DNA from: a virus
Reading direction: 5' to 3' (one strand)
DNA: 36,841 bases
Virus record (IMG/VR): IMGVR_UViG_3300030451_005417
Span: 1-36,841 of that record
Shown piece by piece: positions 1 through 36,841 of the stretch. Under the pieces are notes generated by a model. It searched no databases. It worked only from the letters and a program-made list of their open reading frames with translations, and was not told the origin of the DNA. How positions within the stretch are numbered: position 1 is the first letter of the stretch; every line of letters begins with the position of its first letter. The position numbers and the translations under genes are program-made.

Positions 1-192
1 TTAAATGATGTAAAAGATTTAACAAGAAATCAAGCTGTGCTGACAGGTTTAGCAAGTATGGCTGATGGAAGTATTCCTGTAAGTAATATTACAGATAATA
101 CTATAACAAATATTGCTTTTCAATCATGGACTTTAAGATACAGAAATTCATCTTTATATCCAATTTTTTCAGCTATGTCAATTAGACCTTAA
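1..192 (+). CDS. 3' part of a 115-aa protein that spans the circle junction
   Basis: This open frame enters at base 1 and stops at 190-192. Its 5' part is at 36586-36741 at the other end of the window; joining the two gives 115 residues. The C-terminal part reads ...TITNIAFQSWTLRYRNSS and ends SAMSIRP. I do not recognise the family. The whole protein looks beta-rich and soluble, with no signal peptide or membrane segment. It lies between the small and large terminase genes, so a role in packaging or head structure is possible, but this is only context. The next gene starts two bases after the stop. Confidence 0.75.
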   Translation, partial: LNDVKDLTRNQAVLTGLASMADGSIPVSNITDNTITNIAFQSWTLRYRNSSLYPIFSAMSIRP

Positions 193-194
193 TT

Positions 195-353
195 ATGAAA
201 GATATAAATATTTTAACAGAGAAAGTACCTTTAGATGCAACCATCGTTGGTATTTTAGTTTTACTTTGGTCTTTACCAGTAATATCGGCATACCTTTTTA
301 TTAGGTTCTGCATTGTAAAGCCTATATATTCCTTGTTTGGCGACAAAAAGTAA
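195..353 (+). CDS. Small single-pass membrane peptide (52 aa)
   Basis: ATG at 195 gives 52 residues beginning MKDINILTEKVPLD. A hydrophobic stretch at about residues 17-38 (IVGILVLLWSLPVISAYLF) looks like one membrane helix, followed by a basic tail. The stop overlaps the large terminase start (TAATG), so it is probably translationally coupled. It is too short for family assignment. Position in the packaging block is the only functional hint. A membrane helix here is unexpected; it could be a displaced lysis or superinfection-exclusion peptide. Confidence 0.6.
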   Translation: MKDINILTEKVPLDATIVGILVLLWSLPVISAYLFIRFCIVKPIYSLFGDKK

Positions 354-1666
354 TGCAGATAAATTTTAAGCCAACAATAAAACAACACCAGGCCTGGGAA
401 TACCTGCATGACGAAAAGTCCTCAGAAATCCTCTTTGGGGGAAGTGCTGGGGGAGGGAAGTCATACTTCGGTGCTGCCTGGTTGTTGTATTCGTGTTTGA
501 GATACCCAGGAACAAGGTGGCTTATGGGTCGAGCTGTATTGAAAACACTGAAAGAAACTACACTTAACTCTTTCTTTAGTGTTTGCTCTGATTGGAAAGT
601 CAAAAAAGGCGAGACATACAAATTCAACGCACAGTCAAATGTTATTGAGTTTGTAAATGGTAGTCAAATATTACTAAAAGACCTCTACCAATATCCTGCC
701 GACCCAAATTTTGACTCCCTTGGTTCTCTTGAGATTTCAGGTGCTTTTATTGATGAGGTAAATCAATGTACTGAGAAAGCGAAAAATGTCGTTGCTTCGA
801 GGATTCGTTATAAATTAGGCGAATTTGGGCTTCGCCCAAAAATACTTATGTCGTGCAACCCTGCAAAAAATTGGGTTTACGATTTTTATAAACAATGGCG
901 TGATGATAACTTGCCTGACCATCAAAAATTTATTCAAGCAAAGCTTACCGATAACCCACATATTTCTGAATTTTATGAAGAGCAACTTAGAAAACTTGAC
1001 CCTGCGTCAAGAGAAAGGCTTTTGCATGGTAACTGGGAATATGACGAAGCTAAAAATAAATTGTTTAACTACGAGTCCTTGTTAAATTCTTTTAAAAATC
1101 CAGTAGAAAAAACTGGTGAGGGGTTCTTGTCTTGCGATGTTGCACTGATGGGTAGCGACAAATTAGTAATAACAAGGTGGAAAGGGTTGAGTGTTGAGGA
1201 GATTATTACAAAAGATAAGAGTTCTGCCAACAGTATTGAGAATTTAATTAAGAATTTGGCACAAACACACAATATTCCACGAAAAAACATAGTAATTGAC
1301 TCTGATGGTGTCGGTCAGTACCTTTCTCACTACATGAAAGGTGTTGTTGCCTTTATAAACAACTCAAAACCCATGAAAGGTGAAAATTACAAGAATTTAA
1401 AGAGTCAGTGCTACTATAAGCTTGCTGAACAGATAAATGCTGGTAATATTTACATAAAATGTAAAGATATTGACATTCGCAACAAAATTATTGAAGAATT
1501 AGATGTCGTAAGGAGAAAAAACATGGATTTAGACGGAAAACTGACTATTTTATCAAAAAAAGAGGTAAAAGCAGCTATTGGTAGGTCTCCTGATTATGCT
1601 GATAGCCTTATGATGCGAATGAGGTTTTTATTCGGTGGTGGCAACAGAATTTTAGCTTGGGGTTAA
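353..1666 (+). CDS. terL: Terminase large subunit
   Basis: This is the packaging motor ATPase and nuclease, which translocates DNA into the prohead through the portal and cuts genome ends. Length is 437 aa, normal for the family. Walker A is GGSAGGGKS at residues 29-37 and Walker B is AFIDE near 131-135. The nuclease half shows acidic motifs LSCDVALMGSD, NIVIDSDGVG and SPDYADSLMMR, as in the RNase H-like fold of PBSX/Terminase_6-type subunits. The ATG overlaps the previous stop. The small subunit gene is about 1.1 kb upstream across the circle junction, with two small genes between them. Confidence 0.95.
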   Translation: MQINFKPTIKQHQAWEYLHDEKSSEILFGGSAGGGKSYFGAAWLLYSCLRYPGTRWLMGRAVLKTLKETTLNSFFSVCSDWKVKKGETYKFNAQSNVIEFVNGSQILLKDLYQYPADPNFDSLGSLEISGAFIDEVNQCTEKAKNVVASRIRYKLGEFGLRPKILMSCNPAKNWVYDFYKQWRDDNLPDHQKFIQAKLTDNPHISEFYEEQLRKLDPASRERLLHGNWEYDEAKNKLFNYESLLNSFKNPVEKTGEGFLSCDVALMGSDKLVITRWKGLSVEEIITKDKSSANSIENLIKNLAQTHNIPRKNIVIDSDGVGQYLSHYMKGVVAFINNSKPMKGENYKNLKSQCYYKLAEQINAGNIYIKCKDIDIRNKIIEELDVVRRKNMDLDGKLTILSKKEVKAAIGRSPDYADSLMMRMRFLFGGGNRILAWG

Positions 1667-1718
1667 AAAATGAAAAACATTAACCAATAAAATGTAAACT
1701 TTTTCTTATAATTGTAAA

Positions 1719-2117
1719 ATGTTTCATCAAAACTACATAGTTTGTCTAAATAATGCTCATGAAGCTATAATGCTTGACTTTTTAAGTGATGTTCAAGGCA
1801 TTATTGATGATGCCACAACAAATGACAAGGATTATGAGTCTTTTTTGAATGTTTTAGCTAATATTATAAGCAAACATAACGAAAATGGCGAAATGGCTTA
1901 TAAAGACACTATTTTTAGAAATAATTGGCTTTATAACCTACCATCTATGATTTATTGGGCTTCTATTGGATATGTTAGTGTGTTGAAAAATAAAAAAGAA
2001 GATATTACTTTTACAGCTACAAAATTAGCTTTAAAACTTGCAGATGTTAACGATAAAATAGGAATGATGATTTTATTCAACTCTGAATTTGACAATGACA
2101 AAACTTTATTAAATTAA
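1719..2117 (+). CDS. Hypothetical protein, 132 aa, start of tail block
   Basis: Begins MFHQNYIVCLNNAHEAIMLDF; mainly alpha-helical by composition, with no cysteine cluster or membrane segment. The stop overlaps the next ATG (TAATG at 2115-2119), so it is coupled to the tail-chaperone gene. A 52-bp gap separates it from terL; there TATAATTG at 1706-1713 is one base from a Bacteroidetes -7 box, but I see no -33 box. I do not recognise the family. Position suggests a tail or connector accessory protein. Confidence 0.7.
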   Translation: MFHQNYIVCLNNAHEAIMLDFLSDVQGIIDDATTNDKDYESFLNVLANIISKHNENGEMAYKDTIFRNNWLYNLPSMIYWASIGYVSVLKNKKEDITFTATKLALKLADVNDKIGMMILFNSEFDNDKTLLN

Positions 2118-2782
2118 TGAAAACAATTATAGTAAACGACAAAGAAATAGATGTGCCAACAGGTTGGCATAACATTAGATTTGATAAATTTAACGAGTTT
2201 TCTAAACTTGTAAACTCACAGAAAACACAAGAACAGTTTAACGAGGAGAACTCTCATCTTGATGAATACATAAGAGAATTAGAGTGGAGCTTAGAAAATG
2301 TTAGAATGAATACTAAGCTTGCGTGTTTTTGGACTGGGCTACCTGAAGAAGAAATATCTATGTGTAACATAGAGACTATTGAAGAGATATTAAAGTCTAT
2401 GGACTTTATGAACGAATCTTATGTTCCTGTTGCCATTGATAAATTCAAATTTAAAGGATTTGAGTATTTCTTGCCAAAGCCTGGAATGAAAGGTGAGAAT
2501 TTTGGCACATATATAGAGACTGAGCAAGTAGAGATAAATAACAAGAGGCTTGAAAAAGGTGATTTATCTGTTTTGCCAAAACAAATAGCTATTCTTTGTA
2601 AAAGAAAAGGAGAGGAAAGAGGTCTTGTCAACGATGAAGTTATAAAAAAGAGAGCTGCTGCATTTAGAAAATTAGACATGGCTACAATTTGGGATGTAGG
2701 TTTTTTTTTGACTCAGCACGAAAGCTCATTGATGACACTTTTCCTAACCTCGCTGATTCAGGAGCAGACGGAAAAGCAATAA
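2117..2782 (+). CDS. Tail assembly chaperone, short (G-like) product
   Basis: A 221-aa protein beginning MKTIIVNDKEIDVPTGWHNI. Tail assembly chaperones hold the tape measure during tail building and are typically made as a short form and a -1 frameshifted long form. The call rests on that architecture. Near the 3' end a run of nine T (2701-2709) gives in-frame GGT TTT TTT TTG, a slippery site, and an overlapping -1 frame continues to 2985. The zero-frame tail ...FFLTQHESSLMTLFLTSLI is short, as expected for the G form. It is coupled by TAATG to the gene before it. The tape measure is 7.4 kb downstream rather than next door, which is unusual. Confidence 0.7.
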   Translation: MKTIIVNDKEIDVPTGWHNIRFDKFNEFSKLVNSQKTQEQFNEENSHLDEYIRELEWSLENVRMNTKLACFWTGLPEEEISMCNIETIEEILKSMDFMNESYVPVAIDKFKFKGFEYFLPKPGMKGENFGTYIETEQVEINNKRLEKGDLSVLPKQIAILCKRKGEERGLVNDEVIKKRAAAFRKLDMATIWDVGFFLTQHESSLMTLFLTSLIQEQTEKQ

Positions 2783-2985
2783 GAGCTGCTGAGGGCACTA
2801 TAAATGGTTATGGTTGGCTTAACAGCCTTTATGATATAGCAAAAGTAGGGATTTTTACTCTACCAACACATAATCCTGTCAATAGCGTTTTATTGACAGA
2901 TTTGTACGAAGTTTTAACATATTTATCTTGGAGAAACGCATGTACATCATACGAAAGAATATATAACGACTTGAATAAGAAATGA
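2117..2985 (+). CDS. Tail assembly chaperone, frameshifted long (GT-like) product
   Basis: Predicted fusion: zero-frame residues 1-197 up to TTT at 2705-2707, then -1 into the frame 2707-2985, giving about 289 aa. The join reads ...DVGFFFDSARKLIDD. The -1 segment has no convincing start of its own, since its first ATG (2689) lies just before the slippery run. It reads as good protein (AAEGTINGYGWLNSLYDI...) up to a stop that overlaps the next ATG (ATGA, 2982-2985). The heptamers T TTT TTT (2701-2707) and T TTT TTG (2704-2710) both fit the X XXY YYZ rule. Polymerase slippage on T9 would give the same product. Confidence 0.65.
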
Positions 2986-3260
2986 CGCAACAAAGAAACA
3001 AAAGAACATGTGCACACTGTGGAGAGCCTATGACTGGCTGCTCTTGTAGTTGGAAAAAAGCATCTGATGGTAAATTAGTTCATAAGCATTGTAGAAAAGA
3101 TTATGAAGCTAAGTTAGGAAACAAAGCAGAGGTAGTTTGTGCTTATTGTGGTGGTGCTTTTCAGGGTAAGCCATATTTTAAAACAATAGATGGTAAGTAC
3201 GCACATTTTTCTTGCGTACATAAATATGATAGAGAATTAAGAACTAAAAACAACAAATAA
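2982..3260 (+). CDS. Small zinc-finger protein within tail genes
   Basis: 92 aa, basic. It has CxxC pairs at TCAHCGEP and VCAYCGG, a GCSCSW motif, and His/Cys pairs KHCRKDY and HFSCVHKYD. This suggests two similar treble-clef or LIM-like zinc sites in tandem, each starting CAxCG and ending in HxxC or HC. It starts by ATGA overlap with the chaperone fusion and ends by TAATG overlap with the next gene, so it is tightly embedded in the tail operon. A virion or assembly role is possible; a DNA- or protein-binding regulator is the alternative. Confidence 0.7.
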   Translation: MTQQRNKRTCAHCGEPMTGCSCSWKKASDGKLVHKHCRKDYEAKLGNKAEVVCAYCGGAFQGKPYFKTIDGKYAHFSCVHKYDRELRTKNNK

Positions 3261-3970
3261 TGTCTTATAGTGCAACATACAACTTGGTAAATCTAATGAA
3301 CGATTTTAAAAGTTGTGCTGAGTCGGCAGGATTTTCAACTGTAAAACTTGGAGACCCAGCTAAAATTAATTTTGACCATGATATTAGCTATGATTTATTA
3401 AACATAAATTATCCAAATTCTTATATAGCTGAGGGCGTAAAAGAGGTTTATACATTTGACCTTATTCTTGCAAGACCAATAACAGCTGGTAGTACAGAGG
3501 GTATAGATGTTTTTGGTAGCAGTATAGTAGCTATCATGGCTGAGCTTGAGTTAAAATGTTGGAATATGTTATCTTGCCTTGCACTTGGTATAAGTGGTGG
3601 TGGTGGATGTAAAGCTCATATACCAAAACATAAAGTAACTATAGAAAGAGAAGTTGGTATTTTTAATGACAAGTTAGTTGCATTAAAAGTAAGATTTGAC
3701 GCTATTGCAAATATTGCAGTTACTACTGACCCTTGTGGTGGTGGTGATAGTGGAATTGGTAATAGTGGTTGTGAAGATAACTGTCAGGACTACTTTGGTG
3801 CTTGTGGTTGTACAGACCCAAGTGCTTTAAATTACGACCCATCTGCTGGTATTGATGATGGAAGTTGTTGTTATGCTCCTGGTTCACCTGGTGCTGACCC
3901 TTGTGAGGATGATGCAGCTGTCAACTTCCCTCCAACATTCCCAGCAAGAGAAACTCAAAACCCTGCGTAA
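3260..3970 (+). CDS. Tail-terminator-like structural protein with C-terminal Bacteroidetes GCTD motif
   Basis: 236 aa in two parts. Residues 1-155 look like a compact tail-terminator or completion domain (MSYSATYNLVNLMNDFKSC... FDLILARP). A Gly/Cys-rich linker follows, then at residues 183-203 the motif GCTDPSALNYDP...IDDGSC, then a Pro-rich end. That motif is known from secreted Bacteroidetes surface proteins, where it is thought to bind calcium or act as a spacer. I infer that it faces outward on the tail. Six or more cysteines cluster around it. The terminator role is by position and fold impression only. Confidence 0.55.
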   Translation: MSYSATYNLVNLMNDFKSCAESAGFSTVKLGDPAKINFDHDISYDLLNINYPNSYIAEGVKEVYTFDLILARPITAGSTEGIDVFGSSIVAIMAELELKCWNMLSCLALGISGGGGCKAHIPKHKVTIEREVGIFNDKLVALKVRFDAIANIAVTTDPCGGGDSGIGNSGCEDNCQDYFGACGCTDPSALNYDPSAGIDDGSCCYAPGSPGADPCEDDAAVNFPPTFPARETQNPA

Positions 3971-3973
3971 CAG

Positions 3974-4495
3974 ATGTTAGAAGAGATAGCTCAAATATTA
4001 TTTGCTTCAGCTAATAAGCCAATCAACTTAATGAAACACAAGTTGAAAAGCAGTGTTAGGTCAGGAAACAAAATGCCTCAATCTACTACAGGAAAGACAG
4101 CTGATAGTATAAGGGCTGAGTTTCCAAGGCTTGTAGCAAATACTATAGAGTGGGTTTTTAAATCTAACGATGCTGCTGTAAGGTTAAACAATGGAGGTTC
4201 TTTGAAAACAAAAGGCTCTTCAGATGTGCCTTTTAGTGGTATAGGTGGTGGTGGTCAAAGTGCTTATATAGGTGGTTTAATTAAGTGGGCTATGCAAAAG
4301 TATGGTTTAGATGAAGCGAACGCTAAGAGAATGGCTTTTAAGGTTGCTGGTGCTGCTAAAGATAGAGGTCGTACTGTAAAGTCCCCTGGATGGCTTGATG
4401 ATGCTAAAAGGGAGTTAGAGGACATGATTAACAAAGAAATTTCAGCAGCTATAACAGTTGCTATAAATAAAAAAATAAGTGTATCGTTAAAATAA
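3974..4495 (+). CDS. HK97 gp10-like tail/neck completion protein
   Basis: 173 aa. The N-terminal helix and basic segment (KHKLKSSVRSGNKMPQSTTGKTADSIRAEF) and a glycine-rich loop around SGIGGGGQSAYIGG resemble minor proteins that join tail to head. The C-terminus is amphipathic helix (DDAKRELEDMINKEISAAI). It follows the terminator-like gene by three bases and precedes the large tail genes by six. Assignment rests on length, composition and position, so the exact role (tail completion or neck) is open. Confidence 0.5.
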   Translation: MLEEIAQILFASANKPINLMKHKLKSSVRSGNKMPQSTTGKTADSIRAEFPRLVANTIEWVFKSNDAAVRLNNGGSLKTKGSSDVPFSGIGGGGQSAYIGGLIKWAMQKYGLDEANAKRMAFKVAGAAKDRGRTVKSPGWLDDAKRELEDMINKEISAAITVAINKKISVSLK

Positions 4496-4501
4496 ATTAA
4501 A

Positions 4502-5863
4502 ATGGCAATATCTTTTAATATAAAGTATCAACCTCATGGTAGATTTGTAACATGTCAAAGACCAATAGTCTTGACAGCTGAGGTAACTTCAGGCTCTGTT
4601 GCACACTTTAGAGCATCTTTATATAGATTAGTTAATAATCAATTTGTAGATACAGGCGTTAATATGAACGCATATAATGATGAAAATATAACAGATTTTA
4701 GTTTAAATATAGCTGAGTATTGTAGAAACTTTTTTGAAGAATCTAATGGTATATATGATAACACATGGTGTACTGATATTAAATCAGCTGTTATGCAAGA
4801 GTTTAAAGTCAGAATGTTCCCTGTTGGTTATACAAATAGTGGTGATTTGATACCTTATGATGATGATTTCCTTGACACAAATTCTTTTATCGTTATACCT
4901 ACAAGTACAATGGCAAGTGAATCTACATCATCTTATAATGACAATATTAGATTAGATAAATTTGTTTTTGCTGGAAATAATAATAGTTCAGTTCCTGAAC
5001 CAACAGTTAAAAAACTTCTTTCTAACATGCCACAAAATAATGTTATTGATGTTACATCAGGTTTCCACTTTTATTATAATTTTTTATATCATAAACAAGA
5101 TACAAGTGGTTATGCAAAAATTAAAGTTAAAAATGATAGAACACCTACACCTGATACAATTACATTAGATGCTAATTATTTTGAGGGCTACAATAGCCTG
5201 CATGTGCATCCTATGGCTATAGATTTTTTAAATGAGATACAAAATGGTGCAACATCAAGTGTTTTTTTTGATAGTAGTGGTAACTTAACAGCAGGTGCTA
5301 TGACTGTTAAATTTGAGTTTTATAACTCAAATAATCTTCTTATAGATGAAACTCCTGAAAAAAAATATAGATTAGAAGATAATTTTGGTTGTAAAGATAA
5401 AACAACATTTATATTTAGAAATATGAGAGGAGGTTTTGACTTTTTTACTGCAACAGGTACTAAAACATCTAATGTTGATTTATCAGGTTCTGAGTTTGAT
5501 AGACATACTGATTTTAGCCGAAACTCTGTTACTTTTGGAACTAAAAGGGGACAGCATAATATGACTAACTTGTGGAATGACAGAAAAGACACCTTTAGTA
5601 TATTTAGTCAACCTCTAACAAAGGAATATTCTTTATGGGTTGAAGAATTAATTATGTCTCCACAAGTTTGGATAGTTGAAGATATAAAAGACCATAATTT
5701 TATAAATAACCCTCTTGGTGTCGAAGTACCTATGCAAGAAAAAGGTCTTGTAGCTGTAAATATTTTAAAAGGCAGTTACAAATTACATACAACTGAAAAG
5801 AATGTAAACTTTGTTGAGTTTAAATACGCATTGTCAGAAAACACTATAACCCAAAAAATGTAA
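4502..5863 (+). CDS. Tail structural protein, 453 aa (possible distal tail protein)
   Basis: Beta-rich protein beginning MAISFNIKYQPHGRFVTCQRPIVLTAEV; Asn, Thr and aromatic rich, without signal peptide or membrane segments. It is followed after one base by the 1447-aa tail protein and sits in the same unidirectional operon. The middle part (LEDNFGCKDKTTFIFRN and FGTKRGQHNMTNLW) resembles structural proteins I associate with Bacteroidetes siphophages. A distal-tail or adaptor role fits the position, but no diagnostic motif is visible. Confidence 0.55.
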   Translation: MAISFNIKYQPHGRFVTCQRPIVLTAEVTSGSVAHFRASLYRLVNNQFVDTGVNMNAYNDENITDFSLNIAEYCRNFFEESNGIYDNTWCTDIKSAVMQEFKVRMFPVGYTNSGDLIPYDDDFLDTNSFIVIPTSTMASESTSSYNDNIRLDKFVFAGNNNSSVPEPTVKKLLSNMPQNNVIDVTSGFHFYYNFLYHKQDTSGYAKIKVKNDRTPTPDTITLDANYFEGYNSLHVHPMAIDFLNEIQNGATSSVFFDSSGNLTAGAMTVKFEFYNSNNLLIDETPEKKYRLEDNFGCKDKTTFIFRNMRGGFDFFTATGTKTSNVDLSGSEFDRHTDFSRNSVTFGTKRGQHNMTNLWNDRKDTFSIFSQPLTKEYSLWVEELIMSPQVWIVEDIKDHNFINNPLGVEVPMQEKGLVAVNILKGSYKLHTTEKNVNFVEFKYALSENTITQKM

Positions 5864-5864
5864 A

Positions 5865-8800
5865 ATGTCTAATAATTCATCGCAAGCAAGAGAAGTAGTA
5901 TTAGAAGTAGGTCAAGACTTAGGAATCCAAAGTGTTTTTACTCAGGTTCAAAGTGGTACAGTAGAGAAAACTGTTTTTGACACATGTGAAAATAATCAAG
6001 ATTGTTATCAAGAAGTCTTAAATGGAAATCCTAATTTACTACAAAACTGGAATGGCTGGTATAGAATGGAGTGCACAAATATACAGCAATTTGGTAACTC
6101 ACCTGGAGTTTTTCCTGTCAATAGTACAGCTAATCCAAACTATACTGAATTAGGAATAAATTATGATTTTGACCCAGCTTACAATAATGAATTAGGAGAA
6201 GCTAATTTAATAGTTTTTACTCTACAAAAATTGGATAGCAGCAATCCTGAGTTTAATGGCATTGAATTTAACGCACAGTGGGGAACAACAAATCAGATTT
6301 TAAATGCTGACAATTTAAGAGCACATGGTCGTGATAATACAGAGCAGGGTCGTATGCTTTACTTAGTTCCAAAACCTACAAGTGGTATTAGTACAAGGCT
6401 TTCTTTTGAGATATTAGAGGGGCAGGGGAATAAGCTTATAGTTAGAGGGGCAGGAGATAGAAGTATAGGAGATTTTCTTACTGACATGGTGCAGGATATT
6501 GATGAGGCAGGGCATACCATGGATGAAATAAATAATAACATTAATAATTTTTGGAATAAATTTTTCTTTTATATATCTCCTTATGTTCATGGTGGTAATT
6601 GGACTTATGGAGATGATGGTAATGTAACATATTCTGACCAATACGAAACAACCCATTGTAGCTTTATAAAATCTTATCCTGAGGGTGCTGAAGTTTTTGC
6701 CTCAATGGTACAGGAGACAGATACTTTTGGTATTAGGAGTACAGATGAGTTGTTTAATTGTTGGGATAACCCAACAGATGGATATAGGGTTGAACTTAGA
6801 ATTGAAAATATAAACAACTGTGTAGTACAAATATTAACAAAACCTGAGGCTTATTACAATACTAATGAATATCAATTTGCTTTTGAGTACGCAGGTGCAG
6901 AGCTTTCTTCAGGTAATGATGAATATGCCTGGAGTACAATAACAAATAATATAGACGGAGCATTTTGTGTTCCTTTTTGGAATAATTTATGTATTAGCGA
7001 GGAGGCACAAAATCCTTTTATGGCTGGTGCTATGGATGGTTATACTACTGCACAAAAAGTTTATGGTGCTACAAGTATAAATGTAAATCAGACAAACTAT
7101 TTAAAAACTTATTATAGTCATCAGTATAGGTTTTTAAGAATTAAGAAAATAGACGAATCATTACCATCAAGCGTTACAATATCTAAATTTTTTATAAGAA
7201 ATTCAGGTTACAGTTTTAAACAAATAGATTATCCAGTATATAGTCAGCAAGAAACTAAAATACCAAGATTCGCATATCATCCATTAGATATATATGATAG
7301 AGATAAAGTACCTTTATCTTTGAACTTTAATAGTGGTGATTTAAGAGACCCTGGTAAAAGGTCGTCAGGTTATTCTAAAACATTTGAGCTACCAGCAAGC
7401 GATAGAAATCAGAAAGCTCTTAATGTTATGACTGCTGATGGCTCTAATAGAAACATACCTGATATATCTTGGAAAAAAGCAAGAATCAGCTCTAATGGCG
7501 TTATAGTATTTCGTGGTTACGCAAGAATAGAACAAAGCTCTACTGGTCAAGGTGGTAAATACACTTGCCACATACTTCAAGACCCAACTTACTGGCCTGA
7601 AATGATTGGAGAGAGTAGGTTGTGCGATTTAAACTTTCCTGGGCACACTAAAAGCTTTCAAAGTATCACAGGAAGCTGGCAAAAAACTGTTGACGATATA
7701 CCTTATGTATATCCAGCAATAAATTATGGTAAGTGGAGTAAAGATACAGGTAATGCTGGAGAACACCATTCTATCGCAGACTTTCACCCAGCACTTTATG
7801 TAAAAGCAATAGTTGACAAGATGTTTGCAGAGATGGAGACACCTTACACAGTAATTAGCAAGTTTTTTGATTCAGCTTTCTTTAAAAGATTAATTATACC
7901 TTACACATCAAACACTGAATATATACCAGCAGGTGCAAATGATTTAGGTGAAGAGAGTGATTTCTCTGCAACTGCTCATAAGGCAGGTGAGGATAGTAAT
8001 TTTCCTAACATACCTGCAACTGGCCCTTTTAATGACCAAACAAGGAGGCGTTTTAGACCAGTATTACCATGTACAAGTGGATGTAACCATTATACACCAG
8101 GTAGCTATGATAGTATTCAAAATGGCTATACAGTGCCTTTTACTGGTAGATATAATGTTATATATTCTGCAAAAGTTCGTATTAGACATGGTGGTTTTTT
8201 AGGGGGTGTAGATTACAAGACAAAGTGGGCTGCATGGGTAACTGTAAACGGACAGGTAGTTGGGCCTTATGCTTGGAATCAACCAACTAATAATGGAGGT
8301 ACTTATGAGTTTTCACAGGTAAATGGGCCAGGGCCTGATGGTCTTAATGTTGAAAATCCAACATCTTGTATGTGGGCTGAAGATGGCAGGAATTTTAACA
8401 CAAATGATATAAACTGCTTTATGGACTTGCAGCAAGGAGATAAAGTACAAATAACTATGATGGGTAGAGCAGTAGTAAATGCACATGAAAGCCATTGTAG
8501 AATCAAACAACAAAGATTTGAGGTTTACCCTATCGTTGAACAAGCTTATGTGCCTCCTACAACTGTAAATTTAGCTTCCTCAATGGGTTGTAATGTTAAG
8601 CAAATAGATTTCTTAAAAGGCATAACAGAAATGTTTAATCTATATTGGACTTCTGATAACGAGAAAAGAGAAATATATGTAGAGCCTTACGATGATTTTT
8701 ATGGTTCAGGTAAAATTGTAGATTGGAGTCAAAAAATAGATAGAAAAAATTGGACTGATAAATTTTTGATTGACGAACTTGCTAAAAATGTTATTTGTCA

Positions 8801-10208
8801 GTATAAAGAAGATAGTTCAGATGATTTAGTAAAAATTCTTGAGCACAATGTTGGTAAACCTTTATGGTCTTGCACTATGACAAGCGAAGAGCTGTATAGA
8901 AAAAAAGAGTCAACTATAGGTACAACTATATTCTCACCTACATATAGAATATTTAATCGTCAAAATGGTCAAGGAGATTTAACATTTGTTGATAGTGGTC
9001 AAGCTCCAGTTATGCCATGTATGTGGACTGGTAATCCTATGGATGATGGTTGGCTAAATAATGAAAGCAGACCTGATAATAGCACTGGTTTTAATATTAG
9101 AATTTTAAACTATGGAGGTTTGAGCAGTGAAACTGGCCCTTGGACTATGATTGATGATGATGGTAATCCACAAGTTTTGAATCACTACCCTTACGCATAC
9201 ACATATAATATGCAACAACCAACAACAGGTGGTCTTGAAAATAATCTTGCTTGGCACACTATAGGTGATAGTATAACTGGTATAGTTTATCTACCTCAGC
9301 GTCAAAGAGGTTTATTTGATAGATTTTACGGAAGATGGTATGAGAAAATTAGTGGTGGAGCTGCTTTAAGAACTTGTTACATGGATTTAAACCATGTAGA
9401 TATATCACAATTTGACTTTAGGGATATAATAAAGCTGAAATTAGATGGTGGCGTATCAACATATTGGACTGTAAATAAAATAGTTGATTACAAACCAGGA
9501 AAGGCTGAGTTGACAAAAGTTGAACTTGTAGAGTGGAAATATGGTTTTGAATACAGAGGTGGTAAAATAACAAAATTTGACAGAGGTAAAACTAATTATG
9601 CTTCATTAGATACTGGAGGACGACATGGGCCAACTAATGACAGAATATCTACGCCTTTAGGTGGTAGAGTATATATGAATGGTGATGGTAAATATTTAAT
9701 GGTTGGCAAAGATGGTTTAGATGATATGTCAACAATGATAAAAACAACTAACAATTTAACTTTGCGAAACATAGTTCCTGAACCAGTTTTAAAGAATCAT
9801 TATACTAATTATACGCAACAGGCTATTGAAACAAATCAGCATAATGGAATTACAAATATGCCAGCTATTCCTGATGCTACACATCAAAATGTGATTGACA
9901 AAAATAGTATTGCTTTAGGTCATGGACTTCAGGCTGCTACAAATCAAACTGTTTTTGGTAGCTTTAATAAGTTAAATGGTAACGACACATTTCAAGTTGG
10001 TGCTGGTTATAAGAACACTTATGGTAATGGTTACGAAAGATTAAATGCAATAAGTGTAAGTAAAGAGGGTTATGTTAGTGTTTATGGTGGCGAAGTTGTA
10101 GCTGACTTCTCTACAAAGGATGTAACTATAACAGGAGATATTTATTGCAAAGATGATAGAGGGAATGTTAGAAAATTATACTTAAAAGAAAGAATAGACA
10201 ATAGATAA
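5865..10208 (+). CDS. Very large tail hub/fibre protein, 1447 aa
   Basis: Largest protein of the genome, probably the tail-tip hub fused to a fibre. The N-terminal third is Asn/Asp/aromatic rich with carbohydrate-binding-like beta character. Residues about 470-620 (PRFAYHPLDIYDRDKVPLSL... SGYSKTFELPASDRNQKAL) look like the part of Bacteroidetes phage tail proteins that docks on the tube. Residues about 910-1000 (FLKGITEMFNLYWTSDNEKR) resemble a hub domain. The C-terminus has a trimeric-adhesin-like segment (KNSIALGHGLQAATNQTVFG) before a short beta tail, as in receptor-binding fibres. It lies upstream of the tape measure, reversing the usual order. Confidence 0.7.
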   Translation: MSNNSSQAREVVLEVGQDLGIQSVFTQVQSGTVEKTVFDTCENNQDCYQEVLNGNPNLLQNWNGWYRMECTNIQQFGNSPGVFPVNSTANPNYTELGINYDFDPAYNNELGEANLIVFTLQKLDSSNPEFNGIEFNAQWGTTNQILNADNLRAHGRDNTEQGRMLYLVPKPTSGISTRLSFEILEGQGNKLIVRGAGDRSIGDFLTDMVQDIDEAGHTMDEINNNINNFWNKFFFYISPYVHGGNWTYGDDGNVTYSDQYETTHCSFIKSYPEGAEVFASMVQETDTFGIRSTDELFNCWDNPTDGYRVELRIENINNCVVQILTKPEAYYNTNEYQFAFEYAGAELSSGNDEYAWSTITNNIDGAFCVPFWNNLCISEEAQNPFMAGAMDGYTTAQKVYGATSINVNQTNYLKTYYSHQYRFLRIKKIDESLPSSVTISKFFIRNSGYSFKQIDYPVYSQQETKIPRFAYHPLDIYDRDKVPLSLNFNSGDLRDPGKRSSGYSKTFELPASDRNQKALNVMTADGSNRNIPDISWKKARISSNGVIVFRGYARIEQSSTGQGGKYTCHILQDPTYWPEMIGESRLCDLNFPGHTKSFQSITGSWQKTVDDIPYVYPAINYGKWSKDTGNAGEHHSIADFHPALYVKAIVDKMFAEMETPYTVISKFFDSAFFKRLIIPYTSNTEYIPAGANDLGEESDFSATAHKAGEDSNFPNIPATGPFNDQTRRRFRPVLPCTSGCNHYTPGSYDSIQNGYTVPFTGRYNVIYSAKVRIRHGGFLGGVDYKTKWAAWVTVNGQVVGPYAWNQPTNNGGTYEFSQVNGPGPDGLNVENPTSCMWAEDGRNFNTNDINCFMDLQQGDKVQITMMGRAVVNAHESHCRIKQQRFEVYPIVEQAYVPPTTVNLASSMGCNVKQIDFLKGITEMFNLYWTSDNEKREIYVEPYDDFYGSGKIVDWSQKIDRKNWTDKFLIDELAKNVICQYKEDSSDDLVKILEHNVGKPLWSCTMTSEELYRKKESTIGTTIFSPTYRIFNRQNGQGDLTFVDSGQAPVMPCMWTGNPMDDGWLNNESRPDNSTGFNIRILNYGGLSSETGPWTMIDDDGNPQVLNHYPYAYTYNMQQPTTGGLENNLAWHTIGDSITGIVYLPQRQRGLFDRFYGRWYEKISGGAALRTCYMDLNHVDISQFDFRDIIKLKLDGGVSTYWTVNKIVDYKPGKAELTKVELVEWKYGFEYRGGKITKFDRGKTNYASLDTGGRHGPTNDRISTPLGGRVYMNGDGKYLMVGKDGLDDMSTMIKTTNNLTLRNIVPEPVLKNHYTNYTQQAIETNQHNGITNMPAIPDATHQNVIDKNSIALGHGLQAATNQTVFGSFNKLNGNDTFQVGAGYKNTYGNGYERLNAISVSKEGYVSVYGGEVVADFSTKDVTITGDIYCKDDRGNVRKLYLKERIDNR

Positions 10209-10209
10209 T

Positions 10210-13200
10210 ATGGCAAATCAAACTTTATACACATTTAAGGCTAACTTACAAGAACTTGTAAAACTTCAGATAGAGTTAGAAAAAGCAAACGCTAAGCTTG
10301 GTACTCTTAAAAAGAACACAGCAGCCTATGAAGCACAAACTAAGGCAGTAGGTGCTGCTGCTAAAAATGTAGAAGCTCAAACTAAGGCTATGGCTGGAGC
10401 AACTACGCAAGCTAATAAAATGAACAAGGCTGGTGGTAGGCTTGTAAACACATTTAAGTCAGCTGCTGTAGCTATTGGTGCTGCTTTTGCTGTTAGAGCT
10501 ATAACAGGTTCTATTAGGTCTATAATATCAACATTTACTGAGTTTGAGGCACAGATGGCTGCTGTAAAAGCAATATCAGGTGCTACTGAACAAGAGTTTA
10601 AACAACTTGAAGCTTCAGCTTTAGAGCTTGGTGCTTCAACTGTATTCACAGCAACACAAGTTGGTCAATTACAAGAAGAATTTGCTCGTTTAGGTTTTAC
10701 TGTAAAAGAAATAGACCTTGCAACAAAATCTACTCTTGACCTTGCAGCTGCAACTGGAGAGTCATTAGCTAAGTCAGCTCAAATTGCAGGTTCTACACTT
10801 AGAGCATTTGGTCTTGAAGCATCTTTAACAAAAAATGTTACTGATGTTATGGCAGCTTCATTTACAAGTTCAGCATTAAATCTTGATAGATTTACAGAGT
10901 CTATGAAGTTTGTTGCACCTGTCGCAAGAGCAGCAGGATTTAGTCTTGAGGAAACAACAGCTATACTTGGTAATTTAGCAAACAATGGTATTGCTGGTTC
11001 TATTGCTGGTAATGGTTTAAAAAATATTCTTTTAAGGCTTGCAGATGCCAATTCTAAATTATCACAAAAACTTGGTGGCACAGTACAAGGAATACCTCAA
11101 CTTACCGAAGCACTAAGAAAGTTATCTGAGGAGGGCTTTTCAGCTACTGAGGCTGTTGATTTGCTTGATAAGCGTTCAGCACCTGCATTTCTTGCTTTAA
11201 TAAATAATATTGATGGTTTACAAAAAAGTGTAGATATACTTAACAATGCTGAGGGTGCTGTTACAAGAATGGCAGCCATTAGGTTAGACAATTTACAAGG
11301 TGATTTTACTATACTTAAATCTGCCTCTGAGGGATTAAGTATAGCTTTAGGTGAAGAATTTGACACAAGCCTTAGAAATGTTATTTTCTCACTAACTAAT
11401 TTTACTCAAAGTATAACTAAAAGTGAAAGTGCTTTAGCTGCTATAAGAACTTCAGTACAGCTTGTAGGTGTAGCAATAGCTGGTTTGACAGCAAGGTTTG
11501 CTGCCATGGGATTTGCAAGTATTATAAGTGGTGCTATTGAATTTGGTAGAGCTTTAAAATTATTAAGAATACAACTTATAAGAGCTTCATCGGCACAAGC
11601 TGCATTAAATGTAGTTACAAAGGCAAATCCTTTTGTTTTAGTCGCTACTGTGGTAGGTACTCTTGCTGGTGCTTATTTTATGTTAGGTGAAGAGGCAAGC
11701 GAAGCTGAAATGAAGCAAAAAAGATTAAATGATGCTTTAAACGATTCAGTTGATGGCATTGTATCTTTAAATGAAAATACTAAAAAAAGAGCTGCTGCAA
11801 TAAGAGAATTTAAAGATGAGTTTAGTGAGCAGCTTAGTATGCTTGATGTAGAGCTTGCTACTCAAGAAGAACTTATTGAGCTTAGAGATTTAGCTAATAA
11901 ACAAGCTGATAGAAAAACACAAATTGCTGAACAAGAAGAATCTTTAAAATTATTAAAAGAAGAAAAAGAGGTTAATGATGAAGTTTTAAAAGCAGAGATG
12001 GCAAAGTATCAAGCAAGACTTGATGCTGGCAACATTAGTAACAGAACTGTTGTAGCCTCGATAAAAGCACAAATTAGACTTAGAGACAAAGCTATTAAAG
12101 ATAGAGATGCAGAAATACAAAAAATTGAGGAAAAGATAAGATTAACAAAATTAGAGCTTGATGAAGAGCTTGCAGCAACACAAGCTTTCCAAAGATTAAA
12201 GCTTGATGGGGAAGAAACATTTAGACAGCAAAGAAGAAAGTTTTTTGATGAGCAGTTAGAGGATTTTAGAAATATGAAAGCAGAGGAGCAAGCAGTATTT
12301 TTAGAAAGTAATGAAAAAACTTTAAATGAGCTTACTTGGATTACTGAATATCAAGATATGGTTGCTGGTCTTGATGGTTTAGTAGGTAATGCTTTAGCTC
12401 AAGAAGAAATGAAAGTTGCCTCTTTTGTTGAAAAAGTAAAAGAAATTGGTGATGGTTTTGATGTTACTAAACCTGTAGAGGACATCAATAAAATGAATAT
12501 TGAAATAACAGTTTTAGAAAGCTTTGTTTCTAAATTACAATCTACAATAAAAACTACGCAAAATGACCTTGATGAACCTATTGTAGCGTTTTCATTAAAT
12601 AAAACTAAAGACCAGTTCAAAAAGCTTAATCAGTTATTTGATGATTTACTTGAGGAGAGGATAGCTAAGCAAAGAAAATCTGTTCAACAAGAGTTTGATA
12701 TAGCTATGCGAGCTAATCAAGAACAACTCGCTTTAATGCAAACTAACACAAAAAACATACAGTCTTTTATAGATACAGGTAGTAAAGAAGAGTTAGCAAA
12801 ACTTATACAAAGAAATAGAAACAGATTTAATGCTATTAAAAACCTCACAGCAGAACAATATCAAGATGCTATAGACGCTGAGAATGGCAACAAAGAAAAC
12901 ATGCTTGCTATATTGGATGCCATGATAGCAGAAGAGCAGCAAAAAATAATTACAGCTCAAGATTTTGAAAAACAGTTACTTCAAAATCATTTGAGTAACA
13001 TGAAAAAGCTTGAAATAGAAGCTGCTTCTGCTGACGCTGGTTTATTATCTCAAGAAGAAAATCTTAAAGCTGATGAAATGGCAAGAGAAGAGCTAACTTT
13101 TTTTGCTTCTTTACAAAAAAGAAATCAAGCCAGTAAAGATTTTGCAGCATCTCAGACTGCTGCTATAAACGCAGAGCAGACAAGGCAGCTAACAAATTTA

Positions 13201-14187
13201 GAAGCTTTAAGAGAAGCTGAAAAAATAACTGAGGAGGAGTTTCAAGATGCAAAAACAAGAATAGTTAAGCAAGCTAATATTGAAAGGATGCAGATTGAAA
13301 AAGACGCATTTGAAGAGCAAAAAGCAAACATATTAGCTGGACTGCAAAAGATACAGGAATACTACACAATGGCTTTTGATGCTTTCTCTACATTCTTTAG
13401 TAATAAGATGGCTCTTGAAAGACAAAAGACAGAAGAGTTTTATGAACTACAAAGTCAAGACCTTAATCATGCTATGAACGCTGAGCTTGAAGCTGTAGAG
13501 GGTAATGCTGAGGCTGAAGAGGATGTTCGACAGAGATACAATACGCTTCAAGAAATAAACGAGGCTAAGAAACAGGAAAAGTTAAGAGATATAAAGAAAA
13601 AAGAATTTAAAGTTGATAAGGCTAACAACTTAATACAAGCAGCTATTAGTGGTGCTATGGCATTAATAACTACAGCTGGTAAAATAGGATTCCCTGCCAT
13701 ACTTGCAGCAGCTCCAATTTTAACAGGACTTATAGCAGCTCAAATTGCAACTATTGCTTCTGCTAAATTTGTAGGTGCTAAAGGAGGATTGATTCCAGGT
13801 GCTGACGATAAGTTTGCTGATGGAGGAATGGTGTTTGGGCCAAGCCATGCTAATGGTGGAGTTAAGTTCGCTGTTGGTGGTAGAGTTGCTGAATTAGAGG
13901 GTGGTGAAGCTGTAATAAACAAAAGGTCAACAGCTATGTTTAAAAGTCAGCTGTCTGCTATAAATCAAGCTGGAGGTGGCGTAAAATTTGCTGATGGTGG
14001 TATAATGCCAGGTACATCTAACATAATACAATCATCAAGCGTAACAAATCAAACGCAACAATTTGAAGAGTTAGCTGCTAATATTGTTTCAGGAATAAAT
14101 AGTAAAGAAGTTGTTGTAACAGAGTCTGCTATAACTAACACACAAGAAAGTGTAAGCGTTTCTGAATTAACCTCTACTTTTTTCTAA
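10210..14187 (+). CDS. Tail tape measure protein (TP901 family)
   Basis: 1325 aa; sets tail length and is ejected with DNA. The N-terminal region is coiled coil and a hydrophobic segment (about 85-100). TP901 core is at about residues 110-340 (FEAQMAAVKAISGATEQEF... TAILGNLANNGIAGSIAGNG). Hydrophobic segments lie near 415-440 and 475-495. Long charged coiled coil occupies about 500-1150, then an Ala/Ile-rich hydrophobic segment (AISGAMALITTAGKIGFPAI), then glycine repeats (KGGLIPG, ADGGMVFG, HANGGVKF, VGGRVAELEGGEAV) typical of tape-measure C-termini. If the helical rule of about 1.5 A per residue holds, the tail is near 200 nm; that is an estimate. Confidence 0.92.
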   Translation: MANQTLYTFKANLQELVKLQIELEKANAKLGTLKKNTAAYEAQTKAVGAAAKNVEAQTKAMAGATTQANKMNKAGGRLVNTFKSAAVAIGAAFAVRAITGSIRSIISTFTEFEAQMAAVKAISGATEQEFKQLEASALELGASTVFTATQVGQLQEEFARLGFTVKEIDLATKSTLDLAAATGESLAKSAQIAGSTLRAFGLEASLTKNVTDVMAASFTSSALNLDRFTESMKFVAPVARAAGFSLEETTAILGNLANNGIAGSIAGNGLKNILLRLADANSKLSQKLGGTVQGIPQLTEALRKLSEEGFSATEAVDLLDKRSAPAFLALINNIDGLQKSVDILNNAEGAVTRMAAIRLDNLQGDFTILKSASEGLSIALGEEFDTSLRNVIFSLTNFTQSITKSESALAAIRTSVQLVGVAIAGLTARFAAMGFASIISGAIEFGRALKLLRIQLIRASSAQAALNVVTKANPFVLVATVVGTLAGAYFMLGEEASEAEMKQKRLNDALNDSVDGIVSLNENTKKRAAAIREFKDEFSEQLSMLDVELATQEELIELRDLANKQADRKTQIAEQEESLKLLKEEKEVNDEVLKAEMAKYQARLDAGNISNRTVVASIKAQIRLRDKAIKDRDAEIQKIEEKIRLTKLELDEELAATQAFQRLKLDGEETFRQQRRKFFDEQLEDFRNMKAEEQAVFLESNEKTLNELTWITEYQDMVAGLDGLVGNALAQEEMKVASFVEKVKEIGDGFDVTKPVEDINKMNIEITVLESFVSKLQSTIKTTQNDLDEPIVAFSLNKTKDQFKKLNQLFDDLLEERIAKQRKSVQQEFDIAMRANQEQLALMQTNTKNIQSFIDTGSKEELAKLIQRNRNRFNAIKNLTAEQYQDAIDAENGNKENMLAILDAMIAEEQQKIITAQDFEKQLLQNHLSNMKKLEIEAASADAGLLSQEENLKADEMAREELTFFASLQKRNQASKDFAASQTAAINAEQTRQLTNLEALREAEKITEEEFQDAKTRIVKQANIERMQIEKDAFEEQKANILAGLQKIQEYYTMAFDAFSTFFSNKMALERQKTEEFYELQSQDLNHAMNAELEAVEGNAEAEEDVRQRYNTLQEINEAKKQEKLRDIKKKEFKVDKANNLIQAAISGAMALITTAGKIGFPAILAAAPILTGLIAAQIATIASAKFVGAKGGLIPGADDKFADGGMVFGPSHANGGVKFAVGGRVAELEGGEAVINKRSTAMFKSQLSAINQAGGGVKFADGGIMPGTSNIIQSSSVTNQTQQFEELAANIVSGINSKEVVVTESAITNTQESVSVSELTSTFF

Positions 14188-14197
14188 ATATTTTTTA

Positions 14198-14205
14198 TAT
14201 ATTTG
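14198..14205 (+). promoter_or_regulatory. -7 box-like TATATTTG after tape measure
   Basis: Exact match to the Bacteroidetes -7 pattern TAnnTTTG, just past the tape-measure stop. There is no TTTG at the expected -33 distance, and the predicted start point would fall at or after the ATG of the next gene (14210). It may serve the gene at 14445, or be chance. Confidence 0.3.
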
Positions 14206-14209
14206 CTGC

Positions 14210-14443
14210 ATGAAAGATTTAAGAAGATTATTTTGGAGCTTTATTATAACAGGAAAAGTTAAAAAAGTTTCTGAAGAAAAATTTAATGAAAGGATAAATA
14301 TATGTAGAGCAAACACTTGTGGTTCTTACAAAAAACCTTTAGGTATTAAGAGCTTAGAAAAGTGTGGTTCTTGTGGTTGCTTTTTAAATGCAAAAGCAAG
14401 AATTGATGAGTTCTATATAGAGTGTCCTAAAGGCTTGTGGTAA
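14210..14443 (+). CDS. Small Cys-rich zinc-ribbon protein, 77 aa
   Basis: Basic N-terminal half (MKDLRRLFWSFIITGKVKKVS) followed by a cysteine cluster: CRANTC, then CGSCGC, then a final IECPKG. The spacing C-x4-C ... C-x2-C-x-C ... C suggests a rubredoxin-like or zinc-ribbon fold. It lies 22 bases after the tape measure and one base before the next gene. I have seen similar short Cys-rich proteins after tail genes in Bacteroidetes phages but know no function. Confidence 0.6.
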   Translation: MKDLRRLFWSFIITGKVKKVSEEKFNERINICRANTCGSYKKPLGIKSLEKCGSCGCFLNAKARIDEFYIECPKGLW

Positions 14444-14444
14444 A

Positions 14445-14756
14445 ATGGCAAACAAAAGACAAATAGTGTTTGAATTTAGAGAAGTCCTATACGACCATCT
14501 TATTCCAAGGTTTGGCGAAGATTTTGCTATGAAAGATGTTCTTTATGAGTTATCATCGATGGGTTTGATACCTCCAAAAACATTAAGAAACTATATGATG
14601 ATACATGACTTTGATAAGTTTATAATACAAAACAAAGGTCATGTAGGTAATACTTTTATTGATATATCAGTTAAATATGAAATATCAGAAAAGCAAGCTA
14701 AAAATATAGTATATAAGCAAAGAAAAAAGTTTGAGCCTAAGACAAATATTTTATAA
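14445..14756 (+). CDS. Mor-like helix-turn-helix protein, 103 aa
   Basis: Small helical protein. The C-terminal part (GNTFIDISVKYEISEKQAKNIVYKQRKKF) has the shape of the Mor transcription-activator HTH: a conserved helix, then a turn at YEISEKQ, then a basic recognition helix. Its 3' end overlaps the convergent RusA gene by 20 bp. If the HTH reading is right, it could switch late genes or repress the converging replication operon. The alternative is a DNA-binding packaging or recombination accessory protein. Confidence 0.5.
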   Translation: MANKRQIVFEFREVLYDHLIPRFGEDFAMKDVLYELSSMGLIPPKTLRNYMMIHDFDKFIIQNKGHVGNTFIDISVKYEISEKQAKNIVYKQRKKFEPKTNIL

Positions 14757-15123
14757 GGTTTTTTCCTTGTATAAATGTTATACTTGCTTCGTTTGACCAA
14801 GTCTTTTTGCCATAGACAGTGTGTACATGTGAGTCCTCTTTAAATAAAGCATCCATAACACCCTTTAGTAAATTATCAATATCAGGTTTCTGTTGATGTG
14901 GTTTTAAGTAGTTCTCTTTTTTTTTCTTTTTACTCCAAGATTTTGGCATAGGTATATAGAACTCTATAAACAACTCATCTTTTAGCTCAATGTCTATATC
15001 TTTTAACATTTTGTTAAGCTCATCTTTATAAGCCCAATAATTAACTACACAAGGTCTTTTCTTCCAAGTATCAGCTCTTGTCATTCTTGGCTTTGGAACT
15101 GCCTTTATCTTTAAGTTTATCAT
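14737..15123 (-). CDS. rusA: RusA-family Holliday junction resolvase
   Basis: 128 aa, normal RusA length. RusA cuts four-way junctions, clearing branched DNA before packaging. The family signature is clear: KPDIDNLLKGVMDAL at residues 79-93, giving Asp81, Asp83 and Asp91 as metal ligands and Lys87 as the conserved lysine. The N-terminus (INLKIKAVPKPRMTRADTWKKRP) also fits. It is the last gene of the minus-strand replication operon, overlaps the upstream zinc-ribbon gene by 53 bp, and its end overlaps the convergent Mor-like gene. Confidence 0.9.
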   Translation of the reverse strand: MINLKIKAVPKPRMTRADTWKKRPCVVNYWAYKDELNKMLKDIDIELKDELFIEFYIPMPKSWSKKKKKENYLKPHQQKPDIDNLLKGVMDALFKEDSHVHTVYGKKTWSNEASITFIQGKNLIKYLS

Positions 15124-15346
15124 TTTCTCTTTGTTTCATCATTTTATCTATTCCCTGCATAATAGCTCTTCCAACAACATCATCAGTTACTCTTTTTTTG
15201 CACTTAGAGCATTTGTAGTTTTTTTTAGTTTTATACCAAGCTACATTACAGCAACTCGTAAGTTTTAAGTCGTCTCCTACAATAAGATACTTATCAAACT
15301 CTTCTCTGTTAAATTCTGTGTTTTTATTTACTCTTTTTTTTATCAC
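15071..15346 (-). CDS. Zinc-ribbon protein, 91 aa
   Basis: Basic protein with TSCCNVAWY and YKCSKCKKRV cysteine knuckles, together a probable four-Cys zinc ribbon in residues about 31-55, followed by a lysine-rich disordered tail. It overlaps its neighbours at both ends, so it is translationally coupled in the replication operon between the dNTP pyrophosphohydrolase-like gene and rusA. Function unknown; nucleic-acid binding is a reasonable guess from fold and charge. Confidence 0.65.
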   Translation of the reverse strand: MIKKRVNKNTEFNREEFDKYLIVGDDLKLTSCCNVAWYKTKKNYKCSKCKKRVTDDVVGRAIMQGIDKMMKQRENDKLKDKGSSKAKNDKS

Positions 15347-15620
15347 TTTCTATTTCTTTTTGTAAATTAGCTAAGGCTCTCCAAGCTACTTTTGCTGAGT
15401 GCCTAACACCATCAGAATCTATTGTGCCAGCATCTATAAGATGCCTTGCAAGTGCATCTAACTCATCTCCACTTTTACTTCTATCCCAACCTAAAGGTAG
15501 GTTAGGATTATGTTGTTGTTGACCAACATAACTACATTTAGCAACTTCTAAAATAGCGTCAGGGAAATATTTAATGACACCAGTATATACTGGCTTTTTC
15601 TTCCTTTCGTTAGTTGACAT
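15324..15620 (-). CDS. dATP/dGTP diphosphohydrolase-like protein (DUF5664 family)
   Basis: 98 aa from the ATG at 15620 (MSTNERKKK); an in-frame TTG two codons upstream is less likely. The sequence VIKYFPDAILEVAKCSYVGQ... WDRSKSGDELDALARHLIDAG... VRHSAKVAWRALANLQ fits the DUF5664 family, helical MazG-like proteins whose named members hydrolyse dATP or dGTP to monophosphate. Conserved acidic residues (SGDELDALARH) and the HSAKVAWRAL helix are visible. In a phage it would adjust the nucleotide pool. I see no PurZ-like or DpoZ-like partner, so no 2-aminoadenine pathway is supported. Confidence 0.65.
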   Translation of the reverse strand: MSTNERKKKPVYTGVIKYFPDAILEVAKCSYVGQQQHNPNLPLGWDRSKSGDELDALARHLIDAGTIDSDGVRHSAKVAWRALANLQKEIESDKKKSK

Positions 15621-16026
15621 TATCAATTTTTATTTTATCGTCAAAATCAAAGGTTCTGTTAAGTAGTTCTATTTTTTCCATACACTTTTTCATACTATTG
15701 TGTATAGCTTGTTGACTTCTAATTCTTTGTGCAAGACTTTCAACATATCTACTTAACTCCTCAAGGCTGTCTGTTACATAATAACCTTTACTATTACAGC
15801 ATAAACCAACTATAAGTTGTTCTACTCTAATGTGGTGTATTATCTTTCTTAACCTTGGCTCTGTTATTTTATAACCAGCAGACTTTAGCTTTTCGCAAAT
15901 AACTTTATTTGTTATAGCGTTCTCCTTACCTTTCTTACTACTTAAACCTTTGACAACTACTGACACAAGTGTGTTTTTTTCGTAATCAGTGAGCTCGTAT
16001 GTTATATCTTCAAATAGTGTTATCAT
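15610..16026 (-). CDS. Winged-helix protein, 138 aa
   Basis: The N-terminal 85 residues read as a winged helix (NAITNKVICEKLKSAGYKITEPRLRKIIHHIR, then a wing at LCCNSKGYYV). A coiled-coil C-terminal part follows (LEELSRYVESLAQRIRSQQAIHNSMKK). The pattern fits small phage regulators or replication accessory proteins that dimerise. Ends overlap both neighbours in the operon. A DNA-binding role is likely; the target is unknown. Confidence 0.6.
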   Translation of the reverse strand: MITLFEDITYELTDYEKNTLVSVVVKGLSSKKGKENAITNKVICEKLKSAGYKITEPRLRKIIHHIRVEQLIVGLCCNSKGYYVTDSLEELSRYVESLAQRIRSQQAIHNSMKKCMEKIELLNRTFDFDDKIKIDNVN

Positions 16027-16259
16027 TTTTTTGTCTTAAAATTTATCATTGGTCTGCCACCTTTTGGCTGCGTTAATATTTCAAGGTTATAAGTTTCGTC
16101 ATACACAACACCTACTACTTTAACTTCGCCTGACGCTTCAAGCTCTTCAACCTTATCTTTTAGGTTTGACTCAATAAAAACACCACCATTTGCGTTTCCG
16201 TTAACATTTATATCAACAAAAACTCTCAGGTTTTCTTTTTGTTCTGTTTTTTCTTCCAT
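16023..16259 (-). CDS. Hypothetical protein, 78 aa
   Basis: Begins MEEKTEQKENLRVFVDINVN; an acidic N-terminal half with short beta strands (VFVDINVNGNANGGVFIE, VKVVGVVYDE) and a basic end (PKGGRPMINFKTKK). Not recognised. It starts 31 bases after the primase-helicase stop, and a promoter-like sequence lies in that gap, so it may begin a secondary transcript for the distal replication genes. Confidence 0.6.
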   Translation of the reverse strand: MEEKTEQKENLRVFVDINVNGNANGGVFIESNLKDKVEELEASGEVKVVGVVYDETYNLEILTQPKGGRPMINFKTKK

Positions 16260-16279
16260 TTTATTTTTTTACAATTATA

Positions 16280-16310
16280 CAAATATTATTTTAAATCTCC
16301 AACTGCTCAA
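16280..16310 (-). promoter_or_regulatory. Candidate internal promoter in the replication operon
   Basis: Reading the minus strand: TTG at 16310-16308, 21 bases, then ATATTTGTAT beginning at 16286. The same spacing (TTTG-G-N20-ATATTTG) occurs in the four early promoter elements. The -33 box lies inside the primase-helicase 3' end. It could boost the genes from 16259 to 14737. Confidence 0.4.
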
Positions 16311-17982
16311 GCTCTTCTAAATATGGCATATTATCAGGGTACTCAGTAAACTCGTAGTATCTACCATTTTCAAGATTATATTTAAAAATAGCCTCACCAA
16401 GCTCTCCTATGTGCCTAAATTTAACTTTCTGAACATAAACATGTGTACACTCAGTTTCAAAATTACGATATACTGTTATACCATTATCTACTTGGTTATA
16501 AAAGTTTGCTGAACCTGCAATATCATATAAAGTAGGCACATCATACAAACCATTATCTTTTTTCTGCATCTTTCTTGGGTGAGCTACAAGAAATATATGT
16601 ATATCATATTTTTGTTTAAATATTGTAAGCTTTGTAAGAAAGTCGTTTATATATTGCGTTTCGCTTTGACTACCAAAAGGTGCGTGTATTTTATTATAAG
16701 GGTCAATAATTAGACCTTTTATACCATGTCTTTTAATGAGTCCAGCAGCTGATTTTAAAATTGCATCTATGGTAAAAACATCTCCATCAGGTCTTATCCA
16801 ATGAAATCTATTTGATATAAAATGTTTTGCATGGTTAAGTTCTGACTTAGTCATTCTTTCGTATTTAGAAACTTGTCTAAATGTTTTACCAATAAATTTT
16901 TCAGCAAGCACAGAAAAGTGTAATTGTAATGGGTAGTGCTCAGGAGAAAATACTCCAAACTTCCAACCACTGTTTGAAGCAAGTTTCATACAAATATGCT
17001 CAAGCCAATTACTTTTACCATGAGTAGGCACTCCAGTTATAACTGTAAGTTGTGATGTAGCAAAAGAAAATAAGTTGTCAAAACTTGCATGACCAGTTGT
17101 ATCTCCTTTTGATAAACCATTATTATATAAGTCATCAATATCTAAGTCAAAACTATCGACTCCAAGAACACCCTCTAAAGGGTATGCTTTTGCACTTTTT
17201 AGAACATTTAAGAGACTTTTATCTCCTTTCTTAACAATGACATCGTTAGCATCTTTTAAGTCTTTAAAATCAACTCTATAGCATATATCTCTACCTATTC
17301 TTCTTGAAAGTTCTTCTGCAAGTTTTCTACCTGGCTCATCATTATCAGTAGCTATATAAACTTTCTCTAAATCATCAGGAAAATCTTTTAAATATTTACA
17401 CTCTAAATTTGAAGCACCATTAGGAACTGATACGCAGTTCTTAAAGCCAGCTTCATAAAAAGAAAGCTTATCTATCTCACCCTCAACTATGATAGCTTCC
17501 TTGCAATCTTTAAGGTCGTCAAGGCCATACATAATTCTTTCAGCATCCTTTACAAGTTTAAAATTTTTGTCGCCATCTCTATACTTTACATTTATAAGCT
17601 TATTATCTTTATAGTAGTTAAATTGTATAGTATTTCTTTCAGCACTAACTTGTGGCATATATTCTCTACCCTCAGATACTTTGTTTTTTAAAAGTGTTTT
17701 CTCACTAATACCTCTACTGCTAAAATACTTTAAAAACTCTTTACTATATTCTGAGCTTAAAACTTTTGGTGTTGGCTTTATGTATTGTATTTCTTTCATA
17801 AAATCGTATTTTTTTAAAGCACCTTTCCAGCCACAGTTGTGGCAATTCCAAACTCCAGTATCTATGTTTACAGAAAGGCAAGGGTCTGATTTTTTTCTTC
17901 TTGTGTGAGAACATTGAGGGCATTTAGTTTTTACTTGACCTGATGTTCTTTTTACTATTATGCCATAATCACTAAATGTCAT
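16291..17982 (-). CDS. Bifunctional primase-helicase (T7 gp4-like)
   Basis: 563 aa, three domains. Zinc-binding: Cys21, Cys24, Cys47, Cys50 (CPQC...CHNC). TOPRIM primase: VEGEID with Glu167 and ATDNDEPG with Asp213 and Asp215. RecA/DnaB-type helicase: Walker A TGVPTHGKS (Lys323), Walker B near GLIIDPYNK, and the DnaB-like FLVAHPRKM motif. It unwinds the phage fork and makes primers. The start overlaps the initiator stop (ATGA). No DNA polymerase gene is seen, so host polymerase is presumably used. Confidence 0.93.
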   Translation of the reverse strand: MTFSDYGIIVKRTSGQVKTKCPQCSHTRRKKSDPCLSVNIDTGVWNCHNCGWKGALKKYDFMKEIQYIKPTPKVLSSEYSKEFLKYFSSRGISEKTLLKNKVSEGREYMPQVSAERNTIQFNYYKDNKLINVKYRDGDKNFKLVKDAERIMYGLDDLKDCKEAIIVEGEIDKLSFYEAGFKNCVSVPNGASNLECKYLKDFPDDLEKVYIATDNDEPGRKLAEELSRRIGRDICYRVDFKDLKDANDVIVKKGDKSLLNVLKSAKAYPLEGVLGVDSFDLDIDDLYNNGLSKGDTTGHASFDNLFSFATSQLTVITGVPTHGKSNWLEHICMKLASNSGWKFGVFSPEHYPLQLHFSVLAEKFIGKTFRQVSKYERMTKSELNHAKHFISNRFHWIRPDGDVFTIDAILKSAAGLIKRHGIKGLIIDPYNKIHAPFGSQSETQYINDFLTKLTIFKQKYDIHIFLVAHPRKMQKKDNGLYDVPTLYDIAGSANFYNQVDNGITVYRNFETECTHVYVQKVKFRHIGELGEAIFKYNLENGRYYEFTEYPDNMPYLEELEQLEI

Positions 17983-18578
17983 AGTATCATACCTTTAAGC
18001 TTGCCACTACTTATACCATCTACCTTTACAACATATTCATCGTTAAAACACTCTTGATTTAACCAAGTAGTAGCATGTTTTCTGTAAGTTCTATCAGGGG
18101 TTGCCTTAACATATATTGGAGCTACTTCAACACACTTTTTACACTCTTCTAATGTTAGCCTTAAAAATTTTTGTTTTGCAGGTTTCTTAGATACTGGTTT
18201 ATCATACAATTTCCAAAAAATTTCAAAAAGGTTTTCTTTTTCTTTATTTTTTGTATTACTAACTGTATTATTATGTTTTAACTTTTGTTGTATAGGGTCT
18301 TTAACTTTTATTAAAGAGGTCTTTAATATTCGTTTGTTACCCTCTGATTGCAAGATTGTTGAGGTTACAAAACCTTTTTTTATCAAGCTACTTATAACAA
18401 GAGATACTCTTGTAGATGATAGTCCAAAAAACTTACTAAAATAATTATTGTTAGCATAACAACCTTTATCATTGTCAAGAGAATCTATCTCGACAAGAAA
18501 TACTTTTTCTTGAAGCGTAAGCTCCTTAGATTCCCAAACCTCAGCAGGAATCCATATACCTTTAAATTTTCGTTTCAT
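17979..18578 (-). CDS. Winged-helix replication initiator/organiser
   Basis: 199 aa. Residues about 5-85 form a winged helix (IWIPAEVWESKELTLQEKVFLVEI... YFSKFFGLSSTRVSLVISSLIKKGFV), as in phage replisome organisers of the DnaD/O-protein sort. After a Ser/Asn/Lys linker a C-terminal helical part (FEIFWKLYDKPVSKKPAKQKFLRL... TWLNQECFNDEYV) resembles the domain that in such proteins contacts the helicase. It is directly coupled to the primase-helicase gene, which supports a loader/initiator role. Origin repeats sometimes lie inside such genes; I see none clearly. Confidence 0.75.
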   Translation of the reverse strand: MKRKFKGIWIPAEVWESKELTLQEKVFLVEIDSLDNDKGCYANNNYFSKFFGLSSTRVSLVISSLIKKGFVTSTILQSEGNKRILKTSLIKVKDPIQQKLKHNNTVSNTKNKEKENLFEIFWKLYDKPVSKKPAKQKFLRLTLEECKKCVEVAPIYVKATPDRTYRKHATTWLNQECFNDEYVVKVDGISSGKLKGMIL

Positions 18579-18598
18579 GTTTTGTGTTTTGTTATATG

Positions 18599-18618
18599 GA
18601 GGGGCTTTTACACCCCTC
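18599..18618 (-). other. GC-rich hairpin between SSB-like and initiator genes
   Basis: Minus-strand GAGGGG - TGTAAAAG - CCCCTC: six perfect base pairs with an eight-base loop, just after the SSB-like stop. No T-run follows on the minus strand, so it is not a classical intrinsic terminator; mRNA processing, stability or partial attenuation is more likely. Confidence 0.5.
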
Positions 18619-18623
18619 TCATA

Positions 18624-18926
18624 TTAAAATGGTAAACCACTATCATCTTCAGTGTTAGCAGTAGCAAATTGTGGCTTTCTATTTACTTGACCAGTTGCTT
18701 TGTTTGGGTCAGGTTTCCAAGTATCAACCTTTACATAATGTGTTACACCAGTATCAGATGGTTCTTTTCTTTTGCTAATAATTAAATTAGCCCAGCCTTT
18801 ATCTGAAATCTCTTTCAGTTGGTTGACAAAATCCTCAACCTTTACACTCATCTTTAATTGTGAGCCTCCATTATCAAAAACTCTTTCTTTGATAACGATT
18901 CCGTTTACATACTTTTTTTCTTCCAT
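18624..18926 (-). CDS. Single-stranded DNA-binding-like protein with SSB-type acidic tail
   Basis: 100 aa. The body is beta-rich (YVNGIVIKERVFDNGGSQLKMSVKVEDF... WANLIISKRKEPSDTGVTHYVKVDTW), compatible with a small OB fold. A low-complexity linker follows (KPDPNKATGQVNRKPQFATA) and the end is EDDSGLPF. The last residues imitate the bacterial SSB tip (DDDIPF), which docks partner proteins. It sits among initiator, DnaA-like and Rad52-like genes. I infer a phage SSB that is shorter than the usual bacterial form. Confidence 0.65.
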   Translation of the reverse strand: MEEKKYVNGIVIKERVFDNGGSQLKMSVKVEDFVNQLKEISDKGWANLIISKRKEPSDTGVTHYVKVDTWKPDPNKATGQVNRKPQFATANTEDDSGLPF

Positions 18927-18928
18927 TT

Positions 18929-19354
18929 TTAGTTGTTTATAGTTAATAAATAATTGGTACGCTTTTTAAGTTTTTTCATTAGATTACTTATTGATTTTAA
19001 TTGTAAATCAATTACATCTTTTTCTGTATTAGTAAATTTACTCCAAAATATACCTGACACTAAAACATAATTAGCTCTAAATTCTTCGTAATAGTGATAA
19101 TTGTCGTCAAACATTTTAGCATAATATATGACAGTAGAGTGGTTTAAATTTAAAATTTTAGCAGTTTCTATACTTGTTATTTTAACTTCTTTGTGTAAAA
19201 TATACCCTGCTATATTTCTTGCTATTGCAATATGAGCAAGCCTACTTTTACTAAGTAATTGTTTTTTAGTAACACCAGTAACATCCTCAATAATTTCAAA
19301 TAAAGCATCAGCTCTATCAAGCTTAGTGTTGTGTATCTTAGTTATATCTTCCAT
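18929..19354 (-). CDS. Stand-alone DnaA domain IV-like protein
   Basis: 141 aa. Residues about 14-80 match the C-terminal DNA-binding domain of DnaA: EIIEDVTGVTKKQLLSKSR, then HIAIARNIAGYIL, then SIETAKILNLNHSTVIYY. The NHSTV at 71-75 corresponds to the DnaA signature DHSTV, which reads the DnaA box. There is no AAA+ ATPase domain and no room for one. Family knowledge says this domain alone binds DnaA boxes. It may mark the phage origin or compete with host DnaA. A helical tail of about 50 residues follows. Confidence 0.8.
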   Translation of the reverse strand: MEDITKIHNTKLDRADALFEIIEDVTGVTKKQLLSKSRLAHIAIARNIAGYILHKEVKITSIETAKILNLNHSTVIYYAKMFDDNYHYYEEFRANYVLVSGIFWSKFTNTEKDVIDLQLKSISNLMKKLKKRTNYLLTINN

Positions 19355-19856
19355 ACATAATTCTTTTTGCTCTAAAGTAAGCTCTGTTTAACTCTCCTTT
19401 AGTTGTGTTTTCTTTTAAATAATTTAATGATTCTAACATTCTATCTTTAGGATTTTCAATGTGCATAAACTCAGGTTGTATGTTATCAAGAATATGAGTT
19501 ATATTCATATCTAAACCATAATGATAATAAAAAGCTAATGTCTTTGTTATCAGTGTGCTTGCATGCACTCTTTCTCCAAGAAAGCCAAGAGCATCATATT
19601 TATCATCATTTTTATAGAATATAGGTCTTGTAGCCCAATATTTTAAAGGTATTTTTTTAAAAAAATTAATATAGTCATCAATTAAAATATAAGGCACTGC
19701 CTTGTCTGATATAAGCTTAGTAACCATAAGGTTTAATATAGCTCTAACATCACGAGAATTTTCTGCGTTTTTTAAGAACTTTGTAAAACTGTTCCCTACA
19801 GTCTCGTGGATTATCGTTTTCTTCAAGGTCTTTGATAATTTCTTGTGCTTCTCCAT
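19338..19856 (-). CDS. Hypothetical replication-operon protein, start uncertain
   Basis: From ATG at 19856 it is 172 aa (MEKHKKLSKTLKKT...); a TTG five codons upstream is possible. These starts overlap the upstream gene by over 100 bp, so the ATG at 19727 (about 129 aa, MVTKLISDKAVPYI) may be the real one. The body KYWATRPIFYKNDDKYDALGFLGERV and the later PKDRMLESLNYLKE weakly resemble DUF6197-type phage proteins (conserved CALG core then a short helix). No catalytic motif is evident. It overlaps the DnaA-like gene by 17 bp. Confidence 0.55.
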   Translation of the reverse strand: MEKHKKLSKTLKKTIIHETVGNSFTKFLKNAENSRDVRAILNLMVTKLISDKAVPYILIDDYINFFKKIPLKYWATRPIFYKNDDKYDALGFLGERVHASTLITKTLAFYYHYGLDMNITHILDNIQPEFMHIENPKDRMLESLNYLKENTTKGELNRAYFRAKRIMYGRYN

Positions 19857-20013
19857 AAGTAAGCTGTTCAATATTTATATGTTCATAATTAGAGTTAGCT
19901 GATGAGGTAATCATCAGTTGGTCAAACCTCATCATTTGGTAGATAGAGCACTCGTCATTTAAGTGCTCATCTATCCAATCATGTTCATCATCGCTTGAAG
20001 TCATCTGATTCAT
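19750..20013 (-). CDS. Small acidic protein, 87 aa
   Basis: From ATG at 20013 (MNQMTSSDDEHDWIDEHLND); an upstream GTG at 20028 also overlaps the Rad52-like gene. Acidic first half, helical second half (GEAQEIIKDLEENDNPRDCREQFYKVLKKRRKF) with a strongly basic end. Not recognised. It is nested between overlapping genes of the replication operon, so it is probably expressed with them. Confidence 0.55.
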   Translation of the reverse strand: MNQMTSSDDEHDWIDEHLNDECSIYQMMRFDQLMITSSANSNYEHINIEQLTYGEAQEIIKDLEENDNPRDCREQFYKVLKKRRKFS

Positions 20014-20371
20014 CTTCAGAGAATACACCTAACTGGTAGAATCCAGCAAGTTTAAGGACAGCTCTTGACATAGCTCTTTTTTCAGCCATAGCAACAGGAT
20101 AACCATTACTATTATTCATAGGGGCAGCTTCACCAAAGGTTTGTATTTCTTTGTCGCCCATCTTAGCTGTTGCTTTTATAATAACACACTTAGTGTCATC
20201 AGAATTGTATTCAAGATTATACAATATATCTATATTATTGGCAGCTTGTATTTTGTCAATACCTGCTCTTGTAATAATAGTATAAAACTTGTGTTTAAAA
20301 ACATCTTCTTTAACTAAGTTGTTTTCAATAAATAATCTTCTTAGTGTTTCTTTTTGTGTTTCTTTCTCCAT
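19988..20371 (-). CDS. Rad52/Sak-like single-strand annealing protein candidate
   Basis: 127 aa. The middle and end read CVIIKATAKMGDKEIQTFGEAAP ... PVAMAEKRAMSRAVLKLAGFYQLGVFSEDE. A beta strand followed by a conserved AEKRA-x2-RAVLKL helix, then a GVFSEDE end, is what I know from short phage proteins near recombination genes and from the Rad52/Sak core. An acidic tail ESDDFKR follows. If right, it anneals complementary ssDNA in partnership with the SSB-like protein and RusA. It is shorter than typical Rad52 proteins, so the call is tentative. Confidence 0.5.
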   Translation of the reverse strand: MEKETQKETLRRLFIENNLVKEDVFKHKFYTIITRAGIDKIQAANNIDILYNLEYNSDDTKCVIIKATAKMGDKEIQTFGEAAPMNNSNGYPVAMAEKRAMSRAVLKLAGFYQLGVFSEDESDDFKR

Positions 20372-20372
20372 T

Positions 20373-20525
20373 TTAATTTTCTTTTACTGCGTTAATTGTT
20401 TCTATTGTTTTCCATTCTTCTTCTTCACTTAATAATAATAAGTGGCTGTAATACATTCTTAGAGTTTCTTCTTCATATTCTTCTAACTCTCTTTCTTCGA
20501 TAAACTTTTCTTTCATTTTACTCAT
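20373..20525 (-). CDS. Leading 50-aa acidic peptide of the replication operon
   Basis: ATG at 20525 gives MSKMKEKFIEERELEEYEEE...; Glu-rich, helical, 50 residues, ending one base before the next ATG. It is the first gene after the early promoter on the minus strand. Composition (about a third Glu) recalls small DNA-mimic or inhibitor peptides, but this is only an impression. Could also serve as a translated leader for coupling. Confidence 0.55.
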   Translation of the reverse strand: MSKMKEKFIEERELEEYEEETLRMYYSHLLLLSEEEEWKTIETINAVKEN

Positions 20526-20526
20526 A

Positions 20527-20587
20527 GTTTTGTGTTTTTAAATTTAATGCAAATATTGCTATAATAATTTAAACTACCAAATTTTTA
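20527..20587 (-). promoter_or_regulatory. Early promoter element copy D (replication operon)
   Basis: On the minus strand: AAAAATTTGGTAGT, then ATATTTGCAT, then AAATTTAAAAACACAAAAC and the ATG at 20525. TTTGG (20581-20577) is separated from ATATTTG (starting 20556) by exactly 20 bases, as in copies A, B and C on the plus strand. It fits a Bacteroidetes-type sigma promoter with extra shared sequence. Confidence 0.75.
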
Positions 20588-20609
20588 TAGTCTTTTTTTA
20601 TTTTATTCC

Positions 20610-20641
20610 ATAAATTTCCCTACCTGTGCAATAAATTTCCC
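20610..20641 (+). repeat. Two direct repeats ATAAATTTCCC, 21 bp apart
   Basis: ATAAATTTCCC occurs at 20610-20620 and 20631-20641. The 21-bp step is two helical turns, so both copies face the same side of the DNA, as in operators. They lie in the 163-bp divergent region between the replication operon and the head operon. No other feature explains them. Confidence 0.6.
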
Positions 20642-20670
20642 AATTTTTGCAAGAATTATTATTATAATTG
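20642..20670 (+). promoter_or_regulatory. Weak late promoter candidate before the head operon
   Basis: TTTTTGC at 20644-20650 and TATAATTGCAT at 20663-20673 are the only promoter-like pair before the ATG at 20689. TATAATTG differs from TAnnTTTG by one base and the spacing is short, so the site may need an activator, perhaps at the adjacent direct repeats. Confidence 0.35.
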
Positions 20671-20688
20671 CATATTAAACTATATACT

Positions 20689-22242
20689 ATGCCTTGTATA
20701 AAATGTGGTGAATCAAGTTATAAGTGGGGTGAGAACGGAGAATGTAAGTATAGTTCTCTATCTGCTTGCGAATCTGCAAACTCAGGTTATAACAACGAAA
20801 CATACAATGACTATCCACAATCTGCAACTAACAATGCTAAAAGAGCAATAAAGTACAAAGAAGAAAATGGTTCTGACTGTGGTACTAATGTAGGTTGGAC
20901 TCGTGCTGGTCAATTAGCAAGAAGAGAAAGTCTATCAAGAGATACTATTGCTCGTATGGCATCATTTAAAAGACATCAACAACATAAAGATGTGCCTTAT
21001 GATGAGGGTTGTGGAGGTATTATGTGGGATGCTTGGGGAGGCACAAGTGGTGTTGAGTGGGCTATAAAAAAGCTTGAAAGCATAGATAAGAAAAACGAAA
21101 CACATTTTGACCATGAATATAATTTTAGTGAAGAAGAAATGAAAGAACTTCACGAAAAAGGTGTTTTATATATTACTCAGGTTGACGAAGATGGAACTGA
21201 AATGGTAATTAAATTTACATATCAAGACGGAGAAATAAGAGAACACACTAATTTTAAAAATTTAAAAGATATGAATTGGTATAATATTAAGAACCTTTCT
21301 CAAAATTCTACAGAAGTAGTAATTTATGATGAGATTGGTCAATGGGGTATAGACTCCAAAAGCTTTATTGAAGAAATAAAACAAATTTCCACAGAGAATA
21401 TTCTATTAAGAATAAACTCCCCAGGTGGTTCAGTTATAGATGGTCTTGCTATACATGACGCTATTAAGCGTATGCCTCAGAAAGTAACTGCACAAATCGA
21501 GGGTCTTGCTGCTTCTATTGCTACTATTATAGCTTTAGGTGCTGACGAGATTTCTATGAGTCAAAATAGCTTGTTTATGATTCATAATGTATGGGGTGGA
21601 GAAACAGGAGGGGCAAAAGATATGAGAAAAGCTGCTGACCTAATGGAAAAGATGGGAGACAGACTTGTAAATATCTATGTAAGTAAAACAGGTAAAGACG
21701 AATCTGAAATCCGTAACTGGATGGATGAGGAAACTTGGTTTACAGCAGACGAAGCTCTTGAAGCTGGTTTTATTGACTATGTTGATGAACCTATTGCTTT
21801 GGCAGCTAAGTTTGATATTAATAAGCTTAACTACAAAAATACAAGCATTGTAGTTGACATGTTCAATTCTAACAAAAAATCATTTAAAATGGAAAATCAA
21901 ATTGAAGAACTAAAGAACTTCATTTCTGATTTATTCAACAAAAAAAATAAAGTTGATAAATCAGAGGTTGTGAATGTTCTTGAAAACGAAGAAGTTGCTG
22001 CTAAGATTTCTGAGTTGGAAAACGCTATCAGCCTTTCTGATGACAACTTAACAGAATTAACTGCTTCTTTAGAAGAAAAAGAGTCTAACATCGTTGCTTT
22101 AATTGACGAAGTAAAGGCTTTGGAAACTAAATTAGCGAAGTACGAGGGTACTTCAAGTAATGTTGTTCCTGAAAAAGACCCAGCACCAGTAAAATCTGAA
22201 ACTGCTTCTAATTCTTGGGATGACTTAGTAAATATATTTTAA
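20689..22242 (+). CDS. Prohead protease (ClpP/S14 type) with N-terminal DNA-binding-like and C-terminal scaffold domains
   Basis: 517 aa from the ATG at 20689; a TTG at 20668 is rejected. Residues about 40-130 (NAKRAIKYKEENG ... VGWTRAGQLARRESLSRDTIARMASF ... WDAWGGTSGVEWA) match a domain found in many phage proteins. Residues about 200-390 are a ClpP-like protease: INSPGGSVIDG, Ser276 in GLAASIATI, His299 in MIHNVWGG. The last about 115 residues are coiled coil with an acidic end, like a scaffold. It matures the prohead by cutting scaffold and capsid precursors. The major capsid gene follows. Confidence 0.88.
   Translation: MPCIKCGESSYKWGENGECKYSSLSACESANSGYNNETYNDYPQSATNNAKRAIKYKEENGSDCGTNVGWTRAGQLARRESLSRDTIARMASFKRHQQHKDVPYDEGCGGIMWDAWGGTSGVEWAIKKLESIDKKNETHFDHEYNFSEEEMKELHEKGVLYITQVDEDGTEMVIKFTYQDGEIREHTNFKNLKDMNWYNIKNLSQNSTEVVIYDEIGQWGIDSKSFIEEIKQISTENILLRINSPGGSVIDGLAIHDAIKRMPQKVTAQIEGLAASIATIIALGADEISMSQNSLFMIHNVWGGETGGAKDMRKAADLMEKMGDRLVNIYVSKTGKDESEIRNWMDEETWFTADEALEAGFIDYVDEPIALAAKFDINKLNYKNTSIVVDMFNSNKKSFKMENQIEELKNFISDLFNKKNKVDKSEVVNVLENEEVAAKISELENAISLSDDNLTELTASLEEKESNIVALIDEVKALETKLAKYEGTSSNVVPEKDPAPVKSETASNSWDDLVNIF
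21889..22242 (+). CDS. Possible nested scaffold protein (in-frame internal start)
   Basis: An in-frame ATG at 21889 follows an A-rich stretch like the leaders of other genes here. It would make a 117-aa protein (MENQIEELKNFISDLF ... SNSWDDLVNIF) made of coiled coil. This repeats the lambda C/Nu3 arrangement, where the scaffold is the C-terminal part of the protease gene expressed on its own. No separate scaffold gene is otherwise visible. Confidence 0.45.
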   Translation: MENQIEELKNFISDLFNKKNKVDKSEVVNVLENEEVAAKISELENAISLSDDNLTELTASLEEKESNIVALIDEVKALETKLAKYEGTSSNVVPEKDPAPVKSETASNSWDDLVNIF

Positions 22243-22260
22243 CTAAAAAAATAAAAAAAA

Positions 22261-23226
22261 ATGGCAAATTTTATAGGAACTCCAATTTCATGGAGTCAAG
22301 AAGATGCTGCTAAGTATTTCTTACAGCCTTTATTTATATCAAATAATGACTTATCTCATTTTGATGTAATGACAAATATTTCAGGTTCATCTATCAAGCT
22401 TGATAAGTACGCATCTATAAGTGGTGTAACAAAAGCAAATGGTGGTGGTTCTTTCGCTGCTCCAGCAGCTGCTTTATCAAATAATACAGCTGTAACTTTA
22501 AATTTAGACCGATTATTGATTGAATCAGAGCAAGGTGCTTATGCTTTATATAACCATATCAAGTCTCAGTTGATGAAACAAGGTATTTCAAGAAGCGACC
22601 TTACTGGTACTCTTTTAATGGAAATTGTATCTGAATTACTTATGGGTGGTATTATGCGTGATTTCTCTACTATCTTATGGTGGGGTGATAAAACAGCTGG
22701 TGCAGGTGTCGCAGTTCAAGGATTATCTGATGGTATTTGGAAAGCATGTGATGGTGTTGCAGCAGTTGCTTACACAGGTGTTGTTTTAGATGACCTTGCA
22801 GACTTGATGACAAATCGTAGTAATGAGTTAGCTGCTTCTGAACAAGTAATGTTCGTTTCTCGTGCTTTTGCTGACCAATACAGAAAAGAGTTAACTGAAA
22901 AAAGTGTTCAAGGTGCTTACCAAGATTTACAAGGTGGAATTGCTCAGTTGTCTTACAATGGTATTCCAATGGTTGTTAAGCCTGACTTTGATGTGAATAT
23001 TGCAACTTATGGTGCTACATTATCAGCTAACAGCCCAAGTGCTACAACTAATACTGCATGTGCAATTTTATTAGCTAAAGATGCTATTGCAATAGGTACT
23101 GACTTTGAAGTACAAGATGTAGATATGTGGTATAATAGAGATGAGCAAAAAAATCGTTTCAGAATGAACTATTCATTCGGATGTGCTTTGAAAGATGATT
23201 CTTTAGTTGCTAAAATCGTAGCTTAA
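22261..23226 (+). CDS. Major capsid protein (HK97 fold)
   Basis: 321 aa, following the protease by 18 bases. The order N-arm, long helical spine (NHIKSQLMKQGISRSDLTGTLLMEIVSELL), P and A domain strands and a C-terminal strand (MDVEVQ-like DFEVQDVDMWYNRDEQKNRFRMNYSFG) fits HK97-type capsids. GTDFEVQDVDMWY near the end is typical of the axial domain of capsids in Bacteroidetes phages. Gly/Ala-rich and neutral with better codon use than neighbours, as expected for the most abundant protein. No insertion domain is obvious. Confidence 0.82.
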   Translation: MANFIGTPISWSQEDAAKYFLQPLFISNNDLSHFDVMTNISGSSIKLDKYASISGVTKANGGGSFAAPAAALSNNTAVTLNLDRLLIESEQGAYALYNHIKSQLMKQGISRSDLTGTLLMEIVSELLMGGIMRDFSTILWWGDKTAGAGVAVQGLSDGIWKACDGVAAVAYTGVVLDDLADLMTNRSNELAASEQVMFVSRAFADQYRKELTEKSVQGAYQDLQGGIAQLSYNGIPMVVKPDFDVNIATYGATLSANSPSATTNTACAILLAKDAIAIGTDFEVQDVDMWYNRDEQKNRFRMNYSFGCALKDDSLVAKIVA

Positions 23227-23257
23227 ATATTAACTAACTTTTAAAAAATAAATAGAT

Positions 23258-23896
23258 ATGAGTTTATTAAACGGACATGAAGTTATATGTTGCGATAGAA
23301 ACCGAAGAGGTGGTCTAAAGCGTATATACCTTATGGATAAAGAAGAGTTGTCAGCTGCACCATCTTATAGTGCTGCTACAAACATGTACACAACTTTTCC
23401 TACAAATAAGTTGTATGAATTTCAGTTTGACAGATATACTGGTGGATTTGATGCAAACGCAACTCGTGAAAATGGTAGTACAGTTGTAAATGTACAGCTT
23501 AATTTTTACATACCTAAAGTAACTGCTAAAGCTAACAAGGTGTTAGACCAGTTGGCAAAAACTTGTGGTTTGATTGCCATTGTTGAGACTTACGCAGATG
23601 ACTGTGGAGACCCTGACGCTACTCCTAATCCTATACCTGCTAAGACATATCACTTTGTATTAGGTTACGATGAGATATTCAAGGATGATTCATACTTAGA
23701 CTTTGTCTCAGGTGAAGAAACTACTGGTATAGCTTTACAGGATGCAAATGGTGCTCAAATCGCTTTAGCTGGTGATGCTGCTATGTACCCAATAGGGTTA
23801 AATGTAGGGACAGCTACAGGTGAGTTAGAAATTGTACACCCAACAGGTGGTGGCACAGGCCCTGAAGATGCTTACGAGGTAGCAGTAGTTTCATAA
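23258..23896 (+). CDS. Probable major tail tube protein
   Basis: 212 aa, beta-rich. The form VYDVDRTG-like YLMDKEELSAAP ... YEFQFDRYTGGFDANATRENGSTVVNVQLNFYIPK ... FVLGYDEIFKDDSYLDFVSGEETTG suggests the beta-sandwich of tail tube subunits, and it ends in an Ig-like or added strand region (LNVGTATGELEIVHPTGGG). It sits directly after the major capsid gene and before the strong hairpin, consistent with high expression. A head decoration protein is the alternative. Confidence 0.5.
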   Translation: MSLLNGHEVICCDRNRRGGLKRIYLMDKEELSAAPSYSAATNMYTTFPTNKLYEFQFDRYTGGFDANATRENGSTVVNVQLNFYIPKVTAKANKVLDQLAKTCGLIAIVETYADDCGDPDATPNPIPAKTYHFVLGYDEIFKDDSYLDFVSGEETTGIALQDANGAQIALAGDAAMYPIGLNVGTATGELEIVHPTGGGTGPEDAYEVAVVS

Positions 23897-23911
23897 TAAC
23901 TACTAATAATT

Positions 23912-23950
23912 GAAAATAAGGGGAGGTGTTTGACATCTCCCCAAATTTTC
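23912..23950 (+). other. Hairpin overlapping a promoter
   Basis: GGGGAGGTG (23920-23928), loop TTTGA, CATCTCCCC (23934-23942): nine pairs, one G-T. GAAAAT at 23912-23917 and ATTTTC at 23945-23950 extend it beyond a small AA/AA bulge. The 3' side is followed by a weak T tract, so it can act as terminator for the capsid/tube transcript. It also contains the -33 box of the next promoter in its loop. Confidence 0.75.
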
Positions 23951-23959
23951 ATATATTTG
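23929..23959 (+). promoter_or_regulatory. Bacteroidetes-type promoter for portal block
   Basis: TTTG at 23929-23932, 19 bases, TATATTTG at 23952-23959: a full match to TTTG-N19-TAnnTTTG. The -33 box lies in the loop of the hairpin at 23912-23950. The expected start point is about 23966, shortly before the ATG at 23977. It separates portal-block from capsid expression. Confidence 0.75.
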
Positions 23960-23976
23960 CAACAAATAAAAATACT

Positions 23977-24285
23977 ATGGCTTATAAATTAAATAAAAAG
24001 CTTCTAAATGTATTTGTTAGACCTTACGCAGGTAAACAAGTAAAGTTTTTGAAGTTAGGAATAGGCATGATTGATTTTTCATCTAAAGAAAAAATTGATG
24101 AAATTGCTGAGAACCAAGAACTGTTAGGTAAATTTTATCAACTTGGTTTTAAATGGGTGTCATGCACAGAAAAAGATTGCTGCCAAAAACCAAAAGCGTG
24201 TACTAAAAAAGATAAAGTAAATGGAGTCAAAGAAAAAGCAGTCAAGAAAGAGAAGCAGGTATCAAAAGCCAGCAAGAAAGAATAA
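23977..24285 (+). CDS. Small basic Cys-cluster protein, 102 aa
   Basis: ATG at 23977 follows the promoter and an A-rich leader; earlier in-frame codons lie inside the promoter. The sequence MAYKLNKKLLNVFVRPYAGKQ ... QLGFKWVSCTEKDCCQKPKAC ends in a lysine-rich tail. Four cysteines in CTEKDCCQKPKAC could bind zinc. It overlaps the portal start by 65 bp. The N-terminal half resembles short head-associated proteins of Bacteroidetes phages, but I cannot name it. Confidence 0.6.
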   Translation: MAYKLNKKLLNVFVRPYAGKQVKFLKLGIGMIDFSSKEKIDEIAENQELLGKFYQLGFKWVSCTEKDCCQKPKACTKKDKVNGVKEKAVKKEKQVSKASKKE

Positions 24286-25519
24286 ATTACTTGCCTACGG
24301 ATTTTCAAAAGAACTTGCTCAAGATGTTCCTGAAGAGGTAAAAAGACTTGATAAGCTAAAACACTCTTGGATTCCTTTTGGGGATGATAACTTATTCCCA
24401 CAACATTTAAGTGAACTGTCAAGATGTGCCTCTACTCATAGAGCTATCTTAAATACTAAAACAACCTTTACCATTGGTGAGGGTTTTGACACTTCTGACG
24501 AGTCTTTAAGTGAATACATTAAAGATGTAAACGCAGATGGAGAAAGTCTTGACGATGTGATGAGAAAGGTAGCAGATGACTACTGGACTTTTGGTAACGC
24601 ATACCTTGAGGTTGTTGTTGGCAAAGGTTATATAAATTTATATCATCACGATGCAAGCACAGCAAGAGTTGCTAAAAACAAAAAGAAAATATTATTCCAC
24701 GCTAACTGGAAAGATGTAAGAAGAAGTGAAGAGAAAATAAACTCTCTTGACATATATCCTACATTTAAAAAATATGCAAAGGGTGTACAGCGTTCTGTAA
24801 TACACTTTAGTGATTACGAAAGTACATTCTATTATTATGGTTTACCTGATTATGTGGCTGCCTTAGACCACATAAAGATAGCAAATCAAATAGGTAAATA
24901 TAATCTTACAAGATTTAAAAATGGATTTATGCCATCTGCAATTATTGAGTTAGGGGCAGATATGTCTGAGGAAGAGGCACAAATCTTTATTGACGAAGCA
25001 AGAGAAAAGTTGACTGGAGAAAACAATAACTCCAAAATACTATTTATAGCTAAGAATGGTGATGAGTCTGCTTCTAATGTACAAGTTATAAATGATACAA
25101 GTGATGGTTCTTTTATGGAATTACAGACCATTACTAATGATAATATAATTTCAGCTCACAGATGGAATCCTGCTTTATCAGGAATACAGGTTGCAGGTTC
25201 TTTAGGTAATAACCAGCAGATTTTAACTATATATGATATAGTTATGTCAACAGTTATTAAAGAGCCACAACACATGTTGTGTAGAGAGTTGAAAAAAGTG
25301 TTAAAAAGACACGCAGGTTACAATGTTTCTGACTTACATATAGTAAACAAGCCTCCAGTTACTATGCTTGGTGCTATAAATCCTACTGATTACATTTCAG
25401 TTCAAGAGGGTAGAAAAATATTCCACTTACCTGAACTAACAGAGGAAGAGTTAGAAAATTTATTAATAGAAAAAAACATGATTCAAGATGGCATTGATAA
25501 CAGCGACACAGGTAATTGA
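24221..25519 (+). CDS. Portal protein
   Basis: 432 aa. It forms the dodecameric ring through which DNA enters and leaves the capsid. Recognisable features are the N-terminal WIPFGDDNLFPQHLSELSR, the wing/stem region (ILNTKTTFTIGEGF ... DDYWTFGNAYLEVVVGKG), YLPDYVAALDHIKIANQIGKYN, and the crown (GDMSEEEAQIFIDEAREKLTG, AHRWNPALSGIQVAGSLGNNQQ). The pattern is of PBSX-like portals. The first 25 residues are strongly basic (KKKQSRKRSRYQK) and lie in the overlap with the previous gene. A 32-bp overlap joins the connector gene. Confidence 0.85.
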   Translation: MESKKKQSRKRSRYQKPARKNKLLAYGFSKELAQDVPEEVKRLDKLKHSWIPFGDDNLFPQHLSELSRCASTHRAILNTKTTFTIGEGFDTSDESLSEYIKDVNADGESLDDVMRKVADDYWTFGNAYLEVVVGKGYINLYHHDASTARVAKNKKKILFHANWKDVRRSEEKINSLDIYPTFKKYAKGVQRSVIHFSDYESTFYYYGLPDYVAALDHIKIANQIGKYNLTRFKNGFMPSAIIELGADMSEEEAQIFIDEAREKLTGENNNSKILFIAKNGDESASNVQVINDTSDGSFMELQTITNDNIISAHRWNPALSGIQVAGSLGNNQQILTIYDIVMSTVIKEPQHMLCRELKKVLKRHAGYNVSDLHIVNKPPVTMLGAINPTDYISVQEGRKIFHLPELTEEELENLLIEKNMIQDGIDNSDTGN

Positions 25520-26243
25520 TACAGCTTTTACAAACAAGAATACTGACCAGTATTTAGTTAAGCCTGCTTTCATTGAGATTGCTGAGCATAACTTTTTAAT
25601 GCCAGCTATTGGAGAAAAGCTTTATGAAAATATTAGTGAAGATGCTGCTGATGGTGTTCAATGGACTTATCTTGATGTAGAATGTCAAATATTGGAAAAC
25701 AATAACATTGTTTTTGTACATTCAAATAATATTGGCGATGTTAATTTTATATCAGTTGGTGATTTTGTAACATCCCCTGACCTACCTTTATATGAAGATG
25801 GCACAAACAGTGATGGCGAATGTTGTAGAGGTTTTAACAAGGTAATAGAAGTTGATAAAAATAATGACAATAATGTTATAGCTTTTAAAATATCAGGTGC
25901 TCCTAAAGTATCAACATCTCTTTCAAAAATCAAAGTAAGAAAACCAAATGGTGTTCTTGTAGAAGATTATGTGCGAAAGTATTTAGCTTTTTGCGTTAAG
26001 TTTGAGATGCTTCCTGACATGAGCTATAATACTACATCACAAGGTGTTGTTGAGAATGTTGCAGAATTTACTATGCCAGTAGATGCTAAGAAGCTTAGTT
26101 TTCTTAGAAACGAAACATTTAAAAAATCTGAGGCTTATCAAAGAATAATGATAAAGTTTTTAGAAGATAATGATGAATCTTACCCTGATTATACACCTGA
26201 TGGGGGTAATGTAAGTAAGAAAAACGGAATTATATTATATTAG
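25488..26243 (+). CDS. Head-tail connector (DUF6712-like) with inserted domain
   Basis: 251 aa. The N-terminus (LITATQVIDTAFTNKNTDQYLVKPAFIEIAEHNFLMPAIGEKLYENI) and the C-terminal half (DYVRKYLAFCVKFEMLPDMSYNTTSQGVVENVAEF) are the two helical halves of DUF6712/gp6-type adaptors below the portal. In ordinary members they are nearly contiguous. Here residues about 57-154 are an added beta-rich segment with CC and several Asp/Asn. It overlaps the portal gene by 32 bp. The added part may project outside the neck. Confidence 0.65.
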   Translation: MALITATQVIDTAFTNKNTDQYLVKPAFIEIAEHNFLMPAIGEKLYENISEDAADGVQWTYLDVECQILENNNIVFVHSNNIGDVNFISVGDFVTSPDLPLYEDGTNSDGECCRGFNKVIEVDKNNDNNVIAFKISGAPKVSTSLSKIKVRKPNGVLVEDYVRKYLAFCVKFEMLPDMSYNTTSQGVVENVAEFTMPVDAKKLSFLRNETFKKSEAYQRIMIKFLEDNDESYPDYTPDGGNVSKKNGIILY

Positions 26244-26244
26244 T

Positions 26245-28155
26245 ATGCCAAGTAATTTTCACTCAGATTTACCAAACGACCAGCTGCATGACCCAAAAGA
26301 CTTTGCTTTAGCTAACAATTCAAGTGCTTTAGTAAAAGATGAAAGAGGTGATTTGTCCTGGAAAACTCCTCCTTATGACCTTGAAACAACAATAGAATGT
26401 GCTTCTGATGTTTCAGGTGGATTACACAATACAAGCTTCTTTATAGAAAAAGACGCTTCAACTAAATATCAAGTTTATTTTGAAGTTGCTGGTCAAACTA
26501 CTACTCCTACAATAGTTGCAGGATATACTGGTGCAAAAGTTACTATAATAACTAATGATACAAATGTACAAGTTGGTAACGATTTGACAAGAGAATTAAG
26601 AGCAAAAGGTTTCACAGTTGTTGACCAAAACACAGGTAGGCTTGTAGTAAGTGGCATGAGTGATGTTAATGATACTATTGACGATAATACTGACTTTGGT
26701 TTTTCAAATAGAAAAATATTTAACTCTACAACAGTGTTAACCTCTACTAATGGTGCTATCAGTTGGACTGTTGGTAGTGGTGGTGGTGGTGCAGTTAGTG
26801 ATGTTGCCACTATTACTGCTGGTACATCTACAGGTACGCCAATAACAATAAGCCCAACAAAAGGTAATGTAAAAGTTAGGTCAAATGCTTATGATGGTGG
26901 TAATAAGGTAGGACATGTTCCAGCAGGTGGTGATAGTACAAAATTTTTAAGAGGAGATGGAACTTGGCAAGCTGTATCAAGTGGAGGTACTACTTATGCA
27001 GGTGGAGGTGGTATTGATATTGATACTACTAAAACTCCGAATGTAATATCGATTGATAGTAATGTTGTTATAACAAAATCAGACAATCAATATATTACAG
27101 GAGATAAAGAATTTGCTGGGAATGTGATTATGAATAATGCTACAAATGTTTATGTACCAATAGCAACTGTTACAGATAACAGTGCTCGTGCTGCATCCAC
27201 AGCTTGGGTTAACAACCAACATTACGGACAGGGTACTTTAACAAAAGTTGAAACAGGAGATGGTTTAAATAGAATTACAATAACTACAAGCAGTGATACG
27301 GATGGTAAGATTGAGCTTGACAATACAGTTATAAGAAATTTTGGTACTCAGAGTATAGGTGGTGATAAAACATTTAACAATCATGTACAGGGTGTAACAG
27401 CAAGTCGTGGTGATTCTACTGTGAAACTTGCTACTTGTGAGTTTGTGCAAAATGAAATATCTAATTTAGGTGGAGGTACAGTGCAAACAGTTACAGCTTC
27501 TTCCCCTTTAAAATCAACTGGTGGTGCTAATCCTGATATTAGCATACCAAGAGCATCATCATCAGCAGCTGGGTTTTTATCACAAACAGATTATAATACT
27601 TTTAATAGTAAACAAAATAGATTAACTCTTACCACTACAGGTACTGGGCCTGCAACGCTTGTTGGTGCTACACTAAACATACCACAATCAGCTGAAGAAA
27701 GGTTCACTAAGAGCTTTAGGGGTTCTGTAGATGTTAGTAGAGCTGGTACTTACTTTCAAACTACATCAGGTAGGCCTTTAGCTCATACTATTGATATTTC
27801 TAAGGGTAATAAAAGTATTGACTTTATAAATGGTGCTTTTCACTTTGTTGTAACTGGTAGAGAGGTTTTTGGTATGCTTGGTGGAATAGTAGAGGGTACT
27901 GGAGACATTAAATTTCAGCTATGGTCAATGCAGGTTGATTGTGCTGGTGTAAATCAACCAACTTTTAAAATGGAACTTGAAACTGCATTTATAACTCTTG
28001 TACCCAATAAGCCAGTTTGTTGGTTAATTACAACAGGTTCAGGTAAAAAATTAACAATAAATCCAGGCACATCATTGGTTTTAGGTATAGTGCCAGGACA
28101 ATCTGACGCTGTCGTAGCATCATATAATGCTCACTATAGTTCAATTACATCATAA
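26245..28155 (+). CDS. Fibre/appendage protein, 636 aa
   Basis: The N-terminal motif (LPNDQLHDPKDFALANNSSALVKDERGDLSWK) is one I associate with neck or head fibres of Bacteroidetes phages. Residues about 210-410 contain fibre motifs: GDSTKFLRGDGTWQAV, VTDNSARAASTAWVNNQHYG and RGDSTVKLATCEFVQNEIS. Ser/Thr/Gly-rich beta repeats lead to a C-terminal globular part (about 490-636; FRGSVDVSRAGTYFQTTSGR ... TNPGTSLVLGIV), likely receptor-binding. Location after the connector suggests attachment at neck or head rather than tail tip. Confidence 0.65.
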   Translation: MPSNFHSDLPNDQLHDPKDFALANNSSALVKDERGDLSWKTPPYDLETTIECASDVSGGLHNTSFFIEKDASTKYQVYFEVAGQTTTPTIVAGYTGAKVTIITNDTNVQVGNDLTRELRAKGFTVVDQNTGRLVVSGMSDVNDTIDDNTDFGFSNRKIFNSTTVLTSTNGAISWTVGSGGGGAVSDVATITAGTSTGTPITISPTKGNVKVRSNAYDGGNKVGHVPAGGDSTKFLRGDGTWQAVSSGGTTYAGGGGIDIDTTKTPNVISIDSNVVITKSDNQYITGDKEFAGNVIMNNATNVYVPIATVTDNSARAASTAWVNNQHYGQGTLTKVETGDGLNRITITTSSDTDGKIELDNTVIRNFGTQSIGGDKTFNNHVQGVTASRGDSTVKLATCEFVQNEISNLGGGTVQTVTASSPLKSTGGANPDISIPRASSSAAGFLSQTDYNTFNSKQNRLTLTTTGTGPATLVGATLNIPQSAEERFTKSFRGSVDVSRAGTYFQTTSGRPLAHTIDISKGNKSIDFINGAFHFVVTGREVFGMLGGIVEGTGDIKFQLWSMQVDCAGVNQPTFKMELETAFITLVPNKPVCWLITTGSGKKLTINPGTSLVLGIVPGQSDAVVASYNAHYSSITS

Positions 28156-28164
28156 AATTAAAAA

Positions 28165-28701
28165 ATGGCAACAACAGTAAATGATTCAAAACTAACAACT
28201 ACAACATCAGACAGAATAATTCTAAATGGTGTTACTTATGGAGGGCAAACTTCATCAGAAATAAATAATTGTGATGAGGTTTATAACAGAATAATGACAA
28301 TACCTGCATTTGCAGTCGATGGTCAAGGAGCTATGACGCAAGATTTTGTTTCTATTGTCTCGGCAACACCATTACCAAACTCTGCTGGAGATGTAGAGTT
28401 TGCTAAATTTGTGTATGCAAGAATTACTAACCTTGATGACAGATACCCTATAGCAATTAGGGTTGCTGATAATGTTGACCCTCGACAAGCTACCATGGTG
28501 TATGTGGTTCAAATTCCAGCAGGCACAAGTTATATAGTACACAGTGCTGGTTTTTTTGCAGACGACCAAAATATAAATGCACAGCAGGTTTATGGTAGAA
28601 GTGCAAGCAACAATAGAGTTCTTGCAATATCTGCTGTAGCTTCTAATGAAGAGAATACAGGTGATGGTTGTGATATAGAGGTTTTCGTGGTAACAAAATA
28701 A
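28165..28701 (+). CDS. Probable structural protein (decoration or fibre partner)
   Basis: 178 aa, beta-rich, no signal peptide. It begins MATTVNDSKLTTTTSDRIILNGVTYG, like fibre-associated proteins, and has a well-formed beta domain (FAKFVYARITNLDDRYPIAIRVADNV ... AGTSYIVHSAGFF). It follows the fibre gene by nine bases and overlaps the next gene by one base. Candidates are a capsid decoration protein or a fibre tip. I do not recognise the family. Confidence 0.5.
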   Translation: MATTVNDSKLTTTTSDRIILNGVTYGGQTSSEINNCDEVYNRIMTIPAFAVDGQGAMTQDFVSIVSATPLPNSAGDVEFAKFVYARITNLDDRYPIAIRVADNVDPRQATMVYVVQIPAGTSYIVHSAGFFADDQNINAQQVYGRSASNNRVLAISAVASNEENTGDGCDIEVFVVTK

Positions 28702-29000
28702 TGGCTACAGCAGCACAAGAAATAGCGTTGATGAAACAGAGAATGGACTCTTTTGAGGACAAATTAGACTCTATGGATAGTAAGCTTGATAGACTAACAT
28801 CAAGCCTGCTTAATCCTGATGATGGATTTGTTTCTCGTGTAAATAAAAATACAGAGTTTAGAGAAATTAAATTGGAAAAATACGATACATTAGTGCAAGA
28901 GTTTCAAGATATGAAGAGGTGGAAGTCTAATGTAACAAGAGCACTTTGGATTATATTTGCAACTGTTGTAGGTGTTTTAGTTAAAATGTTTATAATATGA
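28701..29000 (+). CDS. Coiled-coil protein with C-terminal membrane helix (lysis block)
   Basis: 99 aa. An N-terminal coiled coil (MKQRMDSFEDKLDSMDSKLDRLTSSL), a middle helix, and a hydrophobic end (ALWIIFATVVGVLVKMFII). The layout is that of XhlA-type or similar accessory holin proteins: cytoplasmic coil and one membrane anchor. It shares ATGA with the DUF5675 gene, placing it in a lysis cassette. No lipobox or signal peptide is present, so it is not a classic spanin. Confidence 0.6.
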   Translation: MATAAQEIALMKQRMDSFEDKLDSMDSKLDRLTSSLLNPDDGFVSRVNKNTEFREIKLEKYDTLVQEFQDMKRWKSNVTRALWIIFATVVGVLVKMFII

Positions 29001-29482
29001 GATTAAAAGTATTAAGATTTAGTTCCAAGCCTGATTCCACATCAGGCTTACTTTTTGAAGAGAATGACTTAGGGCTTAATTTTCTATGTTATACTCTTGA
29101 AGATGAAAGAAGAGCATTAAAAGTTATGGGTGAGACCAGGATTCCTGCTGGTAAATATAATATAGAATTAAGAAAAGAGGGTGGATTTCATGAAAGATAT
29201 ACTAAAAAATATCGCAATATGCACATCGGTATGCTTCATATCGTTAATGTTCCTGGGTTTGAGTATATCCTTATACACACTGGGAATACTGACGAACACA
29301 CTGCTGGTTGTCTCATCGTTGGGGATTCACAAGAGAACAATGGAATCATTAAAGATGGTTTTGTGGGTAAAAGTGTTAATGCCTACAAGAGAATTTATCC
29401 TCGTATTGCAAAAGCTATTGAAAAAGGAAAAAATGTAACTATTGAATATATTGATTTAGACGCACAAATATGGGTATCTTAG
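28997..29482 (+). CDS. DUF5675 protein, candidate peptidoglycan-acting enzyme
   Basis: 161 aa. DUF5675 proteins are common in Bacteroidetes phages near lysis genes. Visible are the N-terminal strand RFSSKPDSTSGLLFEEN, LEDERRALKVMGETRIPAGKY, and the core IHTGNTDEHTAGCLIVGD (residues 93-110). His94 and Cys105 sit like the H-x-G ... G-C of L,D-transpeptidases (YkuD fold). I infer a cysteine enzyme acting on peptidoglycan, perhaps the endolysin or cell-wall modifier. No other lysozyme or amidase is found. It lies between two membrane-protein genes. Confidence 0.65.
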   Translation: MRLKVLRFSSKPDSTSGLLFEENDLGLNFLCYTLEDERRALKVMGETRIPAGKYNIELRKEGGFHERYTKKYRNMHIGMLHIVNVPGFEYILIHTGNTDEHTAGCLIVGDSQENNGIIKDGFVGKSVNAYKRIYPRIAKAIEKGKNVTIEYIDLDAQIWVS

Positions 29483-29859
29483 GTAAAATATTTAGCAAAG
29501 GAGCTAAAGGACTTGTCGATTCAGTCGGCAGTATTATTGATGAAGTACATACATCAGATGAGGAAAAGCAACAAATGAAGCTTAAAATTCAAGAGATGAT
29601 TACATCTCATGAAGCAAAAATACAAGAGCAAGTTACAAGGCGTTGGGAAGCCGATATGAAAGGTAATTGGTTAACAAAATCAATAAGACCTTTATCTTTA
29701 GCTTTCTTGCTTTTAGCATTGACAACTTTCACATTAGTTGACTTTGGTTTTGTCGATTTAGACATAAAAGACTCATGGATAGAGCTTTGGAAAATGCTTG
29801 CTATAACTGCTTTTGGGGCTTACTTCGGTGGTCGTTCTTATGAAAAGATGAAAAAGTAG
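29470..29859 (+). CDS. Holin of the GTA 3TM type
   Basis: 129 aa. The first half is amphipathic (GKIFSKGAKGLVDSVGSIIDEVHTSDEEKQQMKLKIQEM ... ITSHEAKIQEQVTRRWEADMKGNWLTKSIRP). Two hydrophobic helices follow (SLAFLLLALTTFTLVDFGF and KMLAITAFGAYFGGRSYEK). The WEADM...W(L/K)xxxRP boundary and C-terminal GG are typical of PF11351-type holins. It makes pores that release or trigger the lytic enzyme. It overlaps the DUF5675 gene by 13 bp. Confidence 0.75.
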   Translation: MGILGKIFSKGAKGLVDSVGSIIDEVHTSDEEKQQMKLKIQEMITSHEAKIQEQVTRRWEADMKGNWLTKSIRPLSLAFLLLALTTFTLVDFGFVDLDIKDSWIELWKMLAITAFGAYFGGRSYEKMKK

Positions 29860-29890
29860 TTGCATTTAACAAAAATATTCGTTAGTTTTG
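29860..29890 (+). promoter_or_regulatory. Promoter before the metallophosphoesterase
   Basis: TTG at 29860-29862, 20 bases, TAGTTTTG at 29883-29890, exact for the TAnnTTTG -7 box. The predicted start (about 29897) is about ten bases before the ATG at 29907. The gap after the holin stop is short, so this gene is separately driven. Confidence 0.6.
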
Positions 29891-29906
29891 CTCAAACAAA
29901 AGCAGA

Positions 29907-30662
29907 ATGAAACAATATAGACCTCGTTTGTCTAAGGAAGAAAACGATATGTTACAGGCATATAGGAACTCTAATAATGTTGGAATTATTGGAGACACTC
30001 ATGAACCCTTTTGCCATCCTTTATATAGAGACTTTTGTTATGAAGTCTTTTCTCGATTCGGTGTTTCAGAAATTATACATATAGGCGATGAGGTAGATAA
30101 TGCTGCTCTATCTTATCATGAGAAGATAGTAGAGATGCCTAATGCTGAAAGCGAAGCAGAGAAAGCCCAAAAAGCGATGGAAAAGTGGTATGAGACTTTC
30201 CCTGATGTTAAAGTTTGTGTAGGTAATCACTCAGCTTTACCATTTAGGAAAGCTACAACAGCAGGAATACCAAGTAGATTTATGAAAACCTATGAGGAGA
30301 TATGGAAAGCTCCAAAAGGTTGGCAGTGGGAGCTATCCTGGGAGATAGATGGCGTATTGTACGAGCATGGAACAGGTAGTAGTGGTATTTCAGGTGCAAG
30401 AAACAGAGCACAAGCCAATAGGCAGTCAACTGTTGTAGGGCACTCTCACTCTTTTGGTGGAGTTTCTTATATGGCCTCCAGGAATGACATAATATTTGGT
30501 CTAAATGTTGGCTGTGGAATAGATGTTGACCACATGGCTTTTAGTTATGGTAAGAATTTTCCTAAGAAACCAACTTTAGGGTGTGGTGTAGTTATAAATG
30601 AGGGTAGAACTGGTATATTTGTACCTATGGATTTAGGTAGAAGAAATTTATATAAATTTTAG
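29907..30662 (+). CDS. Calcineurin-like metallophosphoesterase
   Basis: 251 aa. Metal motifs in the right order: GDTH (29-32), GDEVD (60-64), GNHS (106-109) and GHSH (178-181). Usual families have GNHD or GNHE at the third motif; Ser here is unusual. It would hydrolyse phosphomonoesters or phosphodiesters with a two-metal centre. Substrate unknown; RNA, cyclic nucleotide or DNA-end processing are all possible. It has its own promoter and is unrelated to the lysis genes before it. Confidence 0.82.
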   Translation: MKQYRPRLSKEENDMLQAYRNSNNVGIIGDTHEPFCHPLYRDFCYEVFSRFGVSEIIHIGDEVDNAALSYHEKIVEMPNAESEAEKAQKAMEKWYETFPDVKVCVGNHSALPFRKATTAGIPSRFMKTYEEIWKAPKGWQWELSWEIDGVLYEHGTGSSGISGARNRAQANRQSTVVGHSHSFGGVSYMASRNDIIFGLNVGCGIDVDHMAFSYGKNFPKKPTLGCGVVINEGRTGIFVPMDLGRRNLYKF

Positions 30663-30695
30663 TGAGCAAGCTACTTGAGTGCTGCATATATGTTC

Positions 30696-30742
30696 TAATT
30701 GGGGAGGTGTAAAGAAGTGGTCGTCTGCGACCTCCCTAATTA
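30696..30742 (+). other. Structured RNA element with 13-bp stem and alternative inner stem
   Basis: TAATTGGGGAGGT (30696-30708) pairs fully with ACCTCCCTAATTA (30730-30742), one G-T. In the 21-base loop, GGTCG (30719-30723) can pair with CGACC (30728-30732), which would use the start of the outer 3' arm, so the two folds compete. No T-run follows. It is in the 94-bp gap between the phosphoesterase and the gene at 30757. Confidence 0.6.
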
Positions 30743-30756
30743 CTTAAAAAAATGTA

Positions 30757-30993
30757 ATGAAAGAAGAAATACAAAATACTACTTTCAATATAAGTTTGAA
30801 AACATTGTTTACAATAATTGCGTTTAGCTTTGTTGCAATAGGAGAATATATAGTCTTACAAAAAGAGATAGAAGAAGCTAAGGAACTACCTGAAAATCAG
30901 GTAAGTAGAATAGAATTTGAGTATAGCAAAGAGAAACTGCAAAATCAAATTGACATTTTAAAGGAAGAGATAAGAGATTTAAAAGACGACTAA
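30757..30993 (+). CDS. Membrane-anchored coiled-coil protein, 78 aa
   Basis: A hydrophobic segment near residues 13-34 (LKTLFTIIAFSFVAIGEYIVL) precedes a charged coiled coil (KEIEEAKELPEN ... KEKLQNQIDILKEEIRDLKDD). Topology suggests inner-membrane anchor with a cytoplasmic or periplasmic coil. It begins at a start-stop overlap, where ATGTAATG at 30752-30759 contains a one-codon start followed by stop immediately before the real ATG. Role unknown; could be spanin-like or superinfection-related. Confidence 0.65.
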   Translation: MKEEIQNTTFNISLKTLFTIIAFSFVAIGEYIVLQKEIEEAKELPENQVSRIEFEYSKEKLQNQIDILKEEIRDLKDD

Positions 30994-31005
30994 ACACTAA
31001 TTGTT

Positions 31006-31188
31006 ATGAAAGAAAAAGCAATACAGTGGGGTTGGGAAGCTCAAAAGCCAACAAACATGAGGTCAAAAGAACATCAAGCTTTCCTTATCAAAAAATACAA
31101 TAAAGGCAGACCCCAATCAGAAAGAGTAAAAACTATGGCTGAGCTAAACAAGGCTCTAAAAACAAATGATATTAAATATAGAAAGTAA
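31006..31188 (+). CDS. Small basic hypothetical protein, 60 aa
   Basis: Basic and short (MKEKAIQWGWEAQKPTNMRS ... MAELNKALKTNDIKYRK). No cysteines or membrane segment. Its last codons run into the first AAAAGTCCTG repeat (stop at 31186-31188). The leader TAAACACTAATTG resembles the duplicated leader before 35019 and 35349. Function unknown. Confidence 0.55.
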   Translation: MKEKAIQWGWEAQKPTNMRSKEHQAFLIKKYNKGRPQSERVKTMAELNKALKTNDIKYRK

Positions 31189-31213
31189 AAGTCCTGGGGA
31201 AAACCTTTTAATA
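31187..31213 (+). repeat. AAAAGTCCTG dispersed repeat, copy 1
   Basis: Ten bases identical to copies at 31351, 33516 and 34741, then ...CTTTTAAT. It begins inside the stop codon of the gene at 31006. The 3' half varies between copies. Confidence 0.7.
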
Positions 31214-31318
31214 TTATTCCAAAAAGTTCTTGTATATATAATATATAATACCTAAATTGTTGCTAAACAATTTCGTTATTGTTTTTGTTTTGTTTTGTGT
31301 TATATCTTCTCAAAAAAG

Positions 31319-31342
31319 AAAGGGGTTTAGCCCCTTTTTTTT
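31319..31342 (+). terminator. Intrinsic terminator
   Basis: AAAGGGG - TTTAG - CCCCTTT followed by a run of T to 31342: seven pairs and eight Ts in all. It closes the transcript from the phosphoesterase or the structure genes. Confidence 0.9.
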
Positions 31343-31350
31343 ATTCCAAA

Positions 31351-31376
31351 AAAAGTCCTGACAATTTTGTTTTAAG
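31351..31376 (+). repeat. AAAAGTCCTG dispersed repeat, copy 2
   Basis: AAAAGTCCTG followed by ACAATTTTGTTTTAAG, nine bases after the terminator T-run. Shares the 10-mer with the other copies. Confidence 0.7.
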
Positions 31377-31447
31377 TGCATACGCACATGTTCCTATAAA
31401 CGCCCCTCGACACCCCTTATTTAGAATGATTCTAAATTATAAAATAG

Positions 31448-31508
31448 TTGCTATTTTTTTTGGTAGTCTTATTTATTTTTTGAATTATTTGTATGTAACT
31501 TAAAAACA
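31448..31508 (+). promoter_or_regulatory. Early promoter element copy A
   Basis: TTGCTATTTTTTTTGGTAGT, then GAATTATTTGTATGTAAC and TTAAAAACAA. TTTGG ends at 31463; exactly 20 bases later ATTATTTG is at 31484-31491. It precedes the gene at 31516. Confidence 0.8.
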
Positions 31509-31515
31509 ATTAATT

Positions 31516-31782
31516 ATGAGAAAAGTAAAAATAATGCAAAGAAGTGTTTATCACAAGGTGGCAGAGATAGAAGTAAATGTGCCAAGTGAATTAGATGAAT
31601 TTAATGTTCAGGAGTGGCTCACTGATAATGAGAGTCTATGGGTTGATGAGTTAGACCATAAAATGAATGAAACTGAGTTTGTTTTTGGTAATGGTATGGA
31701 AACTGACAACTGGACTGACTGGAAAGAGGATAGTGAATGGAGATACTATGATATTGACAATAAAACTGGAGGGCATTTATAA
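31516..31782 (+). CDS. Small acidic protein, 88 aa
   Basis: First gene after early promoter A. Strongly acidic with many Trp and Asp/Glu (EWLTDNESLWVDELDHKMNETEF ... METDNWTDWKEDSEWRYYDI). The first 20 residues form a beta hairpin-like start (MRKVKIMQRSVYHKVAEIEVNVP). A TAATG overlap joins it to the next gene. Unrecognised; charge and early expression fit a host-interaction protein. Confidence 0.6.
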   Translation: MRKVKIMQRSVYHKVAEIEVNVPSELDEFNVQEWLTDNESLWVDELDHKMNETEFVFGNGMETDNWTDWKEDSEWRYYDIDNKTGGHL

Positions 31783-32066
31783 TGAATTATGATGATTGGA
31801 AACTAAGTAACCCTATTGATGATGCAGGGGATAATATTTTAGTAAGCTCATGTTGTGGAGATGACTATGAGGAAGATGTTATGATTTGTGGAGATTGTGG
31901 CTCTTATGAGATTGAAACTAAAATGAACGCATCAGGAGATGAAATACTAACTTTCTGCAACGAATGTAATAGCGTTGAGAACGAGGACTATGTAGATTAT
32001 GTTTGCTTCAAATGTGATGAGCCTTGTGATGCTATACCATTGTGGGAATATAAACAAAAGATATGA
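31782..32066 (+). CDS. Acidic multi-zinc-knuckle protein, 94 aa
   Basis: Four cysteine pairs: SSCCGDDYEEDVMICGDC, FCNEC and CFKCDEPC, indicating two stacked zinc ribbons within 94 residues, with high Asp/Glu content around them. Ribbon proteins of this size can bind nucleic acid or replace a transcription factor. It overlaps its neighbours by TAATG and ATGA. The acidic surface makes protein binding more likely than DNA binding. Confidence 0.65.
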   Translation: MNYDDWKLSNPIDDAGDNILVSSCCGDDYEEDVMICGDCGSYEIETKMNASGDEILTFCNECNSVENEDYVDYVCFKCDEPCDAIPLWEYKQKI

Positions 32067-32212
32067 AACAAGTAATAAATGTGCCAGTATATTATCATAT
32101 TGATGATAATAACAAAATAGTTATAGACTATGAACAAATGAATGAGTTTTACAATGCAAAGATTGAAAGACTTAAAATTGATACAGAGATAACAAATAAA
32201 AAATATCGCTAA
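32063..32212 (+). CDS. Very small protein, 49 aa
   Basis: ATG at 32063 overlaps the previous stop (ATGA) and the frame runs to the TAA at 32210-32212: MKQVINVPVYYHIDD ... FYNAKIERLKIDTEITNKKYR. A short strand part then a charged helix. It ends just before early promoter B. Coupling to the upstream gene supports it being real. Confidence 0.55.
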   Translation: MKQVINVPVYYHIDDNNKIVIDYEQMNEFYNAKIERLKIDTEITNKKYR

Positions 32213-32270
32213 AAATTTGGATAGTAAATATTTTTTTAGAATTATTTGCATATAACTTTAAAACACAAAC
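32208..32270 (+). promoter_or_regulatory. Early promoter element copy B
   Basis: GCTAAAAATTTGGATAGT, 20 bases after GG, then ATTATTTGCATATAAC at 32241. The leader AAAACACAAACAA runs to the ATG at 32273. Almost identical to copy C over about 60 bases. Confidence 0.85.
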
Positions 32271-32272
32271 AA

Positions 32273-32650
32273 ATGGAAACAAATTTCACAACAAAATTAG
32301 AGGGGCTTGATGTTGATGTCTTTGGTTTAGAAACCTATGTAGATAGGAAACAAAATCATGATGTTGAGGCAGTAGCAGTTATCGACTGGTACTTATATCA
32401 AGAATTTAGAGAGTGGGGCGTTAATAGTATAGGTTGCTATGCTACTAAAGTAGCTATTGAGCTAACTATAAACTGGTGGAATGATGATGACTCAGTAGAA
32501 CAAAAAACACTTACTATTGAAACTGAACACACTTCAAATGACGACTGGCAAATTACAGAATATACTTCAGAGGTATCTTTTGGATATGTTATTCAACCTC
32601 AGTCATTAGAATTAAATTTTGATACAAAAGAAATAACAATAAACTATTAA
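32273..32650 (+). CDS. Acidic beta-rich protein, 125 aa
   Basis: ATG at 32273 after the promoter leader; an upstream TTG lies inside the -7 box and is rejected. Begins METNFTTKLEGLDVDVFGLET and has alternating strands (VEAVAVIDWYLYQEF ... KVAIELTINWW ... KTLTIETEHT). No known family. Acidic, with many Trp and Tyr, like its neighbours. Likely expressed early. A beta-sandwich binding protein is the fold impression only. Confidence 0.6.
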   Translation: METNFTTKLEGLDVDVFGLETYVDRKQNHDVEAVAVIDWYLYQEFREWGVNSIGCYATKVAIELTINWWNDDDSVEQKTLTIETEHTSNDDWQITEYTSEVSFGYVIQPQSLELNFDTKEITINY

Positions 32651-32652
32651 TT

Positions 32653-32904
32653 ATGGAGAAGAATATAAGACAAAGACTTGAATTAAGCGTTGTTAAATTC
32701 GCTTACACAAAGAAAAATGGTAAAGTAAGGTATGCAACTGGTACAAACAATATACCTCTCTTAAACGAGCTATTTTCACTTAAATTAAAAGAAGAAGATT
32801 ATGAGGCTCAAAAGAGAAATGGCACTACTACATATTATGATTTGGGTGCTATGAACTGGAGATGTTTTAGAGATGATAGTTTAATAGAAGTAATAAATGA
32901 CTAA
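32653..32904 (+). CDS. DUF2693-like protein, 83 aa
   Basis: The sequence VVKFAYTKKNGKVRYATGTNNIPLLNEL ... TTYYDLGAMNWRCFRDDSLIEVI fits DUF2693, a small beta-rich family in Bacteroidetes phages and mobile elements (KKxGxxRxAxGT ... YDL ... WRxFxxxxL). Function is not known. It follows the previous gene by two bases. Family call from remembered pattern. Confidence 0.55.
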   Translation: MEKNIRQRLELSVVKFAYTKKNGKVRYATGTNNIPLLNELFSLKLKEEDYEAQKRNGTTTYYDLGAMNWRCFRDDSLIEVIND

Positions 32905-32906
32905 AC

Positions 32907-33266
32907 ATGGGATATAGAAGCGAAGTATTTTTAGGAGTAGAAAAAAAAGAGGCAAAGAAACTTGAGAAAGTTTTAAAAGACCATGACTTATTAGAACACT
33001 TCCAAAAAAGTGAACACAATTTTAAGTATCAATATCAGAATAATGAATGGGTTGATAACTTGTGGCATATTTACAAAGGCTCATGGCTTAAATGGTATGA
33101 GGGCTATAAAGATGTTGATGCAATTACTGAGTGTATTGATAAGCTGTCAGGAGATGGAGATAAAGCCTTTCAGGTGGCACTTGGAGAAGATGGCGTTGTA
33201 CATTCTGAGGTAGGGGACTACTGGGATTATATAGAACATAGGTCTGAACTTGTAATTTTAGGATAA
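32907..33266 (+). CDS. MGYRSEV-type phage protein, 119 aa
   Basis: Begins MGYRSEVFLGVEKKEAKKLEK, an N-terminus shared by many small phage proteins of unknown role in different hosts. The middle has HNFKYQYQNNEWVDNLWHIYKGSWLKWY and the end is DYWDYIEHRSELVILG. Ferredoxin-like alternation of strands and helices seems likely. Coupled to the next gene by TAATG. Expressed from the promoter B transcript by position. Confidence 0.6.
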   Translation: MGYRSEVFLGVEKKEAKKLEKVLKDHDLLEHFQKSEHNFKYQYQNNEWVDNLWHIYKGSWLKWYEGYKDVDAITECIDKLSGDGDKAFQVALGEDGVVHSEVGDYWDYIEHRSELVILG

Positions 33267-33517
33267 TGAAAGTAGTAAGTAAAAGATATATAGAAAACCA
33301 TAAGTTTATGGAGTTTGTAAGCGAAATAGCTACACAATTAACTGAACTTAACTTTCATGATGAAACCTTTGTAGAGGTGCAAGATGGTCTATCAGATGGC
33401 ACTTGTATTGTCTTTACTGAAGATGCACAAGAGTTTTATAATGAAAGGTATGATGAGGTTGAAACTATGGTTAATAAAATTATGGGCGTATATTCTGACA
33501 ATGAATTGAATGAGTAA
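33266..33517 (+). CDS. Small acidic protein, 83 aa
   Basis: Helical, acidic (MEFVSEIATQLTELNFHDETFVEVQDG ... MVNKIMGVYSDNELNE). Starts by TAATG overlap with the previous gene. Its stop (33515-33517) is the beginning of an AAAAGTCCTG repeat. Unrecognised. Confidence 0.55.
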   Translation: MKVVSKRYIENHKFMEFVSEIATQLTELNFHDETFVEVQDGLSDGTCIVFTEDAQEFYNERYDEVETMVNKIMGVYSDNELNE

Positions 33518-33542
33518 AAGTCCTGAGCAATTCACTTTAATA
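33516..33542 (+). repeat. AAAAGTCCTG dispersed repeat, copy 3
   Basis: AAAAGTCCTGAGCAATTCACTTTA region; as in copy 1 it starts within a stop codon (TAA at 33515-33517). Confidence 0.7.
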
Positions 33543-33561
33543 CTAACTTAAAAAATGTACT

Positions 33562-33636
33562 ATGGCTTGGATAATAGTAGGCATCATGTTTCTACTGGCT
33601 TTTGTAGGAGTTTATAATGATGTAAGAAATTCATAA
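33562..33636 (+). CDS. 24-aa membrane micropeptide
   Basis: ATG GCT TGG at 33562 to TAA at 33634: MAWIIVGIMFLLAFVGVY then NDVRNS. One full hydrophobic helix and a short polar end. It fits no larger frame and follows the A-rich leader typical here. Such micropeptides can act on host membrane proteins, but too short to prove by eye. Confidence 0.45.
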   Translation: MAWIIVGIMFLLAFVGVYNDVRNS

Positions 33637-33687
33637 CTACAAATAATTAGAAATAAATTTTTAAAAAACAAATAAATTTACAAAATT

Positions 33688-33942
33688 ATGAAATTAGCTT
33701 TTGATTATGATAATAGCAAAAATAAGGGATTCGATTTGTACTTGTATATTAAGTCAAATTTATATGAAAAAAGTATAGCTATTGAAACTGGTGGTAAAAT
33801 AGAGGTCTTTAACTGGTATTATTCCCCTCAGACTTCAGGGACTTTTAAGCAAAAAGAAACCTATCAAAGAACTACTATTCAGAACATGGTGCAGAAGATA
33901 ATAAATACAATAAATAAAAATAAATTGAAAAAAAGTTGCTAA
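33688..33942 (+). CDS. Small basic hypothetical protein, 84 aa
   Basis: Begins MKLAFDYDNSKNKGFDLYLYI. Aromatic beta-rich first part and a lysine-rich helical end (MVQKIINTINKNKLKKSC). Preceded by an A-rich leader. Its 3' end runs into early promoter C, where the promoter's TTGCT overlaps its last Cys codon and stop. Unrecognised. Confidence 0.55.
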   Translation: MKLAFDYDNSKNKGFDLYLYIKSNLYEKSIAIETGGKIEVFNWYYSPQTSGTFKQKETYQRTTIQNMVQKIINTINKNKLKKSC

Positions 33943-34000
33943 AAATTTGGTAGTGTCAATTTTTTTTAGAATTATTTGTACAGAATTTAAAAACAAACAA
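33936..34000 (+). promoter_or_regulatory. Early promoter element copy C
   Basis: TTGCTAAAAATTTGGTAGT, 20 bases after GG, then ATTATTTGTAC at 33971, then TTAAAAACAAACAAAAAC. Nearly identical to copy B. It drives the gene at 34020. Confidence 0.85.
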
Positions 34001-34019
34001 AAACTAAAAACAAAACAAG

Positions 34020-34202
34020 ATGAGAAAATTTCCTAAGTATTTACAAAATTTATCGCAAAGAGGTAACCAAATTTGGAGCTATACTACACATGTAGCTACT
34101 ATTGAGGGCAACGATTTAATCCAACATGGTTGGTGGTCTGTTACTACACAAAAGCATATAAACTATGTAGCTAACTACTATGGCTTAAATCTTGTAAAAT
34201 AG
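34020..34202 (+). CDS. Small basic protein, 60 aa
   Basis: First gene after promoter C: MRKFPKYLQNLSQRGNQIWS ... GWWSVTTQKHINYVANYYGL. Basic and aromatic, opposite in charge to the neighbours under promoters A and B. Possibly nucleic-acid binding. Next gene starts five bases after its stop. Unrecognised. Confidence 0.55.
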   Translation: MRKFPKYLQNLSQRGNQIWSYTTHVATIEGNDLIQHGWWSVTTQKHINYVANYYGLNLVK

Positions 34203-34207
34203 AAACT

Positions 34208-34366
34208 ATGAAAGAATACAGAATAATACCATTAGAAAATGGGGATTACATACAAATTAAATATGAAATAGAGGGAATTGTGTACGATAGGTTTGATAAG
34301 AATGATGAGCATATTGAAAGTTATGGGTACGATTTTTATTCAGAAATAAAACACTTAAAAAGATGA
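34208..34366 (+). CDS. Small acidic protein, 52 aa
   Basis: ATG at 34208 to TGA overlapping the next ATG (ATGA at 34363-34366): MKEYRIIPLENGDYIQIKYE ... DFYSEIKHLKR. Short beta-rich start, helical end. Overlap with the next gene argues that it is real. Unrecognised. Confidence 0.55.
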   Translation: MKEYRIIPLENGDYIQIKYEIEGIVYDRFDKNDEHIESYGYDFYSEIKHLKR

Positions 34367-34635
34367 AAATATTAAGAGAACAATATACGCAAAGAGGTGG
34401 AGGGATTGAAATAGCTTTAGATGATTATGGTTATACTGGAGAGAAAATGACTGCTTATCAAAATTATTTGGGTGGTGGTATGTTAGGCAGTGTTCAAAAT
34501 GATTGTACTATCAGGAACTGGCAAGGTAACCCTGAGCTTGTTGATAAAGCTATGGAGCTAAAGATATTGTTTTGTCGCAATATGGGGCTATCTCCTGACT
34601 TTTTAGATGTAAATAGACCAGCAAGAGCTTATTAA
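34363..34635 (+). CDS. Hypothetical protein, 90 aa
   Basis: Begins MKILREQYTQRGGGIEIALDD; glycine-rich loop LGGGMLGSVQND, then helix VDKAMELKILFCRNMGL. It is the last gene before a terminator about 50 bp downstream. No family recognised. Confidence 0.6.
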   Translation: MKILREQYTQRGGGIEIALDDYGYTGEKMTAYQNYLGGGMLGSVQNDCTIRNWQGNPELVDKAMELKILFCRNMGLSPDFLDVNRPARAY

Positions 34636-34684
34636 GAATTTTGTTTGTTTAGTGGGGTTTAGCTTAGGATTGACCAAGCTAATA

Positions 34685-34720
34685 AAAAGGGGCTACATAT
34701 CGTGTCCCTTTTCCTTTTTT
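34685..34720 (+). terminator. Intrinsic terminator
   Basis: AAAAGGGG (34685-34692) pairs with TCCCTTTT (34705-34712), eight pairs including one G-T, with a 12-base loop, followed by CCTTTTTT. It ends the transcript from promoter C. Confidence 0.8.
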
Positions 34721-34723
34721 GAA

Positions 34724-34766
34724 AAAATCCTGAGGGCAAAAAAGTCCTGAGGATTTTCTTTTAGGG
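34724..34766 (+). repeat. AAAAGTCCTG dispersed repeat, copy 4 plus partial copy
   Basis: AAAATCCTGAG at 34724-34734 (partial) and AAAAGTCCTGAGGATTTTC from 34741. The pair can also fold with each other: AAAATCCT and AGGATTTT. Directly after the terminator. Confidence 0.65.
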
Positions 34767-34954
34767 GAAAAAATGGCTGAGGGGGGTTTAAATCGCTGAA
34801 ACCCTTGCTATCACTGGGCTTAGGGCTTATTGGCTTAACTGGTTTTATTCGTTTTCTCTTTTACTGGTGCAAATCATGAAAAAAATATTTGATATAAAAA
34901 AATATTTGACTACTTATTTTTGTTATTTATAATGAATATAAATTAGCCTAAAAT

Positions 34955-34985
34955 TTTGCAGGATTAAAAAATTAATATACATTTG
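34955..34985 (+). promoter_or_regulatory. Promoter before 35019
   Basis: TTTG at 34955-34958, 19 bases, TACATTTG at 34978-34985. Exact Bacteroidetes pattern. It serves the pair of genes at 35019 and 35349. Confidence 0.75.
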
Positions 34986-35018
34986 CTCAAAATCAATTAC
35001 TAATTAAACACTAAACAA

Positions 35019-35330
35019 ATGAATACAATTACAACAAACAAAAACAAAATTACTTATTTATTTGCAGTTAATACGCCTGAGCAATTAACACAAATTAAAC
35101 AAACTGCATGTACTATTTTTGGAGGCTATACCTTGACAACCTGTTCAGGTGGCTGGACTTCTAAGGATAACGAATTGATGCAAGAAACCTCCTACAAATT
35201 AGAGGTAATAACTACAAAAGATTATCAATATATAAATAATTTAGCTCAACACATAGCCAAAATAGGCAAACAAAAAGAGGTTTATTTTTTTATTGATAAA
35301 CTTGTATTAAATATTGTAAATAATTACTAA
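35019..35330 (+). CDS. Hypothetical protein, 103 aa
   Basis: Starts MNTITTNKNKITYLFAVNTPEQ after a 24-base leader (AATTACTAATTAAACACT ... CAAATG). Beta-alpha alternating region with TCSGGWTSKDN then ETSYKLEVITT and a helix at YINNLAQHIAKIGKQ. This is like a small enzyme-inhibitor or host-interaction protein in shape, but not recognised. Unlike the upstream genes it is near neutral or basic. Followed by 35349 with the same leader. Confidence 0.6.
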   Translation: MNTITTNKNKITYLFAVNTPEQLTQIKQTACTIFGGYTLTTCSGGWTSKDNELMQETSYKLEVITTKDYQYINNLAQHIAKIGKQKEVYFFIDKLVLNIVNNY

Positions 35331-35350
35331 TTATTAAACACTAAACAAAT
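35322..35350 (+). repeat. Duplicated translation leader
   Basis: AATTACTAATTA(TT)AAACACTAAACAAATGAA occurs at 34995-35022 and again here at 35322-35352, before the two adjacent genes. The second copy covers the stop of the first gene. The identity beyond the start codon region suggests duplication of the leader or selection for shared ribosome or regulator binding. Confidence 0.6.
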
Positions 35351-35627
35351 GAAAACACAAACAGAAAAAGCAGTTACTAACTTGGTTTTAGAATCTCAAA
35401 TAAAAAATATTTTTAAAAATTATTATTGCTCAAATGAATATTTTTATATCCCTTTGGAAGATGATAAAACAAAAATACACAAAATTAAGGAGCTTAAAAA
35501 CTGGCTAAACACAAATATAAATTTATATGAATTGTCTATTGTTTTTACTTCAGGAATAAAACAAGATTATAAAAGTACATTAAAACTTAAAGCCTTAGAA
35601 GATAGTTTTTTATTTCCTGAGTATTAA
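35349..35627 (+). CDS. Hypothetical protein, 92 aa
   Basis: MKTQTEKAVTNLVLESQIKN then YYCSNEYFYIPLEDDKTKIHK and SIVFTSGIKQDYKSTLK. Mixed alpha/beta, near neutral. Shares its leader with the gene at 35019 and is followed by a terminator. It and 35019 may form a small two-gene unit. The pair could be toxin-antitoxin-like or anti-host, but no sequence feature decides this. Confidence 0.55.
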   Translation: MKTQTEKAVTNLVLESQIKNIFKNYYCSNEYFYIPLEDDKTKIHKIKELKNWLNTNINLYELSIVFTSGIKQDYKSTLKLKALEDSFLFPEY

Positions 35628-35645
35628 AAATAAATACTAACTAAT

Positions 35646-35678
35646 AAAAAGAGGGAGCAAAAAAGCTCCTTTTTTTTT
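35646..35678 (+). terminator. Intrinsic terminator
   Basis: AAAAAGAGGGAGC (35646-35658), loop AAAAAA, then GCTCC followed by nine T. Five GC-rich pairs are extended by A-T and G-T pairs into the T-run. It closes the 35019-35627 unit. Confidence 0.85.
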
Positions 35679-35812
35679 GCTTTATACTTTTATAAAATAT
35701 TAGTTTTTAAGCTCAGATAAGCAAAATTTATACAAAATTATACACAAATTAGCCTATTTAAGCCACTTTTCAGCCTGTTTAAGAGCATTAAAAAAAAATA
35801 AAATATATTTTT

Positions 35813-35830
35813 ATCAAAAAATTTTTTGAT
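35813..35830. repeat. Perfect 18-bp palindrome
   Basis: ATC, six A, six T, GAT. It reads the same on both strands and could be a protein-binding site or a bidirectional weak terminator. Confidence 0.6.
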
Positions 35831-35921
35831 TTACGAAAAAACGCTGATTTTCAAGGGGGGTCTGATATTCACAATAGATTTTGACCATCAGATTATTATG
35901 CACATTGTGTAATTTATTTCC

Positions 35922-35952
35922 TTGCGTTCTAATAAACTTTTTATTATTATTG
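35922..35952 (+). promoter_or_regulatory. Candidate promoter for packaging genes
   Basis: TTG at 35922-35924, 20 bases, then TATTATTG at 35945-35952 (one mismatch from TAnnTTTG). The ATG of the small terminase is at 35977. Confidence 0.45.
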
Positions 35953-35976
35953 TAAAAAATTATTATGCACTAAAAT

Positions 35977-36435
35977 ATGAGTGAGGAAAACGAAGATTTA
36001 AAGGCTGAGATTATTGCCACAGGTACGCAAAATATTCAAACGAGGTTTGAGGGAAAAGCGACAAAGCTGGAGTCTCATAAGAGGACTTCAGAGATAGTAA
36101 GATTGGTTCTTCAGGGAGTTAGATACACAGATATAATTGAGTATTGTGATAAGAACTGGGGAATCAAGAAAAGACAAGCTTCAATTTATTATAAGAGGGC
36201 TTTAGAGTATTTTAAAGAGCAGTTTGATGAAGAGAAGCAGTATGAGGTTGATAAGCACACCATGATGCTTTACGACCTTTACACAAAAGGTTATAGAAAT
36301 GGAGATTTAAACATCTGTAGGTTGTTACTTCAAGATATAGCTAAGATGAAAGGTATTTCTATCGACAGAGTTGATTTAACAAGTGGAGGAGATTCATTTG
36401 TGTTTAACTATACGAAACCTGAAGATGAGAAATGA
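35977..36435 (+). CDS. terS: Terminase small subunit
   Basis: 152 aa. The N-terminal half is a HTH (HKRTSEIVRLVLQGVRYTDIIEYCDKNWGIKKRQASIYYKRALEYF), which in this family binds the packaging signal. The C-terminal half is helical, then ends in a short tail (GGDSFVFNYTKPEDEK) as in small terminases that contact the large subunit. Length and position in the packaging block fit. The large subunit is not adjacent: two small genes intervene across the circle junction. Confidence 0.75.
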   Translation: MSEENEDLKAEIIATGTQNIQTRFEGKATKLESHKRTSEIVRLVLQGVRYTDIIEYCDKNWGIKKRQASIYYKRALEYFKEQFDEEKQYEVDKHTMMLYDLYTKGYRNGDLNICRLLLQDIAKMKGISIDRVDLTSGGDSFVFNYTKPEDEK

Positions 36436-36585
36436 ATATAGTAAACCCAAACTCAATAGTTTTACAGTTTGTTTTGACAAGCAAAACAATTTTTCATTTG
36501 TTTGTCGTGATATGAACTCTGAAAAACAAACGAGTTTTCAAATTTAATAAAATTAATTTAAAAAATCAAGAAACTTTTAGAAAAA
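36436..36585 (+). other. 150-bp gap after small terminase
   Basis: A 27-codon frame (ATG at 36432, overlapping the terS stop by ATGA) ends at 36515 and seems too short to call. The rest is AT-rich, with a loose inverted repeat of GTTTGT/ACAAAC between 36497 and 36535. A long A-rich leader precedes the ATG at 36586. Confidence 0.4.
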
Positions 36586-36841
36586 ATGGCAACACAAGTA
36601 ATGACAATAGTTTTTGAGCTTGTATCTTTTGATACATTAAGGCAAGGTGGAACTGTACCATACGACCCAACGACAGATACGCCACTGGTAAGGGTGTATG
36701 TAAAATATAAGACAGGGTTTTTTGCAGTAGCAAATATCTCTTTAAATGATGTAAAAGATTTAACAAGAAATCAAGCTGTGCTGACAGGTTTAGCAAGTAT
36801 GGCTGATGGAAGTATTCCTGTAAGTAATATTACAGATAACA
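36586..36841 (+). CDS. 5' part of the 115-aa protein that spans the circle junction
   Basis: ATG at 36586 (MATQVMTIVFELVSFDTLRQ) runs in frame to the window end. The last 100 bases repeat bases 1-100, where the frame continues to the stop at 192. First 52 residues include GGTVPYDPTTDTPLVRVYVKY, then ANISLNDVKDLTRNQ. The end differs from the start copy by one silent base (AAC versus AAT, Asn). Similar openings (MAT..V..) occur in the structural gene at 28165. Function unknown; probably structural. Confidence 0.75.
   Translation, partial: MATQVMTIVFELVSFDTLRQGGTVPYDPTTDTPLVRVYVKYKTGFFAVANISLNDVKDLTRNQAVLTGLASMADGSIPVSNITDN
36742..36841. repeat. Terminal overlap with bases 1-100
   Basis: 98 identical bases, then one mismatch (C here, T at 99) and one more identical base. 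It marks circular closure of the contig rather than a true terminal repeat, though a real short direct terminal repeat cannot be excluded by sequence alone. Confidence 0.85.

Follow-up and report, generated by a model that had tools for sequence, protein, structure and literature searches.

Recurrent elements in an uncultured Bacteroidota phage probably represent host-type promoters with an extended -33 region

Results and discussion

Analysis of a virus record of 36.8 kb and 33% G+C (hereafter the window, i.e., the whole stretch of DNA analysed) revealed four closely similar elements, e1 to e4, which we regard with good probability as promoters with an extended -33 region. They would be recognised by RNA polymerase of the host in complex with sigma-A/sigma-ABfr, the primary sigma factor of Bacteroidota. 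The observations underlying this assignment are the identity of the elements, their recurrence, their position before genes and their distribution. The window represents an uncultured, marine-type Bacteroidota phage. Among named phages, its terminase was closest to that of Flavobacterium phage 11b (52.6%), followed by that of Cellulophaga phage phi10:1 (48.6%), and a flavobacterial host is therefore likely.

Architecture of the four elements

All four elements follow the common pattern (A5)TTTGG(n)TAGT-N15/16-TATTTG. Element e1 (31440..31515, plus strand) consists of an A/T-rich lead, TTTGGTAGT at 31459-31467 in the -33 region, ATTATTTG at 31484-31491 in the -7 region and an A-rich leader that ends at the ATG at 31516. 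In e2 (32198..32272, plus strand), an A-tract is followed by TTTGGATAGT (32216-32225), ATTATTTG (32241-32248) and the leader to the ATG at 32273, while e3 (33928..34019, plus strand) contains the A-tract GTTGCTAAAAA, TTTGGTAGT (33946-33954), ATTATTTG (33971-33978) and a leader to the ATG at 34020. The putative promoter of the replication operon, e4 (20526..20600, minus strand), shows an A-tract, TTTGGTAGT (20581-20573), AATATTTG (20557-20550) and a leader to the ATG at 20525. TTTGG starts at 31459, 32216 and 33946 on the plus strand and at 20581 on the minus strand; the sites proposed in the first-pass annotation are real, with its figures for the plus copies marking the A-rich lead and that for the minus copy lying 6 nt upstream of TTTGG. 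The four composite elements on both strands that it had described were all recovered, and their combined pattern matched the window four times, whereas 200 Markov simulations gave 0.01 matches on average. The looser pattern of that annotation gave five matches versus 0.24 expected, the fifth of which (2478, minus strand) was set aside as it lies inside a coding region.

The TTTG of Bacteroidota sigma-A promoters was present, as TTTGG, in all four -33 regions. The class defined by A-tract, TTTGG and TAGT is complete in e3 and e4, whereas e2 carries one inserted base (GGATAGT) and e1 has T5 in place of A5. The distance of exactly 20 bases from GG to ATTATTTG or ATATTTG, as first described, was correct; when the copies are aligned on TTTG, 20 nt separate TTTGG from the -7 octamer in e1 to e3 (ATTATTTG), compared to 19 nt in e4 (AATATTTG). 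Counted from TTTG, the distance to the octamer amounts to 21 nt in e1 to e3 and 20 nt in e4, which fits the sigma-A spacing of about 20 nt and an optimum of 20 in the viral loci described below. The octamer is followed by the ATG after 24, 24, 41 and 24 nt in e1, e2, e3 and e4, respectively. Two of the plus copies had been called nearly identical over about 60 bases. Indeed, the copies at 32216 and 33946 form the closest pair and can be aligned locally, with gaps, over about 95 nt, but the extent was slightly generous, since the three plus copies, taken as an ungapped family of 51 nt, exhibit 73-82% identity to the first copy. A scan for E. coli-type promoters did not differ from shuffles (35 versus 35.1).

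On the plus strand, e1 to e3 precede small groups of accessory genes, which encode proteins of 88, 94 and 49 aa with no assigned function (31516..32212, behind e1), of 125, 83 (WYL_2 fold), 119 and 83 aa (32273..33517, behind e2) and of 60, 52 and 90 aa (34020..34635, behind e3). A DNA-level search found no relatives of this accessory region among named phages. A GC-rich hairpin with a T run is located directly before e1 (31319..31345; listed as minus-strand by the hairpin scan, plus-strand when read from the sequence), so that a new transcription unit probably begins at e1. Element e4 precedes a replication/recombination operon on the minus strand (14737..20525) with genes for a DnaA-C-like helix-turn-helix protein, a replication initiator, a Toprim/DnaB primase-helicase, a dGTP_diPhyd_N protein and RusA. 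Protein-family searches gave matches to Bac_DnaA_C, replication-initiator (PHROG), Toprim/DnaB primase-helicase and RusA, in support of the earlier label of a replication operon. The earlier description of Bacteroidetes-type promoters before accessory genes and the replication operon was likewise supported. Furthermore, the gene at 35019 is preceded by a putative promoter at 34956-34985 (plus strand; TTTGCAGGATTAAAAAATTAATATACATTTG) whose -7 box is canonical. The site carries TTTGC at -33, and some promoters of the phage would therefore do without the extended form.

Occurrence in related phages

Using the primase-helicase and the large terminase as queries, we obtained 160 loci on related viral contigs, with some loci sharing a contig; sequence-identical matches were counted once, both in the survey of elements and in the tally of -7 boxes. 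A scan of related phages, which the first-pass annotation had put forward as a check, showed the set to be conserved; individual genomes carry several copies, which lie in the accessory region and ahead of the replication operon. Many relatives, including those with 67-90% helicase or ERF identity, carry the element ahead of the replication operon, and the accessory regions of records G005 and G007 and of locus L091 contain it several times each. The promoter of the gene at 32273 is kept before orthologues with just 39-47% protein identity (TTTGGTAGT...AATGTTTG in L084 and TTTGGTAGT in L094). Given this recurrence and the retention before diverged orthologues, comparative evidence indicates that the element is functional in the phage group. 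In more distant relatives, TAGT is lost, or the -7 box is incomplete.

Occurrence in host chromosomes and other viruses

The consensus of Bacteroidota promoters is TTTG (-33) and TAnnTTTG (-7) (PMC7366714, PMC6847099, PMC9723704). Elements e1 to e4 resemble promoters of the primary sigma factor (sigma-ABfr/sigma-A) in the TTTG, the 20-21 nt to the -7 octamer, the box ending in TTTG, the short leader to the ATG and the site directly before genes. They differ from the consensus in that the -33 region is extended to AAAAATTTGGTAGT, the -7 box begins with AA or AT and not TA, and the spacing in e1 to e3 is longer by one base. The first-pass annotation had argued that the conserved bases between and around the boxes exceed what sigma needs, suggesting a shared operator or leader. 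A search for AAAAATTTGGTAGT-N15/16-nAnnTTTG across some 85,000 genomes of prokaryotes located it in at least 119 stretches of public genomes. Among 80 titles listed for these matches, nearly all were Bacteroidota, mostly Prevotella-like and other Bacteroidales. The sequence TAnnTTTG occurred at 117 of the 120 chromosome sites listed, although the pattern does not require T at the first -7 base, and the gap was 15 nt at 112 of them. At 42 of the same 120 sites, a tRNA or tmRNA gene followed within 250 nt on the same strand, compared to 1.0% of random positions. A comparable pattern matched ten times in 148 genomes of Flavobacteriales, as opposed to no match for a reversed control, and eight of the ten lay just upstream of the gene of ribosomal protein S20 (rpsT). 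As a point against the host-promoter reading, the full TAGT form is rare in Flavobacteriales chromosomes (9 of 148 genomes), so that the closest chromosomal match to the phage element would be the promoters of Bacteroidales. One flavobacterium-like genome has AAAAATTTGG-N19-TATATTTG among its tRNA promoters. The resemblance extends upstream of the A-tract, where chromosomal copies are rich in A/T at 8-12 nt ahead of the A5 block, and AAAAAGTAGCTAAAAATTTGGTAGTCTC was read in individual host copies as well as in phage locus L087.

The promoters of Bacteroidota tRNA, tmRNA and rpsT genes that carry AAAAATTTGGTAGT-N15-TAnnTTTGCA thus share with the phage an identical A-tract, TTTGG and TAGT block at nearly equal spacing. 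In contrast to the phage copies, which would drive mRNAs with A-rich leaders, they possess a canonical -7 box, usually with CA after TTTG. The chromosome pattern was also frequent in viral contigs, with at least 120 matches compared to three for a scramble in which two letters were swapped (TAGT to ATGT). Among the 125 viral sites listed, TA was present in the -7 box at 118 and the 15-nt gap at 117, an ORF started within 150 nt at 95, and a tRNA gene lay beside none. In the viral loci, TTTG-N20-TAHHTTTG occurred 206 times outside the seed copies versus twice in reversed sequence, and 169 of the 206 instances had G after TTTG, with GTAGT and GTAGA as the commonest continuations; these loci had been picked for carrying the element, so that the counts describe such genomes and not viruses overall.

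The same extended bases hence mark tRNA, tmRNA, ribosomal-protein and unrelated viral promoters, and for this reason we favour host promoters over an operator at which a phage or host regulator would bind the bases around the boxes and switch the accessory genes and the replication operon together. Several near-identical copies in one genome, conservation beyond TTTG/TAnnTTTG and the string TTTTTTnGAATTATTTG, which is common to the three plus copies and had no other promoter occurrence in viral contigs, would suit such an operator. However, the extra bases are not confined to this phage group, as would be expected of a phage-specific operator, but correspond to a general extended -33 region. 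The spacers vary among phages and among copies, no common palindrome was seen in e1 to e4, and a conserved module at the replication promoter (see below) is missing at e1 to e3. A shared operator consequently appears unlikely, and the similarity of the elements can be explained on present comparisons with no need for one.

According to the favoured host-promoter model, RNA polymerase with sigma-A, which would be sufficient, recognises an extended -33 region in which a phased A-tract leads into AAAAA-TTTGG-TAGT, with 19-20 nt between TTTGG and a -7 box that ends in TTTG; a short A-rich leader would then suit translation lacking a Shine-Dalgarno sequence. In Bacteroidota chromosomes, the extended form serves genes with strong expression, namely those for tRNA, tmRNA and ribosomal protein S20, and many other Bacteroidota-type viruses use it as well. 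The phage would borrow a standard host 'on' signal and not a private switch. The accessory and replication genes are probably transcribed by the host machinery and early. If the elements are transcribed as assumed, the promoters may be strong and the genes immediate-early, and, judged from gene content only, joint early transcription by host polymerase on entry is plausible. Early promoters of coliphages imitate strong host promoters. The window phage would resemble them in having several promoters of presumably strong host type ahead of putative early genes, but recognition would be by a Bacteroidota sigma factor and not at TTGACA/TATAAT. What had been suspected to be a private phage switch can now be put as a testable statement, namely that these phages carry the promoter form of Bacteroidota tRNA, tmRNA and ribosomal-protein genes.

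The -33 element of the phylum was reported as bare TTTG (PMC7366714) or as barely detectable in F. johnsoniae (PMC6847099). Our comparison suggests that at some promoters it is lengthened to A5-TTTGG-TAGT. No description of this form was found in the literature searched, a scope outside which most subscription papers fall, and searches on flavobacterial or Bacteroides phage promoters and on the string TTTGGTAGT returned nothing on point. The longer form would aid the prediction of phage transcription units from sequence and supply parts for Bacteroidota expression tools.

Off-consensus -7 boxes

None of the four elements has a perfect -7 box, which counts against the host-promoter model. TTTG is present in all of them, within AATATTTG in e4 and within ATTATTTG, one base further, in e1 to e3, and ATTATTTG lacks both T-12 and A-11. 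These two bases are nearly invariant in F. johnsoniae (PMC6847099). With TTTG in register, the phage family of the window showed AAnnTTTG in 6 of 11 and TTnnTTTG in 2 of 11 copies, as opposed to TAnnTTTG in 15 of 15 in other viral loci. Both observations would be consistent with activator-dependent promoters, in which a strong upstream half is combined with a defective -7 box and a phage-made factor helps RNA polymerase, much as MotA/AsiA assist it at T4 middle promoters. Yet the numbers are small, and the deviation is uneven, as the relatives G007 and L091 have TATGTTTG or TATATTTG at the same position. No candidate factor was identified, and we consider such dependence improbable. It is similarly doubtful that e1 to e3 form a distinct phage promoter class, in which an extended -33 region with A-tract and a non-canonical ATTATTTG 20 nt after TTTGG need an altered or assisted host polymerase; if true, this class would constitute a middle-type switch in flavobacterial phages. 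Matches to TTTGGTAGT-N14-18-ATTATTTG in viral contigs were rejected, since most lay within coding sequence (a recurring FGSGLQELLF-type stretch) and none had AAA directly before TTTGG; the -7 form of e1 to e3 therefore has no promoter counterpart in these contigs. The near-identity of e1 to e3, including the unusual ATTATTTG, is most simply explained by a promoter cassette copied within the genome.

Leader

The TTTAAAAACA leader is alike in all four elements, and it could in principle be the functional part, acting in RNA-level control as a conserved 5' leader. Its similarity is weaker than that of the -33 region, however, the A-rich leaders are unstructured and fold no better than shuffles, and no Rfam family matched the window. 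A-rich leaders are general in Bacteroidetes, where translation starts do without a Shine-Dalgarno sequence (PMC6847099), which accounts for the similarity; control by the leader is very improbable. When the leader was included in a strict pattern (TTTGGTAGT...TTAAAAACA), a single viral contig matched, a close relative; this part of the element is therefore local.

A module upstream of the replication promoter

Upstream of e4 only, a module (20601..20651, minus strand) comprises GGGAAATTTATGGAATAAA and a 21-nt tandem repeat (TGCACAGGTAGGGAAATTTAT/TGCAAAAATTGGGAAATTTAT) at 20610-20651. Its pattern, GGAAAT..TGGAA(T/C)A, recurs upstream of the replication operon in loci L012, L017, L019, L030, L048, L066 and others. 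In the relatives, it matched 31 times compared to once in reversed sequence, and nearly all matches directly preceded the replication operon, including operons that start with another gene. The module fits a candidate operator, or origin iterons, for the replication operon alone, and is a better candidate for either role than the four-copy element. Its restriction to the replication promoter argues against identical control of all four elements and points to a control of e4 that differs from that of e1 to e3. It is possibly bound by the DnaA-C-like protein of the phage. Within the replication operon, the gene at 18929-19354 (minus strand) encodes a protein of 141 aa with a Bac_DnaA_C helix-turn-helix (E 2.5e-10) and without the DnaA ATPase domain.

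Related sequences were observed near the large terminase gene. A strongly conserved non-coding stretch (GGGGTCTGATATTCACA...TTATGCACATTGTGTAA...TTTCC) at 35860-35976, shared by L083, L085, L087, L088 and L093, precedes the gene that lies upstream of the large terminase; read on the minus strand (GGAAATAAATTACACA), it is similar to the module of the replication promoter. In the more distant relatives L110, L126, L139 and L141, a module copy, GGAAAT(T/A)TATGGAACAAAAAGTTAG, is located just after the large terminase gene on the minus strand.
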